From IMG/VR virus record IMGVR_UViG_3300033145_000681, positions 1 through 64,000 of that record: a DNA stretch of 64,000 nucleotides, one strand, 5' to 3'. This stretch comes from a virus. The notes beneath the pieces were generated by a model. It was given only the letters and a program-made list of their open reading frames with translations. It did no database searches and was not told the origin of the DNA. The position numbers were made by a program, and so were the translations under genes. Positions 1-64,000 of this stretch are shown piece after piece. Positions within the stretch are counted from its first letter, which is position 1; each line of letters begins with the position of its first letter.

Positions 1-1
1 A

Positions 2-235
2 TGCTGCAAGGCCATGCTCGCGCAGAGCAGGATCGGGATTGCCATAACATTCCGAAGCATCTATCGCCCGAAGAGGAAGGAACATCTGGCACGGCAATAT
101 CCGGGGAAGATCCTGCAGCTGATTCTCAGTAGCGTATCTACCCAGGTAGTAGTCAGGCATGACCATCCTGATTCAACGCATCAGCACGGCCTGGTCGTTT
201 ATATCTACAAGGAAAGAGATGGGGAGGAGAAGTGA
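2..235 (+). CDS. Hypothetical protein, 5' end outside the window
   Basis: This frame is open from base 2 and contains an internal ATG at 14. It ends in TGA at 233-235, overlapping the GTG start of the next gene. The C-terminal half (QVVVRHDHPD, then GLVVYIYKERDG) looks like beta strands with charged turns, and codon use matches the neighbours. I do not recognise the family. The true start is probably upstream of the window. A short alternative frame from base 1 ends at 132 and fits the downstream coupling less well. Confidence 0.5.
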   Translation, partial: CCKAMLAQSRIGIAITFRSIYRPKRKEHLARQYPGKILQLILSSVSTQVVVRHDHPDSTHQHGLVVYIYKERDGEEK

Positions 236-489
236 GGCGCCCAGCGGAGATCGATACCTTCACCACATACACGTACAATTCTCCGGGGATGAATCCCGGA
301 CCCCATACATCGCCGCATACCATGACCGGATCCGTGCTGGCGATCGACGGTCCCTTTGCCTGGTTTGAATGCACGAATCATTACAACAGTAAGAGTGAAG
401 AGGAAGGGCTGCGGGAAGCTGCCCCCGGGAAAGTAATCAAGGTGCCGCTGGAAAAGGTCAGGTTCACGGAGGGAGATGAAGATGGGTAG
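232..489 (+). CDS. Hypothetical small protein
   Basis: This 85-residue protein starts at GTG 232, preceded by GGGGAGGAG, and overlaps the previous stop by four bases. Its end overlaps the methyltransferase start. The N-terminal third is rich in Pro, Thr and His, and the C-terminal part (KVIKVPLEKVRF) suggests a small beta domain. I see no transmembrane segment and no known motif. Function is unknown; it is likely co-translated with the methyltransferase. Confidence 0.55.
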   Translation: MRRPAEIDTFTTYTYNSPGMNPGPHTSPHTMTGSVLAIDGPFAWFECTNHYNSKSEEEGLREAAPGKVIKVPLEKVRFTEGDEDG

Positions 490-1138
490 CGATCAACTCA
501 ATCTGGTAGATGGGAACGAATGTAGGCGCCGCTTCTTCGCCAGGCTCTGGGAGAAGCATCCGGAGCCTGGGGTCAAGACCCTGGGCTGGGGCAGCGCGAT
601 ATCCCAGCACAAGCGATGGCGGGAGCTTGCCCAGGTCGGGGACATGAATGACGCATCGGTTCTCGATGTCGGATGTGGCTTCGGCGGCTTCCGGGAATAT
701 CTGGAGAAGGAAGTAGGGCTCCCGGATCTCTACGTCGGGATCGATATGATGGATGAGACGCTTTCCGAGGCGGCGAAGAGATATCGGGAAGATACGATCG
801 ATACATCCAAGAGCGTAGTATTCGTTCGAGAAGATGTTCTGGGACATAGCTACCCTGTACCGGAAGGCGGATTCGATTATGTGGTAGCCTCCGGGATCTT
901 CAGCATCGGTACCCAGGACTGGTGGGAGCATATGGAGAAGGTCATCCAGAAGATGTTCAGCCTCTGCAGTATTGGGGTGGCTACGAACTTTCTCAGTACC
1001 TTTGCAGAGAAGCAGGTTCCGCAATCGAAGTACATCAGCCCATCGATCATGCTCCGGTATCTGCTGACGATTACGCCGAATGTACATCTCCGGCATGGGT
1101 ACTACTGCAACGATTTCACGGTATTCCTGTACAAATGA
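482..1138 (+). CDS. Class I SAM-dependent methyltransferase
   Basis: The 218-residue product has a class I methyltransferase core. Motif I is VLDVGCGFGG near residues 60-69. The acidic strand-2 end follows (YVGIDMMDE), then a motif IV-like segment (FDYVVASGIFS). There is no DPPY, NPPY or PC catalytic motif, so it is probably not a DNA base methylase; a small-molecule, glycan or protein substrate is more likely. ATG 482 is preferred because GGAGGG lies 8 bases upstream; ATG 476 is the alternative. It is the last gene before an intergenic region with a 17-bp palindrome and a promoter. If the window ends are adjacent in the genome, it would lie beside the glycan cassette and could methylate a glycan, but that is inference. 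Confidence 0.82.
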   Translation: MGSDQLNLVDGNECRRRFFARLWEKHPEPGVKTLGWGSAISQHKRWRELAQVGDMNDASVLDVGCGFGGFREYLEKEVGLPDLYVGIDMMDETLSEAAKRYREDTIDTSKSVVFVREDVLGHSYPVPEGGFDYVVASGIFSIGTQDWWEHMEKVIQKMFSLCSIGVATNFLSTFAEKQVPQSKYISPSIMLRYLLTITPNVHLRHGYYCNDFTVFLYK

Positions 1139-1147
1139 TTGACGCGT

Positions 1148-1164
1148 AATTGCACGGTGCAATT
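1148..1164 (+). promoter_or_regulatory. 17-bp palindrome copy 1 (putative parS-like site)
   Basis: AATTGCACGGTGCAATT is a perfect inverted repeat around one central G, extended by flanking T and A. It lies between the methyltransferase stop and the virion promoter at 1195. Six exact copies occur in the window. It is the proposed binding site of the ParB protein at 36714-37742; this assignment is inferred and not shown by the sequence alone. Confidence 0.85.
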
Positions 1165-1194
1165 AGCTGATCGAAAAAAAATCTTTCCAGGGTC

Positions 1195-1222
1195 TTGACA
1201 GGGATACTACCGACCATATACT
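1195..1222 (+). promoter_or_regulatory. Sigma70-type promoter for the virion module
   Basis: TTGACA (1195-1200) and TATACT (1217-1222) are separated by 16 bp, with CGACCA directly before the -10 box. Transcription would begin near 1229, only a few bases before the terminator-like hairpin at 1235-1270. It sits upstream of the decoration and capsid genes. Similar CGACC-TATA boxes occur at 12123 and 53473. Confidence 0.8.
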
Positions 1223-1234
1223 ATTGTGACTGAT

Positions 1235-1270
1235 GGCACGGAACCTCTTGAGTGAGGGCCGTGCTTTTTT
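1235..1270 (+). terminator. Rho-independent terminator or attenuator right after the promoter
   Basis: GCACGG (1236-1241) pairs with CCGTGC (1259-1264), and an inner CCTC/GAGG pairing extends the stem. Six T residues follow directly (1265-1270). A strong terminator within about 40 bases of the probable start site would block the capsid operon unless it is bypassed, suggesting attenuation or antitermination. Confidence 0.72.
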
Positions 1271-1359
1271 GTTTGAAGAAAACTGTCCTGCCGGCTGTGC
1301 CGCGGGATCGATTTAATATACTGGTAGCGATTACTCGGCACAAAGAAGGAGAATGGATT

Positions 1360-1746
1360 ATGGCAGGTGAAGGAACCGAACTTCGTACCTCCCTTGAAAA
1401 TGCCCAGACCGATCGGATACTCGCCCCCGGCGCAAAGACGAAGGGCGATACGGATGTCCGTGAGGATCTGGTGATTTTCTATCTCGACGATGCCGCCGAT
1501 GGCGCGCAGGTCGGGGTATGTCACGGAGCAGAAAAGGCGGTCTTCCCGAAGACGGCCGGCCTGCTCATCAATGCCGCCCAGCGCGTATACTGGAACGACG
1601 GCAACAAGGTGGCCACACTGAACGCGGCAGATCGCGCGATCGGCTGGGGCCAGAGTCGTGACGATAGTCTCGGTGTCGCTGGCGCGGCTGCCGATGATGA
1701 CGTCTGGATCAATTTCCATCAGGAACTGGAAAGCACGACCTACTAG
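1360..1746 (+). CDS. Capsid decoration-like protein (DUF2190 type)
   Basis: The 128-residue product shows the small beta-rich pattern of DUF2190 proteins: a strand with a D-A-A-D-G turn, then GVCHGAEKAVFPKTAG, then a YW-containing strand and a final Asp/Trp strand. Members of this family sit next to the major capsid gene and are thought to act as capsid cement. ATG 1360 is chosen because AAGGAG lies 8 bases upstream; the longer reading from 1252 would start inside the leader. It is directly followed by the capsid gene. The family call rests on pattern and position. Confidence 0.7.
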   Translation: MAGEGTELRTSLENAQTDRILAPGAKTKGDTDVREDLVIFYLDDAADGAQVGVCHGAEKAVFPKTAGLLINAAQRVYWNDGNKVATLNAADRAIGWGQSRDDSLGVAGAAADDDVWINFHQELESTTY

Positions 1747-1778
1747 GTCGGTGACTACAGGTATACGGAGGATTTGAA

Positions 1779-2996
1779 ATGTCGAAATTCACAAAGGTAA
1801 GAGGCCGTGGCGACGTAGTCGGCGAAATGCCTCTCGCTCTCGCCAGTGCACACACCGAGCGGTACGGCGCCCTGACGGCTGCCGATACTTCCAGGTGGCA
1901 GAAGCGTAACAGCGCCGCATGCGCATCCGTAGTCGGCCAGTGTCAGGAGATGCTGGACGGTGCCGTCGCCGATCGCTGGGGCGATAGCCTCTGCAGCGAC
2001 TGGACGCTCTTTTCCGCAGTAGCCAAGGAGGACCGTAGGCTCGCCTCGGCCATGCTGCTTGACAGGGTCACCAAGTTCATGCTGGCCCCGCATGTCGTGA
2101 TGAAGAAGATCGAAGCTCTCGGCATTCAGGAGTACACCACGAAGGGCGACTTCCCGGCAGAGGTCCTGAATACGATCGAGAAGTACCACGTCGGCATCGA
2201 GGAGATCGATGTGGTATGGCGGAAGATCTTCGACGTGAAGGATTTCACCAACACGAAGAAGGGCGGGTTCAAGATCCGCGACGTTGCGAGTGGGCTCACC
2301 TTCCGGCGTGTACCGACCGGAGACAAGGTAGACGTCTACAAGATGGCCGGCTCGGAAGTCGAAGTGCTCTTCGACAACTACGGCGGCGCTCTCGGCTGGG
2401 ACCGGAAATGGTTCCAGGATGAAGAGTTCTGGATGGTAAGCGATACGGCCAAGGAGTTCCGTAACAAGTACTTCAACGATATGGCCGATGTCCACTACGC
2501 TCTGATCGAGGCCCTTCCGGCCGGGATCAACGAAGCGTGGGCGGCTCCGACGCCGGCAGGCTTGGCGGTAACCGATCCGCTGTACCAGCTGGTCAGAGAC
2601 GTGAATACGATGAACGCGGCTTGCTACGCCATCATCAACAACCTGGAAAGCCAGGGGATGGATGTGACGGCAAGTGTGCAGTTCCAGGGCCTCGCGCCAT
2701 TGGCGCTCAAGGCCAGGCTGCAGCCGGCGCTCGAAATCGTACTCGGGATGGCTTCCCTCCGGAATCCGACGCGAGTCCAGTACTCCATCGTCATGGATTA
2801 CACCAACCGCCTGGCGAGCAATACGCAGTACTACATCTGCGTACCGAAGCGCAAAGCCAAGAGCGGCAACCGGATCAACCTGGAGATGTTCGCAGACTTC
2901 GACATCTTGTCGTATTCGGATACGACGGCCGGGTGGGGTCGCTACGGTGGCGGCATCGGAGAGAACAACCAGTTCAGGCGCTGTCTGACTGCGTGA
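1779..2996 (+). CDS. Major capsid protein
   Basis: The 405-residue product lies just after the decoration-like gene and upstream of the connector genes, the normal place for the major capsid protein. Its size fits an HK97-fold subunit processed by the protease/scaffold gene at 56895. The central part contains a segment with D-x-T-N-T-K-K-G-G-F and then VPTGDKVDVYKMAG. The C-terminal third has an alpha/beta pattern resembling the A-domain of Mu gpT-like capsids. The ribosome site GGAGG precedes ATG 1779. A long opposite-strand reading frame here is a shadow. Confidence 0.8.
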   Translation: MSKFTKVRGRGDVVGEMPLALASAHTERYGALTAADTSRWQKRNSAACASVVGQCQEMLDGAVADRWGDSLCSDWTLFSAVAKEDRRLASAMLLDRVTKFMLAPHVVMKKIEALGIQEYTTKGDFPAEVLNTIEKYHVGIEEIDVVWRKIFDVKDFTNTKKGGFKIRDVASGLTFRRVPTGDKVDVYKMAGSEVEVLFDNYGGALGWDRKWFQDEEFWMVSDTAKEFRNKYFNDMADVHYALIEALPAGINEAWAAPTPAGLAVTDPLYQLVRDVNTMNAACYAIINNLESQGMDVTASVQFQGLAPLALKARLQPALEIVLGMASLRNPTRVQYSIVMDYTNRLASNTQYYICVPKRKAKSGNRINLEMFADFDILSYSDTTAGWGRYGGGIGENNQFRRCLTA

Positions 2997-3030
2997 GGAT
3001 CGCCTCCTCACTGACGAGCGGGAATGAAGG

Positions 3031-3058
3031 GGCGGACGGAGCGATCTCCCTGTCCGCC
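3031..3058 (+). terminator. GC-rich hairpin after the capsid gene (partial terminator or stabiliser)
   Basis: GGCGGAC (3031-3037) pairs with GTCCGCC (3052-3058), with inner GAG/CTC pairing. There is no T-run, so it is more likely a leaky terminator or an mRNA-stabilising hairpin lowering expression of the next gene relative to capsid. The rest of the 2997-3090 gap holds only the ribosome site of the next gene. Confidence 0.4.
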
Positions 3059-3090
3059 TCTATCCCCATAGACCGGAAGGAGAATGAACA

Positions 3091-4110
3091 ATGTCAGTAA
3101 TTGCAGGCGATATGCAGCTCTATGGAGCTGCGAACATGCCGGAGGCCGATACCGGTCTTGTCGGCGGCGCAGTAGATCTCTCTGTCAAGGTAGTCCACGT
3201 CGCTCTCGCGCTGCCGGATACCATTGACGTAGTCAGTGATGATGCCCTTGATACCGATGAGATCTATACCGTTCATGGATACAGCGTAGCCGGCGCGAAG
3301 ATCACGGAAGCTCTTCCGATGCTCGGCGGCCTGGTACTGAGGAATGGAACTACTACCTTCGAGCGGATCACGAAGATCGTCTCGACGGCCGGATCTGCCC
3401 TGGCGGGGACTGTAACGTTCTCGCGGAATACTGGCGGGTCGACCATCTGTACGATGGAATCGGCAGCCGATGCGGCAGCCGGAACCGAGATCGAAACGAT
3501 CAGGACTCCATTCTACGGGCTGGCGTCCGATCCGGATAATGCGAAGGTAGCCTACGAGAAGGTATTCTTCCGGAACAACAATGCCGTGACCACGCTTACC
3601 GATGCGGTAATCAGGCTCATGGATGCTCCGGATGACGATACGGCCAGCACGACGGTAGATGTAAATACCGCAGCCGGGCAGAAGGTGCTCAGTGTAGCAG
3701 CTACTGTCGGATTCAACGCGGGTGATTCAGTGGTGGTAAACCACGAAGGCGCCCGTAACGAGGTACAGGAAGTCGCCTCCGTCCAGGCAGGCGTAAGCCT
3801 GACGATGGTGGACAATCTCAAGTACGCTCATACGCTTGCCCAGGCGGACGTAGTCCGGCTCTGCAAGGTAGAGTTCGAGCTTGAGGAAGAACTCGACGGT
3901 ACCGATACCTCGGCGAATCGCGTAACGCAGCCGTCTGGATATGCAGGGTACTCCTGGTCTGCTCGTGAGAAGACCGTACGGGGCGCTGCAGGCTCGCAGA
4001 ACCATACGGCCGGCTCCGTGCAGGGTATCTGGCTCCAGACCTCTCTGGGGGCCGGTGACGATCCCGTGAAGAGTTCTATCGAGGTACGAGAGTCTGGAAA
4101 TACGGTCTAG
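3091..4110 (+). CDS. Virion structural protein, unrecognised
   Basis: The 339-residue product is rich in Thr, Val, Ala and Asp with few helices predicted by eye. It has several strand-turn blocks, such as TVTFSRNTGGST and a region near residue 200 with AGDSVVVNHEGARNEVQEV. It follows the capsid gene with AAGGAG in front of ATG 3091 and precedes a head-tail connector homologue. It may be a second capsid or decoration protein or a head fibre. I cannot assign a family. Confidence 0.55.
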   Translation: MSVIAGDMQLYGAANMPEADTGLVGGAVDLSVKVVHVALALPDTIDVVSDDALDTDEIYTVHGYSVAGAKITEALPMLGGLVLRNGTTTFERITKIVSTAGSALAGTVTFSRNTGGSTICTMESAADAAAGTEIETIRTPFYGLASDPDNAKVAYEKVFFRNNNAVTTLTDAVIRLMDAPDDDTASTTVDVNTAAGQKVLSVAATVGFNAGDSVVVNHEGARNEVQEVASVQAGVSLTMVDNLKYAHTLAQADVVRLCKVEFELEEELDGTDTSANRVTQPSGYAGYSWSAREKTVRGAAGSQNHTAGSVQGIWLQTSLGAGDDPVKSSIEVRESGNTV

Positions 4111-4127
4111 CCTGAAGGGGGCTCCAA

Positions 4128-4556
4128 GTGGCAACCATAGGGTGGATCGATGAAGACACGGTCAAGGCTCGTGTACGCCGGCTGACCACGGCGTATAACG
4201 ATGACTTCTCGGAGCAGGATCAGGGGATCCTCGAAGAGAAGATGCTTGATGCGTACTACGATATCATCTCGAAGCTCATAGAGCGCGGATTCACCGCGGC
4301 GCAGATCCTTACCTGGCCGCAGCGATTCGAATACCAGCGGGACATCTCCACGTACTACTTCCTCCTGGCAGTAGGATTCCGGCGCGGAGACAAGGAGAGA
4401 TGGATCGAGGAATTCAAGCGCCTGGAAGAGCTGGATGACAAGACGCTCTTCGATGCGGATCTGGTAATCATCGTGCCTGGCGCGATCCCCGATGGTAAAT
4501 TCCGCGTTGTAGATCTCGAAGCGATTAACGAAGCGAATGATATCACGTTGCCATAG
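4128..4556 (+). CDS. Head completion/connector protein (DUF1320, Mu gp36-like)
   Basis: The 142-residue product starts at GTG 4128. It is helix-rich at the N-terminus, with a Y-Y-D-I-I-S-K-L-I-E-R-G segment and then RDISTYYFLLAV, a pattern seen in DUF1320/gp6-type adaptors. These attach to the portal and form the head-tail joint. Its position after the capsid genes fits. The family call is moderate because it rests on sequence feel and synteny. Confidence 0.58.
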   Translation: MATIGWIDEDTVKARVRRLTTAYNDDFSEQDQGILEEKMLDAYYDIISKLIERGFTAAQILTWPQRFEYQRDISTYYFLLAVGFRRGDKERWIEEFKRLEELDDKTLFDADLVIIVPGAIPDGKFRVVDLEAINEANDITLP

Positions 4557-4570
4557 AAGGAGAGAAGAAG

Positions 4571-5023
4571 ATGGGAGAATTTCTACTTACCGATAACCGA
4601 ACCGCGATCGCTGACGGCGCCTCTGTCGGTATTTTGATCAGCATCCCTACGGGGAACGAGCTGATCATGGGCGTCGATGCGGATGTGCCGGTCGAGTTTG
4701 CCGTCAACGTCTACGAAGATCCTACCGTTACGGATAACGGGGTGGAGATTACGCCGATCGATATAGATCGCGCGGCGGCGACTGTTCCGAATTCGTCGTT
4801 CTATCGAGATCCTACCGTATCGGATGATGGGGATCTCCTGGTGTCGAGACGTGCAGACCAGGGCGCTATATTCGAAGCCATCCCGAAAGATCCCGGGAAG
4901 GGCGGCCCGATGGTCATGAAGGAGAACGAGGAGTACGTGGTCTGGATTACCAACCGAAGCGGAGCGGCGGCGAACGCAGCGATCGTATTGTCATTCACCG
5001 AGGTACCGACGAGGGCGCTGTAG
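4571..5023 (+). CDS. Virion structural protein, beta-rich
   Basis: This 150-residue protein is dominated by short strands with Asp/Asn turns and contains a duplicated Y-x-D-P-T-V-[ST]-D motif (residues about 50 and 80). It ends in a strand-rich ITNRSGAAANAAIVLSF segment. The ribosome site GGAGAG precedes ATG 4571. Small proteins like this near connectors are often minor capsid or tip proteins; no family recognised. Confidence 0.5.
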   Translation: MGEFLLTDNRTAIADGASVGILISIPTGNELIMGVDADVPVEFAVNVYEDPTVTDNGVEITPIDIDRAAATVPNSSFYRDPTVSDDGDLLVSRRADQGAIFEAIPKDPGKGGPMVMKENEEYVVWITNRSGAAANAAIVLSFTEVPTRAL

Positions 5024-5025
5024 CC

Positions 5026-5328
5026 ATGAACGGAGAAGATCAGAAGCGGCTGGATACGATCCATAGCGAGCTACTACAGGAAGAGATTACCCAGGAGAAA
5101 CGGCTCGCGCGTATGGAAGCTCGGCAGATGGTGTTCTTCGAGAAGGACGGCGTATGCGATCGTAGGGAGAAGCGAATCGATGGCGTGGAGGATCGAGTCG
5201 AGGACGTGAAGGGTCAGGTTGTCTCTCTGCGCGTCCGGATCGCCGCCTGGGTAGGAGGCGCTACGGTGATCGTTATCATCCTTCAGGCGATTGGGATCAA
5301 GACCATCATCATGAAGTTCGTTACGTGA
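5026..5328 (+). CDS. Coiled-coil protein with C-terminal membrane anchor (XhlA-like)
   Basis: Residues 1-70 form a highly charged coiled coil (heptad-like KRLARMEARQ, VEDRVEDVKGQVVSL). They are followed by one hydrophobic segment of about 22 residues (AAWVGGATVIVIILQAIGI) and a short tail. This layout matches phage XhlA-type haemolysin/holin accessory proteins. It sits between structural genes and the fibre gene, separated by 2 bp from the upstream stop. A lysis role is possible but not shown. Confidence 0.5.
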   Translation: MNGEDQKRLDTIHSELLQEEITQEKRLARMEARQMVFFEKDGVCDRREKRIDGVEDRVEDVKGQVVSLRVRIAAWVGGATVIVIILQAIGIKTIIMKFVT

Positions 5329-5347
5329 TGGCCCATGAGGCATAGCC

Positions 5348-8300
5348 GTGAACATAGAGAAAGTACAAGACATTGTCGGGGCGATGGTATCCGGCAATGT
5401 CGAAGCCGGGATCAGAGTAACCTATGCTGATAACGGAGACGATAACGGCAAGCTAGACTTCCATGTCGCTGGCGTAGCGACATTCCTCGATCTCGCAGAT
5501 ACTCCCGCAAGCTATGTAGGCGAAGCCACAAAAGTAGTCACCGTCAACGCAGCCCAGGACGGGCTCGAATTCGTTACCAACGTCACTACCGATGAGAAGG
5601 TCAAGGTAGATGTCGGGGCCGTAGCCGGCTACCTGGGCGCTGCGAATAACGACGGGGTCCTCCGCACCGATACCTCGATGACGTATGTTGATGGCGGGGA
5701 TTTCGTCACGCTGAACACCATCCAGGACATCAGGACAACGGCAGAACCGGTGTTCAAGGATCTGTCGCTGACCGACTTCGCAAGCGGTAACGAAACGATC
5801 ACGGAGATCCTGGACGATACCCTGCATGGTGATGTGCTAGATGCGATTGTTGTATCTGATGATGGTGTTCTGAACATCAGCTGGACTGCCGGCGAGCTGT
5901 GGGATCATACGGCGAAGGATGTTGTCGATACGGATCTCAACGCCGGGCCCGTAGCCCTGACGGATCACATGATCAACTATCTCTGGTGGGATCGCTCCGG
6001 AGGGGGCACGGCGCTTACGGCCAATACCACGATACCGGATCTGTCTGATGACGATGTATTCGTAGCGCAGATCAACTGTGCCGGCGGCGACATCCATGAG
6101 ATCAACGAAGTGCCAATATATTCCATGCAGATCCCCACACTGATCGCCGCATTCCGGGATATCTTCCCGAGCATTGTGACCAGTGGATTGATCGTCAGCG
6201 AGCATGCGGGTGGCGGTGCGTGGGACGTTGACCAAACCCAGGGAACGTATTACCTGGCAGCATACGGGAAGGAAGATATCGCGGCCCAGGATTCTACCGT
6301 TGATCAGATGTCGAGATGGTGGCAGTCGGCAGCAGGGCAGAGCACGGAGGTAGCCGGTCAGACCGCGATTGATAATGCGCAGTGGAATACAGGGAACGCG
6401 CTGGTGGGTGTGAATGCGGCGAAGTGGTACCGCTCGATGTTCTTCGTTGATGATGATGGGATCAATTGGGTATATCCTACGGCACAGTACAATACGGCTG
6501 CCCAGGCGATCGCCGGGGCCGATCCGATACTCCCGTATGGATTGCAGGATCATCCGAAAGTCATGGCCCTGGTACTCCGAGGCAATGCTGCGGCACTACC
6601 TGCTTCGGGAAGTAACCAGTGGATAGACATTCGTCCCACACTCGGCGGGACTGGTGGCGGCACGGTAACCCATCACGATCAGCTGGCAAATCTTGATTGG
6701 GCATCTGCCGGCCACAATATCAATACCTCCGTGAACATGGAAGGCAATACCCTGATGGGCGATTCCGGGGTAGGCGGGGATCTCAATCTGCAGAGCACGT
6801 CCGACGCTACCCGGGGAGATGTGATCTCGATCGATAACTTCGTGATCGGGGTGGGCGGTGTGGGGCTCGATTACACGCTTACCTTCAACGGGGAGAATAG
6901 CGACGGCGTCCTTACCTGGATGGAGAATGAGGATTACTTCCTGTTCGGCGACGGGATCGTAATGGCAGACGGTGAGGGGATCTCCCTGCAGGAAGGGATT
7001 ACCTGGACGGGAGCGACTACCGAGAATCTGATTACGTTTCCGGACAATACGGCGGTGGCGCTGGACATGCAGGGCGCGGTGGGGCCGATCAGTTTTCAGC
7101 GATTCAATACTACTACGGACGCATGTCAGATGGAGTACTTCACCGATGAGATGATATGGGCCCAGGGCGGAAGCGATACAGCCATTAATGCGGCGATAGA
7201 CTCAGGGAATGCGAATGGATTCGAACTCAAATTTCTCCCAGGGACTTCTACGATAAGCGGACAGTCAGTCATCGATGTTGGGAAAACATCCATCCGCGGG
7301 AGTGGGCCGGCTACATTCTTCGACGCTACTCTCTGGCAGGCCGACGATATCATTTTCGCGCAGAATCTGGATTATCTAAGCGTTGAGAATATGTGGATCA
7401 CTGGACTGAAAACAGGAACGGCTACTGAAAGCATCCTGTATTTCAATAACTGTGATTACGTCAAAGTTAGAGACATGCGCCTGGCGAATTCCGCGAGGCA
7501 CGGCGTTCATTTTGTTCAGTCGGATTTCTTCGTCTGCACGTTCAATGAGTTCTTTGATTGTCGAGATTACGCCGGTCGTTCGCAAGGCTCTGATTTCTCG
7601 ATGTACCTCTTCAACTACATGCACGAGAATGACAGCATCGGCGTTATTGCGCAGGGCGGAGGACATAACCTCTTCGCGTTCAACCTTTCAAATAATGACG
7701 GGTACGGTGTGTGGGTGCAATCGAATTTTAGTTGCGCGAACAGCAACATCGTATTCTCCAGCGCATTTCCATCGGTAGTGGTGGACGGTGACTGGTGTAC
7801 GTGTGCTGGCAACATCGCGGATCAATCCTCCAGTTATAGTTTTGGAATATCGGCAGCCATTGGCACGACGCTCATGGGGAACGTGTCGTACATGGCAAGC
7901 AATATGGGCTATTTCCTGAATGCGTCGCGTGCGTGCGTGGCTATCGGAAACTCCTTGTATCGCTCCGGGAATGGGCAGCCTGATTTTCGGGTAGGTGGCT
8001 GCACGTACATGGTAGTTTCAACGAACGTCTGTGAAAGCACGGCAGGCAGGGCAGAGCGAATGGCAAACGTTACGGATTCTGATTACAACATTTTCGTGTC
8101 CAATGTTTCGTTCGATCACGATACCGGCAGTATTGATTTCGACCTCAACAGTAATCACAACGTTGTTGGATGGAATCGCATGGAATTACTGCCTACATGG
8201 GTAGTGGGTAGGAACAATATCATCCAGTGGGAAGATACGGCCAACATGCTGGTGACGTCGAATTTCGGCCAGGAGTGGCGATGCCTTGATGGCGATGGCA

Positions 8301-11300
8301 GAGATAATGAGTATGTGGGCCTTTTCTATAATCTCGAATCCACGAACGACCGCTCCTTCGGCCTCTACATCCAGGCAGGATCTACCACGGTCGATGCAGC
8401 CCTGAACATCTACGATCACGATGCGGCTACCCATCTCTTCATGATCGACGGCGCGGGCAATGCGGCGATCTACGAGAGTGCCGAGATGCGCTTCTGGGAT
8501 GTCGGCAGCTCCAATTACGTAGGCTTCGAAGCGCCGGCCCTTACCGGGAATCAGATCTGGGTACTTCCGGATGCTGATGGGAATCTCAACGATGTGCTGA
8601 CTACCGATGGCGGCGGGAATCTCTCCTGGACAGCGGCAGTAGGGCCCCATGATATGCTTTCTGCAACGCACTCTGATTCTGATCCAGCCGTAGTCTCTCA
8701 GGGCAGCCTCATCGTGGGGGATTCCTCTCCCGAATGGTCGGAGCTTACAGTCGGCGCTATCGGAGAATATCTGCAGGCTGATGGTAACGATACATATTGG
8801 GATTCAATCCAGGCTGGGGATCTCCCTGCCCATCCGCATGACGGCGAGACGATGCAGTTTGATGAGATCAACTCGAACGGTGGCGCATTCGCATTCACAA
8901 CCAGCGGGGCAGTATCCTTCTCCCAGAACATCATCATCCCGGATGCCGGGAATATCGGATCGGTGTCTGACGTTAATGCGATCTCCATATCCGCAACCGG
9001 CGCAGTGCATATCACGCACGGCGTTAATGGCGTGGCGCTGCAGGTTGGCCCTAACGCTCCGCTGGAAGATTGGCATGCGACATTCGACGTTATTGAACTC
9101 GGAGGGAATGCCTCTTTCGCTGGAGATGATACTGCCGGCGCATCGAAGCATCTACTCATCTCGCAAAACGCTTATTGGGATGCGGGGAATAACCGGTGGC
9201 AGTACCAGGATACGGATGAAGCGAGCACCTACGAGCAGACCGATGGAACTCACGCGTTTTACGTTGCTGCTTCGGGGAATGCTGACGATCCGATAACGTG
9301 GATAATGGGATTGGAAATTACTGTAGCGGGTGATCTTGTTGTCAGAGACGGGGCGAACATTGGCCCGGACTCAGACAAAGACGCTATGATTCTTTCATCA
9401 GGAGGAATGCTCCAGCTTACGCATGATGCTGGGGGCGTGGCGCTCCAGGTAGGATTGAACGCACCGCTGGAAACCTGGCATACATCGTTCGATGTGATTG
9501 AGATCGGTGGGAATGCAGCCATTGCTGGAGACGGTACGGCTGGTGCGGGTGCGTATCTGCTCATTGCCCAAAACGCCTATTGGGATCACGGGGATAACAG
9601 ATGGGAATATCAGGATACGGATGAGGCCAGTCTGTACGAACAGGTTGACGGCCATCATACATTCTATGTGGCGGTTTCAGGCAATGCCGATGATCCGATT
9701 ACCTGGACAACAGCTCTTGAGATTACTGATACCGGGACCATAAGCGGCTCTACGATTCTCGACGAGAATGACATGGCATCAGACAGTGACGTGCATCTGG
9801 CTACCCAGCAATCCATCAAGGCGTATGTGGATGGTGCTGGTGGCGGGGATGTAACCGCGGCAGGGAATATCACGGATCATAGCGTTGTCCGCGGTGATGG
9901 CGGAGCGAAGGGGATCCAGGATAGCGGCTTCAAGGTTACTGATGGCGGTGCCTTGTACGGTGGCTCAGGCGGGACCGGTACGCTCGGCGGCTTGCTGGAT
10001 ATACGCGAATGGGCCGTCAACACAACGGCGGATTTCATAGGGACGTACTTCGGGTATAAGAAGACTGCCGGGGCGACGGCAGCCAATGATGATTTTGATG
10101 CTCTGCGCGTGGTGATGAACATAGATCACAATGGAGCGGATCATGGGATCATCGTCGGCGGGAAGTTTCAGGTACATATTTTCGACGGAACCGTAACCGA
10201 TATAATCGGGGCATCGTATCTGGCATCGCTGACGGCCGCAACGGCGGAGGCGGATGACGTTACGGGATTGCAGGCGACGGTGACGCTCTCGGGCGGAACG
10301 GTCAATGGTGATGTGTATGGGATATTCATAGATGTCTCTGACGCCAGCGCTGCCGGCTCCGTACACATGCTGTATCTGGAAGAGACGTTCGGGGTTGATT
10401 ACGGAATCTATCAGAACGGGACGGCGGGTAATTACTTCGGTGGGAATATCGGAATAAACGGAACGACGGCAACTTATACGCTCAATGTCGAGGGCGCGAC
10501 TGATACAATGAGACTTCTGTCTTCCACTGGAGCTTGTTTCCTTCGTTTCGATAACGCAGACCAGAACGCGCAGGGTTACATCGAATACGATGCCGATGTA
10601 ATGGAGCTTTGGGCGAACGCTACGTCAATAATGCAAGTAAGCGGTACAACGATCAGCGTCGGAATCGCTGGCGCATCTCATGCAAGTTACGGTCTTCAAG
10701 TTCACGGTGCGGCTTTAGCTGGTGGCGGCATTTATTCATACAGCACAAAAGCAGCCGGTACTGCACTCGGCGTGTACGGCAGAGCTTACGGTGCCGCAAC
10801 CACAAACCAGGGAGTCTACGCTTCTGCAACCAACGCCACTAATAATCATGGTTTTGAGGATAACTTCGGCAACTATTCTGACAATTCCGGAGGGGGCACA
10901 TGGGTAGACGGAAGCTGTACGTTCGACAAGAAGTTTTGGTCAAGGCTCATGGAACCCAACGACATCGCTTCGCTTTATGCCGATCTTGGGCACATGCGTG
11001 GGTATTTCTTCAAGGCGAAGAATGAGGGGGTTATCGGGGAGTCGAAGATTGAAAAAATAATTGACGCGGGTGGTGTAGAAGTGGGCGTTCCGATTTACGA
11101 TGAGAGCAAGGCTCCCGAACGCTTCGGCGTGATCTTGGATGATGAGTATACGCCGGACTATCTTACCTGCACGGACAACTCTGGCAAGATTACTGGTTAC
11201 AGTGCGGGACGGTGGAGTCAGTACCAGATGCTGATGATGATTCACCAGAAGGGCCTGATAGAAACGGGAGCATCCGAACGCGCCGGCATGCAGGCAGAGA

Positions 11301-11449
11301 TTAACGGTATGGTTTCTTCGATGACTGGCTATGATGATCGTTTCACAATCATCGAAGCTGCCGGCGATGCAAGGGATCAGGAGATTCAGAAGCTCAAAGA
11401 AGAGAATGCCGCACTGAAGGAGCGAGTTGCGATTCTCGAAGCGGCGTGA
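5348..11449 (+). CDS. Large tail fibre/tailspike-like protein with beta-helix
   Basis: The 2033-residue product starts at GTG 5348 with GAGG upstream. Residues about 1-600 are beta-rich with many Thr/Asp turns. Residues about 620-950 have the short strand-turn rungs typical of a right-handed parallel beta-helix (CDYVKVRDMRLAN, then NDGYGVWVQSNF). Two tandem units of 135 residues follow (about 1197-1466). The extreme C-terminus is a coiled coil (KLKEENAALKERVAILEA), as in fibres with an intramolecular chaperone end, but the usual S74 catalytic start is not evident. It is likely a trimeric receptor-binding or glycan-degrading fibre. The beta-helix portion appears less GATC-rich than its flanks, which suggests module exchange. 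Confidence 0.75.
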   Translation: MNIEKVQDIVGAMVSGNVEAGIRVTYADNGDDNGKLDFHVAGVATFLDLADTPASYVGEATKVVTVNAAQDGLEFVTNVTTDEKVKVDVGAVAGYLGAANNDGVLRTDTSMTYVDGGDFVTLNTIQDIRTTAEPVFKDLSLTDFASGNETITEILDDTLHGDVLDAIVVSDDGVLNISWTAGELWDHTAKDVVDTDLNAGPVALTDHMINYLWWDRSGGGTALTANTTIPDLSDDDVFVAQINCAGGDIHEINEVPIYSMQIPTLIAAFRDIFPSIVTSGLIVSEHAGGGAWDVDQTQGTYYLAAYGKEDIAAQDSTVDQMSRWWQSAAGQSTEVAGQTAIDNAQWNTGNALVGVNAAKWYRSMFFVDDDGINWVYPTAQYNTAAQAIAGADPILPYGLQDHPKVMALVLRGNAAALPASGSNQWIDIRPTLGGTGGGTVTHHDQLANLDWASAGHNINTSVNMEGNTLMGDSGVGGDLNLQSTSDATRGDVISIDNFVIGVGGVGLDYTLTFNGENSDGVLTWMENEDYFLFGDGIVMADGEGISLQEGITWTGATTENLITFPDNTAVALDMQGAVGPISFQRFNTTTDACQMEYFTDEMIWAQGGSDTAINAAIDSGNANGFELKFLPGTSTISGQSVIDVGKTSIRGSGPATFFDATLWQADDIIFAQNLDYLSVENMWITGLKTGTATESILYFNNCDYVKVRDMRLANSARHGVHFVQSDFFVCTFNEFFDCRDYAGRSQGSDFSMYLFNYMHENDSIGVIAQGGGHNLFAFNLSNNDGYGVWVQSNFSCANSNIVFSSAFPSVVVDGDWCTCAGNIADQSSSYSFGISAAIGTTLMGNVSYMASNMGYFLNASRACVAIGNSLYRSGNGQPDFRVGGCTYMVVSTNVCESTAGRAERMANVTDSDYNIFVSNVSFDHDTGSIDFDLNSNHNVVGWNRMELLPTWVVGRNNIIQWEDTANMLVTSNFGQEWRCLDGDGRDNEYVGLFYNLESTNDRSFGLYIQAGSTTVDAALNIYDHDAATHLFMIDGAGNAAIYESAEMRFWDVGSSNYVGFEAPALTGNQIWVLPDADGNLNDVLTTDGGGNLSWTAAVGPHDMLSATHSDSDPAVVSQGSLIVGDSSPEWSELTVGAIGEYLQADGNDTYWDSIQAGDLPAHPHDGETMQFDEINSNGGAFAFTTSGAVSFSQNIIIPDAGNIGSVSDVNAISISATGAVHITHGVNGVALQVGPNAPLEDWHATFDVIELGGNASFAGDDTAGASKHLLISQNAYWDAGNNRWQYQDTDEASTYEQTDGTHAFYVAASGNADDPITWIMGLEITVAGDLVVRDGANIGPDSDKDAMILSSGGMLQLTHDAGGVALQVGLNAPLETWHTSFDVIEIGGNAAIAGDGTAGAGAYLLIAQNAYWDHGDNRWEYQDTDEASLYEQVDGHHTFYVAVSGNADDPITWTTALEITDTGTISGSTILDENDMASDSDVHLATQQSIKAYVDGAGGGDVTAAGNITDHSVVRGDGGAKGIQDSGFKVTDGGALYGGSGGTGTLGGLLDIREWAVNTTADFIGTYFGYKKTAGATAANDDFDALRVVMNIDHNGADHGIIVGGKFQVHIFDGTVTDIIGASYLASLTAATAEADDVTGLQATVTLSGGTVNGDVYGIFIDVSDASAAGSVHMLYLEETFGVDYGIYQNGTAGNYFGGNIGINGTTATYTLNVEGATDTMRLLSSTGACFLRFDNADQNAQGYIEYDADVMELWANATSIMQVSGTTISVGIAGASHASYGLQVHGAALAGGGIYSYSTKAAGTALGVYGRAYGAATTNQGVYASATNATNNHGFEDNFGNYSDNSGGGTWVDGSCTFDKKFWSRLMEPNDIASLYADLGHMRGYFFKAKNEGVIGESKIEKIIDAGGVEVGVPIYDESKAPERFGVILDDEYTPDYLTCTDNSGKITGYSAGRWSQYQMLMMIHQKGLIETGASERAGMQAEINGMVSSMTGYDDRFTIIEAAGDARDQEIQKLKEENAALKERVAILEAA
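8936..9745 (+). repeat. Two tandem 405-bp units inside the fibre gene
   Basis: The 8936-9340 and 9341-9745 segments align in register at 405 bp (135 codons). Both carry GVALQVG, then a W-H-x-[ST]-F-D-V-I-E block, then SQNAYWD or AQNAYWD, and QDTDEAS. They differ at many positions, so the duplication is old. It lengthens the fibre shaft. Confidence 0.8.
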
Positions 11450-11480
11450 TAGAAGATACCTGGAAGGAGGTGATGACCAG

Positions 11481-11804
11481 ATGAAGTGCAGACCGGAAGA
11501 GTACAAAGACCTGAAGGAGAAGGGTGTAGCTACGCTCACCAAGGTGCTCGGGGATTCGATTCCCGGTGGATCCCGGAGTGGGAACGTATTCATTCAGATG
11601 TCCGTACCTCACTACGACGAGAGGACCGGAGAGAAGACCGGCGATCGGAGATTCAATTTCTCGCTCGAGGATCTGACGGGGAAGCGGGACGGCTTCCTTG
11701 CCAGAGCGGCGGCGGTCGATGAGATGATCCAGGATGCTGCGAAGATCGATGACCCGGCAGTCCCGGAAGAAGAGGAAGAAGAGGAAGAAGACGGGGAGGA
11801 ATAG
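11481..11804 (+). CDS. Small acidic-tailed protein, unrecognised
   Basis: This 107-residue protein begins at ATG 11481, set by a perfect AAGGAGGTGA 7 bases upstream. The body contains FIQMSVPHYDERTGEKTGDR, an amphipathic helical stretch, and then a C-terminal run of Glu residues ending EEDGEE. It lies directly after the fibre gene. It could be a fibre-assembly chaperone or a head accessory. Function unknown. Confidence 0.6.
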   Translation: MKCRPEEYKDLKEKGVATLTKVLGDSIPGGSRSGNVFIQMSVPHYDERTGEKTGDRRFNFSLEDLTGKRDGFLARAAAVDEMIQDAAKIDDPAVPEEEEEEEEDGEE

Positions 11805-11805
11805 C

Positions 11806-12111
11806 GTGGGAACGCTCAGAATCAATGACGAGGAAGTGCGCTGGCCGGACGATAAGGATGATGTCGTAGCGGCGGCGCTGAAGGAAAGCTCTCACGTTGC
11901 CGGCAAGACTACCCAGGAGATTATCGATAATTGGGGACCGCACGAGGCAGCGTCGTATCGGGAGAGCGTAATCGGATGGCTTGCCAACAAGGTCAAGGCT
12001 GACGCTCTTGGGACAGCGATGGCCGATGCCGAGGCGGCGAAGGAAGCGGCAGAGGAATCCCTCAAGGCGGATGTGACGGTCGAGAAGGTAGCGGCGGCCG
12101 CGATTCCGTAG
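11806..12111 (+). CDS. Small protein, unrecognised
   Basis: This 101-residue protein starts at GTG 11806, one base after the previous stop, with GGGGAGGA as ribosome site inside the upstream gene. It is helix-rich with an Ala/Glu-rich C-terminal half (ADAEAAKEAAEESL). No motif recognised. It is followed by a promoter at 12123. Confidence 0.55.
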   Translation: MGTLRINDEEVRWPDDKDDVVAAALKESSHVAGKTTQEIIDNWGPHEAASYRESVIGWLANKVKADALGTAMADAEAAKEAAEESLKADVTVEKVAAAAIP

Positions 12112-12122
12112 ATCGGGACGCA

Positions 12123-12151
12123 TTGACAGTATACGGTTCCGACCGTATAGT
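12123..12151 (+). promoter_or_regulatory. Sigma70-type promoter
   Basis: TTGACA (12123-12128), 17-bp spacer and TATAGT (12146-12151), with CGACCG immediately before the -10 box. It lies in the only gap between the fibre-associated genes and the second structural block. Expected transcription start is near 12158. Confidence 0.8.
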
Positions 12152-12196
12152 TATTTGGATGTTGGTTGGGAGGCGACTAGAACAAGGAGGAGATCG

Positions 12197-12802
12197 ATGG
12201 GCAATAAGGACAAGGCGAAGAAGAAGAAGAAAGACGCGAAAGAAGTGACCGAGGTAATGCTCGATCACATCTTCATGGATCGCAAAGGTGAGGCTCTCAG
12301 GGAGCGCACCGTAGACGTAGAAGAAGTCAACCGCGTCGTACAGATGAGGGCTCGCGGTATCGACTGGAGAAGCATCGGTGAGGCGATGGCCGACAAGGAA
12401 GTCGATGTCGAAGAGATCCCCGAGCTTACCCTGGCGATGGTTTGCGCAGTGGAGCTGGATCGAGATGAGCAGGACGATCGGGGCAAGAGCAAGCTGACTC
12501 AGGAGCAGAAGGTCAGGCGCTCTCATCTGGGTACCCGGATCTTGAATGCCGGTGACGCCATGCGGATGACGAATGCGGACAAGACGATGATCATGGAGCT
12601 GATTACCAAGTATCGGAGCAATCGGATTACAACCCAGGCGCTGGCAATTATCGATCCGGCAGCGTACGACGGGATCGTCAAGGGGATTGATGATGTCGCC
12701 GATGCCGATCCCGAGAAAGAAGAGCCCGGTGCGCCTGCAGAAGAGAATCCCGGCGCAGAGGCGAAGCCGGCAGCAGCAGGAGATCCTCCGCCCAAGACAT
12801 AG
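12197..12802 (+). CDS. Lysine-rich/acidic structural or accessory protein
   Basis: The 201-residue product starts at ATG 12197 behind AAGGAGGAG. It opens with a basic run of Lys residues. A helical middle follows (RTVDVEEVNRVVQMRARG), and the C-terminus is disordered, rich in Pro, Ala and Glu. The layout resembles tail-assembly or scaffold-like accessory proteins, but I recognise no family. It is first in the transcript from the 12123 promoter, upstream of the repeat-bearing fibre protein. Confidence 0.5.
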   Translation: MGNKDKAKKKKKDAKEVTEVMLDHIFMDRKGEALRERTVDVEEVNRVVQMRARGIDWRSIGEAMADKEVDVEEIPELTLAMVCAVELDRDEQDDRGKSKLTQEQKVRRSHLGTRILNAGDAMRMTNADKTMIMELITKYRSNRITTQALAIIDPAAYDGIVKGIDDVADADPEKEEPGAPAEENPGAEAKPAAAGDPPPKT

Positions 12803-12812
12803 GAGGGAATAG

Positions 12813-15113
12813 ATGGCGTTCGGCTGGTATGACTTGGCGTGGCTCCAGGTCAAAGATGTTGTAATCCCCAGCGCCCAGCTCGGGGGCAGCGGAACCCTTT
12901 CTGATTTCAGATGGCTGGTGTCAAGGGTAGATGCGCAGTTGCAGGCGGACGCTCGGGCTGACGGCAACGATATCCTCTTCTGCGATACGGACGGCGTAAC
13001 GAAACTCGATCACGAGCTGATCTCTTATGATAACGTCACCGGTACGATTCTGGCATTGGTTCGGATTCCTACGGTTGCGGATGCATCCCAGGACTATACG
13101 GTCTGGATGTATTTTGACAATGCTGCTGCCGCGGCCCAGGAGAATCCAGATGGTGTTTGGAAGGACGCTCCCAGCAAGCCAGCCGTTGCCGCATACCATT
13201 TCGAGAATGACGTACTCGACTCCTCCGGAAACTCCTTCGATCTTACCAACGACGGCAGCGTAGACGTTGCCGGCAAGGTAGGCCGGGGAAGAACGCTGGA
13301 TGGGGTAGCCGATTCGATGTCCGCTACCGGGGCCGATTTCAGTACTGTCGAGCAGGATACATCATTCTCCATTCTCGCTTTTGCCAAGCCGGGGGCATCT
13401 GCCGAACGCCAGCAGATATTCTACAAGGGCAATACCGGGGAAGAGAATCTCTGCCTCTTCATCAATGAGGTAGGCCATGCCGTCATCATGGTGTACCGCG
13501 CTACCATCTTCGAGTACTACGCGGAAGGCGCTACGAACCTGAAGGACGTTGCCTGGCATCGAATCATCGGCGTCCGGGACGGTACCGATTTCAGGATCTA
13601 CGTAGACGGCGTGGATGATACTGCCGTCACATCCCTGGGCCCGACTACCCAGCAGACTGTTGAGGATGTGTATATCGGGAAGCGTTTCAACGAGGATTAC
13701 TTCCTGAATGCGGACGTCGATGAGATCTGGGTGCTCAGTGCGGCGATGAACGATGCGGAGGCTGCGGCGGATTACAATTCACTGAACGATCCGGCAGCCT
13801 TTGCTACATTCGGGCCGGCGAAGACCTTTGTGGAATCTACCGGGATGGAGATGCCGCTGACGTACCTCGAAGAGATCGAGGTTGATGACGAGATGGTAAT
13901 GAGCATCCTGGAAGGTACTGCCGATCGCGTCATGATAGTCAGCATCATGGAATTCCTGAATTCCGATCAGTCGATGCCCTTCATCCAGGCGCCTCTGGTA
14001 GCGGTCACATCCGATGAGGAGATGCCGGTAACGTACCTGGAGCAGCTTGCCGTCGATGAAGAGATGCCGATTACCCTGCTCGAATACATCCTGAACGATC
14101 TGGAAATGCCGGTACCGATCCTGCAGTACATTTACAGCGATATCGAGATGGTCGTAGCTCCCTCCCAGGATCGTGATGACGATCGGATCATGCCGGTAAC
14201 GTACCTGGAAGGCATCCGGGTAGACATGGATCTGCCGCTTACGTATCTCGAAGAGATCACCGTTGATCCGGATCTGCCGGTAATGAATACCCAGGAGATC
14301 CGCGCCGATGAAGAGATCCCCTTCCATCAGCTCCAGGAGATCTACAACGATGAGGAGATGCCGCTGAACGTAAGCAATACCGGGACGATCGCCGATAGGG
14401 AGATGCCGGTATTCTTCCGGGAGGAGATCGATGGCGACGAGGAGATGCCGGTATCGATCGAGGAGCATCTGGAATTCGATTCCGAGATGCCGATCATGTG
14501 GACAGAAGCGCTGCTCAACGATGAGGAGATCCCGGAGACGTATCTGGAGGAGATCACGGTAGAGCGGGAATTGCCGATGTCCTGGTCGGCGCCGCTATTC
14601 AATGACGTAGACATCCCGGTTACATTCCTGGAGATCCTGTACTTCGATCGGGAGCTGCCGATATCCATAAGCGAATTCATCGAGGTGCAGCGGGAGAGCC
14701 AGCTGCCGATCTTGCAGGGAGTGAATGCAGATCGTGAGATGCCGGCGACCATACTGCAACTCGTCGCTTTCGACCTCGATGTTCCGATTGTGATCCTGGA
14801 GCATCTCTGGAACGAGCTGGAGATGCCGGTATCCTTCGACAAGGTCGTGGCGCCGGTACCGATCGTGCCGGCCGATCGGGAGATGAACATCTACATCGGC
14901 CAGGCGATTCGCGGCGAGCGCGAGATGCCGGTAACGCTCCGGGCATTCATCGAGGCATTCAGAGAGATGCCGATGGAGTGGCAGGACGAGATCCTGTATG
15001 TGATCCCGGAAGGCATCTACAACCTGATCGTCAAGACGTATCAGTACGATCTGGAAGTCATGAAGGAAACCGTACTGCATGAGCGCGTCGATACCGAGCT
15101 GGATATTCCCTGA
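12813..15113 (+). CDS. Fibre-like protein: DUF2341/LamG-like head plus 14-residue repeat stalk
   Basis: The 766-residue product begins with a DUF2341-like beta domain (residues about 1-115, with the YTVWMYFDN block). A LamG/concanavalin-like domain follows (about 125-330, containing VAAYHFENDVLDSSGN and WHRIIGVRDGTDFRIYVDG). From residue 346 to about 720 it consists of about 27 copies of a 14-residue unit of the form [ED]-[MLI]-P-[VIL]-x4-E-x-I-x-x-D. Such a head-plus-stalk plan suggests a virion appendage binding carbohydrate. The stop overlaps the next start by one base. I do not know a named family for the repeat. Confidence 0.7.
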   Translation: MAFGWYDLAWLQVKDVVIPSAQLGGSGTLSDFRWLVSRVDAQLQADARADGNDILFCDTDGVTKLDHELISYDNVTGTILALVRIPTVADASQDYTVWMYFDNAAAAAQENPDGVWKDAPSKPAVAAYHFENDVLDSSGNSFDLTNDGSVDVAGKVGRGRTLDGVADSMSATGADFSTVEQDTSFSILAFAKPGASAERQQIFYKGNTGEENLCLFINEVGHAVIMVYRATIFEYYAEGATNLKDVAWHRIIGVRDGTDFRIYVDGVDDTAVTSLGPTTQQTVEDVYIGKRFNEDYFLNADVDEIWVLSAAMNDAEAAADYNSLNDPAAFATFGPAKTFVESTGMEMPLTYLEEIEVDDEMVMSILEGTADRVMIVSIMEFLNSDQSMPFIQAPLVAVTSDEEMPVTYLEQLAVDEEMPITLLEYILNDLEMPVPILQYIYSDIEMVVAPSQDRDDDRIMPVTYLEGIRVDMDLPLTYLEEITVDPDLPVMNTQEIRADEEIPFHQLQEIYNDEEMPLNVSNTGTIADREMPVFFREEIDGDEEMPVSIEEHLEFDSEMPIMWTEALLNDEEIPETYLEEITVERELPMSWSAPLFNDVDIPVTFLEILYFDRELPISISEFIEVQRESQLPILQGVNADREMPATILQLVAFDLDVPIVILEHLWNELEMPVSFDKVVAPVPIVPADREMNIYIGQAIRGEREMPVTLRAFIEAFREMPMEWQDEILYVIPEGIYNLIVKTYQYDLEVMKETVLHERVDTELDIP
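13848..14982 (+). repeat. About 27 tandem 14-codon (42-bp) units
   Basis: Successive units begin GAGATGCCGGTA or close variants (E-M-P-V). Spacing is 14 codons in most cases, with occasional 12, 13, 15, 16 or 20. Examples include EMPVTYLEQLAVDE, EMPITLLEYILNDL and DLPLTYLEEITVDP. The units are diverged at third positions, so they are maintained by selection on protein sequence and are not a recent expansion. Confidence 0.9.
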
Positions 15114-15790
15114 TGGCAGACGTATCAGTTACCCACAATCTGGGCCAGGTAGGAAACTGGTTTGAGGAGCTGGCTGGCGATATCGATGTGCTCTACGATG
15201 ACATTCTCAAGACGGCGGCGAATTACGAGACGCGGGTAACGAAACAGCGATTCACGAAGCAGCTCTCTGCAGATGGTGTACCCTGGCCTCCGCTATCCCC
15301 GCTTACGATCGCGGCACGGAGGAGCGGCCCAGGCCGTGCCGGCCGCGGGACGAAGCGCCTGCAGGGAGCCGGGATCTTGAGAGGGAGCATCGTCCCGCAT
15401 CGCACCAAGAAGAACGAGATCAAGGTATGGACTCCTCTGTCATATGCCATCTATCAGCAGGAGGGAGCTACCTGGATAATTACCAAGAAGCAGGCATGGT
15501 GGATGGTCTTCAATCTGTACGGCTTCAATCCGGACAGTCCCTGGGAATGGGGACTCCGGCAGAACGCTCAATTCAGCCGTAAGCAGCTCGAAGGAGATCA
15601 GAGTCTTCGGGAGTACATCGGTGATCGAAACTGGAAAAAAGCATCGAATCTCGCGCGGAAGCTGACGGGCGGTTCGATAACGATTCCGGCGACGGGCTTC
15701 ATGGGAATCAGTGAAGAGGACGCCGATGCGATAGAGAAAATCGCGCAGCGCCATGTCGATCGTTATCTCAAGCGTCGCGGCCGGGGTTGA
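15113..15790 (+). CDS. Phage virion morphogenesis/tail completion protein (gpS/gpG-like)
   Basis: The 225-residue product has the features of the phage virion morphogenesis family: an N-terminal helix, then the RFTKQLSADGVPWPPLSP segment, a Gly/Arg-rich GPGRAGRGTKRLQGAGILRGSI loop, and a YAIYQQEGA motif. These proteins complete or stabilise the head-tail junction or tail. It overlaps the previous stop by one base. The following gene has its own promoter. Confidence 0.7.
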   Translation: MADVSVTHNLGQVGNWFEELAGDIDVLYDDILKTAANYETRVTKQRFTKQLSADGVPWPPLSPLTIAARRSGPGRAGRGTKRLQGAGILRGSIVPHRTKKNEIKVWTPLSYAIYQQEGATWIITKKQAWWMVFNLYGFNPDSPWEWGLRQNAQFSRKQLEGDQSLREYIGDRNWKKASNLARKLTGGSITIPATGFMGISEEDADAIEKIAQRHVDRYLKRRGRG

Positions 15791-15814
15791 CATGAGCGTC
15801 TTCGGCAGTAGAAT
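15787..15814 (+). promoter_or_regulatory. Sigma70-type promoter inside the tail module
   Basis: TTGACA (15787-15792), 16-bp spacer and TAGAAT (15809-15814). It starts at the stop codon of the morphogenesis gene. A start site near 15821 leaves just enough leader for the GAGGAG ribosome site of the next gene. It lacks the CGACC element of the other promoters. Confidence 0.6.
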
Positions 15815-15832
15815 TACACGAGGAGATATCAA

Positions 15833-16174
15833 ATGTCAGAAATGATCGAGGTAAGAGTCGGTAGCGTCTTGCAGCCCTGGGACGTAAAGGTTCGGAAACG
15901 GGATCCGGAAACGGATCTCTGGGTGAATGATGATCTCTCCGACGTAACGCTGCTTACCGCTACCATGACTCTGGTATCTACCGGCGTGGCGAAGTTTACC
16001 GATCAGGCAGCATCCATCCTTAATCTTGCCGAAGCCATCATCCGGTATTCTCCCGTTGCGGCGAACGTCGATACGGCTGGGATCTACGAACTGGTATTCA
16101 ACGCTACCCGGGGCGGCGAGATCCAGATCCTGCCGCATCGGGAATCGAATCGCGTATACGTAAAGGTGTGGTGA
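15833..16174 (+). CDS. Small virion protein, beta-sandwich-like
   Basis: This 113-residue protein starts at ATG 15833 behind GAGGAG. Alternating strands (VRVGSVLQPWDVKVRK, YELVFNATRGGE, NRVYVKVW) suggest an Ig-like or baseplate-upper-protein-like fold. It lies between the morphogenesis and tail-terminator-like genes. The family is uncertain. Confidence 0.5.
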   Translation: MSEMIEVRVGSVLQPWDVKVRKRDPETDLWVNDDLSDVTLLTATMTLVSTGVAKFTDQAASILNLAEAIIRYSPVAANVDTAGIYELVFNATRGGEIQILPHRESNRVYVKVW

Positions 16175-16175
16175 C

Positions 16176-16688
16176 ATGGCCGAATTCGGATATGATCAGA
16201 CGCGGAATTGCTTCTTCTGTACGGATGTAATTGATCCGGGAGAGGATTCGAACTTCTGGCGGATCGTCATGGCTACCTCAGAGCGCCTTGCCGCGACAGG
16301 ACTCTTCCGCTGGGTCTTCTCATCTTACATGCCGATGCACGATGCGCCCCAGGTAGATTATCCCTATGCCGCTGTATTCCCGGAAGAGCTGCCGGAGACG
16401 GAGCGGACGAACATCGAGAATCTGAAGACGTACGGCGTTCTGATTTTGATAGGGACGATGGATGATCAGCGGCGCCGTGGTACGGCCCGGATGCTGGCGA
16501 TCAGGCAGGCTTCCGAGCTGGTATGCCGATCGAAGCGGAAGATAGAGATGATGGACGGGGACATCCATGAGAATACGCTGCTCGATTCTACCACGCTGAT
16601 AGAAGCTCGGGCTGAAGGCAGCTCGTTCGTTTTCGGATCCGGATACAGGATTCATTATGAAGTTACGGAACCCAGAGAGGAGGAGTAA
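16176..16688 (+). CDS. Probable tail terminator/minor tail protein
   Basis: The 170-residue product sits one base after the previous stop and overlaps the next start by one base. Mixed alpha/beta layout, with RIVMATSERLAATGLFRWVFSS, a PYAAVFPEELPE strand and turn, and a C-terminal YRIHYEVTEP strand. Its size and place before the tube gene match tail terminators of siphoviruses. This is a positional call. Confidence 0.5.
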   Translation: MAEFGYDQTRNCFFCTDVIDPGEDSNFWRIVMATSERLAATGLFRWVFSSYMPMHDAPQVDYPYAAVFPEELPETERTNIENLKTYGVLILIGTMDDQRRRGTARMLAIRQASELVCRSKRKIEMMDGDIHENTLLDSTTLIEARAEGSSFVFGSGYRIHYEVTEPREEE

Positions 16689-16912
16689 TGCCGGAGAAAT
16701 GTGCTACGTGTGGCAAGGCTGATTCCAACGGTGTACCGTGCGCTCTGATGTTCAAAGAAGGAACGGACATTCAGACGTGCTCGGGGCACGAGGAGGACAA
16801 GGAGAAGCATGCCAATCTCGCCAAGAAGGCGGCGAAGGTTGCGAAGGCTGCTGCGAAGGCATCTGATGCAGCGGCGGCGACTCCGGCACCCAAAGAAGGA
16901 GAAGGGAAATAA
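16688..16912 (+). CDS. Small four-cysteine protein
   Basis: This 74-residue protein has an N-terminal knot with CATCGKADSNGVPC and a later Cys, suggesting a zinc site. The rest is an Ala/Lys-rich helix and a disordered acidic tail. It lies between the tail terminator and tube genes with one-base overlaps on both sides. Unknown function. Confidence 0.5.
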   Translation: MPEKCATCGKADSNGVPCALMFKEGTDIQTCSGHEEDKEKHANLAKKAAKVAKAAAKASDAAAATPAPKEGEGK

Positions 16913-17835
16913 TGGCTGAAAAAGATACCAGTCAAGGTCGGAATGTAGTTGTCGGGATCGGTCTGGAGGGTGATGCCGGCGTAGCCGTTGTGCCTGTCCT
17001 CTTCCCGGGGATTACCACGGAAGGATTCAGATGGAATCCGAATCGCCAGGACATCACGGGCCTGAACGGATCGAGATCTCATCACTACCAGGCGACGGCA
17101 GAGGGGAACATCGACGGGACGGGAACGTTCGCGTTCAATTCCCGGAAGCAGTGGCTGCAGAACGTACTGTATTGGGCGATGGGCGGGGGCAATGCCAACG
17201 CTCCGACGCTGGCCGATACGATCAAATCGCTGACTATGGAAGTCGATAAGGTAGTCCGGGTCATCACGTATGCCGGCTGCAAAATCGGGACGCTGGTACT
17301 ATCCAGTGAATCCAACAATCCGCTGATGATTAACTGCAACGATATCCTGGCGATGTCGATTGCGGATGACGTTGCGGGGACGGCTACCAGCCCGATCAGA
17401 ACCATCACTGATGGCCTGATGATGCATCATGGGCTGACAGTTACGGTAGACGGCGGGACGATTACGTGCAACTCGCACGTACTGAATCTCGAGAATATGC
17501 TGGAGGACGATCATTTCCAGAACTCGCAGAGCCGTACCGCGATTCCGGAAGGCGACCGGATCATCCACGGCACGATCATCCCGGACTGGAGCGTAGCCAA
17601 TGCGGTAACGCGGCAGACCTGGACGAAGTTCGTATCCGGCGCAACCGCGTCGATCGCTGCAGCGTACACGGACGGGACGAACATCCTGACGCTTACGATG
17701 CCTCGGTGTCATTACCATGAGGGCGATCGCGCCCCGGGTACGGATACGCGCGGGACGTTCTACGATGATGTCCGGTACCAGGCGAAAGCCTCGGCGGCCG
17801 GCGTAGCCGACGAGATGACGGCGGTCTGGTCGTAA
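16912..17835 (+). CDS. Major tail tube protein
   Basis: The 307-residue product opens with a strand-rich GRNVVVGIGLEGDAGVAV, then FRWNPNRQDITGLNGSR and a YQATAEGNIDGTGTFAFN segment typical of tail tube proteins that present a target strand and then a wide beta sheet. It ends with the RYQAKASAAGVADEMTAVWS tail. It is followed by a frameshifting chaperone and the tape measure, the usual order in siphoviruses. Confidence 0.72.
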   Translation: MAEKDTSQGRNVVVGIGLEGDAGVAVVPVLFPGITTEGFRWNPNRQDITGLNGSRSHHYQATAEGNIDGTGTFAFNSRKQWLQNVLYWAMGGGNANAPTLADTIKSLTMEVDKVVRVITYAGCKIGTLVLSSESNNPLMINCNDILAMSIADDVAGTATSPIRTITDGLMMHHGLTVTVDGGTITCNSHVLNLENMLEDDHFQNSQSRTAIPEGDRIIHGTIIPDWSVANAVTRQTWTKFVSGATASIAAAYTDGTNILTLTMPRCHYHEGDRAPGTDTRGTFYDDVRYQAKASAAGVADEMTAVWS

Positions 17836-17890
17836 TCCGTAGCTAACGCGCGAGGTTGCCCTGAGAGCGATCGTCTGGAGTAGGCGCCCA

Positions 17891-17906
17891 GTGAGCCGAA
17901 TCTCAC
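17891..17906 (+). other. Small hairpin in the tube-chaperone gap
   Basis: GTGAG (17891-17895) pairs with CTCAC (17902-17906). The 17836-17975 gap also holds a direct repeat AGAATGGGGT (two copies near 17930). There is no T-run and no clear promoter. It may reduce downstream expression of the chaperone relative to the tube protein. Confidence 0.3.
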
Positions 17907-17975
17907 GCCCGGAGCCACCACGCGCCCAGAATGGGGTCAGAATGGGGTATTTTCGAGGAGATCAGGAGGGGAGAG

Positions 17976-18626
17976 ATGTCTACTGAGGAGGCGAAGCAGG
18001 ATATGGAGCGGTGCGAGGCCGCTGAACAGGAGGAGATCATGGAAGATTCGGAGAAGAAGGTGGGCGATCAGGTGCAATCAACTGAAGTGGCAGCCGGGAT
18101 GCCGGAAGACATGAAGGGGGCGAAAGGTCCTACCGATCCGGACTATCTGGCGCAACCGACTCCGGAGGATGACAGTGACTACGAGCTTTCGCCAACGGAT
18201 CAATCGGCGCTTGCGGAATCCTTACTCGAGGAAGCCGAGGAGGACATTCCTGATGGTGAGCTGAATGAGGTATCGGCATACACGGAGCCGGGAACAATTC
18301 AGCATGGGGAAACGAAACAGTACAGGATGAAGAATAACAGGGTAGTCCGGCCGCTGAAGTACACGTACATTGCGATGACGGATATGCAGCGGACGCGGTA
18401 CGGGGAGAAGATCACGAAGTCACAATCCCTTACCAAGATCCGGGAAGTAAGCTACGCGGCGCTCGTCCATCATGTGCAGACGCTGGATATCGAAGGCTTC
18501 AATCCCAGCAGCGCACTCAGCTGGTCGCACATTCGCCCGTCAGCAATCATTGAGGAGATACTGGATGCGGTTACCGGCAAGGTAGCGATCGAGGGGGCGG
18601 ATCTAAAAAACTTATTGGGGGGGTAG
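17976..18626 (+). CDS. Tail assembly chaperone, zero-frame product (G-like)
   Basis: The 216-residue product starts at ATG 17976 behind AGGAGGGGAGAG. The N-terminal 110 residues are acidic and low in complexity. The C-terminal half (about 110-215) has the helical character of phage tail chaperones (KYTYIAMTDMQRTRYGEKI, YAALVHHVQTL). Its last codons include CTA AAA AAC, a canonical slippery site, followed by a stop at 18624. It lies between tube and tape measure genes, where lambda-like phages make G and G-T chaperones. The acidic N-terminal extension is longer than usual. Confidence 0.75.
   Translation: MSTEEAKQDMERCEAAEQEEIMEDSEKKVGDQVQSTEVAAGMPEDMKGAKGPTDPDYLAQPTPEDDSDYELSPTDQSALAESLLEEAEEDIPDGELNEVSAYTEPGTIQHGETKQYRMKNNRVVRPLKYTYIAMTDMQRTRYGEKITKSQSLTKIREVSYAALVHHVQTLDIEGFNPSSALSWSHIRPSAIIEEILDAVTGKVAIEGADLKNLLGG
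18605..18611 (+). other. Programmed -1 frameshift site A_AAA_AAC
   Basis: The heptamer A AAA AAC lies in the correct register (CTA AAA AAC). A slip to -1 leads into a frame open to 18976 with no usable start of its own. A run of seven G residues follows at 18617-18623 just before the zero-frame stop. No strong downstream stem-loop is obvious by eye. Confidence 0.8.
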
Positions 18627-18976
18627 CTCTCTTTGAGGATTATCCCGAGGTAGCGAACAGGACATGCGAGGATTGCAGGAAGCAGGTATATGACAAGCAT
18701 GGAAACATCATCTATCGTCCTGACGGGACGCCGGAGCCCAGACCGACTCCTCCGGTATGTACCCAATGCGCGAAGAAGCGTCCCGGGCTTGCTGATCTCT
18801 CCTTTCGGAATTTCCAGGTCTACAAGAAGTATGTTACGTGCAAGACTCTCAGCTGCCTTCCCCGGCCTGGGGGCCTCGAAAATCAGGATCAGGAACTCGC
18901 TCGGAAGTTTGAATACCTTGCCATGTTCGATCGTCAAAGGGAGATCGCTATGCGTTCTGCAGGGGTTGGATTTTAA
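18611..18976 (+). CDS. Tail assembly chaperone, -1 frame extension (T-like)
   Basis: After a -1 slip the frame continues for 121 codons and adds LIGGVALFEDYPEVANRTCE and further sequence to TAA 18974-18976. The fusion would be about 333 residues. It carries CEDC and CTQC pairs that could bind zinc, and later helices (YLAMFDRQREIAMRSAG). No start codon or ribosome site exists for separate expression. The G-T fusion recruits the tape measure in lambda-like phages; this role is inferred from position. The final bases overlap a 17-bp palindrome. Confidence 0.75.
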   Translation, partial: LIGGVALFEDYPEVANRTCEDCRKQVYDKHGNIIYRPDGTPEPRPTPPVCTQCAKKRPGLADLSFRNFQVYKKYVTCKTLSCLPRPGGLENQDQELARKFEYLAMFDRQREIAMRSAGVGF

Positions 18977-18991
18977 TTGCACGGTGCAATT
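18975..18991 (+). promoter_or_regulatory. 17-bp palindrome copy 2
   Basis: AATTGCACGGTGCAATT overlaps the last two bases of the chaperone fusion stop (TAA) and ends 14 bases before the tape measure start. Orientation (central G) matches copies 1, 5 and 6. Confidence 0.85.
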
Positions 18992-19005
18992 GCCTGGAGT
19001 AAGTA

Positions 19006-21018
19006 ATGGCTGACCGCGAAGTAAATGTATGGATACGGATCAGAGACGGCATGACCAAGGCCGTCAGGAAGATCGCCAGGCAGTTTCCTCGGCTTGCTCG
19101 GGTCATCAAGCGAACGGTAGCGATTGCGCGGCGAGCGTGGAGATCCCTGGGGACGATGATCGGCTTTGTGGGCCGGCAGATCCGGCGCGTCATGATCGCG
19201 GGGATAGCCTTCACCACGTTCATGGCTCAGAAATTCGTGCGAGCGGTGATCGATGCCGGTGGGGAGGCGGAACGCTTCGGCCTGCAGATGGTCAAGGCGT
19301 TCAGCAATGTAATCTCGGGCGCCAAGGAAGCCATGAAATGGGTACGGGAATTCGCGGCTCGTACCCCCTTCTTTACCCAGGAGGTGGTACGCTCATTCAT
19401 CATCCTGAAGAATGTCGGCATCAAGAATGTCCGGGATGTAGTAACCGCTGCCGGCGATGCAGCCTTCATGATGGGCAGATCGATCGAGGATGTATCTACG
19501 GCATTCATCTCCCTGATAGCCAGGGTATGGCGGCGCCTGGGTATCCACATCGATCGAAGCGGGAAGAAGGCGGTCATCTCCGCAGCCGGCATCCGGAAGG
19601 AAGTAGAGAACAATCTCGACGCGGTACGGAAGTCGCTCCTGGAAGTACTCATATTCCGGTTCGGCGGCGCGATGAAGACGGCGGAGAAAACCTGGCAGGG
19701 CATGGTCGCGCTCTTCTGGTCTGAATGGTGGGAGTTCAAGGTCAAGATTTCCCGCGCCGGCATATTCGATTTCTTCAAAGCCGGTCTGAGCCTGGTGCTC
19801 AAATGGATCAAGAAGGTCAAATCCGAAGGGAAGCTCGAGGAATGGGCATCTGATATAAGCCAGCAGATGACCGACCTTACCGTTACGGTAGCGATACTCG
19901 GATTCGAATTCGCCAAGTGGGGAACGACTGTACTCCGAACGGGGATACAGATGGCCCTACTTTCCAGTCACGCTGCGAAGCTCGCGCTGCATCTTTCTAG
20001 GGTTGGTACCATAGCGAACGAGCCATTCCTTGAGAAGCAGCGGCTGGAAGATCTCGAGTTCATCACGGAGAATATCGCGCTTCTGACTGAGGCGCTGAAC
20101 GATATCCCGTCCATGCAAGGGCTGGATTTCGACGCTTCGAATTGGGCGAAGACCATCCAGAAGGTTCGGGATGAGATGGTAAACGTCAATTCCGAGATGG
20201 GCAATTTCGGCGATAAGAATGCCCGGGCAGTAAAGGAAGTCCAGTCGATCGACGATGCTCTGAAGACTCAGGTGCAGACCATCAAGAGCATGCTCGGATT
20301 GACGGAGATACAGCGGCAGAACTTCCGGGAGATGTTCAGCGTCATCAAGAACATCTCGAAGGAAGAGTTCCTCCGTAGTGAGTTGCTCCAGAATTTCGTT
20401 GCCAACAACAAGATTCTCCAGCAGATGAGGCCGGATCTGATAGACGCATTTCACGAGGAGCAAATAGCTCTCCTGGACATGAACCGGACAGAGAAGGATC
20501 GGATACGGACGAATCTGGGGCTGAAGACTGAGCTGGAAAATATGCGGGAAGAAGCCCAGCAGATCCGGGAGCGGGAGAAGGAAATCAATGACGCGGCACG
20601 TACCCGGCTGCAGATCTACAAGGATATGAATTCGGAGCTGATCGCCCAGGAACATGCGATGGCGAGAATCGCGGGGATCTTCGGCAAGGACGTAGGCGGC
20701 TTATTCACTCCCGAAGAAAGAGCTGCGGAGGTTCGGCCGGAAGACCGGGTGGCAGCCAGGCGCGGAATCGATGCGCTTCTCAATGCCGGCGTTCCGAGAT
20801 TCCAGCAGCCGGTAATCGAGATCAAGAACAAGTTCGAGATCAATACCGAAGTGAAGGCCCAGGCATCAGAGATCGCGCGGGAGGTAAGTGATTCCCTGCA
20901 GGCGAACATCTCAAAGCTCATCTCTACGATGCTCGAAGAGAGTAGCCGGAAAACAATGGAGGCACGGCGTCGACTCCGGGAAGGAGAGACGGCGGTGACC
21001 CAGGCGGAAGGACCATAG
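19006..21018 (+). CDS. Tape measure protein
   Basis: The 670-residue product is almost wholly helical. A very basic N-terminus is followed by hydrophobic stretches (MIAGIAFTTFMAQKF), a conserved-looking AARTPFFTQEVVRSF region near residue 115 and long coiled segments to the end. This matches a tape measure protein in the expected position after the chaperones. At roughly 0.15 nm per residue (general rule for such proteins) the tail would be about 100 nm. One copy of the palindrome lies just upstream. Confidence 0.85.
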   Translation: MADREVNVWIRIRDGMTKAVRKIARQFPRLARVIKRTVAIARRAWRSLGTMIGFVGRQIRRVMIAGIAFTTFMAQKFVRAVIDAGGEAERFGLQMVKAFSNVISGAKEAMKWVREFAARTPFFTQEVVRSFIILKNVGIKNVRDVVTAAGDAAFMMGRSIEDVSTAFISLIARVWRRLGIHIDRSGKKAVISAAGIRKEVENNLDAVRKSLLEVLIFRFGGAMKTAEKTWQGMVALFWSEWWEFKVKISRAGIFDFFKAGLSLVLKWIKKVKSEGKLEEWASDISQQMTDLTVTVAILGFEFAKWGTTVLRTGIQMALLSSHAAKLALHLSRVGTIANEPFLEKQRLEDLEFITENIALLTEALNDIPSMQGLDFDASNWAKTIQKVRDEMVNVNSEMGNFGDKNARAVKEVQSIDDALKTQVQTIKSMLGLTEIQRQNFREMFSVIKNISKEEFLRSELLQNFVANNKILQQMRPDLIDAFHEEQIALLDMNRTEKDRIRTNLGLKTELENMREEAQQIREREKEINDAARTRLQIYKDMNSELIAQEHAMARIAGIFGKDVGGLFTPEERAAEVRPEDRVAARRGIDALLNAGVPRFQQPVIEIKNKFEINTEVKAQASEIAREVSDSLQANISKLISTMLEESSRKTMEARRRLREGETAVTQAEGP

Positions 21019-21019
21019 A

Positions 21020-22234
21020 ATGGCACTCCAATTAAGAGCGCTTACGGGAGCAAGCACATACAGCCACGATCCGCAGCCGGACATCAAGATCGCCCGGACA
21101 CCGATCATGGACGAGGATGGCGGGAAGGCGATCGGATACAAGGAAACGTGGACGATCGAGGGGACGCTGGTAGGCTCTGGCATCGCGGACATCTCTGGGC
21201 AGATCGTAGATCTGGAAGCGGCATATGCATCGCCGACAAGTCTCCGTCTATACGATACCGTCTTGGCAGCGAATCGCCGATCCCTGGTAGGCGCATCGGC
21301 AAGGGATGGAATCGTCATCACTGGCCCGAGCTATCCCCAGGGGAACAAGGCTGAATACGCTTCGAAGCGTCGGTACAACATTACGGGATACGGTGATTTC
21401 TATGATGGGAGTCAATTCGGCGGCGATCCTCAGATCCTCTGGTACGAAGAGACAACGGATTACTCCTATGACCAGCACGGGAAGTATACGCGCACAATCA
21501 GCGGCCGGCTCCGGACGAAGGATGGCGTATCGGCATCCGGGAAGTTCGCATCGATTACTCCGGCGATCGTAGCCGGCACGAATCGGATCAGATATAACCG
21601 GCGATCGAATACGGATGATGACGAGCTGACATTCTCATTCATGGATGTCGAGTACTGGATACCCTGGCCGGTGGGTGTAACGGGAGGCCAGGCGATCGCA
21701 TCGAGGACCCTGGGCGCATATGGTCAGCTGAAGATATCGGTACACGGACAATTCACCGGAGCCGGTGCGTTCGCGGCAGCGGAAGCAAACAAGCTGACGC
21801 TCCCGCAGTACCTGACAATCCAGGAGAGCTGGGACATCAATGCGTATGACGGATCGGTATCGTTCCGGTTCGACTACGTTGATCTCGTAACTTCCGCGCT
21901 GGACCTGATCGCCTTCAATGAGACTACGACGATGGAATTCTCTTCGCAGGATTTCGTAATTCTTGAGGCGCTCGATGGCGCGATCCCGGAGCGGCAGCAG
22001 ACGGTGGTCACGCCGGCCCGAGCCAGGCAGTCAGGATCGGCCGTTGCGCTTTCAGCATTCTGGGCTTTCCCGGCGCCGCTATGGGGAACGGTACCGCTGA
22101 AGCCTCCGAAGGTGCAATCGAAGAGCGGTCCTGATTTGATGCCGAATGGTGGGTTCTCAAATTACCGAACGTCATGGAGTTACGACTTTGAATTCGCTAC
22201 AAATCCGACATTTCACGATCCGAATACTACTTAG
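21020..22234 (+). CDS. Probable distal tail/minor tail protein
   Basis: The 404-residue product directly follows the tape measure, with ATG one base past the stop. Strand-rich throughout, with ETWTIEGTLVGSG and a later YGQLKISVHGQFTG block. The end carries disordered PARARQSGSAVALS. Position suggests the distal tail protein that begins the tail tip. I saw no diagnostic motif. Confidence 0.55.
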   Translation: MALQLRALTGASTYSHDPQPDIKIARTPIMDEDGGKAIGYKETWTIEGTLVGSGIADISGQIVDLEAAYASPTSLRLYDTVLAANRRSLVGASARDGIVITGPSYPQGNKAEYASKRRYNITGYGDFYDGSQFGGDPQILWYEETTDYSYDQHGKYTRTISGRLRTKDGVSASGKFASITPAIVAGTNRIRYNRRSNTDDDELTFSFMDVEYWIPWPVGVTGGQAIASRTLGAYGQLKISVHGQFTGAGAFAAAEANKLTLPQYLTIQESWDINAYDGSVSFRFDYVDLVTSALDLIAFNETTTMEFSSQDFVILEALDGAIPERQQTVVTPARARQSGSAVALSAFWAFPAPLWGTVPLKPPKVQSKSGPDLMPNGGFSNYRTSWSYDFEFATNPTFHDPNTT

Positions 22235-22259
22235 CGTATTAATGTGTTGGATGTATGTG

Positions 22260-22381
22260 TACCAGTAGAGCACGTACAACAGATGTCCCGTGATACTGGT
22301 ATATGGTGTACAGTACCTTGTTACCTGTTAGTACAGTAACATGGGTATAGGTTTCTAAGAGACGGGCTCCGGAGCTTTTTT
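22260..22381 (+). promoter_or_regulatory. Structured leader before the tail hub gene
   Basis: The 22235-22381 gap holds three inverted-repeat structures. TACCAGTA (22260-22267) pairs with TACTGGTA (22294-22301), and GTTAC (22320-22324) with GTAAC (22336-22340). A CTCCGGAG palindrome (22367-22374) then precedes T6 and the ATG at 22382. The GGAG of this last palindrome is the only plausible ribosome site for the hub gene, so the CTCC half may mask it. The run of T residues gives the element a terminator look. No -35/-10 pair is seen. Confidence 0.5.
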
Positions 22382-24688
22382 ATGGGCATTGCTAGTTCTT
22401 ATGCAGGGATCGGGATTGAAGCAGGGAGCGGCGCGAACCTCACCCTTCAGCGCGGGATCTCTCCGGGTACCGTCCAGATTACTCTGAAAGCGAATACCGT
22501 TCTGGCAAACGTTCCAGACTCCGGCGATCTGATCATCTCGGATGGATCCACATCTATTACGATGGAGATGTGGGTAGATGGAGATATCCAGAGGAAGCGG
22601 AGTAGCGCTGGTGATCTGATGACGGTAACGCTGAAGGACCGGCGCTGGAAATGGAAGTATGGGTATTACAGCGGCAGTCACAATCAGCCGGACAAGGAAG
22701 GCAATCCGGTAGATGAGAAGACAGCGCTGTCCATCTTTCAGGATCTCCGGGACAAGATAGGGAATGCCGGGCCCGATGAGACGGCGTTGACATTCGACGT
22801 ATCGGCGGTGCCGGCGAACAGGTACCCTGCAGTAGATTGGGATCTGGTCAATCCCGTCCAGGCAATGCAGGAGCTGTGCGAAGTACTCGGCCTGGCAATC
22901 ATGCTGGAGACGGATGATGTAGCATACGTCCGAGCACTCGGTGCCGGCGCCGCACTCCCTGCCGGCAGCTTCGATGAGGATGTCACGACCATCGCAACCC
23001 CGGAGCTTCCCGCGACGATTCTCATCCGCGGCAGCCGGAAGGTGTACGAGGAGGATCTCGTTGTCTTCGAGGCGGTCGGGATGGATACCGATTCGAACAA
23101 CAGCGCCATCAAGGCGATTGCTGATTTGTCATACGCTCCTACGGCGCCGGCTACCTGGCTGGATTATCTGAGAGAGGATTTTCGGCGCCTTACCGATCCG
23201 GAGGAGAAGAAGCTCGCCAAGAAATGCATCTACAAATGGTATCGATGGAATCCGGTAGGCGGGGATGCATATCGAGATCTGGTACTGCCCTGGATGAACA
23301 TGCGAGCGAGGCCGTCCGAGATCGATGGTGATGACGAACGTGCAGAGCCGACGCTGCGGGTATCGTTTGTTGAGAAAGATCCGAAGGCCATCAGATTCAT
23401 AGACCATATTCTGAAGGAGATTACTGACGGCTGGACGCTCGATACTGAGAAGGGCATCATCAAATTCAACGAAGCGAAATTCATGCGCGGGAATTCGGAT
23501 CTCTACTTCATCGATTATACGACGGTAGTGAATCCGAGCATTAAGCTGACGATCGCTTACGAGCAGAAGACCGGTACCGGCTTCTCGGATTTCTACACGT
23601 ATTCGTTCAATCCTACCTGGCCGGATGGGAAGGTAGCGAACTGCGGGATACATCCTGAGAACATGGCGGAGCTGGTAGCGTACTACAGGAACGATCCGCT
23701 GGGCCCCGGGATTACTCCGTACAACGTTTCCGAGCTGGATGATTACAGCGCCCTGATCGCGCCGTTGATTCAGAAGAAGTTCTGGGACGGCCTAACCGGC
23801 TCCGCGCGAACGTATCTCGGCATGAAAAACATTTCCCCAGACGGCGCTATCTCGTCGATTACCTGGCGCATCTCACGGGCCGGAGTAAAGACTGAGGTTC
23901 AGCGTGGCAGAGACGATCCTCCGGTGCACATCCCCACGTACAAGCAGCTCCGAAATAAGTCCCGGATGACCCGGGACGATTCGGATAACACAGCAAAATC
24001 GAGGGATGATGAACGTCGCCGGAGGGAGACGCGCGGGGGCGGCTCTGAATTCAAAGCCCAGGGTGTAGCCGTAGATCCCGCAAACATCGGAAAAGGCCGT
24101 GTAGCGATCAAGAACACTCATGCGACGAATGCCCTGGCTGGCGGCATGGCGCAGCGTACGGGCGATGTGGAGCCCACTACGGGGGCGATAGAGGTTACCA
24201 GGCCATCAGTGGACGATTCTGAGAACGTAGTCATCCTCGAGACGGAGGTTCCTGCTGGCGAGTACGGCATCGCCTCCGAATCATCGAGCAGCTATATCGC
24301 GCATACCGGGGCCGGGCCGGTGGTAGGGGACACGCTCGGATCGAAGACGGATCAGTGGGAAGCGGAGGTGTCCGGCAACGGTTCGCATCTTGTCGGCTCG
24401 GTAGACGATGACGGGAATGCTCTCGGCGTATCGGTAGGCGGGGGCGGGGGCGGCGCTGATTTCTGCCAGATCGTAGATGTCGGTGGTACTCAGGTGCTCA
24501 AGAAGTTCAAGCCTTCGGACGGTACCCTTACCGATTTCAAGAAAGACATCACGGAAGTGTACGAGGCGTACAGCAACAAGACGCTGGATTTGGCGAATTA
24601 CCCGGATGATACCTTCCTCGTGGTAATCCAGGATGGCAGCGGGGAGTACTTCGCGCATCCGTTCGCGCAATACAAAGAGTACAGCTGA
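22382..24688 (+). CDS. Tail hub/tail-tip protein (Tal-like)
   Basis: The 768-residue product opens with a beta domain (VQITLKANTVLANVPDSGDLII), followed by mixed alpha/beta regions (AMQELCEVLGLAIML) resembling tail hub or baseplate hub proteins. A disordered Arg/Asp-rich stretch (around residue 540, DDERRRRETRGGGSE) separates the hub from a C-terminal fibre-like beta domain with a poly-Gly loop (SVGGGGGGADF). Order after tape measure and distal tail supports the call. Expression may be controlled by the leader at 22260. Confidence 0.6.
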   Translation: MGIASSYAGIGIEAGSGANLTLQRGISPGTVQITLKANTVLANVPDSGDLIISDGSTSITMEMWVDGDIQRKRSSAGDLMTVTLKDRRWKWKYGYYSGSHNQPDKEGNPVDEKTALSIFQDLRDKIGNAGPDETALTFDVSAVPANRYPAVDWDLVNPVQAMQELCEVLGLAIMLETDDVAYVRALGAGAALPAGSFDEDVTTIATPELPATILIRGSRKVYEEDLVVFEAVGMDTDSNNSAIKAIADLSYAPTAPATWLDYLREDFRRLTDPEEKKLAKKCIYKWYRWNPVGGDAYRDLVLPWMNMRARPSEIDGDDERAEPTLRVSFVEKDPKAIRFIDHILKEITDGWTLDTEKGIIKFNEAKFMRGNSDLYFIDYTTVVNPSIKLTIAYEQKTGTGFSDFYTYSFNPTWPDGKVANCGIHPENMAELVAYYRNDPLGPGITPYNVSELDDYSALIAPLIQKKFWDGLTGSARTYLGMKNISPDGAISSITWRISRAGVKTEVQRGRDDPPVHIPTYKQLRNKSRMTRDDSDNTAKSRDDERRRRETRGGGSEFKAQGVAVDPANIGKGRVAIKNTHATNALAGGMAQRTGDVEPTTGAIEVTRPSVDDSENVVILETEVPAGEYGIASESSSSYIAHTGAGPVVGDTLGSKTDQWEAEVSGNGSHLVGSVDDDGNALGVSVGGGGGGADFCQIVDVGGTQVLKKFKPSDGTLTDFKKDITEVYEAYSNKTLDLANYPDDTFLVVIQDGSGEYFAHPFAQYKEYS

Positions 24689-25812
24689 TGTCCTGGTCGA
24701 TAGGGCCATGCCCCACACTGTTCGGATCTCTCAGGAATCTTGATGCGATGGGGATTGTTATTGCAGAGATCGTGCAGGGATTAAAAGAACGGGATTCACA
24801 TGCAAGAGCGAATGGCTCATGGGGTGGAGGTCCTCCCTTCAATTGGTCCGGTGCTGGTAGTGATGATGTCAGAGACATAACCGTCCCGACGATAGCATCC
24901 ACGGATTACGATCGTCTTGATATTACGTTCGGAAAGGCCGGCTCGGAATTCGATGTAACGGATTTGCGGCTGGTACGCAAGTGGTTTGACGAAGGGGGGC
25001 CGTGGGGATTTGCAACGCCTGATTATAAGACCGGCTGGGGCGATGCGGCGAATCCGCGGTGGGGCTCGCTGTCTGATTTTCTGACGTATGCACTCGGGTA
25101 TCCTGCCTGGAAAGCAGACGCATGGACAGATCGTGGCGATGTGTCTACGAGAGCGATAGAGGAGCTTCGGCTATGCCTTGAAGCTCTGGAGTACGCACAG
25201 ACCAGCCATGCGATAGGTGGATCGTTTGACGGTTATGGTTATGATTCTTTCGTCGGGACAGGAGCTACTCCGACGCTGGCGTTCGATGATTGGGATGCGA
25301 ACAAAGTACTGATCCAGACGCTTACAAACTCACAGTCGGGATCGTACATGCGGTGGAACGATCTGGGGGCAAATTACGATTGCCGGAGTTTTCTGAGCGG
25401 TGCCCATCCGTCGCTGAAACGGACTTCACACACAATGCCGTTATCTCGTTCTCCGAAATTGGCATTCTCTCTTCCCTGCCGTTCGCTATCGTGGCTCGAT
25501 GGTCCGTGGGATGTTGAGGTGTATATTTCAGAGTTGGTGTACCCGGCTGGGTCTGCGATGTATAACTGGGGTGGCTGGTCGCTGGGTGCTTCCGATGTTG
25601 CCGCTGGTGGGGATGGTACTGAATGGAAGGGATTGACATACGAGTGGATCGGTGGAGGGCCGCGAACGGTTTACTTTCAATTCCGCGGGTCTGATGTGCT
25701 CCCGGCGTCCCCAGCTATACCGATGCCAGCGACGCCATATTTACCACGAGCATTTGTCGACCAGACGTGGGAGATCTGGGAATACGGCGCGTACAATTAC
25801 GGGACGCCATAA
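24688..25812 (+). CDS. Tail tip/receptor-binding-like protein, unrecognised
   Basis: The 374-residue product overlaps the hub stop (TGATG). It is rich in Trp, Gly, Tyr and Ser, with GSWGGGPPFNWSGAG early and WEIWEYGAYNYGTP at the end, a composition common in virion-surface proteins. The gene is less GATC-rich than its neighbours, hinting at a separate origin. It is the last gene before the helicase. No family recognised. Confidence 0.5.
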   Translation: MSWSIGPCPTLFGSLRNLDAMGIVIAEIVQGLKERDSHARANGSWGGGPPFNWSGAGSDDVRDITVPTIASTDYDRLDITFGKAGSEFDVTDLRLVRKWFDEGGPWGFATPDYKTGWGDAANPRWGSLSDFLTYALGYPAWKADAWTDRGDVSTRAIEELRLCLEALEYAQTSHAIGGSFDGYGYDSFVGTGATPTLAFDDWDANKVLIQTLTNSQSGSYMRWNDLGANYDCRSFLSGAHPSLKRTSHTMPLSRSPKLAFSLPCRSLSWLDGPWDVEVYISELVYPAGSAMYNWGGWSLGASDVAAGGDGTEWKGLTYEWIGGGPRTVYFQFRGSDVLPASPAIPMPATPYLPRAFVDQTWEIWEYGAYNYGTP

Positions 25813-25820
25813 GCTCCGGA

Positions 25821-25826
25821 TATAAT
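25821..25826 (+). promoter_or_regulatory. -10-like box just before the helicase
   Basis: TATAAT lies 8 bases before the helicase ATG, and no ribosome site precedes that ATG. If active, transcription would start at or next to the ATG (leaderless). A -35 match is poor, so this is tentative. Confidence 0.3.
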
Positions 25827-25833
25827 CTCCCGT

Positions 25834-27528
25834 ATGAAATCATCTCTGATCGTAGACGAGGATGGCACCTTCCGCGTTCACATGAAGCGGGAGACTGCCA
25901 AGAGCATCCCGTGGATCCGCGCGGCGAAGGACGGTTGGTTTACCGGATTCTGGATCAACATCCCGCGGCTGGTACAGCATGTCGAGCTTACCCCGGCGCC
26001 GGACAGCGTAAGGATACTCAAGCAGCTCCGGGAAGCCAAGCGCCAGGCGATCGAGATGAAGGATGACGAATCGGATCAGGTATCCCATCTCTTCCTGGAG
26101 GGGAAGAAGCCGAAGCCGTTCCAGCACCAGGCGATCAATTTCTCCCTGCATCAGAAGAATGTACTCATTGCCGACGATGTAGGGCTGGGGAAGACCTTCG
26201 AAGCGATGGGGATCATGCTCCGCGCCTTCGAGCTTGATGAGGTAGATATCGCCATCATCCTGTGCCCTGGCTCGATCAAGTATCAGTGGAAGCAGGAGAT
26301 CGAGATGGCGAATGCATACCTCCCGGATTTCGAGAGCCAGGTTGAGATAGTAGATGGCGATCGCTCATCCCGGATGGACAGCTATGAATTGCACCGTGCA
26401 ATTACCATCCTGCACTACCAGTGCCTCATCCGGGACTATGAAGAGATCTGGGAGATGATTGAAGGCAAGCGGATCCTGGTAATCGCTGACGAGATTACGG
26501 CGAAGGGGGGCTGCAAGAATCGAACTACCAAGACCGCGAAGATATTCAAGAAGCTGTTCAAGAAGGCCGTATACAAAATCGCGCTTACCGCTACGCCGAT
26601 CGAGAATCGGCTGGAGGATCTGTACTCAGTATTCGAGTGGATCGATTCCAGGCCCTTCGGGCCCGTAGGATGGTTCCGGGAGAAGTACTGCCGAATGATC
26701 GACATCCCTCTCAAGAATCGCGGGTTCACCATCAAGAAGGTAATCGGGTACAAGAATCTCCAGGATGCGGAGAATCGGATTGCCGATCGGTACATCCGGA
26801 GGACCGCGGCGGACGTCGGTGTACAGATGCCGAAGGTCGTAACGATGGTGCGCCGCGTAGAGATGATCCCGGAAGCTCGAAAGATATACGATGTGATGTG
26901 CGCCCAGATCCGCGCGGAGAAGGCGGCCGGGGCAGGGAGCATGTTCGGGAAGATGATCCCGCTTCGCAGATGCTGTGCGGCGCCGTGCCTGGTAGGCGGG
27001 GAGGGAGAGGATTCCGGGAAGATCGCCGATCTCCTAGAAATGATGGAGGGGGAGCTTGCCGGCGAATCTATCATCATCGTTACGCAATGGCGCGAGAAGT
27101 GGATGGACATCCTCACGCGCCGGCTGAAGAAATGGAATCCGGTAGTAATGCATGGAGAGGTCGATCGCCGGCAGCGGGAAGCAGCCAGGCGGCGCTTCCA
27201 GGATGGGGAGTGCAAGGTAATGATCATGACCGAGGTAGGCGAGAGGGGGATGAATCTGCAGACGGGGAGCGTACTCGTAAACCTGGATCTTCCCTTCAAT
27301 CCCGCGAACATCCATCAACGCGCCGGCAGGATCTATCGCATGGGATCCCCGCACGATCGGATCAGGGTAGTCGCTTTCGTCGCTCGGGATACGGTAGAGG
27401 AGCGGGTACTGGATATACTATCGCAGAAGGGCGATCTATTCGCCGAGGTTTTCTCTGAGGATGGGGTAGCGAAGCTGGTATCCCGGATGAGTAAGCTGAC
27501 GGACGATCAATGGAGGAAGATGCTATGA
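25834..27528 (+). CDS. SNF2-family DEAD/DEAH-type helicase
   Basis: The 564-residue product has all helicase blocks. Walker A is DDVGLGKT near residues 114-121. Motif II is VIADEI (about 216-221; ADEI where DEAH is usual). Motif III is LTATPIENRLEDL (about 251). The second RecA lobe contains SVLVNLDLPFNPANIHQRAGRIYRMG-type motifs V and VI near 480-505. This matches SNF2/Rad54-like ATPases used in phage replication or recombination. The N-terminal 90 residues are a separate small domain. It contains palindrome copy 3 in its coding sequence. Confidence 0.9.
   Translation: MKSSLIVDEDGTFRVHMKRETAKSIPWIRAAKDGWFTGFWINIPRLVQHVELTPAPDSVRILKQLREAKRQAIEMKDDESDQVSHLFLEGKKPKPFQHQAINFSLHQKNVLIADDVGLGKTFEAMGIMLRAFELDEVDIAIILCPGSIKYQWKQEIEMANAYLPDFESQVEIVDGDRSSRMDSYELHRAITILHYQCLIRDYEEIWEMIEGKRILVIADEITAKGGCKNRTTKTAKIFKKLFKKAVYKIALTATPIENRLEDLYSVFEWIDSRPFGPVGWFREKYCRMIDIPLKNRGFTIKKVIGYKNLQDAENRIADRYIRRTAADVGVQMPKVVTMVRRVEMIPEARKIYDVMCAQIRAEKAAGAGSMFGKMIPLRRCCAAPCLVGGEGEDSGKIADLLEMMEGELAGESIIIVTQWREKWMDILTRRLKKWNPVVMHGEVDRRQREAARRRFQDGECKVMIMTEVGERGMNLQTGSVLVNLDLPFNPANIHQRAGRIYRMGSPHDRIRVVAFVARDTVEERVLDILSQKGDLFAEVFSEDGVAKLVSRMSKLTDDQWRKML
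26387..26403 (-). promoter_or_regulatory. 17-bp palindrome copy 3, inside the helicase gene
   Basis: AATTGCACCGTGCAATT, with central C, so opposite in orientation to copy 1. It encodes part of YELHRAIT at residues 184-191, between helicase motifs I and II. Retention of an exact site inside a coding sequence argues for selection on the DNA. Confidence 0.85.
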
Positions 27529-27866
27529 GCGAGCCTTGCGTAAATGCGAAGAGTGCGGCGGTAGAGGTTGAAAGCAGTGACGGTATCCAGCCAGTCGCAA
27601 TCACGTTTGTGATCTCTGGGCAGAGCGTCGATGCTGTCCAGAAAGTCTCTACCGCGATAGAGGCATCTTGTCTGGGTGCGATGCGCGGTATGGGGAAGGA
27701 AGTCGATGTTGAGACGGACTTCGAAGAGGAATTCGAAAAAGAATTGTTCATCTGCCGTCATTGTGGCAAAGCGGAAGAGGAGTATTTGTGCGAGCATTTC
27801 CCGGAGATCACGGTAGTGCAGAGAGATCTCGGGTATTTTCACAAGGAATATCGGTTGATGGGATGA
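27525..27866 (+). CDS. Zinc-ribbon-like protein
   Basis: The 113-residue product starts at ATG 27525, overlapping the helicase stop (ATGA), with GGAGGA upstream. The first 80 residues are alpha/beta (VAITFVISGQSVDAVQKV), and the C-terminal part has CRHCGKAEEEYLCEH, a possible zinc site. Co-translated with the helicase. Function unknown. Confidence 0.6.
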   Translation: MSEPCVNAKSAAVEVESSDGIQPVAITFVISGQSVDAVQKVSTAIEASCLGAMRGMGKEVDVETDFEEEFEKELFICRHCGKAEEEYLCEHFPEITVVQRDLGYFHKEYRLMG

Positions 27867-27873
27867 GGGGCTG

Positions 27874-28218
27874 ATGAGAAAAGAGACGGAAGTGCAGGCT
27901 GTCCGGATCGAACAGACGTGCGAGAACTGTAAAGATGGCATGATGGAGATTCCCCGTGAAAGATCTACGATGGCACCTCCCGGGGAGCATCTTCACGAAT
28001 GCACGAAATGCAAGCATACCGAACATTTTACAGCGATCTATCCCCGTATTGAATATCGGGAGAAAGATGAAGAGCCAGGGCGCGTTTCTGATTTGCCGAC
28101 TCAGCGCTGCAAGGCTACGAGCCATCATGGTTATCGTTGCGCATTGGCTCTCGATCATCTTGCTCGGGATCACCAGGCATTGAACGACAGCGGATCGGTA
28201 GTTCTTTGGCCGAAGTAG
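27874..28218 (+). CDS. Zinc-ribbon protein
   Basis: The 114-residue product carries CENCKDG and CTKCKH pairs separated by about 25 residues, a classic zinc ribbon. A third region has two further Cys and several His (RCKATSHHGYRCALALDHL). Likely a nucleic-acid- or protein-binding adaptor; no specific family. Confidence 0.6.
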   Translation: MRKETEVQAVRIEQTCENCKDGMMEIPRERSTMAPPGEHLHECTKCKHTEHFTAIYPRIEYREKDEEPGRVSDLPTQRCKATSHHGYRCALALDHLARDHQALNDSGSVVLWPK

Positions 28219-28229
28219 GAGAAGAAGGA

Positions 28230-28538
28230 ATGAACACCTATCCCGACAACTGGAAGCAGATTGCATTCTACGTCAAGACAACATGGGGATGGATCTGCGA
28301 GCGGTGCGGCCACCGACACGAACCGCCCACCGGGTACTGCCTCACGGTCCATCATCTCGTTCCAGACAAGAGTCTCTGCGAGCTTTGGAATCTCGCATGC
28401 CTCTGCCAGCGATGTCATCTTTCCATCCAGGCTCGGGTGAATATGTTCCAGGAGATGCTTCCCGGGATGGTGGTGTCGGAATGGTTCATCCCGCATCTGG
28501 TAGGATTCAGGGAGTGGCAGGAAAGGACGGCGGCATAA
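28230..28538 (+). CDS. HNH endonuclease-like protein
   Basis: The 102-residue product has CERCGH, then VHHLVPDKS, then LWNLACLCQRCHLSIQ: the HNH core with paired zinc cysteines and a catalytic-type HH. ATG 28230 is chosen because AGAAGGA precedes it. Phage HNH proteins act in packaging or as homing nucleases; this one lies far from the terminase genes at 51272. Stop overlaps the next start. Confidence 0.78.
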   Translation: MNTYPDNWKQIAFYVKTTWGWICERCGHRHEPPTGYCLTVHHLVPDKSLCELWNLACLCQRCHLSIQARVNMFQEMLPGMVVSEWFIPHLVGFREWQERTAA

Positions 28539-28906
28539 TGGGTCATGAAGACGATGGTGGAGACTTGGTCGGCAGTAAGGGATGGTATGACGAGTTCCAT
28601 CGCAAACTGGAACCCGAGGGGTTTGCGTTGTGGTGGGACAAAGTATTCGGGTATGAACCGCAGCCAGAGAAAGGGATCTACGGATTCCAGTGTTATTACG
28701 AGCGCCGATCTTCTGCACTTGCTGCGTGGATTATGGCTTCCGAGCTGGATACTGCTAGGGATTTGATCTCGGCGCTCAAGAGCGGCGATTGCTGGTGCCC
28801 TATGGGGATCGGAGATCCCAGGTACTCAGACCATACGGATACGTGCAAGAAGATCCAGGAAAAGATCGATGCTTCGCCGCGGGATTTCTCGCTGGAGGAT
28901 AGCTGA
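28538..28906 (+). CDS. Hypothetical protein
   Basis: This 122-residue protein begins at ATG 28538 (TAATG with the HNH stop). It contains WYDEFHRKLEPEGFALWWDKVFGYE and a later CWCPMGIGDPRYSDHTDTC, with three Cys and two His that may bind metal. Unknown function. Confidence 0.55.
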   Translation: MGHEDDGGDLVGSKGWYDEFHRKLEPEGFALWWDKVFGYEPQPEKGIYGFQCYYERRSSALAAWIMASELDTARDLISALKSGDCWCPMGIGDPRYSDHTDTCKKIQEKIDASPRDFSLEDS

Positions 28907-29259
28907 TGAACATCGACAAAAAGACGGTATCCTTCGAATTGTCAAAATCGATCATGGCCGCGGGAGCGAAGCAGGGAGATGCGGAGTGCGTCTATGTGGT
29001 GGATGTTTCCGGGAACATACTGCTTCGGTATCGTGTTCACGGATGCCCTAGCGATCGGCACATCTGTGATGCTTTCGATCATGACGAGCTTATAGAGCGC
29101 CTTCGGGAGTACGGGACGATTACTGAGCATTACGATACGGTGACAAACGTAGTGATTATCAGGTTCGATTTTCCTGGTTGCGACAGTCCCCCATACGCTC
29201 CGCTGATCGAAGTGTTGGGTGATCTGTACTGGAAGTGCTTGTGCAGGAAGAAGACATGA
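28906..29259 (+). CDS. Hypothetical protein
   Basis: This 117-residue protein overlaps the previous stop by one base. Alpha/beta with a strand block VYVVDVSGNILLRYRVHG and a C-terminal YWKCLCRKK. No family recognised. Confidence 0.55.
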   Translation: MNIDKKTVSFELSKSIMAAGAKQGDAECVYVVDVSGNILLRYRVHGCPSDRHICDAFDHDELIERLREYGTITEHYDTVTNVVIIRFDFPGCDSPPYAPLIEVLGDLYWKCLCRKKT

Positions 29260-29537
29260 ACATCTACCAGCTCAACGATTACGAATGGTACGCAGCTGAA
29301 ACGTTCGAGGCGGCGGTGGTATTCGCAATGGATAATTGCGGGGTGAGCCGGGAAGAGGCGTATGACGAGAGCTATGGTGACGAGCCCCTGGACGATGCCG
29401 ATCTGGATGGCCTGATGTTCTTTGATGATATCGAGAACAAGGAGACATGCCAGAAGCGAACCTTCCGGGAGCATCTGGCTCTCATGGTCCAGGCCGGCGC
29501 GGAGTTTCCATGTTTCTTTGCGGGATGTGATTGGTAG
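29256..29537 (+). CDS. Hypothetical acidic protein
   Basis: This 93-residue protein starts in an ATGA overlap. It opens MNIYQLNDYEWYAAETFEAA, then an acidic helix-rich segment, and ends FPCFFAGCDW. This is a recurring type in phage genomes, of unknown role. Confidence 0.55.
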   Translation: MNIYQLNDYEWYAAETFEAAVVFAMDNCGVSREEAYDESYGDEPLDDADLDGLMFFDDIENKETCQKRTFREHLALMVQAGAEFPCFFAGCDW

Positions 29538-29547
29538 GAGGGATGAC

Positions 29548-30771
29548 ATGCTGGACGAGCCTGACGAAGTGGAAGTAATCGAGAAGCCGATCAAGCTGAT
29601 GATCGTAGGGGGGGCTAGGCCGAACTGGATGAAGATCTCTCCGATCCTCCGGGCGATCGACCAGTACAATCTGAACGGGGTCACGGTGCTCGGCCCAGGC
29701 GATTACGGGCTGGGGACCGAAGCCATAACGGGCCTTCAGAAGATCAAGCCGATCATCGTCAATACCGGCCAGCATTACGATTACGAGATGGCCGGCTCAT
29801 TCCTGGAGGGATTCGGTATCTCTGAAGATGACATGATCAGCCTGGACGTTCGGAAGAACGGGCTGGGGATGGTGATGGCGACGGTCATGGCGCGGATCTC
29901 TCCGGTTATGGAGTATGTCGAGCCGGATGCGGTAATGGTAGTCGGCGATGTAGATTCTACCCTGGCCGCGGCGATCACTGCCAGGCGATTGAGCATCCCG
30001 GTAATCCATGTCGAGGCCGGCCTGAGATCCGATGACGAGACGATGCCGGAGGAGAACAATCGGCGCCTGACGGATCACGTATCTGATTTGCTGTTCACTA
30101 CGGAATCGGATGCGGATCATAATCTCGATTGCGACGGGATCGACATGGAGCGGGTACACTTTGTCGGGGATGTAATGATCGATTGCCTGATGCAGCATGA
30201 GGAGGAGATCGCAGCCAGCGATATCGTCTCGAAGCTCGGCCTGGAAGGGAAGCCGTATGCGGTATTGACTCTCCATCGGCCGGCGAATGTGGATGATGGG
30301 GAGATTCTGAGAAGGATACTCGATGCCGTGGAAGAGATCTCGAAGAAGATTCCGATCATATTCCCGATACATCCCAGAACGAAGAATGCCCTGCTCGGTT
30401 GCTGGGGAGATCTGCCATCTTTGAGGGGACCTCTCCAGGCGATCAAGCCGCAGCCCTACGCCGACTTCATGAGCCTGGTCAAGAATTCCCGCATGGTGCT
30501 TACCGACTCCGGAGGCATCCAGTCAGAGACTACCTTCTTCGGTGTACCGTGCCTGACGCTTCGAGAGAATACTGAGCGGCCGATAACGATGCGGATGGGA
30601 TCGAATGCCCTGGCCGGTACGGCTACCGACGAGATCGTAAACCGGGCCATGCTGGTGCTCGAGGATGGCTGGATCAATGAGAGCGATGTCCCTCCCCAAT
30701 GGGACGGCTTCGCGGCCGAAAGGATCGTAGAACATATCGCGCTGTGGTGGCGGGATAGAATACAGGTATGA
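29548..30771 (+). CDS. UDP-N-acetylglucosamine 2-epimerase (WecB family)
   Basis: The 407-residue product matches the non-hydrolysing UDP-GlcNAc 2-epimerase pattern: GGARPNWMKISPILRA at the N-terminus, VVGDVDSTLAAAI and VIHVEAGLRSDDETMPEENNR in the centre, TLHRPANVDDG, and LTDSGGIQSETTFFGVPC near the C-terminus. These correspond to substrate-binding and catalytic blocks of WecB. The family makes UDP-ManNAc for surface polysaccharides. It has GGAGGG before ATG 29548. The gene is embedded in the replication module, away from the glycan cassette at 58848. It could feed that cassette, which is inference. Confidence 0.88.
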   Translation: MLDEPDEVEVIEKPIKLMIVGGARPNWMKISPILRAIDQYNLNGVTVLGPGDYGLGTEAITGLQKIKPIIVNTGQHYDYEMAGSFLEGFGISEDDMISLDVRKNGLGMVMATVMARISPVMEYVEPDAVMVVGDVDSTLAAAITARRLSIPVIHVEAGLRSDDETMPEENNRRLTDHVSDLLFTTESDADHNLDCDGIDMERVHFVGDVMIDCLMQHEEEIAASDIVSKLGLEGKPYAVLTLHRPANVDDGEILRRILDAVEEISKKIPIIFPIHPRTKNALLGCWGDLPSLRGPLQAIKPQPYADFMSLVKNSRMVLTDSGGIQSETTFFGVPCLTLRENTERPITMRMGSNALAGTATDEIVNRAMLVLEDGWINESDVPPQWDGFAAERIVEHIALWWRDRIQV

Positions 30772-31154
30772 GCAAGAAATCGTCAGACATCCTCCCGAGC
30801 TGGACAGACTTCGTAGAGAAGTGTCTTGCCGGTCGCGCGTACATTCTGGTCAAGGGATTGGCGCCGGATAAGATCTTCCAGGTCACCACGCTCGAGGAAG
30901 CGAAGCGAGCGGTGGAGCTGCTGACCAAGCTGAAGATATCCAATTGGGTACTCTTCTCGGTAGAGGGCCATCCTCGCGCGATCGTACTCATGGCGACGGC
31001 GATGCTGGTCAAGGATCTGGAAGCCATCTCCGGGAAGGACCCCTTGATCTACGTCGAGGATCGGATCGCATACATCGATGGCGCCTTCCCGAATATGCAG
31101 AAGGCAGACAAGGCTGAGATAAAGAAATTCTACGAGGACATCCGTGGACAGTAA
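30768..31154 (+). CDS. Hypothetical protein upstream of the helicase loader
   Basis: This 128-residue protein overlaps the epimerase stop (ATGA) and the loader start. Helix-rich with LEEAKRAVELLTKLKISNW and a strand block VLFSVEGHPRAIVLMATAML. Tight coupling with the loader and DnaB genes suggests a replication role. No family recognised. Confidence 0.55.
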   Translation: MSKKSSDILPSWTDFVEKCLAGRAYILVKGLAPDKIFQVTTLEEAKRAVELLTKLKISNWVLFSVEGHPRAIVLMATAMLVKDLEAISGKDPLIYVEDRIAYIDGAFPNMQKADKAEIKKFYEDIRGQ

Positions 31155-31788
31155 TGAGTGTTCCTGCAATGGGCGCAAGCACATTCTCACAGAGGACGGC
31201 TGGATTCCCTGCCCCTGCCTGAACAGGGAACGGTACGATCGCAACATCTCCCGCGCCGGCATCCCGGTATACATGACAGACATGACCTGGAAGGCCTGGG
31301 CGAAACGGCATGCCAGCGCCGCGCGGATAGCCAAGGAGCTGCGGGGATACTTCGATGAGATCATACGAGAGGGTCGGGTGCAGAGATCTCGCTGCCTCTA
31401 CGGGCCGGCCAGCTCCGGGAAGGTCACGCTGGCGTACCTCTTTCTGAAGGAGTGCATCAAGCGGGGGCTCACCGGAAGAACGGTACTTCTCGGAGATCTC
31501 GTTCGTGGTCAATTCGATGACAACCGGGAGCTGCTGACTGAGATGCTGAACGTAGACGTAGCGATTGTCCGGCTCGGGATGGAGGAGGAGCACAAGTGGA
31601 ACGGCCCGACGCTTGAGCGGCTGCACTTTACTAGGAAGGCCGGCGAGAAGGCGACGATCTACACGACCAGGGATGGCCCCGGAATATGGACGGCGAAGTA
31701 CGGGGATGTCATCAGTAATGTCGTATGGGAACCGAAGGCGGATACAATTGTGTGGAACCTTGCATCAGGAAAAACAGTTGTACCATGA
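31144..31788 (+). CDS. DnaC/IstB-like helicase loader, degenerate ATPase
   Basis: The 214-residue product starts at GTG 31144. It has an N-terminal Cys cluster (ECSCNGRKH, then IPCPCLN), as in phage DnaC-like loaders, then a P-loop-like CLYGPASSGKVTLAYLF. The P-loop ends in Lys-Val where Thr/Ser normally coordinates magnesium, and the expected Walker B (VDVAIVRLG) lacks the acidic pair. It may bind but not hydrolyse nucleotide. Stop overlaps the DnaB start. Confidence 0.65.
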   Translation: MDSNECSCNGRKHILTEDGWIPCPCLNRERYDRNISRAGIPVYMTDMTWKAWAKRHASAARIAKELRGYFDEIIREGRVQRSRCLYGPASSGKVTLAYLFLKECIKRGLTGRTVLLGDLVRGQFDDNRELLTEMLNVDVAIVRLGMEEEHKWNGPTLERLHFTRKAGEKATIYTTRDGPGIWTAKYGDVISNVVWEPKADTIVWNLASGKTVVP

Positions 31789-33203
31789 CAGAGAGAAACG
31801 TTCGCAATCGGAAAGCCTGGGCTGAACAATATCCAAATGAAGACTCATACGGCTCTGCGTTCGTCGGCTGGATCGTAAGCCACGGAGAGTTGTTCGGAGA
31901 TGATCATCGTATAGCATCGGTATCGGATCTTGCTCTGAGCCGGGGATGGAAAGCGGTGCTCGGCATCGCGCGAGCCGTCTGGAAAGAGCACGACGGCGTT
32001 ACCTTCGAATCTGTCCGGCGCCGCATATCCAAAGAGAAGAAGGCCAGTCTCGACACGCAGAAGCATCTGGTCGAGCTTGTCGGTTGGGCGGAGGAGGTAT
32101 CTGAGAATCTGACGGAGGATGACTATACCGAGATTGCCGACCAGATCTGGCAGAAGACCAGGCGCCTGCATTTTGCATCCGGTATGGGATCGATTATCGA
32201 GAAGATCGGCCACGGCGATCAGCATCTCGATGCTGGGGTTGAGGAGCTGTACGTGCTGTGTGACGGCATCCGGAGGATGGGGCAATCCGGCAATGCCGGC
32301 ACGGCGACGATGATGGAGTTGGGTGCCCGGATACATGATAATTTTGACAAGTCCTTGGGTATCCCGATCGGTACGGAATTCTATCGGCTCGACCAGGCCA
32401 CGCTCGGCGGTCATCGCAAAGGACATCTCTGGTTGTTGTGTGGGTACACCAGCCAGGGCAAGACGTACCTTGCCAGGGAGATCTCCTTCCGGATGGCGAT
32501 GAGGGGATTCCGAGTCGTATGGTGCTCTCTTGAGATGGGGCTTGATGATATGCCTGAGTACTTTGTCGGAAGGATGGTTCATGAGATCCGGGCTGGCGGT
32601 GTGGATATCGGGCCGGCGATGCAGCGAACGCTTCACGATCATGACAAGGAAGTCTATCTGGAGGCAGCGAAGCGGTGGGCAGATCCGGCATCGGAATGCG
32701 GGAACAATGTCCAGCTCTGGGTTCCGGATACGGATGTGACGTCTCAGGACATTGCTCAGTATGCAGAGACGGAACATCGGAAGCGGCCGATCGATTTGCT
32801 GGTAGTAGATTATTCGGAGCTGATTCAGGCAACCAACATGCGGGACGATTACCGGATTAGGCTCGGGGAATCGATCCGGGTGATGAAGCTCATCGCCAAG
32901 CATCTCGGACGCGGGGACGGTACCCGGGTCCTTCTGCTGCATCAGACCAGCCGGAAGGGATTCGACAAAGCGATCAACCGCGGTTACTACGTGAAGCAGG
33001 ACATGGCCGAGACGAGCCACGCAGAGAAGCATGCCGATGTGATCGCCTGGATCTTGCGCGACGAAGACATGGAGCGTGACAATGAGGCGAAGATCGGGAC
33101 CGCAAAGAACAGGATCGGTTCCATGCAGCTCGCATACGGTTACAAAGTATACGCCGACTATACCACTGGCTACATCGGCGATCTGGCTGCCGGGGGGCAA
33201 TAG
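31785..33203 (+). CDS. Replicative DNA helicase, DnaB-like
   Basis: The 472-residue product starts in an ATGA overlap. An N-terminal helical domain is followed by a RecA-type motor. Walker A is GYTSQGKT (about 220-227). Next come WCSLEMGLDDM and Walker B-like LLVVDYSEL (about 338-346). The H4-type region is LLLHQTSRKGFDKA and a SHAEKHADVIAW motif lies near the end. This is the DnaB/Gp41 pattern. Pairing with the loader upstream supports the call. Confidence 0.85.
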   Translation: MTERNVRNRKAWAEQYPNEDSYGSAFVGWIVSHGELFGDDHRIASVSDLALSRGWKAVLGIARAVWKEHDGVTFESVRRRISKEKKASLDTQKHLVELVGWAEEVSENLTEDDYTEIADQIWQKTRRLHFASGMGSIIEKIGHGDQHLDAGVEELYVLCDGIRRMGQSGNAGTATMMELGARIHDNFDKSLGIPIGTEFYRLDQATLGGHRKGHLWLLCGYTSQGKTYLAREISFRMAMRGFRVVWCSLEMGLDDMPEYFVGRMVHEIRAGGVDIGPAMQRTLHDHDKEVYLEAAKRWADPASECGNNVQLWVPDTDVTSQDIAQYAETEHRKRPIDLLVVDYSELIQATNMRDDYRIRLGESIRVMKLIAKHLGRGDGTRVLLLHQTSRKGFDKAINRGYYVKQDMAETSHAEKHADVIAWILRDEDMERDNEAKIGTAKNRIGSMQLAYGYKVYADYTTGYIGDLAAGGQ

Positions 33204-33402
33204 GCGTCAAGCGCCTTCTCCCTGCCATAGTATAGGGGTGTTCGAATAACCCCACAATTCTAGCCTCTAAGGCCGAATACTCGCATCAAAAAAGATTGCA
33301 TATAACAGTACAAGAAAGTGGCATATCGTAATAAAAACGGTATAATCCTTATAGATGAGTAAGGAACATAACAACCGGGGCCAGGAAGAAAAGGGGGAGA
33401 CG
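33204..33402 (+). promoter_or_regulatory. AT-rich intergenic region with hairpin and -10-like box
   Basis: This gap is distinctly AT-rich in its second half. GGGGT (33236-33240) pairs with ACCCC (33250-33254). TATAAT lies at 33341-33346 with a weak TGGCAT at 33320 as -35. An in-frame ATG at 33355 lies about 9 bases after the -10 box, so a leaderless start is possible. The GGGGGAG ribosome site before ATG 33403 makes 33403 the preferred start. No other gene is seen. Confidence 0.45.
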
Positions 33403-33597
33403 ATGGGAACGCACAAGTCTACTAAATGTGAAGTTTGCGGGACGATTGTGATCGTATGGAAACGCAAGGGCATATCGGCGAGGACTCTTCGAGCATTGGC
33501 ATTGGCTGATCATATCCGCACATTGCATCCTGAACTTTGGAATCCTGCCAAGAGAGAAGGTATCGAATCCGCAGTTGCTGCCAAGGTGCAGGGATAA
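33403..33597 (+). CDS. Small zinc-finger-like protein
   Basis: The 64-residue product (80 if translated from 33355) carries TKCEVCGTIVIV followed, after a basic helix, by DHIRTLHPE. This is a C-x2-C ... H-x4-H arrangement like a C2H2 finger, plausible as a nucleic-acid binder. First gene after the AT-rich promoter region. Confidence 0.6.
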   Translation: MGTHKSTKCEVCGTIVIVWKRKGISARTLRALALADHIRTLHPELWNPAKREGIESAVAAKVQG

Positions 33598-33607
33598 GGG
33601 AGAGACG

Positions 33608-34393
33608 ATGAACTCCAAGACCAAGCCGAACACTTCGGAGCTTCTCTCTCTGGACATGTACGACAAGATCGTGGTGGCCTTCTCCGGCGGCAAGGATTCC
33701 GAAGCCTGCATCTTGCATCTTCTCGAGATGGGGGTGCGGAGAGAAGACATCGTGCTCTGGCATCATCACATCGATGGGGCGCCTGGGCAGGAGCAGGGGT
33801 TGATGGATTGGTCAGTGACGGAGGATTACTGCAGGGCCGTCGCGCGTGAACTCGGAATCGAGATCAGGTTCTCATGGAAGGAAGGCGGCTTTGAAGGTGA
33901 GATGCTCAGAGAGAACGCATTGACAGCGCCCACATCATTCGAGATGCACGATGGTGGGATCAAGACGGTCGGCGGCACTAGGGGCAAGCTCTCCACGCGG
34001 AGGATGTTTCCCCAGGTGACGGCGAACCTTTCCGTCAGATGGTGTTCGGCATATCTGAAGATCGATGTCTGTAGCGCGGTGTTCGCTAACGATCCGGCAT
34101 ACAAGAATGGGACGTTTCTTCTGATTACTGGAGAGCGCCGTGAGGAAAGCGCATCGAGAGCAACCTACGCCGAGGTCGAGAAGCACAGGCGTTCGAACAA
34201 ATCGCGCCGGGTAGATCACTGGAGAGCGGTTATCGATTGGGACGAGGCGAAGGTCTGGGGAATCATCGAGCGCTGGAAGATCCAGGTACATCCCGCGTAC
34301 CGTCTGGGTTGGGGTCGGGTGTCCTGGCTGCTGCGAGCCGAGTTGCGTGTGCCCAAGGACAAGAACAACCTCGTGGATATTGTAATCGACTAG
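33608..34393 (+). CDS. PAPS-reductase-like PP-loop ATPase
   Basis: The 261-residue product has a canonical PP-loop, VVAFSGGKDSEACILHLLE, near residue 20. Later come VRWCSAYLKI and a GERREESASRA segment, as in CysH/DndC-type adenylyl transferases and reductases. ATG 33608 follows AAGGGAG. Cellular relatives reduce PAPS or transfer sulfur to DNA or tRNA. No DndB, DndD or DndE neighbours are visible, so DNA phosphorothioation cannot be claimed. Role in the phage is unknown; this is a recurring auxiliary gene of tailed phages. Confidence 0.78.
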   Translation: MNSKTKPNTSELLSLDMYDKIVVAFSGGKDSEACILHLLEMGVRREDIVLWHHHIDGAPGQEQGLMDWSVTEDYCRAVARELGIEIRFSWKEGGFEGEMLRENALTAPTSFEMHDGGIKTVGGTRGKLSTRRMFPQVTANLSVRWCSAYLKIDVCSAVFANDPAYKNGTFLLITGERREESASRATYAEVEKHRRSNKSRRVDHWRAVIDWDEAKVWGIIERWKIQVHPAYRLGWGRVSWLLRAELRVPKDKNNLVDIVID

Positions 34394-34446
34394 CCTGACC
34401 TGCTGGGGGGCTGTTCGCAGCCGTCCGTTGGGTTTGGAAACGAGGC
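34394..34446 (+). repeat. Leader element copy 1, with UUCG-type hairpin
   Basis: A gap of about 70 bp starts CCTGACCTGCT. GGCTG-TTCG-CAGCC follows (a stem closed by a UUCG-type loop), and then GTTGGGTTTGGAAACGAGG. A diverged copy precedes the gene at 34903. The hairpins differ but both 5' and 3' flanks are conserved. Confidence 0.6.
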
Positions 34447-34463
34447 ACGGAACAGGGGGTTGT

Positions 34464-34841
34464 ATGGGAGATGTGAGGGAGGCGGGGTATTACCCGACAA
34501 ACTGGAAGCCGGACTATAGCCGGATGGTGTTGCTCAACGATTTGTCTGGGCTGGACGTGGAAGCGGTGGCCGAAGTGTGTCCGATATGTAACGGTACCGG
34601 GACGATGGTGAATCCGAATATCGACGCTCATGGCATCTCGCCTGGCGAGTTCGCAGAAGATCCCGACTTCGCAGACGAGTATCACCGGGGAGCGTATGAC
34701 ATGGTGTGTTCCGGGTGCCGCGGTTACCGGGTTGTGCTGATACCGGTCAACGTCGATGATAAGACCGAGTTCGAAGGGTGCAAGCGCGAGGACGCGGCGT
34801 ACCGTGCCGAGGTCGCTGCCGAGCGTCGGATGGGAGCCTGA
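34464..34841 (+). CDS. DnaJ-type zinc-motif protein
   Basis: This 125-residue protein starts at ATG 34464 after GGGGG. It has CPICNGTGT and, after an acidic loop, CSGCRGY, resembling two halves of a DnaJ-type zinc knuckle. Unknown role. It follows leader element copy 1 and its end overlaps copy 2. Confidence 0.6.
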   Translation: MGDVREAGYYPTNWKPDYSRMVLLNDLSGLDVEAVAEVCPICNGTGTMVNPNIDAHGISPGEFAEDPDFADEYHRGAYDMVCSGCRGYRVVLIPVNVDDKTEFEGCKREDAAYRAEVAAERRMGA

Positions 34842-34888
34842 TCTGCTACCGGCTCTTGCGGGGGCCGGTGTTGGATTTGGAAGCGAGG
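34838..34888 (+). repeat. Leader element copy 2
   Basis: CCTGATCTGCT begins the unit. ACCGGC pairs with GCCGGT to form a hairpin, and GTTGGATTTGGAAGCGAGG follows. It matches copy 1 outside the hairpin arms. It leads directly to the AAGGAGG ribosome site of the next gene. Confidence 0.6.
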
Positions 34889-34902
34889 AAAGGAGGTCTG
34901 GT

Positions 34903-35148
34903 ATGAAGAGTGGTCGTAGTTCGGTGGACATGGCAATCGTCAAGGGTGTCCCCAGGGACGTGAAGGATGCGGTGTTCGCGGCAGAGGAGCAGGTTGATGA
35001 TATCCTAGTCATTACCGAGTGGGATGCTGCAGAGCGCCAGGTCGAGCTGGATTGTCGGAGTGGTGACAGCCTGGGCCGGAACGGCGTCGAGCATGTGCTT
35101 GGCGAGGCGGGGATCAAGGTGATGTGGCTCGATGGCGGAAAGGTGTAA
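34903..35148 (+). CDS. Hypothetical protein
   Basis: This 81-residue protein starts at ATG 34903 behind AAAGGAGGT. Alpha/beta with VFAAEEQVDDILVITEW and a C-terminal IKVMWLDGGKV. Overlaps the next start (TAATG). No family recognised. Confidence 0.55.
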   Translation: MKSGRSSVDMAIVKGVPRDVKDAVFAAEEQVDDILVITEWDAAERQVELDCRSGDSLGRNGVEHVLGEAGIKVMWLDGGKV

Positions 35149-35366
35149 TGAAAGACGCCGACTACAGAGGATGGGTTCGAGGATTCACATGGAAGGCTCG
35201 CATGTTCAATGGTGCGGTTTTTCAGTGGTGGACTCCCCGCGATCTTTGCCGGGTCGAAGCGCGACGGGAGTTGTTTGCTATAGCAAACGCTTCCTGTGCT
35301 GATGACAATCCCGCATACGAGAAAGGCGATATTGATTCGATGTGGGTAACAAAGGGGGGCAAATGA
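35148..35366 (+). CDS. Hypothetical protein
   Basis: This 72-residue protein starts in a TAATG overlap. It is rich in Trp, Arg and Phe (YRGWVRGFTWKARMFNGAVF) with one Cys pair spread wide. Unknown function. Confidence 0.5.
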   Translation: MKDADYRGWVRGFTWKARMFNGAVFQWWTPRDLCRVEARRELFAIANASCADDNPAYEKGDIDSMWVTKGGK

Positions 35367-35503
35367 AGTTCGATCTGCTCTATGAGATTAACGAATTGCT
35401 GGGGACGAATCACAAGGGCCTCGATGATATTCCCCGGTCGGATTTGTTGAAGGCGTTGACGGCATTACTGATCGCGGTAGAAATGGAGGGGTTGCGACCA
35501 TGA
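35363..35503 (+). CDS. Small helical protein (46 residues)
   Basis: ATG 35363 overlaps the previous stop (ATGA) and GGGGGG lies upstream. The product (starting MKFDLLYEINELL, ending VEMEGLRP) is amphipathic helical. Its own stop overlaps the next start. Conservation of coupling on both sides supports it as a real gene despite its size. Confidence 0.5.
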   Translation: MKFDLLYEINELLGTNHKGLDDIPRSDLLKALTALLIAVEMEGLRP

Positions 35504-35784
35504 ATCTTCTGGATGACTGGCGTCCTCCGCAGAAAATTGATCATTTGAAAGGGTGTGTATTGAAAAACCATGTTCAGGAAGGGGGCGATCAGATGGCAGC
35601 GTTGAAATGTTACCGGTGCGGAAGGCGCATAGAAGCGGCGACTCTCAGCGATTGCTACACGCATGCGCACCAGACTGGCTGGAGGATTGAGACTGAGGAT
35701 AATCCTGTGGATGTGGCGGCAGAAGATCTCTGTCCGAGATGTTATGCGGAAGTTTGTTGTTTGAGGGGTAGGATAGTAGATTGA
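35500..35784 (+). CDS. Zinc-ribbon protein
   Basis: This 94-residue protein starts in an ATGA overlap. CYRCGRR and CPRCYAEVC are about 40 residues apart, giving a four-cysteine ribbon. Internal ATG 35593 has a GGGGG site and would still keep the ribbon. Unknown role. Confidence 0.58.
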   Translation: MNLLDDWRPPQKIDHLKGCVLKNHVQEGGDQMAALKCYRCGRRIEAATLSDCYTHAHQTGWRIETEDNPVDVAAEDLCPRCYAEVCCLRGRIVD

Positions 35785-35907
35785 TTACCGACTATCAAGT
35801 AGAGTGTCTGGGCCGAATGAGTCGCGCCGTGAAGGGCGGCAATAGAGATCTAGCGTACCAGTGGCTCGGACGGGCACAGGCGATATCAACAATTGGAAAG
35901 GAGGATC

Positions 35908-36122
35908 GTGTGAAGTTGAAGACGGTAGACGAGGTTGCGGAGGAGATGAGGGTCACGCCTGGGACGGTGTACAAATGGATCAAGGAAGGCTTGCTCGATG
36001 CGGACAAGCTGCCGTCCGGGGTCATTCGGATCAGTGAGGAGGCGATCGAGAAATTCATGGGCCGTGACAAAGGAGGAGGCGATGCAGTCGGACAGCCGGC
36101 CGTACCTGAAGGAACTGCTTGA
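35908..36122 (+). CDS. Excisionase/MerR-type HTH DNA-binding protein
   Basis: GTG 35908 follows AAAGGAGGA. The product (71 residues) begins with LKTVDEVAEEMRVTPGTVYK, the excisionase-family winged-helix pattern, then WIKEGLLDADKLPSG, and ends in a short Gly-rich tail. The same frame is open upstream to a TTG at 35781 that overlaps the previous stop, so a longer form of 113 residues is possible. Its end overlaps the sigma-like gene, suggesting joint control of late or early switch genes. Confidence 0.68.
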
Positions 36123-36630
36123 TTTCGAACCGAAGATGAGGAGCATGATCAACAACTTCAGATCGGTCGGCTACCGATTCGAAGGCCACGACGAAGAGGA
36201 TCTCACGCAAGAGCTTTTTGTCAAGGCGCTGGAGATCGAGGGGAAGTACGATGCAGAGAAGGCGATGCTGCGCACATGGTGGTATCGCTGCTTCACCGCT
36301 CATCTCGTCAAGCTCGCAGAAAGATCCGGGAAGATCATGAAGTGGGCAGCCAGGCTGGAGGATGCGGATATTGTGATCGCATCGCCGGCATTCGTAGAGA
36401 CGGATGACTGGAGGACCCGGGCCCAGGCGCTCATCGATGAGATGATGCGCGAGCTTCATGTGGTAGATCCTCCGCTGGCTCGAGTATGCGAAGCGGTAAT
36501 GGATCTCGATGGCGATATCGATGCCGTAGCGGATCATATGGGGATTCCTAGTTACAAGATTGAGAGGGATATGAGAAGGCTCCGGTATTGGGAGCCGTAC
36601 CGGGAAGCGCTGGAGAGCATCCCGTGGTGA
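36082..36630 (+). CDS. Sigma70-family-like transcription factor
   Basis: The 182-residue product starts at ATG 36082 behind AAAGGAGGAGG. Residues about 35-75 match sigma region 2: EEDLTQELFVKALEIEGKY, then MLRTWWYRCFTAHLVKLAER. The C-terminal part (DIDAVADHMGIPSYKIERD) is a region 4-like HTH. The size suits a small group 4 type factor. It overlaps the HTH gene and lies 83 bp upstream of parB. Its promoters are not identified; the CGACC-TATA set in the window is a candidate. Confidence 0.68.
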   Translation: MQSDSRPYLKELLDFEPKMRSMINNFRSVGYRFEGHDEEDLTQELFVKALEIEGKYDAEKAMLRTWWYRCFTAHLVKLAERSGKIMKWAARLEDADIVIASPAFVETDDWRTRAQALIDEMMRELHVVDPPLARVCEAVMDLDGDIDAVADHMGIPSYKIERDMRRLRYWEPYREALESIPW

Positions 36631-36636
36631 GATCTT

Positions 36637-36653
36637 AATTGCACCGTGCAATT
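36637..36653 (-). promoter_or_regulatory. 17-bp palindrome copy 4, upstream of parB
   Basis: AATTGCACCGTGCAATT lies between the sigma-like stop and parB, extended to TTAATTGCACCGTGCAATTAA (21 bases in all including its arms). A -10-like TACAAT at 36673-36678 lies 19 bp downstream, so the site would overlap the -35 region and allow ParB autoregulation. Confidence 0.88.
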
Positions 36654-36713
36654 AAAAGTACGCAAGTCCGGATACAATGAAGAGGATAGGGTTTCTACAA
36701 TAGGAGGTATTCG

Positions 36714-37742
36714 ATGGTTGAAGAGATTGACAAGATCTTAGAGGATTTCGAGGATGGGGACAGCGCCCCCGCAGAGCCCGGCAAGAAGCCGGAGGAGGCC
36801 GAGAAGAAAGCGGCCGGGAAGGCGCCGGCAGCTGGGAAGGGTACAAAGGCGGCGAAGAGAACGAAGGTATCAAAGCCGGGGAAGGGTGGCAAGGGATCGA
36901 AGCCGGCAGCGGAGCCGAAGGGAGTCCCGGAGCCGACGATCGATCTGCGGCTCGAGAACGTTCCCTGCACGGCAATCAAGACAAAGGCGCACCAGACGAA
37001 TACCAGGGAGAAGCTCACGGATGCGGATCTCGAAGACATTCTCGAATCAGCCGGCACGGCCGGCATCAGGAATCCGATCAGGTTGATCGATGATAAGGAT
37101 GGATCGTTCACGCTGGTAACCGGAAAGCGGCGTCTGGCTGCCGCGCGGAAGCTGGCGCTCGAGGAGATCCCTGCTCTGGTCAGCTCTGCCGATGCGGTAG
37201 ACGTCGAGGTGGATAGTGCGATCGAGAATCTGGTGCGCCGGGATTACGGGCCGATCGAGGAGGCGAAGGCATACCATGTGCTGATCAAGAAGCACAAGGT
37301 AGATCAGAAGCGGCTGGCGAAGATGGTAGGGCGCAGCGAATCTCACATTTCCCGGAAGCTCTCGCTCCTGGATGCTCCTGCCAAGACGCAGAAGAAGCTG
37401 GAGGCGGGGAAGGTTACGGAGAAGCAGGCGCGGAGCAAGGCTTCGAAGAGCGCTCCTGGTGCGAAGCGGGGCCCGAAGATGAGCATCATGCCGATACCCC
37501 CGGGGGATCTCCCCTATGGCGTATCGCTTTCCGTCCGGGAAGGTTTCGATGTCGAGTACTCCTCCGCGCTGGGGCTGCCCAGGCAGACCATTACGCTTTC
37601 GGTAAAGGTCGATATCAATACCGCGAAGAAGGGACTCGCCAGGTCTGTAGGGAAGGCCGCGAAGCTGGCGGCGATCAAGATGATCAACGAGATCGTCCCG
37701 AAGAATGTAGACTCCGCATACAAGGCCATCAAGGGAGTCTGA
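36714..37742 (+). CDS. parB: ParB-family CTPase/DNA-binding protein
   Basis: The 342-residue product starts at ATG 36714 after GGAGG. A basic, disordered N-terminus (about 1-85) precedes a ParB/Srx domain. Box I-like GIRNPIRL lies near 118, followed by the nucleotide-binding box VTGKRRLAAARKLA near 135 (the GERR equivalent). ENLVRRDYGPIEEAKAYHVL leads into the helix-turn-helix RLAKMVGRSESHISRKLSLL near 200. The C-terminal 110 residues could dimerise. This is a full ParB architecture. No ParA gene is in the window. Six exact 17-bp palindromes, one directly upstream, are its likely targets. Confidence 0.88.
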   Translation: MVEEIDKILEDFEDGDSAPAEPGKKPEEAEKKAAGKAPAAGKGTKAAKRTKVSKPGKGGKGSKPAAEPKGVPEPTIDLRLENVPCTAIKTKAHQTNTREKLTDADLEDILESAGTAGIRNPIRLIDDKDGSFTLVTGKRRLAAARKLALEEIPALVSSADAVDVEVDSAIENLVRRDYGPIEEAKAYHVLIKKHKVDQKRLAKMVGRSESHISRKLSLLDAPAKTQKKLEAGKVTEKQARSKASKSAPGAKRGPKMSIMPIPPGDLPYGVSLSVREGFDVEYSSALGLPRQTITLSVKVDINTAKKGLARSVGKAAKLAAIKMINEIVPKNVDSAYKAIKGV

Positions 37743-38056
37743 TGAAGACGTACACATCTCGCAAGGAATTCGAGAAGGATAACGAGGCCCGGATCAGCAA
37801 GGTCCGGGATACGGACTTCGGTTGCTGGTGGCAGTCGAAGGAGAGGTACCCGGTATACCGGATTTCCTGGGTGCCGTCCACCGGGGAGTTCATCGTAGTT
37901 GCTACCGCCTTCGGCCACGTCCACGTTACGGATACTGTCATGAAGACGGAAGAGGAAGCGCGGGGATTCATGATAGGGTGGGAGAGCGATTGCCTTCATC
38001 ATGTGAAGATGATCGAGGACATTTTCCCGGAGCTTTTAGGGAGGGTAGTGTACTGA
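37742..38056 (+). CDS. Hypothetical protein
   Basis: This 104-residue protein starts in an ATGA-type overlap with parB (TGATG). Mixed alpha/beta with GCWWQSKERYPVYRISW and a FIVVATAFGHVHVTD strand pair. Co-translated with parB. No family recognised. Confidence 0.55.
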   Translation: MKTYTSRKEFEKDNEARISKVRDTDFGCWWQSKERYPVYRISWVPSTGEFIVVATAFGHVHVTDTVMKTEEEARGFMIGWESDCLHHVKMIEDIFPELLGRVVY

Positions 38057-38556
38057 TGGCGGAGAACAAGATCGACGTACGGGCGAACATTATCAGGCTG
38101 AACAATCTCCTGGACGTTCAGCTTCCGGAGGATGCGACGGAGAGCGGGTTCGGTACCATCAATCAGGCACTGAGCCTTCTGGCGGCGCATGTCCAGGAAG
38201 CGACGATGATCACCAACAGCGCGATCGCGGATCAGGCTTATGCTACGAAGGATCGAGCCAAGGCGAAGGTGGTGATGGATCTCAAGATGGCTGATCTCCT
38301 GGCGAACAATGCGGAGGTTAAGGCTGGCAGCAATGCGGAGTCCAGGGCGGCGGTGGCGAAGGTGATGATTGCCAAGCAGATTGGCACCTTCGAGAAGAGC
38401 GAGATGGATGTCCAGTACCTGAAGGCGCTCGTCCAGGCCGGCGACAATACGCTGTCCGCGCTCAAGCATACCAAGGAGCTGGCGAGTCACATGCTGAACG
38501 TCACGCAGAAGGAGATGGATCTCGGGATGATCACTGGCGAGAGCATCGCCGGATAG
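38056..38556 (+). CDS. Helical protein, possible recombination accessory
   Basis: The 166-residue product overlaps the previous stop and is helical throughout, with QALSLLAAHVQEATMITNSA and a later KALVQAGDNTLSALKHTKEL. No motif recognised. It lies directly upstream of an ssDNA-binding-like protein and RecA, so a role in recombination is plausible. Confidence 0.5.
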   Translation: MAENKIDVRANIIRLNNLLDVQLPEDATESGFGTINQALSLLAAHVQEATMITNSAIADQAYATKDRAKAKVVMDLKMADLLANNAEVKAGSNAESRAAVAKVMIAKQIGTFEKSEMDVQYLKALVQAGDNTLSALKHTKELASHMLNVTQKEMDLGMITGESIAG

Positions 38557-38594
38557 AATAGATCAGGGAAACGAAACCACAGAAGGAGAATGAA

Positions 38595-39296
38595 ATGGCA
38601 AAGGCAGGGAAGCGGCCGCCAGCTGATGCGCCTAAATCAGCAACGGGAGTTGACAAGGACAGGTACCGGGCAGAGGCGGGGCGGCAGGATCTGATCCTGA
38701 TTCTCTGTGAGCCGAGATGGACTCCGAAGCATTGGACGGGCACCTACTATCTCGACTGTCTGCAGGGAGAGAACGAGCCTTGCTGCGAGCACTTCGGGAA
38801 GCCGGCGCCGTCGAACACATCGTACATTCTCCATGTCGCGTCCCGGCAGGGGAACGGCCCCTGGCAGACGGTCGGCAAGCCGATGGTCTGGGGATTCGGT
38901 GACGATAAGTGGGCGCAGTACCAGACGATTCTCCGGGATCATTGCGATAACGATTTCGCAAAGCTCCGCGGGATGCTGCTTTCCATTACGTGCCAGAATA
39001 CGAGCAAGCAGAAGCTCTTCGTTTCGCCGTATCCCAAGACGGACGTGACGCCCACGGCGGAGATGGTCAAGAACGCCAAGGCGCGGAAGGAGATGTTCGA
39101 TGACGATATCACCCTCGACAGATCCGACGTGCTCCGAAGCCTTCAGGAGATGGGCGCTTCTACCGGATTCGCCCCGGAAGAAAGCGCTTCCGCCGATACT
39201 TCGTTCGAGCCGGCTGCGGAAGAAGGGCCCGGAGAGGAAGCTCCTCCGGAGAATGTAGACAGCGAGATCGACAATCTTATGGCGGAATGGGATTGA
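38595..39296 (+). CDS. Possible single-stranded DNA-binding/recombination protein
   Basis: The 233-residue product has GAAGGAG before ATG 38595. An OB-like middle contains TGTYYLDCLQGENEPCCEHFG, PWQTVGKPMVWGFGDDKWAQ and LLSITCQNTSKQKLFVSPY. The C-terminal 50 residues are strongly acidic and disordered, ending with an Asp/Glu-rich tip, as in SSB and gp2.5. It is followed by RecA 9 bp later. The SSB call rests on layout and context, not on a recognised motif. Confidence 0.5.
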   Translation: MAKAGKRPPADAPKSATGVDKDRYRAEAGRQDLILILCEPRWTPKHWTGTYYLDCLQGENEPCCEHFGKPAPSNTSYILHVASRQGNGPWQTVGKPMVWGFGDDKWAQYQTILRDHCDNDFAKLRGMLLSITCQNTSKQKLFVSPYPKTDVTPTAEMVKNAKARKEMFDDDITLDRSDVLRSLQEMGASTGFAPEESASADTSFEPAAEEGPGEEAPPENVDSEIDNLMAEWD

Positions 39297-39305
39297 GTAT
39301 CCCTC

Positions 39306-40262
39306 GTGCCAAAGAAGCCCAAACAAAGCGTTCTCGGCGCGGCAGCCGAGGATCTCAAGAAGAAGGGACTGCACCGTCCCGGAAAGCGTACCGTCGAGGT
39401 CTTCAAGACAGGGCTCATCGCCTTTGACAAAGGCTTCGGCGGCGGTCTGGTAAGAGGGAAGATCTACGAGATCGCCGGAAGGGAATCTACCGGCAAGACC
39501 ACGCTCTGCACGGAGATCGCCAAACAAATTCAGCGCCAGCTGAAGAAGGCGGTTGTCTATCTTGATTTTGAGCATTCCTATGATGTTGCCTATGCGGCCG
39601 CGATGGGATTGGAAGTCGATGACCCGGATGCATTCATATTCGACCAGCCGAACAGTCTGGAAGATGGGCTCAAGGTAGGCCGGCGTCTGATCGAGACGGG
39701 GAAGGTAGGTGCGGTTGTGGTCGATTCCGTAGCCGGCATGTCCCCAAAGTCGGAGATCAAGGTTAACAAGAAGGGAGAGGAGAGCAGCGCTCCCGCGCAG
39801 CAAGCCCAGGCATTCGGGCCGGAGATCCGGAAGTACATCTCCCTCCTGGCGAATACCAATACGATCGGGTTATTCGTTAATCAGACCCGGGTGAAGTTCG
39901 CTACCTGGGGCAAGTCAGGAACGACTACGCCTGGCGGCAGCGCTCTGAAGTTCTTCGCATCCGGAAGGATGATGCTCTTCTGCCGGAGATCCAAGGTCCA
40001 CCCCGAGGATGGCAAACGCACGAAGATCTGTATCTGGAAGAACAAGACCCTGGGTGGCGTATGCCAGGACAGCGAATACGAGATCCGGCCGATGATGGGC
40101 ATCCTCCGGGAAGAGGAACTGCTGGAGATTGCGCAGAACGCCGGGATCATAACTGACAAGCAGGGATACTATACCCTTGCGGGGAAGAAATTCCGGGGGC
40201 GCGAGAAGATCCTGGAAGTACTGCGGGATGAGAGGGTCAGGAAATGGATACTGGATCAGTAG
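39306..40262 (+). CDS. recA: RecA-family recombinase
   Basis: The 318-residue product starts at GTG 39306. Walker A is GRESTGKTT (about 58-66). A YLDFEHSYD strand follows, then Walker B AVVVDSVAG (about 138) and the RecA L2-like GTTTPGGSALKFFASGRM near 200. It has the RecA core but a shorter C-terminus than bacterial RecA. It probably drives strand exchange in phage replication and repair. Its end overlaps the next start. Confidence 0.9.
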   Translation: MPKKPKQSVLGAAAEDLKKKGLHRPGKRTVEVFKTGLIAFDKGFGGGLVRGKIYEIAGRESTGKTTLCTEIAKQIQRQLKKAVVYLDFEHSYDVAYAAAMGLEVDDPDAFIFDQPNSLEDGLKVGRRLIETGKVGAVVVDSVAGMSPKSEIKVNKKGEESSAPAQQAQAFGPEIRKYISLLANTNTIGLFVNQTRVKFATWGKSGTTTPGGSALKFFASGRMMLFCRRSKVHPEDGKRTKICIWKNKTLGGVCQDSEYEIRPMMGILREEELLEIAQNAGIITDKQGYYTLAGKKFRGREKILEVLRDERVRKWILDQ

Positions 40263-40618
40263 AGTACAAAGAAGCGGTCGAGGCAGGGGCCCGAGAGCTG
40301 CATAGGGATCTCTGGGATCTTCTGGGTGATAGCGTAGCCCGAGGAGTTTCAGTGCGTCCGGTTCTGGAGGATATCAGAAAGAAGATAGATCGATTCTGTG
40401 CAGCTAACGGATTCGAAGACGTTTTCGCTCGGGTATTCGGGAAGATGATGTGCAAGACCCTCGATGGTCTTTGTAAAATCAGAGAGATGCAGGTCAAGCT
40501 CGGGAAGGCTCGGCTGGAATTGGAAAATGCCCGGTCGAGAGTCAGCGATCTGGAGGAGGCGCAATATCTCAGGCAGCGGCTCCGGCAGCTCCGCGAAGCA
40601 GAGGCGGACGCATTCTGA
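40244..40618 (+). CDS. Coiled-coil protein next to RecA
   Basis: This 124-residue protein overlaps the recA end by 19 bp. The second half is a coiled coil (LGKARLELENARSRVSDLEE). It overlaps the Rad50-like start by one base. Possibly part of the same recombination complex. No family recognised. Confidence 0.55.
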   Translation: MDTGSVEYKEAVEAGARELHRDLWDLLGDSVARGVSVRPVLEDIRKKIDRFCAANGFEDVFARVFGKMMCKTLDGLCKIREMQVKLGKARLELENARSRVSDLEEAQYLRQRLRQLREAEADAF

Positions 40619-41724
40619 TGAAACCATTCAAGCACGTAACGATCAAACATTTCCAGGGCATCGAGCATATGCAGATCGAGCTGGATCCGGGGATCAACGT
40701 ATTCACCGGGCCTACCGATTCAGGGAAGAGTTCCATTTTCCGTGCGATCGAAGGTTGGTCATTCAACGAGATCGGAGAGGGTTTCGTCCAGGCTGGTGCG
40801 AAGTTTCTCTCCGTAGAGATCGACGGGATCAGATGGGAGAAGAGCGACAAGGTTAACCGGTACATCATCGGGAAGGAGATCTACGACAAGGTCGGCCGCG
40901 GCAATGTTCCGGAGGACGTCCGGGAGATTACGAGAATCCGGGAGGTTGAATTCGGGGATGGCGTAACAGCCAGGCTGAACTTCGCGCCTCAATTCGGGCC
41001 CGAGTTCATGGTCGGATTCCGGGGCTCAGAGAATGCCAAGATCGTAGGATCTCTCTCCGGGATTCACAACGTATTCAACGCGCTCCGGGATGCGACGGCG
41101 GATCACAAGAGAGCCCGGACGGAGAGCGGCCGGCTGGAGAAGGAAATCGAAGGAGCCGAGGAGATGGTCGAGTCACAGGTTTGGATACAGGAGATCGCCA
41201 AACGCATGACCACTCTCGGCTCCCTTATTACGGAGGCAGAGGAAACTGAGGGTCGCGTGGAGCAGCTCCGGCAATATGTCATGGACATTGCCTCTGCAGT
41301 GGCCTGTCTGAAGGGCTCTCAGGGCCGTGTGGAAGAGTTGCGGCCCCTTGCCGAGCTGGACTTTGAGTCGTATGATCAGGCCCTTCAGCGGCGCGATACG
41401 CTCTCGGGCCTGGCGGAGCGGTACGATGAGGCGAGAGAGACGCTCGGTACTGCCGAGAATCGGGTGCTGGAGCTACAGAATGCGCCCGTAGTCGACTTCG
41501 ATGCATATGATGCCCTGGGAGAGCGGCTGGATTTCCTGAAGGGCTTAGAGGCGAAATACGAGAAATCAGAACAGGCGCTGGGTGATGCCGAGGATGCCGT
41601 CACCTTATCAGTTGACGTCATGAATCTTCGGACAAAGGATTTCAACGAAGCGATAGAAGGTATGGATCTCTGTCCTGTAACGGGAGGACCGATGTTGGCG
41701 GAATGTAAAGAGGCATTGAAATGA
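40618..41724 (+). CDS. Rad50/SbcC-like ATPase, N-terminal half
   Basis: The 368-residue product begins with an SMC/Rad50 head: KHVTIKHFQGIEHMQIEL, then Walker A FTGPTDSGKSSIFRAIEG (about 29-46). Coiled-coil helices follow (about 150-350), and at the end LCPVTGGPM resembles a zinc-hook CPxC with the second Cys replaced by Thr. There is no signature motif, Walker B or H-loop. The missing half is encoded at 44529-45182. So the ATPase appears split around the hook. Confidence 0.78.
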   Translation: MKPFKHVTIKHFQGIEHMQIELDPGINVFTGPTDSGKSSIFRAIEGWSFNEIGEGFVQAGAKFLSVEIDGIRWEKSDKVNRYIIGKEIYDKVGRGNVPEDVREITRIREVEFGDGVTARLNFAPQFGPEFMVGFRGSENAKIVGSLSGIHNVFNALRDATADHKRARTESGRLEKEIEGAEEMVESQVWIQEIAKRMTTLGSLITEAEETEGRVEQLRQYVMDIASAVACLKGSQGRVEELRPLAELDFESYDQALQRRDTLSGLAERYDEARETLGTAENRVLELQNAPVVDFDAYDALGERLDFLKGLEAKYEKSEQALGDAEDAVTLSVDVMNLRTKDFNEAIEGMDLCPVTGGPMLAECKEALK

Positions 41725-41870
41725 TGCTCTGGCTGAAGAGGAAGTATAACGGTGCGCTCTGCAGGATCGCCCTACTGTGCATCAGCAAGCTCCGGTATTT
41801 CTGCATGATAGATACCACGATCAAGATGATCAAGACGGACATCGAGAAGGTAAGGAGAACAATCGGATGA
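41721..41870 (+). CDS. Small basic protein with hydrophobic segment
   Basis: This 49-residue protein (MMLWLKRKYNGALCRIALLC at its start) overlaps the Rad50 N-half stop and the next start. It is Lys/Arg-rich with a short hydrophobic stretch and three Cys. Unknown function. Confidence 0.45.
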   Translation: MMLWLKRKYNGALCRIALLCISKLRYFCMIDTTIKMIKTDIEKVRRTIG

Positions 41871-42079
41871 AGATCAAGAATGGATCGGAGCTTCGGGTAC
41901 AGCTTTGTGAGCGGGAGCTGGAGCAGTCGAAGGATCTGATGGAGGCGATCAATCGATCACTGGTCATCCAGGCCGGCTGCCGGAAGAATGGAGTATCAGA
42001 AACCTGTGCTGGCAGGCGTCAGGTAATTCTGAGAGTAGCGTCCATGAAGGCTGGGACGAAGGCGAAGAAATGCCCGTAA
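41867..42079 (+). CDS. Hypothetical small protein
   Basis: This 70-residue protein starts in a GGATGA overlap. It is helical with a Lys-rich end (ASMKAGTKAKKCP) and three Cys. Overlaps the next gene by 10 bp. Unknown. Confidence 0.5.
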   Translation: MKIKNGSELRVQLCERELEQSKDLMEAINRSLVIQAGCRKNGVSETCAGRRQVILRVASMKAGTKAKKCP

Positions 42080-42606
42080 TGCCCGAGAGATTCTTTCTGA
42101 CGGCTGGGCTTCGCCTGGGGCAGCCGGACGTGATAGAAACCTATCGCCGGCCATTCGAGTCCGTAGAGGAGCATGACAAGACCCTGATCGATAACTGGAA
42201 TGAAGTCATCTCCGATGATGACATGATATGGGTACTCGGGGATCTCGCATACGGGACGCGGGATCAGGTACTTCGATTCACCAGGCGGCTCAACGGCCGG
42301 AAGGTAATCATGCTCGGCAACATCGATCGGGATCCGATTCAGTGGTGGGTAGAGCATGGCTTCGGCGCGGCCATGCGGAAGTCGATCGTATTTGACAAGA
42401 CAAAGATCCGGCTGTCGTATGCTGCGCACCATTCATGCGCCCAGGTAAATCTTCATGGATGTACCGAGGGAAGCTACCTTCCGAATCACCAGACCGTATC
42501 GGTAGAGCGATGGGACTGGCGTCCCGTTCAGCTACGCGATGTGCTGAAGTCGATGGGCAATCCGGAGAGAGAGCCTCTCCGCGGCATGAAGATTAAGAAT
42601 AACTGA
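42070..42606 (+). CDS. Metallophosphoesterase-like protein lacking metal ligands
   Basis: The 178-residue product aligns with small calcineurin-like phosphoesterases (YRRPFESVEEHDKTLIDNWN, then DMIWVLGDLAYG, then RRLNGRKVIMLGNIDRDP). The expected metal-binding motifs are changed: the N-terminal D-x-H is TAGLRLG, GNHD is GNID, and the C-terminal GHxH region reads NLHGCTEG. Only the GD of GDLAYG remains. It is likely a catalytically dead relative, perhaps regulatory. It overlaps the neighbours. The active phosphoesterase in this region is the SbcD-like gene. Confidence 0.7.
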   Translation: MPVMPERFFLTAGLRLGQPDVIETYRRPFESVEEHDKTLIDNWNEVISDDDMIWVLGDLAYGTRDQVLRFTRRLNGRKVIMLGNIDRDPIQWWVEHGFGAAMRKSIVFDKTKIRLSYAAHHSCAQVNLHGCTEGSYLPNHQTVSVERWDWRPVQLRDVLKSMGNPEREPLRGMKIKNN

Positions 42607-42971
42607 TGAATGATCTGGACAAGAAACTGGTCGGGCCTGGGCCCGTTCTTCTCTTCCTGGTATTGGTCGGGGTATTGTTTGCCACAACAATTCTCCTGCT
42701 TGATCAGCTGCAGAAGAAGGAGATTTTGAGGAACAACTCCCCTTGGATGCAGGACAGGATGAGGCTCCGGACGAGGGATATAATTGAACAGGAGAAGATG
42801 ATGGCAAAGAACAAAACCAGGGGGAAGCGGCGCCGGCCTACGCGATGCATACAGGGCTGCTTCAAGTTCAAAACCTTCGAGCTTGATACCAGCGGTGAGT
42901 ATGATCGATGGACGTGCGGGGAGTGTGGAGCGACCTGGGTAGTATACCAGTACGGAAGGAAGATCAAGTGA
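42606..42971 (+). CDS. Membrane-anchored zinc-ribbon protein
   Basis: The 121-residue product starts on the previous stop. Residues about 10-32 form one transmembrane helix (VLLFLVLVGVLFATTILLL). A basic linker and a ribbon follow, with CIQGCFKF and CGECGATW. An internal ATG at 42801 behind GGAGAAG might give a soluble form. Function unknown. Confidence 0.55.
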   Translation: MNDLDKKLVGPGPVLLFLVLVGVLFATTILLLDQLQKKEILRNNSPWMQDRMRLRTRDIIEQEKMMAKNKTRGKRRRPTRCIQGCFKFKTFELDTSGEYDRWTCGECGATWVVYQYGRKIK

Positions 42972-43918
42972 GCATCGTCAAGCTGCTCCATTTCACGGAT
43001 GTTCATTACAGCCAGACGGCGCCGGAGAGTCGGGCAGAGGAGTACAAGGAAGACATCAAGGCGAAGATGTTGGAGATCCTGGCGATTGAAACGAAGCTCC
43101 AGCCGGCAGCAGTCCTCTTCGGCGGGGATCTCTATCATCGGAAGCAGAACGTAACGCATCTTGAAGTCGGGATCATGATCAACATATTCAAGGAATTCTC
43201 CGCGCCGATATACGGTATCGTCGGCAGCCATGATGTAACCGGGCATCAGGTATTGACGATCGATCACAAGCCTGCCGGCGTTCTTGAGGCGGCTGGGGTA
43301 ATTGAGTGGATCTCGCCGAACGTGAAGATCTCGCCGGTAAAGGGAGTATCGATCGGCGGCGCTCCTTGCCATGCTGGCTACGAGGAAGATCCGAAGTCTT
43401 ACGGGGTGGGAGTGGAGTGTGCGAAAAAGGACGTTCTGGTCTGGCTTTCGCACGGCGTACTCGTACGTGGTGGCAAGAAGCTGATTTACGACCACACGGA
43501 TATCAGCGCTCTTGAACAGACCCGGGCAGATATCCTCATCAATGGACACTACCATTCCGAGACATGGGTACAGACAGCGGTTGATGGAAGGCTCTTCCTG
43601 AATCCCGGCAGCGTAGGCAGGACGGACATCCAGGACATGCATGAGCCGTGCGTAACCATCCTGGCGATCGATACGGAGGCGCGTACCTGGAAGCACAAGT
43701 TCGTGAAGCTCAAATCCGCCAGGCCGTACAGTGATGTCTTCGAGGCGAAGGCGGCGCCGGCAAAGAAGAGCGATGCAGAGATCACGGAATTCGTCGAGGC
43801 ACTCGAGAAGGAATCGGGGGACGTCCGGACGGAGGATCTTCAGGAAGCGATCGGAGTAGGATGCAAGGGCAAGCCTAAGAATGTGAAGCCGGCAATCAGC
43901 GCGAGGCTCGGGGTATGA
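42968..43918 (+). CDS. SbcD/Mre11-like nuclease
   Basis: The 316-residue product starts at GTG 42968 in a GTGA overlap. It retains the phosphoesterase motifs in order: FTDVHYS, FGGDLYHRKQ, VGSHDV (GSHD where GNHD is usual), WLSHGV and INGHYHSE. This is the Mre11/SbcD nuclease pattern. C-terminal 80 residues are a charged tail. It lies between the split halves of the Rad50-like ATPase and probably forms a complex with both to process DNA ends. Confidence 0.85.
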   Translation: MSIVKLLHFTDVHYSQTAPESRAEEYKEDIKAKMLEILAIETKLQPAAVLFGGDLYHRKQNVTHLEVGIMINIFKEFSAPIYGIVGSHDVTGHQVLTIDHKPAGVLEAAGVIEWISPNVKISPVKGVSIGGAPCHAGYEEDPKSYGVGVECAKKDVLVWLSHGVLVRGGKKLIYDHTDISALEQTRADILINGHYHSETWVQTAVDGRLFLNPGSVGRTDIQDMHEPCVTILAIDTEARTWKHKFVKLKSARPYSDVFEAKAAPAKKSDAEITEFVEALEKESGDVRTEDLQEAIGVGCKGKPKNVKPAISARLGV

Positions 43919-44298
43919 GTGATCTGACGATCGAGGTATGCGGCCCCTGCTGGGGAAAGGAATTCAACGACTTCGAGGAGTCGTGCGACTGCACGATGTA
44001 CGACGGTGGAGATCCCGAGAAGTTCGGGTACCCGCCATACCACAAGGGCTGCATGTGCGTGGTGACGGGGCCGTCGATGGAACACTTGATGGATATGTCT
44101 ATCGCTGCAGACCTGCTCCCTGCATACGGAGTGAAAATTTCGTTCTGGGGTGGCATTTTTGGGAAGCGATATCGCGGGTTCATTGTCAGTAGCGATCCCG
44201 ACAAACCGGGGATGTATGTATTCACCGGGATAGGATGGAAGGGGCGGCTGTACTGTATTCATGAAGAATTCACAAGGAGGGTAGATTCCGATGATTGA
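43915..44298 (+). CDS. Cys-rich hypothetical protein
   Basis: This 127-residue protein starts in an ATGA overlap. The N-terminal half has CGPCWGKEF and CDCTMYD and then CMCVVTG, six Cys in all, suggesting a metal site. The C-terminal half has strands (YVFTGIGWKGRLYCIHEEF). No family recognised. Located between the nuclease and the Rad50 C-part. Confidence 0.55.
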   Translation: MSDLTIEVCGPCWGKEFNDFEESCDCTMYDGGDPEKFGYPPYHKGCMCVVTGPSMEHLMDMSIAADLLPAYGVKISFWGGIFGKRYRGFIVSSDPDKPGMYVFTGIGWKGRLYCIHEEFTRRVDSDD

Positions 44299-44590
44299 CA
44301 TTGCCAAGATGAAGAAGGCTTCCGAGGATGCGAAGCTGGATCTCGTTCGGGAGGAAGAGCGCCGGGATCAGGCGGCGAAGAATGTAGCCGGGGTCGAGGA
44401 GGAGATCAAGGGAGCCGGCTGCACTCCGAAGACTCTGGGCAAAGAGATCAAGAAGGCGGAGGCGAACCTGGAAGCCCAGGGGAAGAAGATCGAGAAGGAA
44501 TTCGGGACGATCGAGAAGGGGATGGAGGATGAGCACGTTGAAGACAGCGGAGTATCGGCAGCGCTATCAGACCTTGACCTCGAAGACTGA
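44291..44590 (+). CDS. Short coiled-coil protein of the Rad50 cluster
   Basis: This 99-residue protein overlaps the previous gene by 8 bp and the next by 62 bp. Charged helices flank GAGCTPKTLGKEIKKAEANL, resembling the returning arm of a Rad50 coil after its apex. It ends SALSDLDLED. It may complete the split ATPase coil. Confidence 0.58.
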   Translation: MIDIAKMKKASEDAKLDLVREEERRDQAAKNVAGVEEEIKGAGCTPKTLGKEIKKAEANLEAQGKKIEKEFGTIEKGMEDEHVEDSGVSAALSDLDLED

Positions 44591-45182
44591 CATCGAGCAG
44601 GGCAAGCTCGAAGCGTACAAGGAAACCCTGGACGGGCTCCGGGTAAAGATCCAGAAGGTCGAAAAGGCCGTGGAGCTGCACGGCCATGAGTGCGATGCTC
44701 TGAGGATCGTCAGCGAGATCCTCCGGGAGCGGATCCGGGCCCGGGTGGAGCATCTTACTACCCTGGCGGTGCGATCGGTATTCGGGAAGGATGATTACCG
44801 CTTCGAGCTGGAGATGGAGCCGAAGCGCGGCCAGATGACGGCGACTCCCATGTTCGCATCCCGCTTCAAAGATCAGGAGATCGTGGTCCCGGTAAAGGAT
44901 GCCCGGGGTGGCGGGATTGTAAACGTGGTATCGTTCGTTCTCCGGGAAGTAGTCCGGGCCCTTACCAGGCCGCGGGTCGCGCCGGTATCGATCGGGGATG
45001 AGACATTCAAGAATGTATCCCGGGAGTATCTCCCGAAGATTGCCCAGCTGCTTCAGAAGCTCCACGATACGACGGGGGTGCAATTCATCATCGTAACGCA
45101 CAAATCCGAGCTGGCAGAGATTGGGAAGGTATTCCATGTGAGCAAGGATGCCGAAGGTCTGACGATTGTGGAGGAGGGATGA
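44529..45182 (+). CDS. Rad50/SbcC-like ATPase, C-terminal half
   Basis: The 217-residue product starts inside the previous gene. After 85 residues of coil it has a beta region and then the ABC signature-like DARGGGIVNVVSFVLREVV (about 138). A Walker B-like VSIGDETFKNVS (DE retained) and H-loop FIIVTHKSELAEI follow. It has no Walker A. This is the C-lobe complementary to 40618-41724, placed after the SbcD-like gene. Confidence 0.78.
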   Translation: MSTLKTAEYRQRYQTLTSKTDIEQGKLEAYKETLDGLRVKIQKVEKAVELHGHECDALRIVSEILRERIRARVEHLTTLAVRSVFGKDDYRFELEMEPKRGQMTATPMFASRFKDQEIVVPVKDARGGGIVNVVSFVLREVVRALTRPRVAPVSIGDETFKNVSREYLPKIAQLLQKLHDTTGVQFIIVTHKSELAEIGKVFHVSKDAEGLTIVEEG

Positions 45183-45331
45183 GCAAGTATACAAAGAGCA
45201 TTCGTTGCCGGCATGATTGGGCCTATGTGGGCCGTTGTAATTATCCGACATGGCACTGCGGCTTGTGCGGGGCATACCGGGAGCGGCACGGAAGAAGGTT
45301 TCGCTATCAGTATCCAAAAGGGGGACGGTAG
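45179..45331 (+). CDS. Small Cys/His-rich protein
   Basis: This 50-residue protein starts in an ATGA overlap. CRHDWAYVGRC and WHCGLCGAYRERHGRR give a likely zinc site. GAGGAGGG precedes ATG 45179. Unknown. Confidence 0.5.
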   Translation: MSKYTKSIRCRHDWAYVGRCNYPTWHCGLCGAYRERHGRRFRYQYPKGGR

Positions 45332-45336
45332 GAGCC

Positions 45337-45549
45337 ATGAAGCGCAAATACCAGAAGCGGGACGGCCGGGAGAATTCGAACGAGCGGATGCGGGTAGCGA
45401 TATTCAAGTTCGCGCAGCGAGCGATGGAAGAGTCTGGCTGGAATCCCCGGAGAGATTACATGACCAATCAGATGCGGCGCTGGCGTCGGAGGACGCGCAC
45501 TTCTATTCGGCAGCGATTCAAAGCGCGAACGAAGAAGCTCAAGAAATGA
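45337..45549 (+). CDS. Small basic protein
   Basis: This 70-residue product has AGGAG before ATG 45337. It is very Arg/Lys-rich (RRWRRRTRTSIRQRFKARTK), suggesting nucleic-acid binding. Its stop overlaps the next start. Confidence 0.5.
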   Translation: MKRKYQKRDGRENSNERMRVAIFKFAQRAMEESGWNPRRDYMTNQMRRWRRRTRTSIRQRFKARTKKLKK

Positions 45550-45638
45550 TCCCCTGGCGCATAATCGGAATCCTCGCGGCACTGGCAGCGATCCTGCTGG
45601 CAATCATGATGCTCTACGTAGCGGGGGTGCCGGAATGA
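45546..45638 (+). CDS. Single-span membrane peptide (30 residues)
   Basis: Starts in an ATGA overlap. MIPWRIIGILAALAAILLAI continues into one hydrophobic helix ending YVAGVPE. A holin-like or regulatory membrane peptide is possible. Overlap with the next start supports translation. Confidence 0.5.
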   Translation: MIPWRIIGILAALAAILLAIMMLYVAGVPE

Positions 45639-46105
45639 AAGCTCTGAGCATTCGGCATCCCTGGGCGTGGCTGATTAGGGAGCGCATGAAGGATGTTGAG
45701 AATCGCACATGGAAGACAGACTTCCGGGGATCGTTTTTCATTCACGCCAGCAAGACTCCCGACGAAGATGCATTCAATAGGATCGAGCAAGATCTCCGGT
45801 GCATTCTACTGGCGGGAAATCTTGACCGTTCGAAATTCAGATATGGCGGTCTGATTGCGATCGCAGAGATTGTTGATTGTGTAGAGAATAGCGGCAGCAA
45901 ATGGTTCGAGGGCCCTTACGGATTCGTGATAAAGAAAGTGCAGCCTATCAAGTTCATCCCCTGGTATGGTGCTCTCCAATTCTTTGACATCCCGCATTCG
46001 ATAGCGCGGATGGTAGAAGGGGATTGCGATCGGGCATGCGGCTGGCAGGACCCTTACGGATTCGTTCCGGAAGCAGGATGCCCGGTACATGATGGAGGTG
46101 ATTGA
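45635..46105 (+). CDS. ASCH-domain protein
   Basis: The 156-residue product opens with ALSIRHPWAWLI and DVENRTWKTDFRGSFFIHASK. GLIAIAEIVDCV and a YGFVIKKVQPIKFIPW block follow. This matches the PUA-like ASCH fold that binds RNA or modified bases. The C-terminal tail has two Cys-containing loops. It overlaps both neighbours. Biological role in the phage unknown. Confidence 0.7.
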   Translation: MKALSIRHPWAWLIRERMKDVENRTWKTDFRGSFFIHASKTPDEDAFNRIEQDLRCILLAGNLDRSKFRYGGLIAIAEIVDCVENSGSKWFEGPYGFVIKKVQPIKFIPWYGALQFFDIPHSIARMVEGDCDRACGWQDPYGFVPEAGCPVHDGGD

Positions 46106-46332
46106 TGGCGAAGCTGATACGTACTCCGACAAGAAGAAGGGTTCCGAAAGTGCTGGCAGAGAGGCACGATCTGGGGGTGAATTGGAGCGTTGATGGCGAC
46201 CATCAATCTCTCTGGCTTTCAGCGTGGGGCGAGAAGATGAAGTATAGATATGATCTCACAATGTCAAAGAAGGAAGCGAAGAAACTCCGGGACGAGCTGA
46301 CCGAGGCATTGACGGAGATGGATGACGTATGA
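46105..46332 (+). CDS. Hypothetical small protein
   Basis: This 75-residue protein overlaps the ASCH stop by one base. Basic start, then strand-rich VNWSVDGDHQSLWLSAW and a Lys-rich helix. Unknown. Confidence 0.5.
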   Translation: MAKLIRTPTRRRVPKVLAERHDLGVNWSVDGDHQSLWLSAWGEKMKYRYDLTMSKKEAKKLRDELTEALTEMDDV

Positions 46333-46511
46333 TCGGATTCCTTCGCCGGCTTACCTGGGTGCTCTTCGCGGCCATCATTATCATTCCCGTTCTCGCCTGG
46401 TGCCTGGCATACTGGATCGTTTGCGGGGGGCATCTATTGAATCTCCCGAAGCTCGCATGGCTGGATAGAATACGGGAGAAGTGGGCAGGCAAGGAGGAGG
46501 AATCGGTATGA
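46329..46511 (+). CDS. Small membrane protein
   Basis: A 60-residue ATGA-coupled product. One long hydrophobic segment (WVLFAAIIIIPVLAWCLAYW) is followed by a short basic/acidic tail. Candidate holin or spanin component by layout only. Confidence 0.5.
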   Translation: MIGFLRRLTWVLFAAIIIIPVLAWCLAYWIVCGGHLLNLPKLAWLDRIREKWAGKEEESV

Positions 46512-46738
46512 GCGAGAGAGAAGAGATAGAATCCGTATCGCGCTTTATCCGGGTAGCCATGATCATCATCCTTCTTGCGATGATTTCGCTGGTGCTCGTC
46601 GGCGCCTGGAAGGTAGGCAGCTGGATCGGGTGGACATATGGGTACGGGCCGCGAGTGGATCGCCGGCTCGAGACAATAGAGAAGAGAGTCAAGCAACTGG
46701 AGGAGAAGCATGTTCGAATGCCTGATGGTGAAGGATGA
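46508..46738 (+). CDS. Membrane protein with C-terminal coiled coil
   Basis: This 76-residue protein has a hydrophobic helix (VAMIIILLAMISLVLVGAW) then a coiled coil (RRLETIEKRVKQLEEKH). It resembles i-spanin or holin accessory layouts. Overlaps both neighbours. No lysis genes are otherwise identified. Confidence 0.5.
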   Translation: MSEREEIESVSRFIRVAMIIILLAMISLVLVGAWKVGSWIGWTYGYGPRVDRRLETIEKRVKQLEEKHVRMPDGEG

Positions 46739-47009
46739 TTCCGTAGCAACGCTGATATTCGATTACGATGAAGGATTCATTGCGGAGCTGAAGCAGGCGG
46801 TCCCGAGCCATGATCGCGGATGGAATCCGGAGAAGAAGGAATGGACGGTCAGCGCCAGGCACGTAGAGGACGTCCTGGCCATGGCGGTAGACTACTTCGG
46901 CCGGGAAACGTACAAGGTAGTTACCGATGACGATGCCGGCAAGACGGTCAGAACGAACATGGTAACAGGGCATAAGCAATCTCAGGGGCATCTATTTAGT
47001 GGGGCGTAA
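46710..47009 (+). CDS. HARP-like small domain protein
   Basis: This 99-residue protein contains LIFDYDEGFIAELKQAVP and RGWNPEKKEWTVS, the pattern of the small HARP-like/SNF2 N-terminal module that reads branched DNA. It may cooperate with the helicase at 25834. Followed by palindrome copy 5, which overlaps its stop. Confidence 0.5.
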   Translation: MFECLMVKDDSVATLIFDYDEGFIAELKQAVPSHDRGWNPEKKEWTVSARHVEDVLAMAVDYFGRETYKVVTDDDAGKTVRTNMVTGHKQSQGHLFSGA

Positions 47010-47024
47010 TTGCACGGTGCAATT
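47008..47024 (+). promoter_or_regulatory. 17-bp palindrome copy 5
   Basis: AATTGCACGGTGCAATT overlaps the last two bases of the HARP-like stop and ends 11 bases before the radical SAM gene start. Central G orientation. Confidence 0.85.
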
Positions 47025-47035
47025 GAAGGGATCAT

Positions 47036-47854
47036 ATGAATCAGTGGCGTAAAGGGATCGCCCTGTGGAGAGTAGGCACAACCATCTATCTCTCCGTACC
47101 ATTTACGTGGCTTGCAGAAAAAGCGCGGATGATCGCCGAAGAATGGAAAGGGAAGGGATTCACCGTTGAGATGGGCGGCCCTGGATTCATGGAGCCTACC
47201 AGCTGCGAACTTTTCGAGCCGGTACTATTCCATAATCCATGTGCGACATTTACTACCAGAGGATGCCCGAACGCTTGCCCGTGGTGTGCGGTCCCGAAGC
47301 TGGAACCTGAATTCAAGGAGATCCGTGACTTTCGCCCCGCGCCAGTAGTATGTGACAATAACCTGTTGGCGGCGTCATGGGGGCACATAAAACGAGTTGT
47401 CGAGAGGGTGCGTGATTTCACGATGGTAGATTTCAATCAGGGACTCGAAGCGTTTCGCTTCACGTTTCAGGTGGCGAGGGAACTTGGGAAGCTCCGGTGT
47501 AAGGTGAGGTTTGCGTTTGATAGGTGGGGCGATGAGGGGATGGTGAAGGATGCGATAGATCTATGCCGGAAGCGTACCACAAAAGACATCGGGGTATTCG
47601 TTCTCATCGGATTCAAAGGAGCCCAGGAGGAGGATCTGGCGAGGCTCGATCTCGTGAGGGAGTGGGGGATACGGCCGACGCCGATGAGGTACCAGCCTCT
47701 TGATGCTAAAGAGAAGAACGCATATCTTCCCGAGGAAGGGTGGACAGAGCATGAGATGCTTCGGACAATGAAATACTATTCTCGCCTCAGATATTATGAG
47801 CACATTCCCTTCGATGATTTCCGAAATGCTCATCAGGGTGAATTGTTTTCATGA
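47036..47854 (+). CDS. Radical SAM protein
   Basis: The 272-residue product contains the iron-sulfur motif RGCPNACPWCAV (C-x3-C-x2-C) near residue 80. It is preceded by a beta strand and followed by a TIM-barrel-like helix/strand alternation (VVCDNNLLAASWGHIKRVVE, DFNQGLEAFRFTFQ). Possible substrate: tRNA, protein or a small molecule. AAGGGA precedes ATG 47036. It follows palindrome copy 5 with no other promoter seen. Confidence 0.75.
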   Translation: MNQWRKGIALWRVGTTIYLSVPFTWLAEKARMIAEEWKGKGFTVEMGGPGFMEPTSCELFEPVLFHNPCATFTTRGCPNACPWCAVPKLEPEFKEIRDFRPAPVVCDNNLLAASWGHIKRVVERVRDFTMVDFNQGLEAFRFTFQVARELGKLRCKVRFAFDRWGDEGMVKDAIDLCRKRTTKDIGVFVLIGFKGAQEEDLARLDLVREWGIRPTPMRYQPLDAKEKNAYLPEEGWTEHEMLRTMKYYSRLRYYEHIPFDDFRNAHQGELFS

Positions 47855-47901
47855 ATATGATATACTCCAGAAATTCAATTGAAGGGGGGTGAGATCAAAT
47901 C

Positions 47902-48168
47902 ATGGCAGATGACAAACCGAAGAAAGATCCGAAACCGCATGCCCAGGTAGATATCAAGTGCCCGTGCTGCAAGAAGGAGATCGAGGTAACGGTATTCAAG
48001 AACAGAACCACTGCGAGCGTCAAGCACGAGTATGAGATCACCGGGAAGGCGCGATCGGTAAAGGAGCGAACGCTCTTTGAGATGGGGCAGAAGGCCGGCA
48101 CTTCAGTAAGCACCAAGCGAACGACCAAGAAGAAAACCGACAAGAAGAAAACGGGAGCGGCGGCATGA
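47902..48168 (+). CDS. Small CPCC zinc-motif protein
   Basis: This 88-residue protein has KCPCCKKEIEVTVF near the N-terminus and a long Lys-rich tail (TKKKTDKKKTG). GGGGGGTGAG lies upstream at an extended spacing. A TATACT box at 47861 lacks a good -35. Unknown role, perhaps nucleic-acid binding. Confidence 0.5.
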   Translation: MADDKPKKDPKPHAQVDIKCPCCKKEIEVTVFKNRTTASVKHEYEITGKARSVKERTLFEMGQKAGTSVSTKRTTKKKTDKKKTGAAA

Positions 48169-48368
48169 AGACCAAGGGCAGGGTGAGGCGGCTCTCCCCG
48201 ATTACCGGCAGACCACAGCTGCGGTATTTTCATGGAGAGCCGTGCTACGCAGTAGGCTGCAAGCAATGGATCTGCCCACCCTGCCCGACCTGCCATCGGC
48301 GCCAGGCTCATGGCAATACCTGGGTGGATGAACATCCCCGGAAGGAAGACGATGCCGAGACACACTAG
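48165..48368 (+). CDS. Small zinc-ribbon protein
   Basis: This 67-residue protein starts in an ATGA overlap. CYAVGCKQWICPPCPTCHRR gives five Cys and one His, a zinc-binding cluster. Overlaps the nuclease start. Confidence 0.5.
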   Translation: MKTKGRVRRLSPITGRPQLRYFHGEPCYAVGCKQWICPPCPTCHRRQAHGNTWVDEHPRKEDDAETH

Positions 48369-48660
48369 GCATTCCGTAGACAAGGTCCAGCCGGAGATTG
48401 TAGAGCAGCTGGAGCGGACGGGGCACAAGGTCCTGGATCTCTCCGCGGTAGGCGGTGGATGTCCGGATATTTTGTGTTCCAGATCAGGCCGTAGCGTTTT
48501 ATTTGAAATAAAATCAGACAAAAGTATCTCTCATCGAAAGGATAAAGAGCTTCGTCTATCTCAGAAGATTTTCCGTGAAGAGTGGAAGGGGGCGATCCGG
48601 GTGGTCAGTACTCCGATCGAGGCGATTGAGGCTATGAATGAGATAATCAGGGGGCGATGA
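48352..48660 (+). CDS. VRR-NUC-like PD-(D/E)XK nuclease
   Basis: This 102-residue product, ATG 48352, has GHKVLDLSAVGGGCPDILCS followed by a VLFEIKSDK strand, the D...ExK core of VRR-NUC/PD-(D/E)XK enzymes. The size matches minimal phage VRR-NUC proteins that act on branched DNA. Stop overlaps the next start. Confidence 0.7.
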   Translation: MPRHTRHSVDKVQPEIVEQLERTGHKVLDLSAVGGGCPDILCSRSGRSVLFEIKSDKSISHRKDKELRLSQKIFREEWKGAIRVVSTPIEAIEAMNEIIRGR

Positions 48661-48827
48661 TGGATGAAAGGATCAATAACGGGTTTTGGGATTTGGATGC
48701 CGATGAACGTGCGGCTATTATCGAATCTGCTTGCGATCGCGCTGGTATTGAAAATTTCTGTGACCTTTCTCCAGAGGAGAGGAGTCGTGCGTATGAACAA
48801 TCGAGCGCGGTGGAAGAGGGGCGATGA
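48657..48827 (+). CDS. Small acidic helical protein
   Basis: This 56-residue protein starts in an ATGA overlap. DADERAAIIESACDRAGI is an amphipathic helix. Its stop overlaps the next start. Unknown. Confidence 0.45.
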   Translation: MMDERINNGFWDLDADERAAIIESACDRAGIENFCDLSPEERSRAYEQSSAVEEGR

Positions 48828-49192
48828 TGAAGACGTATCGAGAGGCTGAATTCAATGGCGATAATCTCATTATCGACGGCAAGAGATTCGAGCATTGCAG
48901 TATCAAGAACTGCAGGCTGTACTATACCGGGGGCGCTCTCCCGCAATTCGATCGCTGTAGCATCAACGGCTGTCAGTGGACATTCACCGGGCCGGCAGAG
49001 AATACGATCGCATTCCTGACGCTGATGTATCACGGCCTGGGCGGGGCGCATGTTGTGGTCGAGCAGATGTTCAATCAGATCAGGCAGGCAAAATTCCCGG
49101 TAGCGATGAGTGGCAGAGAAGTCCCGTCGAGGCCGATCCCTCCGGAGAAGCCGGAAGGGCCGGGATCAAAGCCGATACCCCCGGCGCTGTAG
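48824..49192 (+). CDS. Pentapeptide-repeat-like protein
   Basis: This 122-residue product shows F-x-x-C-x-[IF] type spacing: RFEHCSIKNCRLYYTGG, then FDRCSINGCQWTFTG, like short right-handed helix repeats. A hydrophobic helix and a Pro-rich tail (RPIPPEKPEGPGSK) follow. A similar conserved hypothetical architecture exists in bacteria, with no firm function. Confidence 0.5.
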   Translation: MMKTYREAEFNGDNLIIDGKRFEHCSIKNCRLYYTGGALPQFDRCSINGCQWTFTGPAENTIAFLTLMYHGLGGAHVVVEQMFNQIRQAKFPVAMSGREVPSRPIPPEKPEGPGSKPIPPAL

Positions 49193-49195
49193 ACC

Positions 49196-49223
49196 TTGAC
49201 AGAATCAGTTTCCGGGATAGAAT
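49196..49223 (+). promoter_or_regulatory. Sigma70-type promoter
   Basis: TTGACA (49196-49201), 16-bp spacer, TAGAAT (49218-49223). It starts just past the previous stop and drives the secreted-type proteins downstream. The leader to ATG 49299 has a repeated ATGCGGATTG tract. Confidence 0.72.
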
Positions 49224-49298
49224 GAAGTATGCGGATTGGGTTATGCGGATTGGGTGGCGCCGAGGCGCCGTTCGAGTCTTTTGGGAAGGGGGTGCGTT

Positions 49299-49628
49299 AT
49301 GCGGATTGTGATGGGCTTGGTGCTTGCCTGCCTGATCATCGGTCTGGCCGTCGTGGCGACGGAGGGTCGTAGTGATCTGGTAGGGGTGCCGGCGGGGCTT
49401 GCGATCGAGAACGGCAATGCGTCGGATCTGGGGGTCGAGGTCCCTGGCATTCGATGGCATAACTACACAAGTCCGGCAGAGCTTTTCGAGAGTAAAGAAA
49501 TCGTCGAGGCCTATGTATACCAGGAGGACGGAATCGAATCACCACATAACCTGAGATGTACCTGTGGTGGACACATCCTGATGCCTGAATTCTCTCGCGT
49601 GTCCATAGGTAAGATATTGGGCGTCTAG
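49299..49628 (+). CDS. Exported or membrane-anchored protein
   Basis: This 109-residue protein begins with a signal-like hydrophobic segment (MRIVMGLVLACLIIGLAVV) and then an acidic ectodomain ending in CTCGGHILM. GGGGGT lies before ATG 49299. The preceding leader contains three near copies of ATGCGGATTG. Possibly a superinfection-exclusion or envelope protein; unproven. Confidence 0.55.
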   Translation: MRIVMGLVLACLIIGLAVVATEGRSDLVGVPAGLAIENGNASDLGVEVPGIRWHNYTSPAELFESKEIVEAYVYQEDGIESPHNLRCTCGGHILMPEFSRVSIGKILGV

Positions 49629-49649
49629 GGGGGCGCCGGAACAAAACAG

Positions 49650-49707
49650 GCGGGAGCCGGGCGGCAAAAGGACACCGGCTCCCGCTTCTTGGGTTTCGGG
49701 TTTTTTT
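49650..49707 (+). terminator. Strong hairpin terminator
   Basis: GCGGGAGCCGG (49650-49660) pairs perfectly with CCGGCTCCCGC (49675-49685), an 11-bp stem with a 14-base loop. A T-run follows at 49701-49707, about 15 bases after the stem. This offset is longer than usual, so termination efficiency is uncertain. Confidence 0.65.
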
Positions 49708-49727
49708 CATCTTGGGAGGAGGTCGCT

Positions 49728-50138
49728 ATGGTCAGATTTTTAATCGCGTTGACATTATGCGCGATGGTGCTGTGCCTGGGCTTCGGCTGTACGCCGGAGC
49801 AGAAGGAGACAGCCATGAACGTCATCCAGGAGGGAGCGGATGCCGCAGCGAAGGTCGCTCCGGTGACGGGACCGGCAGCTCCTATCCTGTATGCGGTAGG
49901 CACCATCGGCACGGCAATCGTTGCTCTATGGAAGGCGTTACAGAACAGGAAGAATGCAACGGAGGTCAAGAAGGCGCATCGGCTGCTTACATCCACGATC
50001 GATGCATGGAAGACTACAGAACCCGAGGCCAGGACGGGGAGCTTGCTCAGTTACATCTCTCAGGCCAAGTCAGTAGCCGACGAAGCGGAGAGAGCCTTGT
50101 GGGGCTTAGAGGAATCGGTACGGAAGGGAATGCAGTAG
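49728..50138 (+). CDS. Lipoprotein-like membrane protein
   Basis: This 136-residue product has a lipoprotein signal (RFLIALTLCAMVLCLGFGC, lipobox ending LGFGC then TPEQ). A second hydrophobic segment follows (APILYAVGTIGTAIVALW), and then a helical charged region. GGGAGGAGG precedes ATG 49728. Candidate outer-membrane spanin or immunity lipoprotein. It follows a strong terminator, so it may have its own promoter, not seen. Confidence 0.6.
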   Translation: MVRFLIALTLCAMVLCLGFGCTPEQKETAMNVIQEGADAAAKVAPVTGPAAPILYAVGTIGTAIVALWKALQNRKNATEVKKAHRLLTSTIDAWKTTEPEARTGSLLSYISQAKSVADEAERALWGLEESVRKGMQ

Positions 50139-50160
50139 ACTGTGCTCCGAGGCGGCGGGG

Positions 50161-50223
50161 ATCGCTCCCGGCATTATAGATCCTACTTCTTCGCTGATGA
50201 TGAGCGACGAAAAGTGGAGCGAT
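50161..50223 (+). other. Nested inverted repeats, possible structured RNA
   Basis: ATCGCTCC (50161-50168) pairs with GGAGCGAT (50216-50223), enclosing TCGCT/AGCGA (50191-50195 / 50203-50207). A T-run follows at 50228-50235. The region 50139-50390 otherwise lacks a confident gene. Confidence 0.45.
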
Positions 50224-50319
50224 ATCCCGCTGGCCTCTTTTTTTATAGGAACCGGGCTCCTGACTGAGAAGCTATTACGGGAAGAGAGAGAGGACATGGC
50301 CCGGGGAACTCCACTCTGA
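50197..50319 (+). CDS. Candidate 40-residue protein
   Basis: An open frame from ATG 50197 encodes MMSDEKWSDIPLASFFIGTG and an acidic/basic helix to DMARGTPL. It overlaps the inverted repeats and has no clear ribosome site, so it may be structured RNA instead. Kept at low confidence. Confidence 0.25.
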   Translation: MMSDEKWSDIPLASFFIGTGLLTEKLLREEREDMARGTPL

Positions 50320-50390
50320 GGATGTTGCCGGGTCCGTTATCAGAAAAGGCGAATCCGGTTCCTATCTTTACCAAGGCGAAGGGAGATCAC

Positions 50391-50591
50391 ATGCCGAAGT
50401 GCAAAGGCAAGACGTGCGGCGCTGACATCCTCTGGATACAAACCCCGAACGGAGTCAATACCCCCATCGATGCAAAGCCGAAGAAGCGATGGGTACGGGG
50501 ATGGGGTGGGGGAGGATGGTGCCTGGTCGACTGCCATGTACCTCACCAGGAGACATGCCCGAACGTAGATGATCTCAGGAAGAAGAGATGA
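50391..50591 (+). CDS. Small zinc-ribbon protein
   Basis: This 66-residue protein starts at ATG 50391 behind AAGGGAG. CKGKTCGADILW and WCLVDCHVPHQETC give a C-x4-C ... C-x3-C ... C cluster. A Gly/Trp-rich loop lies between. Overlaps the next start. Confidence 0.5.
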   Translation: MPKCKGKTCGADILWIQTPNGVNTPIDAKPKKRWVRGWGGGGWCLVDCHVPHQETCPNVDDLRKKR

Positions 50592-50746
50592 GTAAGAAGC
50601 TCGTTGAATGCGGCTTCTGCGGAAGATGGCAAAAGGGGAGGCTTCGGTGCTTGGCGGGGAGATTGCTGAAGATGCGGAAGCATAGGTGCTCGGACTATTT
50701 CCCTTACATCGTACCCGGCTTCAAACAGCAGCCGGATAAGGAGTAG
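50588..50746 (+). CDS. Small zinc-ribbon-like protein
   Basis: This 52-residue ATGA-coupled product carries CGFCGRW, then single Cys at about 21 and 34, with basic helices (RCLAGRLLKMRKHRC). Likely metal-binding. Unknown. Confidence 0.5.
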   Translation: MSKKLVECGFCGRWQKGRLRCLAGRLLKMRKHRCSDYFPYIVPGFKQQPDKE

Positions 50747-50750
50747 ATAC

Positions 50751-51188
50751 GTGAAGCATCCCGAGATGGTAAAGGTGGCGGAGCGATGGCTTCGATCATT
50801 CGGTTGCTCTATTGTGGTAACTGAGATGGTGACGGTTGCAATGGAGACTCCTGACGCAATAGGATTCCGTAACCAGATGTCTATCATGGTTGAGTGCAAG
50901 ACCAGCATGGCTGACTTCCGTGCAGACGCTAAGAAGTTTCACCGGCTACATCCAGAGACGGGCATGGGGAACTATCGATTCTTCATGTGTGAGGATGGAC
51001 TGATACCTGAAGCAGATGTACCTCTGGGTTGGGGGCTTCTCTATATCCAAGGAAAGAAAGTGAAGAAGATACGAGGGCTGCACGGTAATTGCGGCGCGAC
51101 AGAAAACGGCGTATTCTGTTTCGATGCTTCACTGAGAGCGGAGAGGACGTTACTGCTGTCGATACTGAGGCGTCTACAAAGTGAATAG
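50751..51188 (+). CDS. PD-(D/E)XK nuclease-like protein
   Basis: The 145-residue product starts at GTG 50751. ETPDAIGF then SIMVECKTSMADFRAD gives D ... E-x-K (ECK) typical of PD-(D/E)XK folds, followed by LIPEADVPLGWGLLY. Similar proteins occur in phages without known function. It lies upstream of the terminase genes. Confidence 0.65.
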   Translation: MKHPEMVKVAERWLRSFGCSIVVTEMVTVAMETPDAIGFRNQMSIMVECKTSMADFRADAKKFHRLHPETGMGNYRFFMCEDGLIPEADVPLGWGLLYIQGKKVKKIRGLHGNCGATENGVFCFDASLRAERTLLLSILRRLQSE

Positions 51189-51271
51189 AAAACATCGAAG
51201 AATACATCACCATCCCATGCATTCCCGGTGCAGTATCCCAGCATCTGTCGCCCGAGCAGGAAAAGCGTAGC
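51189..51271 (+). other. Short gap before terminase, no signal seen
   Basis: I see no promoter or hairpin of note here. The sequence ends with GAGCAGGAAAAGCGTAGC just before the small terminase ATG. Confidence 0.5.
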
Positions 51272-51844
51272 ATGCCATCCAAGGGAAGAGATTGGGAAAC
51301 TATCAAGCGGGAGTTCATTACCAGCGACATCCCGACCATGACCAAGTTCTTCGCCAAGAAGAAGATATCCCGGGGTACGTGGACGCACCATACCAAGGGG
51401 TGGAAGAAAGAACGGGACGTTTATCGACGGTCTATAGACGCCGAAATACTGGCTGAGACGAAGAAGACGAAGGTGCTGACAGCTTCAAAACAGGCCGAGT
51501 ACATGAGCACGATCGTATTGAAGACCCTGGAACGCTGGCAGGCCATGAACAAGAAGATCGATGACATCGAGTCGAAGATCAAGAAGAAGAAAACATATAC
51601 GGATCTGGAACATGCGCGGTTAGCGAAGCAGCTCAATGAAATTACCCGGATGCTCCCGGCGCTGGTAGAGTCCGTCGAGCTGCTGGAAGGCCGAGCTACG
51701 AGTCGGCCGGATCTCCAGGACAAAACCTCTGCAGAGATGTCCAGGCTCGAGAAGGAATTCGATGAGAAAAAGAAGAGGATGCAGAAGGCGCTCAAGGGCG
51801 GCAAGCTCACGCTCGTCAAGAAGGAAGAGCAGAAAGCCGGCTGA
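51272..51844 (+). CDS. terS: Terminase small subunit
   Basis: The 190-residue product has an N-terminal HTH-like TITKFF-type region (here DIPTMTKFFAKKKISRGTWTHH), long basic helices and a C-terminal helix (LEKEFDEKKKRMQKAL). This fits a DNA-recognising small subunit. It precedes TerL, separated only by a short candidate gene. The family call is by layout and synteny. Confidence 0.75.
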   Translation: MPSKGRDWETIKREFITSDIPTMTKFFAKKKISRGTWTHHTKGWKKERDVYRRSIDAEILAETKKTKVLTASKQAEYMSTIVLKTLERWQAMNKKIDDIESKIKKKKTYTDLEHARLAKQLNEITRMLPALVESVELLEGRATSRPDLQDKTSAEMSRLEKEFDEKKKRMQKALKGGKLTLVKKEEQKAG

Positions 51845-51853
51845 TCGTGACGG

Positions 51854-52024
51854 ATGAAGCGGCCGTTGCGCGGAGCGAAGTGCGTACTATGCGAGAGCCT
51901 ACACAGCGCCATGATGATTCATCTGGGCTGTTCGAAGATCTACCGCGCGGCACTGAGAGTAAAGGGGGGACGCTGCCGGTATGGCCCGATCAGAATTGAA
52001 AAACCCCGACATTACCGACGATGA
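51854..52024 (+). CDS. Small Cys-rich protein overlapping terminase
   Basis: This 56-residue open frame from ATG 51854 carries AKCVLCESLHSAMMIHLGC and RVKGGRC, four Cys in a zinc-like spacing. It overlaps the TerL start by 44 bp and lacks a strong ribosome site. A zinc pattern makes it plausible. Confidence 0.38.
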   Translation: MKRPLRGAKCVLCESLHSAMMIHLGCSKIYRAALRVKGGRCRYGPIRIEKPRHYRR

Positions 52025-53468
52025 GCTGTATGCTGATCAGAGTCGCCTGCCGCCCCGTGACGAGCTTCTAGATTACCTCTACCTCCATACCGGGAAGATC
52101 ATTCCGTACAAGCCTGTATGCCCGGATCACAATGCGCCGGCAGAGTTCATCGATCACATCGTCTACGGCTATGGAAGTGTTTGCGCGATCGGTCCGAGGT
52201 CCGGATCGAAGACCACCCAGATAGGTATCGGGGTAGGTATGGTCGCGCGGCATTTCGGAGTATCGACCAGGGTGCTCGGCGGATCTGCATACCAGAGCCT
52301 GGCGGCATACCGGGAGTTCAAGGATTTCCTGGGGCATGGATTCATCCTCGATGTGTACGGGAAGATGCTCCAATCCCGAACGGAATTCATCAATGGCGGT
52401 ACCGTTGAGCTACTTACGCAATCGGAGACATCGGTTCGATCCCCGCATGTGCCATTTGTGGCCTTGGATGAGCTGGACGAATTCAAGCCGAAGATTCTGA
52501 AGGCATCGAAATTCATCGCGCAATCCGTACCCAACTTCCGGAGGAAGATGGTCGAGGCATCTACCAGGCACCGGCCGATGGGTTTGATGACACTCGAGTG
52601 GGATCTCTTCAAGGGGCTCAAGCTGATATGGTGTCTCCTCGAGGTGATGGAGCCATGCACCGGGGATTACAAATGCTCGATGTGCAATCTGACAGCCAGC
52701 TGTCCAGGCAAGGCGAAGATGGGCCCGAAATACAAAGAGCGCAGCGGATACTATCTGATAGACGATGCCCGGCAGCTCCGGGACGATGTGCATGATGATG
52801 AGACGTGGATTTCGGAGGCTATGTGTGGAGAGCCCCGGACGGAAGGCGCGATCTATACGAAACTCAAGGAGCGGATCCACATGGGTACCCTTCCCTGGGA
52901 CAGAGGACTGGCGCTCGATCGGGTATTCGATTACGGCGCCGCGGACAGTCCCTGCGTTCTCCAGTACTGGCAGCTTACCAAGGAGAACGGCCGCCTCCAG
53001 GCTCGGATGGTAGATGAGCTGCGCTGGCAGGGGACAGCGGATCGGCTGATCGTAGATGACTTCCTGTCGTATGAGAAGGAGATGGGGTACAACAACTGGA
53101 TCGGCAGGACGATCATCCCGGGAGATGGTGCATCGCTGAGAAACGAATGCGAGACGAGAGGGCTTTCGGTAGAGCTTCCGGATCAGGACGTAGCGGAGGG
53201 AATCGCTACGATGAGGAATCTGATTGCGGTAGATAAGAAGGGTACGCCGGGAGTGAAGTGGGACAAGGAAGCAGCGACTACCCGGACGTGTTGCCATCCG
53301 ACATGGACGGAACTGAAGGGATATCACATGATCAAAGGGCGCGTAGTGAAGGAAGATGATCACGGTCCGGACGCTTCGAGATACTACTGCCAATCGACTC
53401 CGGAGTTGGTCGTACACAAGAAGTCGAGTATGATAATCCTCCCCGATAATCTCGATATCAATCCATGA
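51981..53468 (+). CDS. terL: Terminase large subunit
   Basis: The 495-residue product has the packaging ATPase Walker A GPRSGSKT (about 71-78) and Walker B VPFVALDELDEF (about 157-168). The RNaseH-like nuclease has acidic motifs VFDYGAADS, IIPGDGAS and DDHGPDASRY. A Cys cluster (CSMCNLTASC) around residue 232 may bind zinc. The order TerS, TerL, portal supports the role in headful or cos packaging. Confidence 0.88.
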   Translation: MARSELKNPDITDDELYADQSRLPPRDELLDYLYLHTGKIIPYKPVCPDHNAPAEFIDHIVYGYGSVCAIGPRSGSKTTQIGIGVGMVARHFGVSTRVLGGSAYQSLAAYREFKDFLGHGFILDVYGKMLQSRTEFINGGTVELLTQSETSVRSPHVPFVALDELDEFKPKILKASKFIAQSVPNFRRKMVEASTRHRPMGLMTLEWDLFKGLKLIWCLLEVMEPCTGDYKCSMCNLTASCPGKAKMGPKYKERSGYYLIDDARQLRDDVHDDETWISEAMCGEPRTEGAIYTKLKERIHMGTLPWDRGLALDRVFDYGAADSPCVLQYWQLTKENGRLQARMVDELRWQGTADRLIVDDFLSYEKEMGYNNWIGRTIIPGDGASLRNECETRGLSVELPDQDVAEGIATMRNLIAVDKKGTPGVKWDKEAATTRTCCHPTWTELKGYHMIKGRVVKEDDHGPDASRYYCQSTPELVVHKKSSMIILPDNLDINP

Positions 53469-53472
53469 TCTC

Positions 53473-53500
53473 TTGACAGGAAGCGTATCGACCATATAAT
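53473..53500 (+). promoter_or_regulatory. Sigma70-type promoter for the head genes
   Basis: TTGACA (53473-53478), 16-bp spacer, TATAAT (53495-53500), with CGACCA before the -10 box. It lies just after terL and before the portal gene. Confidence 0.82.
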
Positions 53501-53543
53501 TCCATAACGGCCGCAATGAAATCCGAAGGGGAGGATCATATCA

Positions 53544-55010
53544 ATGGATCGTGAAAGCAAGAAGAAGCTCGGTCGATTCCTATCACCCAGCAAAAAGGAA
53601 CTGGCAAGACAGAACGAAGAGCTGGCCGTAAAGAATGAAGAGATGACCGAATCCGTCCAGGAGATGAAGGTCAATATCCAGGAGCTTCGCCTTCAGGTAG
53701 TAGATGTTCTCTCCGCGACGATGATTACTACCGATGATGATTCCGGGAATCCGTATACAGACAAAAGTGCAGCCGTCGAGGAAATCATCAGCAAGTATCA
53801 GAACGCATCGGAGTGGGGATGCCAGCTGGCCCAGAAGATAATCAATCAGCGCAAGGCTCTCGTGATTCCTTTCGGGGTAGACGTCCAGCCTTCGGAGGAA
53901 TTCGAGAATGTCGAGCAGCCCCCGGTTACGGAGATCCAGTACATCAAGGACTTCCTCAAATTCAATGGCTTCCCGCAGCGCAGAGAGGATGATCTTTCCC
54001 GGCAGTCTGAGATGGAGGGGCAGTGTCTGATTACCCTTCATTGGGATGAGCAGGCTCTGGTAAATGGTAACGAGGGAATGGTAACGGTAAGGCGTCTGCA
54101 ATGGTCAGATCTGGACTACACCATTCATACCGCGAAGGGTGATGTCGATAAGGTGGTCGGGATTACCTGGCAGGATGAGACGCTCGGCAAGCAGGTACTG
54201 ACTCCTGATGGGCTGGTGCCGTACGTGCTTGCTGTATTTAATGGGACCACTTCATCCGACAGCACGATGCAGGGAATGCCTCCCGTCGCATTCGTACTGG
54301 CGGAGTGCGAGAATCTGGACAAGGCGCTGAAGGGCTGGCGGAAGGTCAATCGATACTTTGCAAACCTGACTCCCTTCTTCGAGTCTGAAGGAAAATCAGA
54401 ATCAGATGAGATCCTGGCTCGCATTACCGCGGCCGGCTGGAAAGTAGGAAAGGCATTCGTAGGCCGCGGCATGCAGCTGGTCGGTCCCGAATCCGGTACC
54501 GAAGTGAAGGAACTGATCTACGGGGAGATCCGGACGAATGCCCAGGTCATATCCGGCACTACCGGCATCCCTGTACATCATCTCGGATTTGCTGATGTCA
54601 TCGGCCAGGGCAGGGCGACGGCGCAGACGATGATGGAGCCGATGGAAGTAATCGCAATCAATGACATGGGTGTCTGGCACGGCTTCTACAAGGATCTGTT
54701 CGACAAGGTAATCCAGATGCGTAACGAGCGATCGAACGTACAGCTGCGAGAGGGCGCTGTCGTACCGAAGCTCCTGCCGATCTCAGCTACGCAATGGAAT
54801 CGGATAGAGAAGATCTGGCTGCCGGCGACGAAGAACAAGCTGATTTCGAAGAAGCTGTTCTTGAAGCAGCTCCCGAACGTTGATGTTGAGGAGGAGATGG
54901 AATCGCTACTAGAAGAGTTCGAGGACGCGTCGCTGCGAAGGGTCACAAGCGAACTAGACAGCGTAATGTCGCGCTCCACAAGCAGGCAGAGCGGGACGGA
55001 CGAAGAATAG
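53544..55010 (+). CDS. Portal protein
   Basis: The 488-residue product starts with a coiled region (KKELARQNEELAVKNEEM). The body carries portal-type segments (QRREDDLSRQSEMEGQCLITLHWDEQ-like region, then GTTGIPVHHLGFADVIGQGR, then MMEPMEVIAINDMG). It lies between terminase and MuF-like genes. GGGGAGG precedes ATG 53544. The last 40 codons overlap, in another frame, a coding-looking extension of the next gene. Confidence 0.8.
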   Translation: MDRESKKKLGRFLSPSKKELARQNEELAVKNEEMTESVQEMKVNIQELRLQVVDVLSATMITTDDDSGNPYTDKSAAVEEIISKYQNASEWGCQLAQKIINQRKALVIPFGVDVQPSEEFENVEQPPVTEIQYIKDFLKFNGFPQRREDDLSRQSEMEGQCLITLHWDEQALVNGNEGMVTVRRLQWSDLDYTIHTAKGDVDKVVGITWQDETLGKQVLTPDGLVPYVLAVFNGTTSSDSTMQGMPPVAFVLAECENLDKALKGWRKVNRYFANLTPFFESEGKSESDEILARITAAGWKVGKAFVGRGMQLVGPESGTEVKELIYGEIRTNAQVISGTTGIPVHHLGFADVIGQGRATAQTMMEPMEVIAINDMGVWHGFYKDLFDKVIQMRNERSNVQLREGAVVPKLLPISATQWNRIEKIWLPATKNKLISKKLFLKQLPNVDVEEEMESLLEEFEDASLRRVTSELDSVMSRSTSRQSGTDEE

Positions 55011-55030
55011 ACTCCTTCCATGCCGGGCTC

Positions 55031-56176
55031 ATGGCGGTAGCTCGGCATCAGGACGCGCGGATAAGGAAGTACGCCAGGCGGGTATGGGATACCGCGGAGC
55101 AGGCTACCCGTCTGGAGATGATCACCGACCTTACCATCCCCTTCCGTAATTCCACGAAGGTATACATCAAGTCTCAGATGATGGAGTCCTATCGAATGGC
55201 CCGGGCCCGGGCTCGGATGACGGTAGAGAGAGCGCATCGAGCGCGGGTACAGATCCAGGAGATGGACCCCTTTTCTAATTGCACGGTGCAATTGCCCGAC
55301 ATAACCCCTGAGTTCCTAGAGCGTTTCGATGGCGCCGTGGAGCTGGATGAGATCTCATTCGTATCCAAGATCCAGGAGCTGGAAGCTGACGAGCTTGCCT
55401 ACCATCAGATCGTAAAGGAGTATGGCGCCTGGGCAGAGCTGCAGGGTAATGAGATGTGGCAGCAGAAGGTCAAGACCGCGAAGGGCACGATGGTGCGCGG
55501 CATTGAGAATGGCTGGGGGCTCAATCCTGTAGGGGAGTATACCAAGGCCGGTAAATCGGTATCGGCTTTCGAGGCAACGGGCGGGGTTGGGGGCTCCGCC
55601 AATGTCCTGAAGGGATATAGCTACACGCAGCTTACCCCGGGGATACTGGACGAGCTGCAGAAGGATCTCGCCAGCTTCGGGTATAGCGGTCATCAGCTTG
55701 AGCGCCTGGCGCGGACGGAATATACCCGGGCCATGAATGCGGGGCTGCTGTCCATCTACCAGGAAGACGATATGATTGTCGGGTACGAATGGTCCGCGAT
55801 CCTGGATGCCCGGACATGCGTAGAGTGCGCCATGATGGACGGGGTACAGATGGATCGAGGAGATCCCCGGCTCGGGGATTACACACCTCCGCTGCATCCT
55901 CATTGCCGATGTGAGATCCTACCGATATTCGCCTGGGAGCAGCGAGAGGCGAACATGGATACGCAGCGTACCGTTACGCTGTACGACAAGGAGGGGAGAG
56001 ACTTCACGGTCGACTACATCCCGAATCGGATCAATCCGGACTTCCTGAAGACCATCCGGCCGGCGAACGATTCGGCGGGTATCAAGCGGCAGCTGATTAC
56101 CAAGAAGAAGGCGGAGAAGCTCCGGAACAATTTCGTCCCGACGATGCTGGTACACGATTCCCCGGCGCTGAATTGA
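55031..56176 (+). CDS. MuF/SPP1 gp7-like minor head protein
   Basis: The 381-residue product from ATG 55031 contains a helical N-terminal domain, then ARTEYTRAMNAGLLSIYQED, a DARTCVECAMMDG segment and PPLHPHCRCEILP, the conserved MuF signature with metal-type Cys/His. These proteins enter with the genome and can carry C-terminal toxins; no toxin domain is evident. The frame is open and coding-like upstream to about 54888 but lacks a normal start. Palindrome copy 6 lies inside. Confidence 0.75.
   Translation: MAVARHQDARIRKYARRVWDTAEQATRLEMITDLTIPFRNSTKVYIKSQMMESYRMARARARMTVERAHRARVQIQEMDPFSNCTVQLPDITPEFLERFDGAVELDEISFVSKIQELEADELAYHQIVKEYGAWAELQGNEMWQQKVKTAKGTMVRGIENGWGLNPVGEYTKAGKSVSAFEATGGVGGSANVLKGYSYTQLTPGILDELQKDLASFGYSGHQLERLARTEYTRAMNAGLLSIYQEDDMIVGYEWSAILDARTCVECAMMDGVQMDRGDPRLGDYTPPLHPHCRCEILPIFAWEQREANMDTQRTVTLYDKEGRDFTVDYIPNRINPDFLKTIRPANDSAGIKRQLITKKKAEKLRNNFVPTMLVHDSPALN
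55277..55293 (+). promoter_or_regulatory. 17-bp palindrome copy 6, inside the MuF-like gene
   Basis: AATTGCACGGTGCAATT encodes part of SNCTVQLPD at residues about 82-90. Exact retention in a coding sequence argues for a DNA function. Central G orientation. Confidence 0.85.
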
Positions 56177-56209
56177 TGGAAGAAATCCCGCGCGACGTAA
56201 CGGTATATC

Positions 56210-56237
56210 TTGACACATCTCAAACGTACCGTATAAT
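56210..56237 (+). promoter_or_regulatory. Sigma70-type promoter
   Basis: TTGACA (56210-56215), 16-bp spacer, TATAAT (56232-56237), with CGTACCG before the -10 box. It lies just after the MuF-like stop and drives the protease/scaffold genes. Confidence 0.82.
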
Positions 56238-56255
56238 TCTGCGAAAGGAGATCAC

Positions 56256-56669
56256 ATGCCGGACGAGAAGGAAGAGTACGATCTGATCGAAGAGCCCCGG
56301 ATATTCCTGAACCGAGGAAGAGAAGTCAGGATGTTCACCGATGTCATGAAGGGCACCGTTCGCTTCGAAGGCTTCCACGTATTCAAGCAGATCATCAAAC
56401 ATGAGATTACCGGCCGGGAGATCATGCAGCAGGCACCTACCGATTTCAGCATCCCGATAGCCGAGGAGGATCTCACGGACAATATGTACACGACAATCCA
56501 GAATGTATTCGCCAAATTCGAAACGGCGAAGGCGGCATGCCGGGACAGCATGAATGCTGCGGAGGCTCTGGAGGCGGAGCCGGACATCGTGAAGGCGCCG
56601 GCCAATATCCTGGATGCTACGGGACGCATCGCGGCGGCGAGTATGCCGTCTGGATTGACGGGGATGTAG
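56256..56669 (+). CDS. Head-module hypothetical protein
   Basis: The 137-residue product has GCGAAAGGAG before ATG 56256. Mixed alpha/beta with MFTDVMKGTVRFEGFHVFKQI and helices rich in Ala/Glu (CRDSMNAAEALEAEPD). Position suggests a head protein. No family recognised. Confidence 0.55.
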   Translation: MPDEKEEYDLIEEPRIFLNRGREVRMFTDVMKGTVRFEGFHVFKQIIKHEITGREIMQQAPTDFSIPIAEEDLTDNMYTTIQNVFAKFETAKAACRDSMNAAEALEAEPDIVKAPANILDATGRIAAASMPSGLTGM

Positions 56670-56671
56670 GG

Positions 56672-56917
56672 ATGGCATCTATCGAACTTGTCAGTAGCGC
56701 AGCCGAAGACCAGGAGGTCACGATCAAGGGGCTCGATCCTGAATCTGGAGAGACGCGTAGCGTTGATGTGATCGTTCCCGGGAATGGTTTCCCTGTAGAT
56801 TCCCCCCTCTATCCTGGTGAGGTTATTATTCACATAGCCCAGAAGAGAGACGAGATTACGATACGCAAGAAATGCAACCCGGCAGGAGGACCGCATGAAA
56901 GTCAAGATCAAGCGTAA
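56672..56917 (+). CDS. Small beta-rich head-module protein
   Basis: This 81-residue protein starts two bases past the previous stop. Strands VTIKGLDPESGETRSVDVIV and VIIHIAQKRDEITIRKK suggest a compact beta barrel. Overlaps the protease start by 23 bp. Unknown. Confidence 0.5.
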   Translation: MASIELVSSAAEDQEVTIKGLDPESGETRSVDVIVPGNGFPVDSPLYPGEVIIHIAQKRDEITIRKKCNPAGGPHESQDQA

Positions 56918-58352
56918 AGTCACATTCGCCGCATCCATCCAGGAGATGACGGATTCCGCGCATGTGATATCCATCATCGGGAACGATGCCTACAATGCGA
57001 TCAAGCGGGAAGATCCGCATCCGCTATTCGTAGAGATGAAGGTAGGCCAGCAGGGGATCTCTTCCGGGCCCGTACTCATCGGCGGGATCAAGCGAGCGTG
57101 GAATAAGATCTGGGGCGCTCCCCGGATCCGGGAGCTGGCTGCCTGGCTCTCCCGAGGTATCCCTCTCGTATTCAAGCATGCCGCCAGCAACAGTCTCGAA
57201 GGCCGCGAGAAGGTAGGCCGTACCCTGAAGGGCTGGACGGAAGAGTCTCCCAGCGGGGTAGTCGCCAAGGCGCTCGGGTATGTCTCGAGTACGTATGCCG
57301 GCATCCAGGAGATGGTTCGGAACGATACCATTGACGGCTGCTCGATCGAGGGTGCGATGAAGCTCTCGATGGGCGGGGCAGCCAGACTGATAGTGGACAA
57401 GATCATGGATCTGTCAGCGGTAGCGCTTTCGCGGACGGGAGTGGATGGCGTAACGGGCTTTGCCGGCGCCGGGATCGTAGCGGCTGTCCAGGAGACGGCG
57501 AAGATCCAGGACGTACTCATAGCAGCGGGATTCTCTGAAGAGGATTTCGAAATCGTAGACGGTGGGGATGGGGATGAAGGAGAAGGCCGGCAATCGGTCA
57601 AGGATAGAAGAGGCGGGAGATCGAAAGAAGGGAGGAGGAGAGGCGTGGGTGACAGCTTGACAATCAGTGAGGTGAAGACGTTTATCGAAGAGGGAGGCGT
57701 TCGTCCGGAGCGGCTGTTCAGTACGGAGATGCTGCTCAAGGTAGATGCCGTCAAGGATGCGATCGATACGGAGGTCAAAGAGCAGCTGGCTTCTGGGCAG
57801 ACGGAGAAGGATACGGAGATCACGGATCTCAAGAAGAAGCTCGATGACACGAAGAAGGAGGTCGATACCAAAGCCCAGGAGATGAAGGATCTCCAGGACA
57901 AGGTTGCTCCCTTCCAGGGCAAGCTCAGATCAGAGAAGATCTCGGATCTGGTAAAGAAGAGCGAGCTGCTGTCGAAGGCTTCGAAGAAGAAGGCGGATTA
58001 CATCGCCAAGATGGTCGCGGCATCGATTGCCGAGGATGCGGATCTGGAAGCGGATACCGCGGCGGCGCTGATCGAGGGCGGGATCAAGAAGCAGATCGAT
58101 GACATCAAGGAGTACGGGATGAACTTCGGCGCCGATGATGGTGGCGGAGAAGGCGCTGGTGGTGAAGGCGGCGGGGAAGGCGGAAGCAATAATGATAACG
58201 ATCCGATGGATCGTCCGCCCGAGTCGCGTAAGGGAGATCAGGGTTCCGGTAAGGGCGGGACAGTAGAGACTGCCACGGCGATGTTCGCAGCAGGCATCAA
58301 CCCTCTCGATCCGGATGCCGACGAGCAGCTCGCGGCTACGAAGAAGAAATAG
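56895..58352 (+). CDS. Prohead protease-scaffold fusion
   Basis: The 485-residue product has an N-terminal half (1-215) with beta strands and VFKHAASNSLEGREKVGRTL then GCSIEGAMKLSMGG, resembling prohead protease domains, though I cannot identify the catalytic dyad with confidence. The C-terminal half (250-485) is a charged coiled coil (TEITDLKKKLDDTKKEVDTK) and an acidic/Gly-rich tail, as in scaffolds. A nested start at GTG 57645 separates the two parts. It lies before the capsid genes if the window ends join. It probably organises and then clears the procapsid core. Confidence 0.65.
   Translation: MKVKIKRKVTFAASIQEMTDSAHVISIIGNDAYNAIKREDPHPLFVEMKVGQQGISSGPVLIGGIKRAWNKIWGAPRIRELAAWLSRGIPLVFKHAASNSLEGREKVGRTLKGWTEESPSGVVAKALGYVSSTYAGIQEMVRNDTIDGCSIEGAMKLSMGGAARLIVDKIMDLSAVALSRTGVDGVTGFAGAGIVAAVQETAKIQDVLIAAGFSEEDFEIVDGGDGDEGEGRQSVKDRRGGRSKEGRRRGVGDSLTISEVKTFIEEGGVRPERLFSTEMLLKVDAVKDAIDTEVKEQLASGQTEKDTEITDLKKKLDDTKKEVDTKAQEMKDLQDKVAPFQGKLRSEKISDLVKKSELLSKASKKKADYIAKMVAASIAEDADLEADTAAALIEGGIKKQIDDIKEYGMNFGADDGGGEGAGGEGGGEGGSNNDNDPMDRPPESRKGDQGSGKGGTVETATAMFAAGINPLDPDADEQLAATKKK
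57645..58352 (+). CDS. Scaffold protein from a nested start
   Basis: GTG 57645, in frame with the fusion gene, is preceded by GGGAGGAGGAG. The product (235 residues, MGDSLTISEVKTFIEEG onward) is only the coiled scaffold part. Overlapping full-length protease-scaffold and short scaffold are known from lambda C/Nu3 and relatives. Evidence is the purine-rich ribosome site at a domain border. Confidence 0.58.
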   Translation: MGDSLTISEVKTFIEEGGVRPERLFSTEMLLKVDAVKDAIDTEVKEQLASGQTEKDTEITDLKKKLDDTKKEVDTKAQEMKDLQDKVAPFQGKLRSEKISDLVKKSELLSKASKKKADYIAKMVAASIAEDADLEADTAAALIEGGIKKQIDDIKEYGMNFGADDGGGEGAGGEGGGEGGSNNDNDPMDRPPESRKGDQGSGKGGTVETATAMFAAGINPLDPDADEQLAATKKK

Positions 58353-58364
58353 GAGGCGATGGAG

Positions 58365-58817
58365 ATGGCAGAGAAAACGAAGGCGAAGAAGAGAGCTTCG
58401 GACAGCGCACCCCAGGCACCTCCGGAAGAGCCGATTATCCCGGAGGAGGAACCGGAGCCCGAGGCGCCGGCAGAAGAGGAGCCGAAGGAAGTAATCGAGC
58501 CGGAGGAGGCAGCGGGAGCCGTCCCGAGTCCGCAGCACAAGGAAGAGCCGGCCGGCATAGACAAGGCCGAGGCAGCTCCGGAGCGATCGGTAACGAAGGA
58601 ATCGAAGGGGACGCATGATTGCAGGGGCTGCCTGCACTATCCTCTGATGACGAATCCGTCTACCTCCTCTCTGGTAGAGGATATCAAGATGGTCACGAAT
58701 GGCTGGCGGCTGTCGTATTGCGGCAAGCAGCCGAAGCGGCACGGAGGTCCCCTGGATGGGAAGGTAGTCAACCCGCATATCAACTGCATCGGGAAGACAT
58801 TCACCAAGGTAAAGTAG
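58365..58817 (+). CDS. Head-module accessory protein with Cys cluster
   Basis: The 150-residue product starts at ATG 58365 (AGGAGG 8 bases upstream; ATG 58359 is alternative). Residues 1-80 are Pro/Glu-rich and disordered. The C-terminal part has HDCRGCLHYPLM and later a YCGKQPKRHGGP segment and one more Cys, a possible metal knot. Unknown. Confidence 0.55.
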   Translation: MAEKTKAKKRASDSAPQAPPEEPIIPEEEPEPEAPAEEEPKEVIEPEEAAGAVPSPQHKEEPAGIDKAEAAPERSVTKESKGTHDCRGCLHYPLMTNPSTSSLVEDIKMVTNGWRLSYCGKQPKRHGGPLDGKVVNPHINCIGKTFTKVK

Positions 58818-58847
58818 CCGGGCTTCCGTACCCGCTAGGAGATCGCC

Positions 58848-60881
58848 ATGCCGGAGATCGTATTCGACGCCAGCATGGGTATGTCTGCAGAGCAGGCTCC
58901 CAGGCCGACAAGGAAGAAAAAGCCTCGTGTGGGGCGACCTGGGAGCCACCACAAGGAGATTCTGACCACATCCCAGGTAGATTCGAATATCCATAGAAAG
59001 GCTCGTGGTGGAGGGGCGGCCGGGGCCGGTGCGTTCGTGCCATCAATCCCCGAAGTCGCCCAGCCACCCACTACCAGATTCCCGGCGATGGGGACATCGG
59101 TACAGGTAGTTCGGCAGAAGGGCTTCCCGCTGCAGCCTACGGAGGTCGCTTTATGGGTAGTAATCCCGACGCACAATCGCCCGAAGGAATTCCCTAGATG
59201 CCTGGAGCGAGTACTCGCGGAGCTGGGCCCGGACGATCGGGTAGTAGTAGTCGCCAGCGGCTTCCGGATGTTCCAGGCAGTACGGGAAGCGTCAAGGCAT
59301 CCGAGCGTGATAGGATTGCTCTTCGGGGATTGTACCGTAAACGAAGCGCGGCGCCATGCGAATGGTATCGTTCCTGAAGGCGCGGCGATTGTAGAGACGG
59401 GAGATAATGACTTCATCACTACCGGATCTCTCGATCGCATCCGGGAAGCATTCGAAGATCCAAAGCTGGGAGTCGTATACGGCAATCTCCAATTCCTGGA
59501 CATCCACGGCAGGGCGCACGGGCCGATGATCCGGAAGCCTGCCTGGGAGAAGGGGATCATGCATCGGCGCTGCGAAGTAAAGGGGCTCCATGCATATCGG
59601 AAGATCGTATACGAGCAGTACGGGGGGTGGTATCAATCGGAGTGGCCTGCCGGCGATCATGCCAATGCGATCCGCTGGGAAGATGCCGGGGTCAAATTCA
59701 AGAGCATCGGCGGTCCTCCTCTCGTATGCTGTACCTGGGATCCGGAAGGGATGTCGACGGGCAAGCTCCGGAGTCAGCAGCATCACAATTCCCAGCAATT
59801 CGCGCGGGGTCATTACCGAAGGAAGTACTCCGTAGGGATGGCCTGCTGGGCAGTCGCCGGCCGGCGTACCAAGATGCTGGCGCTGATAGATGATATCTGC
59901 GATCAGAGCAAGGTCCGGATCTATGCATGCGCTCGGGGCCGGTACGGAGCGGCATGCGATACGGACGAGCATATCAGGAAGCGGATCGTCTGGTGGAAGG
60001 CGATGAGCGAGCTGGACGAGCATCTCCCGAAGCATGAGGTATCGCACCTCTTTGTCGATCGCCTGAATTTCGCTACCCGATCTGCAGCCCTGGGCAGAAG
60101 GGTAGTCGTAGACATCTGCGATCTGAGGAGCCAGCGTACCGGGACGCATGACGATCCGGATGAGAAGATCCTATGTACGAGCCCGAACGTCTGGCTGATG
60201 TTCGTATCGGAAGGTCATCGGGATTACATCTGCGAGAAGTACGGCATGCCGATCGAGCGGACGCACATCGTACCGAATCTTCCCATGAAGAGCTGGCGGC
60301 CGGAGGAGCCGATCACGGAAGAGGAGAAGGTTCCCAATTCCCTGGTCTACTACGGAGGGATTACCGCGAAGCGTGGGCATACCGCGGCGTACCGATGTTA
60401 TTACGATCTCTTCCTGGCGCTGAAGAATGCCGGCGTCGATGTCCATATCTATCCTTCAGGGGCCCGGAAGAGAGAGGTCGAAGAGGGGTATGCGGAATTC
60501 ACCGTGCATGAGCGCTTCGATCATCGGGACATCTACAAGATTCTCAGGAAGTACACCGTAGGCTTCGCCGGCTACGAGGATCGCGCGGGATGCCCGAAGG
60601 TATCTCATGACTATGCGATGAAGTGTTATCCGAACAAAGCTACCGATTACATGATGGCCGGTATCCCTACGGTAAGCTACGCGCTGGGCTTGGCAGAGAA
60701 GGACGTTCAGAATTGGGGTGTCTGCGTACCGAAGGGATCTGCCGGCAGGTTGGCCGATGCGTATGAGGAAGCCCGGATCAAGGTAATCGATTACGAGCGG
60801 TGGCAGAACATCTTCTGCATGGAGAGCCAGGCAGATAAGCTGATCGAGGCATACGATTGGGTTGCGGGGAGGAAGGGATGA
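58848..60881 (+). CDS. Two-domain glycosyltransferase (GT2-like plus GT-B-like)
   Basis: The 677-residue product, after a basic disordered leader (1-80), has a GT2-like domain (about 100-290): ALWVVIPTHNRPKEF, DDRVVVVASG, and the acidic ETGDND at about 185 as a DxD-type metal site. The C-terminal domain (about 330-670) is GT-B-like with VYYGGITAKRGHTAAYR and late CYPNKATDYMMAGIPTVSY. Such fusions add and extend sugars. It overlaps the next gene by four bases. First gene of the glycan cassette. Confidence 0.75.
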   Translation: MPEIVFDASMGMSAEQAPRPTRKKKPRVGRPGSHHKEILTTSQVDSNIHRKARGGGAAGAGAFVPSIPEVAQPPTTRFPAMGTSVQVVRQKGFPLQPTEVALWVVIPTHNRPKEFPRCLERVLAELGPDDRVVVVASGFRMFQAVREASRHPSVIGLLFGDCTVNEARRHANGIVPEGAAIVETGDNDFITTGSLDRIREAFEDPKLGVVYGNLQFLDIHGRAHGPMIRKPAWEKGIMHRRCEVKGLHAYRKIVYEQYGGWYQSEWPAGDHANAIRWEDAGVKFKSIGGPPLVCCTWDPEGMSTGKLRSQQHHNSQQFARGHYRRKYSVGMACWAVAGRRTKMLALIDDICDQSKVRIYACARGRYGAACDTDEHIRKRIVWWKAMSELDEHLPKHEVSHLFVDRLNFATRSAALGRRVVVDICDLRSQRTGTHDDPDEKILCTSPNVWLMFVSEGHRDYICEKYGMPIERTHIVPNLPMKSWRPEEPITEEEKVPNSLVYYGGITAKRGHTAAYRCYYDLFLALKNAGVDVHIYPSGARKREVEEGYAEFTVHERFDHRDIYKILRKYTVGFAGYEDRAGCPKVSHDYAMKCYPNKATDYMMAGIPTVSYALGLAEKDVQNWGVCVPKGSAGRLADAYEEARIKVIDYERWQNIFCMESQADKLIEAYDWVAGRKG

Positions 60882-61477
60882 AAAGGATATTTATTACCGG
60901 CTGCTCTCGATCGGGTACCACGCTGCTGAAGAGATTGTTCTATGCATTCCCGTCAGTAGGCGTACACAAGGCTGAGATCTCTCTGGATAGTTTTTCAGGG
61001 ATCCCGAATCACCTCGATTGCATTGCCTATGTCGGGAAGCGGAAGTGCAAAACGGTCTTCAGCAATGTGCTGCCCCAGGCAGAGATCGATCTGCAGCTGA
61101 AGCTCATCCGCGAGAGGGAGATCCTGGTAGTCAACATCATCCGGGGAAGGACGGCGGTGACCGAGGCGAAGGATTGGCCGGTTCCGGTAGATAGATACAA
61201 TGCCGCGATTACCCAGGCGGGGATCTACTGCAATCACATCGCGTATGAAACGAATTACGAGACGCTCATATCTGAGCCGGATCTCGTACAGGGGGAGATT
61301 GCTGAGCGGTTAATTCCTGAAGTTAAGAAATTCGGATATCAGGTATGGAGTGACTATCCTGAATTTGTTCCTCCAGACGAATTCGCCGACATATCAGATC
61401 CGCGGTACGCTCCCCGACCGATCGGGCAGAGCATGTTTCATGAGGAGGCGATCAATGAAGATCCTGCTCTGGGCTAA
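60878..61477 (+). CDS. Sulfotransferase-family protein
   Basis: The 199-residue product starts with FITGCSRSGTTLLKRLFYA, the 5'-phosphosulfate-binding P-loop of sulfotransferases. A VVNIIRGRTAVTE strand follows, and helices to the end. It is shorter than typical sulfotransferases. It could sulfate the glycan made by neighbouring enzymes. Starts in an ATGA overlap (ATG 60878) after GGAAGG. Confidence 0.72.
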   Translation: MKRIFITGCSRSGTTLLKRLFYAFPSVGVHKAEISLDSFSGIPNHLDCIAYVGKRKCKTVFSNVLPQAEIDLQLKLIREREILVVNIIRGRTAVTEAKDWPVPVDRYNAAITQAGIYCNHIAYETNYETLISEPDLVQGEIAERLIPEVKKFGYQVWSDYPEFVPPDEFADISDPRYAPRPIGQSMFHEEAINEDPALG

Positions 61478-62480
61478 GAGCCCATGCATCCGGACGTACA
61501 AGGAAGCCGTCGCGCTCCGGACGTACGGGGTAGAGACAGTCCTGGCCTATGCCGGGCAGACCATCGGCGGCCGGTATCCCGGGCTCAAGGATGAGGATGC
61601 CTTCGATGAGATCGCAATCCAGAAGGACATCTCCCGATTCCATTACATCGATGATCAGAAGGTCGATGTAATCCATACGGCGCATCCTCCGGACAGTTCC
61701 GTCCGGGAGCTGTTGGGAGCGAATGTCCCGATCGTCCATGACTTCCATGATCTGGAGAGCTTTTCTGAATCGCCGAAGCCCCTGCTGGTACGGCATGAGA
61801 AGGATGCGGCCTGCTGTGCATCGGCGCTGGTATTCGTATCCGGATCGATGGAGCGCAGCGTCAAGGCGACGTATCCGGGAGCGGCGATGATGGGAGCGGT
61901 AATCCCGAATGCGGCAGGGGAGGAAGAACTCTCGAATGAGGTTGTCTGGCATTGGCCTGCCGGCGAGACGCATGTGGTCTACGCAGCAGCAATGCCTCAT
62001 TGGGGAGATGGTCACTTCCGGGATCTGAAGCCTCATGCCGATCAGCTCATCGCCCAGGGGATCTTCGTGCACGTTCATGCGTTGATCATCCAGCCGGCGC
62101 TGCAGGCAGCGGCAGCCCATTGTCCGCTTCTCCGCATCGAGCCCCAGGTAACAGGGCTGTTATTGCTGGAGCAGCTGGAGAAGTACCATGCCGGCATCAT
62201 CCCGCATCGAGGCAGGAATAAACTCATCCAGAAGCATATCGACATGAGCGTCCCGAACAAGCTGTACGAGTACTGGCAAGTAGGCGTCCCGGTAATCTGC
62301 CTGCCGGCAGTAGAGACGCAGCTCATGGTCGAGGAGTACAAGCTCGGGTGGATCGTAGAGGATTACTCGAATCTGGCATCCGTAATCAAGCAGCCGTACA
62401 AACCGAAGCGGAAGGTCATCAGAATGCGGGAAGAGGTCAGGAAGTTAATCTCACTCTACGAGGATGTGTTATGGCGATAA
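61455..62480 (+). CDS. Glycosyltransferase (GT-B-like)
   Basis: The 341-residue product starts at ATG 61455, overlapping the sulfotransferase by 23 bp. N-terminal KILLWAKSPCIRTYKEAVAL, a central HDFHDLESFSE and C-terminal MSVPNKLYEYWQVGVPVICLP match GT-B proteins with a nucleotide-sugar-binding C-lobe. No DxD required. Confidence 0.72.
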   Translation: MKILLWAKSPCIRTYKEAVALRTYGVETVLAYAGQTIGGRYPGLKDEDAFDEIAIQKDISRFHYIDDQKVDVIHTAHPPDSSVRELLGANVPIVHDFHDLESFSESPKPLLVRHEKDAACCASALVFVSGSMERSVKATYPGAAMMGAVIPNAAGEEELSNEVVWHWPAGETHVVYAAAMPHWGDGHFRDLKPHADQLIAQGIFVHVHALIIQPALQAAAAHCPLLRIEPQVTGLLLLEQLEKYHAGIIPHRGRNKLIQKHIDMSVPNKLYEYWQVGVPVICLPAVETQLMVEEYKLGWIVEDYSNLASVIKQPYKPKRKVIRMREEVRKLISLYEDVLWR

Positions 62481-63349
62481 AGCTCTACGGTGTAGTTTCC
62501 GGCAGATCCATCAGCGGCCTGAATCGAATCGGACGGATGATCATGCCTGACATTGAGATAGTCAAGGATGGGCCAGCTGATCCATCTCTTTATCAGGGGG
62601 TGATCTGTCATAATTACATGGGCGATCCATTCGGGAAGAAGCTCCCGAGGATCGTCTTCCTTGCCAGCTGCAAGACGGGGAGCCTGGCGCTGAACAAGAA
62701 GACCAGGAGGCTATTCCTTGCGCATCCTCCAGACGCGCTCTGGGTCAATCAGGAATCCGGGCGCCTGGCGCTGAAGAAGGTAGGCATCGAAGCGACTACC
62801 ATGTTCCGGCCGAATCGCCTGGCGATCCCGAGTGAGGAGCCCCTGCCGTTCAATGAGAAGAAGATCCTCTGGCATTGGCATCCCGGATCATGGATGTCCC
62901 CGAAACTCGAGGCCGGTATTGCCAAGGCCATGCGGAGCCTGAAGGATTTCGAGATCCTGGTTATCAGCGGGCTCCGCGATAAGAGCCTCAAGCCTGCAGG
63001 GAAGGGGCTCGATCATGTAACGGGCGGGGGCTGGATAGATCTCCGGACGGATATGAACCAATACGCCGGGATCGTTCGCGTATATGATGTTCCCTGCATG
63101 TTCGATCTCGGCAGGAGCACGTTTCAGGCATTCGCGTATGGCCGCTGGAATATATGCCGAGCTACACGCGAGCCGTTAGTAGATACAATACACCGTGTGG
63201 AGGAGATTCCGGCGCTGGTACGCAGCCTGGTAAAAGGCGACAATCAGAAGATTGCCCGGAAGCGGTGGAAGTATATCAGGAGTAACTTTACGGAGGAGGC
63301 GCTGCATGAGCGGTGGGTCAAAGCGGTCAAGGAAGTTATCCATGCATGA
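62471..63349 (+). CDS. Glycosyltransferase-like protein
   Basis: The 292-residue product overlaps the previous gene by 10 bp. YGVVSGRSISGLNRIGRMIM and a GT-B-like C-lobe (MFDLGRSTFQAFAYGRWN) with late helices. Weaker match than its neighbours, but cassette context fits. Confidence 0.6.
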   Translation: MAIKLYGVVSGRSISGLNRIGRMIMPDIEIVKDGPADPSLYQGVICHNYMGDPFGKKLPRIVFLASCKTGSLALNKKTRRLFLAHPPDALWVNQESGRLALKKVGIEATTMFRPNRLAIPSEEPLPFNEKKILWHWHPGSWMSPKLEAGIAKAMRSLKDFEILVISGLRDKSLKPAGKGLDHVTGGGWIDLRTDMNQYAGIVRVYDVPCMFDLGRSTFQAFAYGRWNICRATREPLVDTIHRVEEIPALVRSLVKGDNQKIARKRWKYIRSNFTEEALHERWVKAVKEVIHA

Positions 63350-63962
63350 GGTGAAGAAATGTCTGGTACTCAGTCCCCATTACGATGATGCGGAGCTGGG
63401 GTGCGGCGGGACGATTGCCAAGCTCATCCGGAACGGCGCCCATGTCCGGGTAATGGTATTCGCAGAGCAGCGCCGGCTGGACAAGAGCATGCCGGAAAGG
63501 CTTGAGGAGGAGATGAACGCCTCTGCCAAGATCCTCGGCTTCGATGGGATAATGTTCAGGCTCGAAGGCCGGCGCCTGGGAGAATCCCGGCAGGCCATTC
63601 TTGATGACATGATCCAGGAGGGGAAAGACTTCCAACCGGATCTGGTGCTCGCGCCTTCGCTGATGCAGACGCACCAGGATCATCAGGTCGTATCCCATGA
63701 AGCCTTCCGGGCATTCAAGTATACGTCCCTGCTGGGATATGACATGCCGTGGAACTATCTGGATTCCGGCCGGCTGAGTACGTTCGTGGAGATCTCGAAG
63801 CAGCACCTTGCCAAGAAGGCGGCAGCCGTTCAATGCTACGCCTCCCAGATGCCGCGGCCGTACTTCGATCGAGAGGTAATCGAATCCCTGGCCCGGGCCC
63901 GGGGGCTGCAGTGCGGCAGGAAATATGCCGAAGCCTTCGAGACGTACCGCTGGTTTCTCTGA
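63342..63962 (+). CDS. LmbE/PIG-L-family deacetylase
   Basis: The 206-residue product starts at ATG 63342. LSPHYDDAELGCGGT is the family zinc motif (normally PHPDDE; Pro to Tyr here), and QTHQDHQVVSHEAF provides the distal His residues. These enzymes deacetylate GlcNAc-containing glycans or lipids. It completes the sugar-modifying set. Overlaps the next start. Confidence 0.8.
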   Translation: MHEVKKCLVLSPHYDDAELGCGGTIAKLIRNGAHVRVMVFAEQRRLDKSMPERLEEEMNASAKILGFDGIMFRLEGRRLGESRQAILDDMIQEGKDFQPDLVLAPSLMQTHQDHQVVSHEAFRAFKYTSLLGYDMPWNYLDSGRLSTFVEISKQHLAKKAAAVQCYASQMPRPYFDREVIESLARARGLQCGRKYAEAFETYRWFL

Positions 63963-64000
63963 TGGATGCCTCCGAGTATCTGACCATCAAACAGAAGCTG
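63962..64000 (+). CDS. Partial gene at the right edge
   Basis: ATG 63962 overlaps the deacetylase stop. Only 13 residues (MDASEYLTIKQKL) are in the window. Nothing more can be said. Confidence 0.45.
   Translation, partial: MDASEYLTIKQKL

Follow-up and report, generated by a model that had tools for sequence, protein, structure and literature searches.

The stretch of viral DNA analysed here, hereafter the window, covers bases 1-64,000 of a 68,354-bp virus record that has no end repeats and may therefore be incomplete. Calls made with a simple script, which are approximate, place about 94 genes in the window, all on the plus strand. These include tail and head genes, a DnaB-like helicase, a RecA/UvsX-like recombinase, a calcineurin-type phosphoesterase, an AAA_23 (SMC/Rad50-like) ATPase, an SNF2 helicase and a sugar-modification cluster. 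Replication-initiator, repressor and lysogeny genes were not recognised in the window phage, and no integrase was found among its scanned proteins. At 36714..37742, on the plus strand, lies parB, an orphan gene of the ParB/Noc type encoding 342 aa. The gene for a sigma-70-like protein (36082..36630, plus strand) sits directly upstream of parB and of the palindrome that precedes it; its PF04542 match is weak and below the cut-off (23.7 bits versus 24), and it matches a PHROG sigma factor at 3.5e-5. Also upstream of parB is the gene for an excisionase/MerR-type HTH protein (HTH_17; 35817..36122, plus strand; TIGR01764, 33.7 bits).

Two further features of the gene set deserve mention in their own right. 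The sugar pathway cluster occupies window positions 29548-30771 and 58848-64000, continuing to the end of the record (L002), and encodes a UDP-GlcNAc 2-epimerase, glycosyltransferases, a PIG-L deacetylase, a sulfotransferase-like protein, a methyltransferase, a hexapeptide transferase and WbqC. A tail-region gene (window 13841-14974) contains about 14 degenerate repeat copies, mostly spaced by 42 bp, corresponding to a 14-residue protein repeat.

The ParB protein, its CTP pocket and its orphan status

The protein comprises a K/A/P/G-rich tail (residues ~1-75), a ParB_N CTP-binding fold (80-173), a ParB HTH (177-241) and a C-terminal part (~250-342) without a Pfam match. It exceeds the cut-offs of PF02195 (ParB_N; 40.7 versus 26.3 bits), PF17762 (HTH_ParB; 59.1 versus 22.6 bits) and TIGR00180 (104.4 versus 58.45 bits), the last placing it in the ParB/RepB/Spo0J family. 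The closest solved structures by sequence are those of Noc (1.5e-20) and ParB/Spo0J, with KorB a weaker match (1.1e-6). Models for specific subfamilies score below their cut-offs, both for the KorB domain (PF08535; 18.3 versus 22.3 bits) and, by a wide margin, for Noc (TIGR04285; 108 versus 315 bits). Within the tail, residues 21-70 form a basic stretch (15 K/R versus 5 D/E) that could add non-specific DNA contact. No close relatives of this ParB or of the RecA-like protein were found among viral contigs. An earlier note made from the sequence alone had read a GKRR box, an ENLxRxD-type linker and a ParB HTH in the protein; the first two motifs are present at residues 137-140 and, as ENLVRRD, at residues 171-177.

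Alignment with Caulobacter ParB indicates that the equivalents of Q58, R60, S74, G79, R103, R104, E135, N136 and R139 are all kept, including every residue whose loss abolished CTP binding in that protein. Among the aligned CTP-pocket positions only the catalytic glutamate, E102, is changed; it aligns with Lys138 of the GKRR motif, which is encoded at 37122..37133 (plus strand) and takes the place of GERR. The E102A variant of Caulobacter ParB binds CTP and closes but does not hydrolyse the nucleotide, and it leaves DNA ~15-fold more slowly, the clamp being locked closed (PMC8367383). Because the catalytic Glu of GERR is replaced by Lys, the window ParB probably hydrolyses CTP poorly and would stay long on DNA. 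Loss of this glutamate is common among viral relatives, being seen in 41 of 80 ParBs, mostly with His in its place; none of the 80 has Lys.

The search for a ParA partner, made with two Pfam families and a three-sequence local model, extended over the whole 68,354-bp record. It returned no AAA_31 (PF13614) match at E<=10, and for CbiA (PF01656) just a 12.9-bit P-loop match within the RecA-like gene. No partner is thus seen in this possibly incomplete record, and the ParA-binding motif LG[KR]GL is likewise missing from the window ParB. The absence of ParA that the earlier note had remarked on in its own stretch therefore extends to the rest of the record. The weight placed on it as the headline does not carry over, as 77 of 80 viral ParB loci have no ParA within ~5 kb (3 have one, by a small local model) and, according to a published survey, phages commonly carry orphan ParBs (PMC12704722). 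Orphan status on its own is thus ordinary for a phage ParB, whereas the identification as a ParB, the lack of a ParA and the idea of a clamp with dispersed sites are supported.

A dispersed palindrome array and its counterparts in other viral contigs

The 17-bp site mentioned in the earlier note is real, and the record carries seven perfect copies of AATTGCACSGTGCAATT, against ~5e-6 expected from base composition. These candidate ParB loading sites, to which no strand is assigned, lie at 1148..1164 (intergenic), 18975..18991 (intergenic, with the tape-measure gene starting 14 bp further on), 26387..26403 (inside the SNF2-type helicase gene), 36637..36653 (preceding the start of parB by 60 bp; here the perfect palindrome extends to 21 bp), 47008..47024 (at a gene boundary), 55277..55293 (inside a Mu-F-like head gene) and, outside the window, 64503-64519 of the record. 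Allowing one or two mismatches in the TTGCAC-N-GTGCAA core gave no further copy in the window. Successive sites are 17.8, 7.4, 10.3, 10.4, 8.3 and 9.2 kb apart, which is more even than random placement (p ~0.01), and five of the seven are not fully within a called gene (p 1.3e-5), the other two lying inside genes. The half-site ATTGCAC agrees at 6 of 7 positions with the combined parS/NBS half-site [G/A]TTTC[A/C]C, the consensus half-sites being GTTTCAC for parS and ATTTCCC for NBS (PMC7383237); the half-site of KorB is TTTTAGC, around a single central base (PMC11790492). A repeated palindrome with a ParB-like half-site is thus spread over the genome, a candidate array of ParB-type sites. A literature search on the 17-bp site gave nothing relevant.

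Whole contigs of 26 other ParB phages were scanned for palindromes with four or more copies. Most had no such array. Among those that did, G011 carries eight copies of ATTCCG-CA/TG-CGGAAT, G020, whose contig has a ParA, four of TTGCGC-SS-GCGCAA, G027 eleven of CGAACC-S-GGTTCG, G031 eight of ATTTCC-NN-GGAAAT and G036 five of TATTTC-N4-GAAATA, the sites of G031 and G036 being of the known Noc type. Palindromes in G021 were set aside, as they look like hairpins. None of 12 contigs drawn by a mostly chance pattern match had an array, a difference that is not significant by count alone. Further NBS-type copies occur in G067 (eight), G068 (four) and G069 (three exact consensus NBS), and altogether five ParB-bearing viral contigs carry Noc-type ATTTCCNNGGAAAT arrays, a sequence found in none of the 45 other ParB contigs searched.

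A reciprocal scan, starting from NBS-type palindromes, yielded four contigs with at least two copies (G036, G067, G068 and G069). A ParB match is present in three of these four, whereas PF02195 matched none of the 17 contigs with a single copy (p 0.003); PF02195 detected the ParBs of G067 and G069, and a local model detected that of G036. With a more sensitive local model, a ParB is also found in G068, right beside a site. A similar model gave only weak matches when applied to the remaining single-copy loci and to control contigs.

The recognition residues of these proteins follow the code of Jalal et al., in which Gln173 reads A1 of NBS and Arg201 reads C6, given Lys at 179 or 184 (PMC7383237). 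Gln173 is present in 5/5 ParBs of NBS-array contigs versus 16/65 in the background (p 0.0017), Arg201 in 3/5 versus 0/65 (p 0.0002), and Arg or Lys at position 201 in 4/5 versus 1/65. G067 encodes two ParBs, of which the site-adjoining one was scored, as decided once the data had been seen, and several of the p-values given here are post hoc. In four of eight arrays (G000, G011, G067 and G068; p 6e-6), a parB start also has a site no more than ~120 bp upstream. Spacing within the G067 array is uneven.

Because recognition residues match and sites adjoin parB starts, the dispersed palindromes of ParB phages of this kind are likely ParB sites, and by analogy the 17-bp site likely belongs to the window ParB. 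The recurrence of arrays that follow the Noc code also strengthens the clamp idea of the earlier note. The window protein departs from Noc, for which Gln173, Lys at 179 or 184, Arg201 and NBS sites would be expected; it has Glu173, Lys179, Asp184 and Lys201, and its site is not an NBS. Its HTH retains Q162, G170, S172 and R204 and differs at R171, E173, R178, K179, D184 and K201, and a changed site specificity is therefore expected.

Viral contigs also carry sites of host type. In G069 (L408, L409), host Noc could also bind the three exact 16-bp consensus Noc-binding sites. At least 120 viral contig stretches, among them L425, L452, L418 and L471, contain the exact chromosomal-type parS (TGTTTCACGTGAAACA), and several of the stretches have three to five copies. 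Exploitation of host ParABS by phages may account for this, or some of these contigs may be bacterial.

A candidate genome-wide clamp and its alternatives

We consider it probable, if by no means certain, that the window encodes a phage-specific, CTP-dependent ParB clamp that is loaded at dispersed sites and coats the phage genome without ParA. The observed basis is the ParB family membership, the kept CTP-binding residues, the lack of a detectable ParA, the evenly spaced array and its recurrence in other ParB contigs. In the proposed mechanism, ParB would recognise AATTGCACSGTGCAATT and load at the seven sites, spaced mostly 7-10 kb apart, close on CTP and slide across the intervals between them, spreading over the greater part of the phage genome and over the promoter region of parB itself. 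In vivo, Caulobacter ParB covers ~10 kb around its sites (PMC8367383), a distance similar to the site spacing here, which makes it plausible that most of the genome would be covered. Lysine in place of the catalytic glutamate would make for poor CTP hydrolysis and long residence on DNA. Acting without ParA, such a coat would most likely organise phage DNA, or shield or silence it during infection, rather than partition it. The site 60 bp upstream of parB suggests autoregulation, with no sigma-70-type promoter match near that site.

In the alternative that fares best, which we nonetheless hold to be unlikely, the protein regulates transcription site-specifically, as KorB or VirB does, and acts mainly at site-adjoining promoters. 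Several genes besides parB are preceded by sites, KorB has the same fold and an odd palindrome with a central base, and both KorB and VirB are CTP switches of the ParB type with a role in transcription regulation (PMC11790492, PMC10770331). However, all called genes run in one direction, with several sites in tiny gaps within gene runs or inside genes, operators are not expected to be evenly spaced, and the lack of a promoter match at the parB site also tells against such a role.

Somewhat more doubtful is that the palindromes are operators of another regulator, either a phage HTH protein or a host factor, unrelated to ParB. A HTH_17 protein, which is a possible alternative binder of the 17-bp site, and the sigma-like protein adjoin the window parB, and five of the seven sites lie at gene boundaries. 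Further support comes from G009 (IMGVR_UViG_3300036785_000284; L121-L124), a 61-kb phage with nine perfect TTGCACSGTGCAA core palindromes of the GATTGCACSGTGCAATC type, and its relative G010 (L125, L126): both have the same 15-bp core and no detectable ParB, so something else can use this core, and this is the main caveat to the ParB-site reading. Since the G009 copies are confined to 11.5-40 kb (the early region) rather than evenly spread (p 0.99), they look like operators of another factor; three of them extend to long perfect hairpins, and the one at 40084 is followed by a small HTH-like protein. By contrast, the window array is even and two of its sites lie inside genes, and the arrays of other ParB contigs follow the ParB/Noc code. 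A host factor finds little encouragement in bacterial genomes, where the 17-mer has 31 matches versus a rough chance estimate of ~30, a tandem array and a repeat family aside, which gives no sign of a common host regulon. Such sites are absent from phage Rollin, whose terminase relates it to G009. Arrays can also have other causes, as Rhizobium phage RHph_TM3_14A (L329) carries 15 copies of GTTACC-N6-GGTAAC over its first 50 kb with no ParB detected. Two related podovirus-like fragments (L006 and L008) have two core palindrome copies each, on contigs too incomplete for the ParB question, and two further site-bearing viral contigs were rejected as support, as their ParB_N proteins are of another kind, one of them fused to a methyltransferase-like domain.

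That the ParB fold is catalytically dead or binds another nucleotide, making this a plain DNA-binding protein, is improbable. The change from GERR to GKRR would fit such a loss, and phage ParB-fold proteins can bind ATP instead of CTP (PMC12704722), but the residues required for CTP binding in Caulobacter ParB are all in place. Partition of an extrachromosomal prophage through host ParA or a ParA-free mechanism is very improbable: the lack of an integrase among the scanned proteins, the partition systems of phages P1 and N15 and the ParA-free segregation proposed for the ParB-only phage Lacachita (PMC10286716) speak for it, but neither ParA nor its binding motif is present, no replication-initiator, repressor or lysogeny gene is recognised, and the segregation of a plasmid-like prophage that the earlier note had floated finds no direct support, there being no recognised integrase and no evidence of a lysogenic state.

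Relation to known systems

We return, then, to the ParA-free clamp. The same layout in several unrelated viruses suggests a shared way of coating or organising their own DNA. More tentatively, and with doubt prevailing, many tailed phages could have arrived independently at ParB clamps that need no ParA and load at evenly dispersed sites of their own, forming a genome-wide, possibly clamp-locked coat that marks, organises or protects phage DNA within the host cell. Likely genome-wide targets, matched to recognition residues in several unrelated contigs, would give the common phage orphan ParBs a testable substrate, and a naturally altered GERR motif is useful for studying CTP hydrolysis in ParB clamps.

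The closest parallel is Noc of Bacillus subtilis, a ParB-family clamp without its own ParA that nucleates at dispersed 16-bp palindromes (PMC8429893), is the best solved relative by sequence and shares A at half-site position 1 of its NBS. In contrast to Noc, the window site reads ATTGCAC-S rather than ATTTCCC, Glu173, Lys201 and Arg178 replace Gln, Arg and Asn, an acidic N-terminus stands in place of the membrane-targeting helix, and the protein gains only 108 of the 315 bits asked by the Noc model. KorB of plasmid RK2 is likewise a CTP clamp of the ParB family whose role goes beyond partition, and its OB sites are odd palindromes centred on a single G/C base (PMC11790492), but its sequence match is weak, with the KorB domain below cut-off, and no KorA partner was found for the window ParB. 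VirB of the Shigella virulence plasmid, which acts at virS, is described as an orphan ParB-type CTP switch acting on gene expression (PMC10770331); replicon and context differ. The phage-plasmid N15 pairs a ParB-type protein with four inverted-repeat centromere sites (SopAB/IR1-4; PMC7205306) but encodes SopA, which is a ParA, and its site differs. In 2023, the authors of one paper stated that, to their knowledge, no phage with only a ParB had been characterised (PMC10286716). The orphan ParB-CTPase-fold proteins of phages share the ParB fold and the lack of both ParA and a ParA-binding motif, whereas genome-wide cognate sites are not described in the accessible part of the survey that reports them (PMC12704722). 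The distinctive feature of the present system is thus its DNA, the array of sites, and not the orphan ParB.

Follow-up and report, generated by a model that had tools for sequence, protein, structure and literature searches.

A candidate operon for building and decorating a glycan among the head genes of a tailed phage

Background

The acceptor of a phage glycosyltransferase may be a virion protein, DNA or the host surface, and sequence alone rarely tells which. This question is raised by a virus record of 68,354 bases, of which 64,000 form the window analysed here and in which an earlier note had described, at 58848-63962, a complete five-gene set that could make a glycan on the virion or on the host surface. 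The virus probably infects bacteria. What could these genes make, and to what would they attach it?

Gene content of the cassette

The five genes do stand in tandem: their ORFs, on the plus strand like the other genes of this record given below with start and end, are consecutive and overlap by 4-23 bases after the starts are trimmed (near 60878, 61455, 62471 and 63342). The ORFs first described are real, with starts that needed correction. A Shine-Dalgarno-like stretch precedes most of them. The end set at 63962 did not hold, as the row continues to the record end at 68354 and probably on into 1-1138 (positions above 64,000 are those of the record). The five genes only open a longer operon, in which some twelve genes for making or decorating sugars appear to lie amid head genes.

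The first gene (58848..60881) encodes a 677-aa protein with a basic N-terminal extension of about 80 aa, described earlier as a fused GT2/GT-B enzyme. Its motifs, among them DND, agree with that assignment by eye, but the profile matches are weaker than that description implies: PF00535 (1.5e-4, below cut-off) covers the 34 residues 104-137, and the C-terminal half gives weak GT-B matches (PF13439 0.011, PF13692 0.014). Two further glycosyltransferase-like proteins had been proposed. The third gene (61455..62480) is indeed GT4-like, with PF13439 over its cut-off (5.4e-7), whereas for the fourth (62471..63349) Pfam, PHROGs, NCBIfam, PADLOC and the phage records all gave nothing and its single-sequence fold prediction (pLDDT 37) was too low for a fold search, so it is GT-B-like by eye only. 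None of the three proteins has relatives in 50,697 phage records, and single queries of viral contigs found none for the fusion or the fourth protein. Several enzyme assignments in the cassette lie below curated cut-offs.

The second gene (60878..61477, ATG at 60878) had been called sulfotransferase-like. It has the P-loop GCSRSGTT, yet its PF13469 match (1.2e-5) spans just the 27 residues of the P-loop stretch and falls barely short of the cut-off (26.1 versus 27 bits); it matches tyrosine sulfotransferase chain 8w5z weakly (E 0.21), and its single-sequence structure prediction was unusable (pLDDT 37-38). A second such protein is encoded at 65431-66045 (PF17784 0.0052, 17.1 versus a cut-off of 22.8 bits), so that neither reaches the cut-off of PF13469 or PF17784. 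Sulfotransferases carry 5' and 3' PAPS-binding motifs. Both proteins have the P-loop; a motif of the R..P....SS type occurs in the second protein only (RHPLGTISS), the first having the arginine without the serine. Neither has relatives in the 50,697 phage records, nor the second in viral contigs (single query). A PAPS-reductase-like protein was considered as a sulfur supply and dismissed, as it looks DndC-like or PP-loop and has no tie to the cassette.

The fifth gene (63342..63962) encodes the PIG-L/LmbE-type metal-dependent deacetylase that had been proposed, with PF02585 at 2.8e-16 (60.6 versus a cut-off of 28.2 bits) and phrog_11796 at 2.5e-23. The metal and catalytic motifs of this family are HxDD and HxDH; here they are intact as PHYDDAE and HQDH and align in five phage proteins. 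It scores well short of the equivalog cut-off for the bacillithiol deacetylase BshB1 (TIGR04001 6.3e-19, 68.6 versus 182.5 bits). Relatives occur in 31 phage records, while a single query of viral contigs returned none. The deacetylase stop codon is overlapped by the ATG of the next gene (63962-64504, its start at 63962..64000 in the window), an arrangement of translational coupling. This gene encodes an OGG-type HhH DNA-glycosylase-fold protein (PADLOC OGG, PDLC00910, 1.3e-41, profile positions 12-203 of 215). Bifunctional 8-oxoguanine glycosylases depend for catalysis on a Lys and an Asp in the HhH-GPD motif; the Asp is present (PDRH) and the Lys position appears, by eye, to be Ile. The protein has no relatives in the 50,697 phage records.

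Beyond a small ORF (64505-64738) follow methyltransferase 1 (64738-65412, PF13489 1.1e-16), a hexapeptide acetyltransferase (66038-66646, PF00132 3.5e-21) of the amino-sugar N-acetyltransferase type (PDB 3mqg, E 1.7e-53), an HNH-AP2 endonuclease (66690-67289, PF13392 2.3e-6 with PF00847 5.6e-6) and WbqC (67291-68031), which matches positions 1-214 of the 218 in PF08889 (2.6e-57, 194.6 versus a cut-off of 21.3 bits). The N-terminal part of methyltransferase 2 (68001-68354, PF13649 4.9e-5) is cut by the record end. Its probable C-terminal part lies at 2..235, assigned by resemblance to SAM methyltransferase 3 at 476..1138 (PF13649 3.6e-11) with a score of 49 against a maximum of 45 in 500 shuffles; an 85-aa ORF (232..489) separates the two.

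Codon usage across the cassette matches that of the phage, the HNH-AP2 gene and one 77-aa ORF being the exceptions. The HNH-AP2 insert could suggest a passenger cassette, whose genes were gathered by recombination and either take up headful capacity or serve no fixed function; in the cyanophage literature, "stuffer DNA" has been raised as an explanation of LPS genes. Against this, the other frames overlap, have phage-like codon usage and, except where the record end splits one of them, are open; the PIG-L motifs are also intact. We regard a passenger role as very improbable. The longest word common to the two flanks is 9 bases, the same as in shuffles, and hence no flanking direct repeats were found.

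Site of the cassette

The cassette lies right after head genes, as first noted: terminase-like, portal-like, Mu-F-like (PF04233 9.5e-16) and protease/scaffold-like genes directly precede it. The probable head protease/scaffold gene (56895..58352) is assigned by position, with PF10123 at only 0.59 and no BLAST similarity to the proteases of relatives. The terminase has no relatives in viral contigs (single query) or in the 50,697 phage records. At the other end of the record lie a cement/decoration-like head protein (1252..1746; PF09956 0.0062, below cut-off; 29 % identical over 78 aa, E 2e-8, to L005:9263-9613 in a single comparison) and the probable major capsid protein (1779..2996; PF25209 7.1e-4, below cut-off), which matches Microcystis phage MACPNOA1 at 4e-28 and has 17 relatives in viral contigs.

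The record begins with the probable other half of methyltransferase 2 and with methyltransferase 3, so that its two ends appear to be neighbours. If they adjoin, some 10.6 kb of glycan genes would separate the probable head protease gene from those for cement and capsid. We examined 18 capsid relatives, two of which are cut at the protease-cement stretch; in all of the remaining 16 the two genes are at most 70 bases apart with nothing inserted, which argues that the cassette is an insertion at this site. This argument is weakened by the frame of 2..235, which disagrees with that of the 68001 ORF across the record ends, and by the assignment of the protease by position.

Acceptor of the glycan

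The cassette as a whole holds up as one that could build and modify a glycan, and is larger than claimed; the virion fits as its destination, the host surface less so. It is not a complete set: a UDP-GlcNAc 2-epimerase, WecB (29422..30771, PF02350 1.2e-94; TIGR00236 3.5e-80, 269.9 bits versus an equivalog cut-off of 210.15), lies 30 kb away, and it is the only nucleotide-sugar-forming enzyme recognised.

WecB, WbqC and the 3mqg-like acetyltransferase are enzyme types of O-antigen loci, and bacterial WbqC relatives lie near acetyltransferases in three of five loci and near PIG-L in two. Large LPS-type clusters are also described in cyanophages (PMC3037559, PMC7824862). The cassette might alter LPS, capsule or exopolysaccharide of the infected cell, blocking competing phages or changing serotype, as has been suggested for those clusters. 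In the cassette proteins, however, 19-residue hydropathy peaks at 0.23-1.61, versus 3.02 in the control, and marks no strong membrane segment, and a crude hydropathy scan reported no plus-strand ORF of the window with at least two strong hydrophobic segments, so we see no sign of a flippase, polymerase or Gtr-type system. Nor did we find an initiating polyprenyl-phosphate transferase or any other multi-pass membrane protein. Because the insertion lies inside a head operon and membrane proteins are absent, the virion is favoured, and we consider a change of the host surface quite unlikely.

Modified DNA is a serious rival acceptor, which had been missed, because of the company kept by relatives of the deacetylase. 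In Acadianvirus PRodriguez PIG-L stands in a row of ParB, Tet_JBP (1.4e-4, below cut-off), TAGT (6.5e-38), PIG-L, Ploopntkinase3 (3.2e-61) and terminase. We rejected the annotation "DpdA-like" of its gene 2, as the match is a weak one to Tet_JBP, with none to TGT. TAGT also occurs in a second record (L017), and in five further phage loci PIG-L is accompanied by GT4 or other sugar genes together with ParB and terminase. The cassette enzymes may then build a sugar on modified phage bases for nuclease resistance, with the OGG-type protein, coupled as it is to PIG-L, recognising or exchanging bases; an ASCH-like protein at 45635 (0.0035, below cut-off) would also suit. Phage DLP3, which has a PIG-L/GT4 cassette, has DNA that resists 15 restriction enzymes (PMC7326821), but no cause has been assigned to that resistance, and for the glycosyltransferase the authors on DLP3 proposed a role in LPS modification. 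Moreover, the whole record has no thymidylate-synthase-type, TET, TAGT, QueC or TGT match (the TET model matched none of 14 control genomes and matched PRodriguez, weakly even there), and the cassette sits in the head module, far from ParB (36714). On balance we hold DNA to be an unlikely acceptor, if one to be taken seriously. A long shot is that the operon equips phage DNA bases, which the OGG-fold protein recognises or exchanges, with a methylated and sulfated glycan of several sugars, without TET, thymidylate-synthase-type or deazaguanine enzymes, its head-operon site timing modification with packaging.

Our tentative preference, held at somewhat less than even confidence, is cytoplasmic glycosylation of a virion protein by one operon among tailed-phage head genes, probably expressed late. 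We hypothesize that its soluble enzymes work in the cytoplasm of the host, assembling and decorating a short oligosaccharide. Sugars would be added by the GT2 and GT-B domains, with WecB of the phage itself as a possible source of UDP-ManNAc. PIG-L deacetylation would yield a free amine, amino sugars would be the substrates of the hexapeptide enzyme and WbqC, and hydroxyls would be capped by the three methyltransferases and the two sulfotransferase-like proteins. The likeliest acceptor would be a virion protein of the same operon, such as capsid or cement, giving a glycan-coated head. Against this, an OGG-fold protein translationally coupled to PIG-L suits a DNA acceptor better than a protein one, and the relatives of PIG-L elsewhere among phages lie in TET/TAGT cassettes for DNA modification or close to ParB and terminase.

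Comparison with known systems

Such a cassette had been called unusual in a siphovirus. This is only partly so, since Vibrio, Stenotrophomonas and Mycobacterium phages have smaller PIG-L/GT cassettes. In Vibrio phage V-YDF132 (also VH2_2019 and PG28) WbqC is the immediate neighbour of a PIG-L 30-33 % identical to ours, and V-YDF132 has a methyltransferase and a GT4 there as well; this smaller cassette adjoins ParB and terminase instead of lying between protease and capsid, and no sulfotransferase-like, acetyltransferase or OGG gene was recognised in it. Delepquintavirus DLP3 and Vibrio phage KarBoss likewise combine PIG-L with sugar genes and GT4, but adjoin ParB and terminase and include an epimerase and a DegT aminotransferase not recognised here. 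The Acadianvirus PIG-L belongs to the same broad family (26-30 % identity), its cassette differing by TET and TAGT.

The cyanophage LPS clusters (P-SSM2, S-SM2, S-SSM7) are large glycosyltransferase and sugar-modifying sets like ours, but they lie in T4-like genomes near hli03/phoH and tRNAs, in contrast to the head-operon site in this record of about 68 kb, and include sugar kinases, nucleotidyltransferases and epimerases. Glycosylated mycobacteriophage capsids are described in two papers that cite Freeman 2023 for them (PMC11256854, PMC12619734), with phage glycosyltransferases acting on a virion protein in phages such as Che8, as proposed here. The glycosyltransferase genes of the relative Maravista lie near the genome 3' end, unlike ours, and the passages cited make no mention of sulfotransferase-like, PIG-L or WbqC genes. 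Among the open-licence papers searched we found none on a phage virion system with sulfotransferase and glycosyltransferase.

Conclusions

The head-operon site, the lack of recognised export genes, the sulfotransferase-like and OGG-type partners and the want of known base-hydroxylating enzymes make the three candidate acceptors separable by two mass-spectrometry experiments. If a virion protein is the acceptor, the sugar of the coat could exceed in elaborateness the mycobacteriophage cases as far as the cited text describes them. If it is DNA, the operon would represent a new route to glycan-bearing bases.

Extent of the glycan operon

The window covers bases 1-64000 of an IMG/VR virus record of 68,354 bases, and positions beyond 64000 refer to that record. 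The five genes earlier proposed from sequence to form a glycan cassette (58848-63962) are present as ORFs in a row, with overlaps of 4-23 bases once starts are trimmed. The LmbE/PIG-L deacetylase (63342-63962) certainly belongs to its family (PF02585, 60.6 bits versus a cut-off of 28.2). The other assignments hold in part. The 677-aa protein described as a GT2/GT-B fusion matches both, but weakly and under the cut-offs, and the sulfotransferase-like protein (60878-61477) has a GCSRSGTT motif and a 27-residue P-loop match with a score slightly under cut-off. Two further proteins had been called GT-like: that at 61455-62480 exceeds the GT4 cut-off, while Pfam, PHROGs, NCBIfam, PADLOC and the phage records gave no hit for that at 62471-63349, for which structure prediction also yielded no usable fold.

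The row extends in the same direction past 63962 up to the record end. The deacetylase is followed by an OGG-type HhH protein (record 63962-64504, + strand; PADLOC OGG 1.3e-41) whose ATG overlaps the deacetylase stop, a 77-aa ORF, methyltransferase 1 (64738-65412), a second sulfotransferase-like protein (65431-66045; motifs GCGRSGT and RHPLGTISS), a hexapeptide acetyltransferase, an HNH-AP2 endonuclease (record 66690-67289, or L002:18191-18790 in the locus covering record bases 48500-68354), WbqC and, at the record end, the start only of methyltransferase 2 (68001-68354). The closest solved structure to the acetyltransferase is 3mqg, 'Lipopolysaccharides biosynthesis acetyltransferase' (1.7e-53), a UDP-3-amino-sugar N-acetyltransferase (WlbB). 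Codon usage scores of the named cassette enzymes (0.085-0.30) and 19 reference genes (-0.05 to 0.26) are alike, the outliers being HNH-AP2 (-0.087) and the 77-aa ORF (-0.084). The model matched by the OGG-type protein comes from an anti-phage defence library, and the gene sits inside a glycan operon.

Both record ends show similarity to methyltransferase 3 (476-1138): the last ORF to its N-terminal part (score 113 versus a shuffle maximum of 46), the frame at the record start to its C-terminus (49 versus a maximum of 45 in 500 shuffles). The record ends have 6 identical bases in common. The frames of the two methyltransferase 2 halves disagree across them, implying a small gap or error there if the ends adjoin. 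Probably the record ends are adjacent, giving a cassette of about 10.6 kb (58848-68354 and 1-1138).

Elsewhere the genome encodes a Laminin-G/concanavalin-type lectin domain protein in its structural half (12813-15113; PF13385 9.9e-17), a PAPS-reductase/DndC-like PP-loop protein (33575-34393; PF01507 8.5e-8, PADLOC DndC 5.4e-10) with other Dnd genes not recognised, an ASCH-like protein (45635-46105; 0.0035, slightly under cut-off) and a Radical-SAM-like protein of no closer family (47036-47854; PF04055 9.6e-5, under cut-off).

Probable insertion in the head operon

Methyltransferase 3 is followed 3' by a cement-like gene (PF09956 0.0062, under cut-off) and then by that of the probable major capsid protein (PF25209 7.1e-4, under cut-off; 29 % to Microcystis phage MACPNOA1, 4e-28). 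An earlier two-sequence scan gave L006 alone; the last capsid scan gave 17 loci, compared together with the Microcystis phage. In 16 of these 18 relatives the cement gene comes no more than 70 bases after a protease-type gene, with the capsid match next in line, and the contigs of the other two (L028, L036) start inside this stretch. Cassette proteins matched none of the 18 by tblastn at 1e-3. The protease of the present phage, assigned by position, has no BLAST similarity to those of the relatives. The cassette was probably inserted into the head module; that it is a passenger there is the last of our readings and very improbable.

A genome scan with WbqC found five bacterial loci, three with an adjoining acetyltransferase match (two tubeworm endosymbionts and one Omnitrophota) and two with a PIG-L match nearby. 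Such company is usual for surface-polysaccharide genes and tells the origin of the genes, not their role in the phage.

Related cassettes in phages

PIG-L relatives occur in 31 phage records, with identity below 60 % in all. Viral contigs searched with an alignment yielded eight PIG-L loci, four of which duplicate named phages (DLP5 and Acadian types, judging from length and position). Four named records plus four viral contigs were compared closely. PRodriguez (PP035218.1) has ParB, Tet_JBP, TAGT, PIG-L, Ploopntkinase3 and terminase in a row, a DNA hypermodification set. The annotation of its gene 2 (L009:813-1691) as a 'DpdA-like tRNA-guanine transglycosylase' was rejected, the product having a weak Tet_JBP match and none to TGT; the neighbours annotated as 'galactosyltransferase' and 'adenylate kinase' are TAGT and Ploopntkinase3. 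V-YDF132 carries PIG-L, WbqC, an unassigned gene, a methyltransferase, a second WbqC, GT4, a ParB-type gene and terminase, and KarBoss and DLP3 carry PIG-L, an epimerase, a DegT-type aminotransferase, a methyltransferase (PMC7326821 gives this name in DLP3), GT4, ParB and terminase. The authors of PMC7326821 proposed that the GT of DLP3 modifies LPS, and WcaG of the cassette is in their list of proteins from virion preparations. In two contigs (L013, L014) PIG-L lies beside sugar-type genes, ParB and terminase (names partly by eye); in another, L015, it accompanies three acetyltransferase-like genes and WecB. This uncultured viral contig holds a second large glycan cluster (L015:3559-16043), whose genes, named in part by eye, also include glycosyltransferase-like and methyltransferase-like ones.

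Possible chemistry and acceptor

WecB (29422-30771, above the equivalog cut-off) could supply UDP-ManNAc. PIG-L would deacetylate an N-acetyl sugar to a free amine, and the methyltransferases and sulfotransferase-like proteins would cap hydroxyls. The presence of the acetyltransferase and WbqC points to amino sugars. No dehydratase, aminotransferase or nucleotidyltransferase was recognised, so other activated sugars must be host-supplied. A crude hydropathy scan found no strong hydrophobic segment among the cassette proteins (maximum 1.61, at 61455-62480, versus 3.02 for a control) and reported no + strand ORF of the window with at least two such segments, which argues against glycan export across a membrane. 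Modification of the host surface, our third reading, appears unlikely.

Modification of the phage DNA ranks second and is somewhat unlikely, its strongest point being the coupling of the OGG-type protein to the deacetylase. Nine records were compared, the present one together with eight relatives. None of them matched the models for thymidylate synthase, QueC or TGT, the TET model matched PRodriguez alone and under cut-off, the PRodriguez TET-like protein as query found only its own record, and TAGT was present in PRodriguez and the record of contig L017; the present record matched neither TET nor TAGT. DLP3 likewise lacks the tested entry enzymes, though its DNA is reported to resist 15 restriction enzymes (PMC7326821). 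Absence of the entry enzymes from the present record weakens the case for DNA, which stays a serious alternative.

Glycosylation of the virion is our leading, if tentative, reading. Taken together, the glycan operon is real and larger than the five genes of the earlier note; operons of its kind are known, while its location and its partner genes are unusual.
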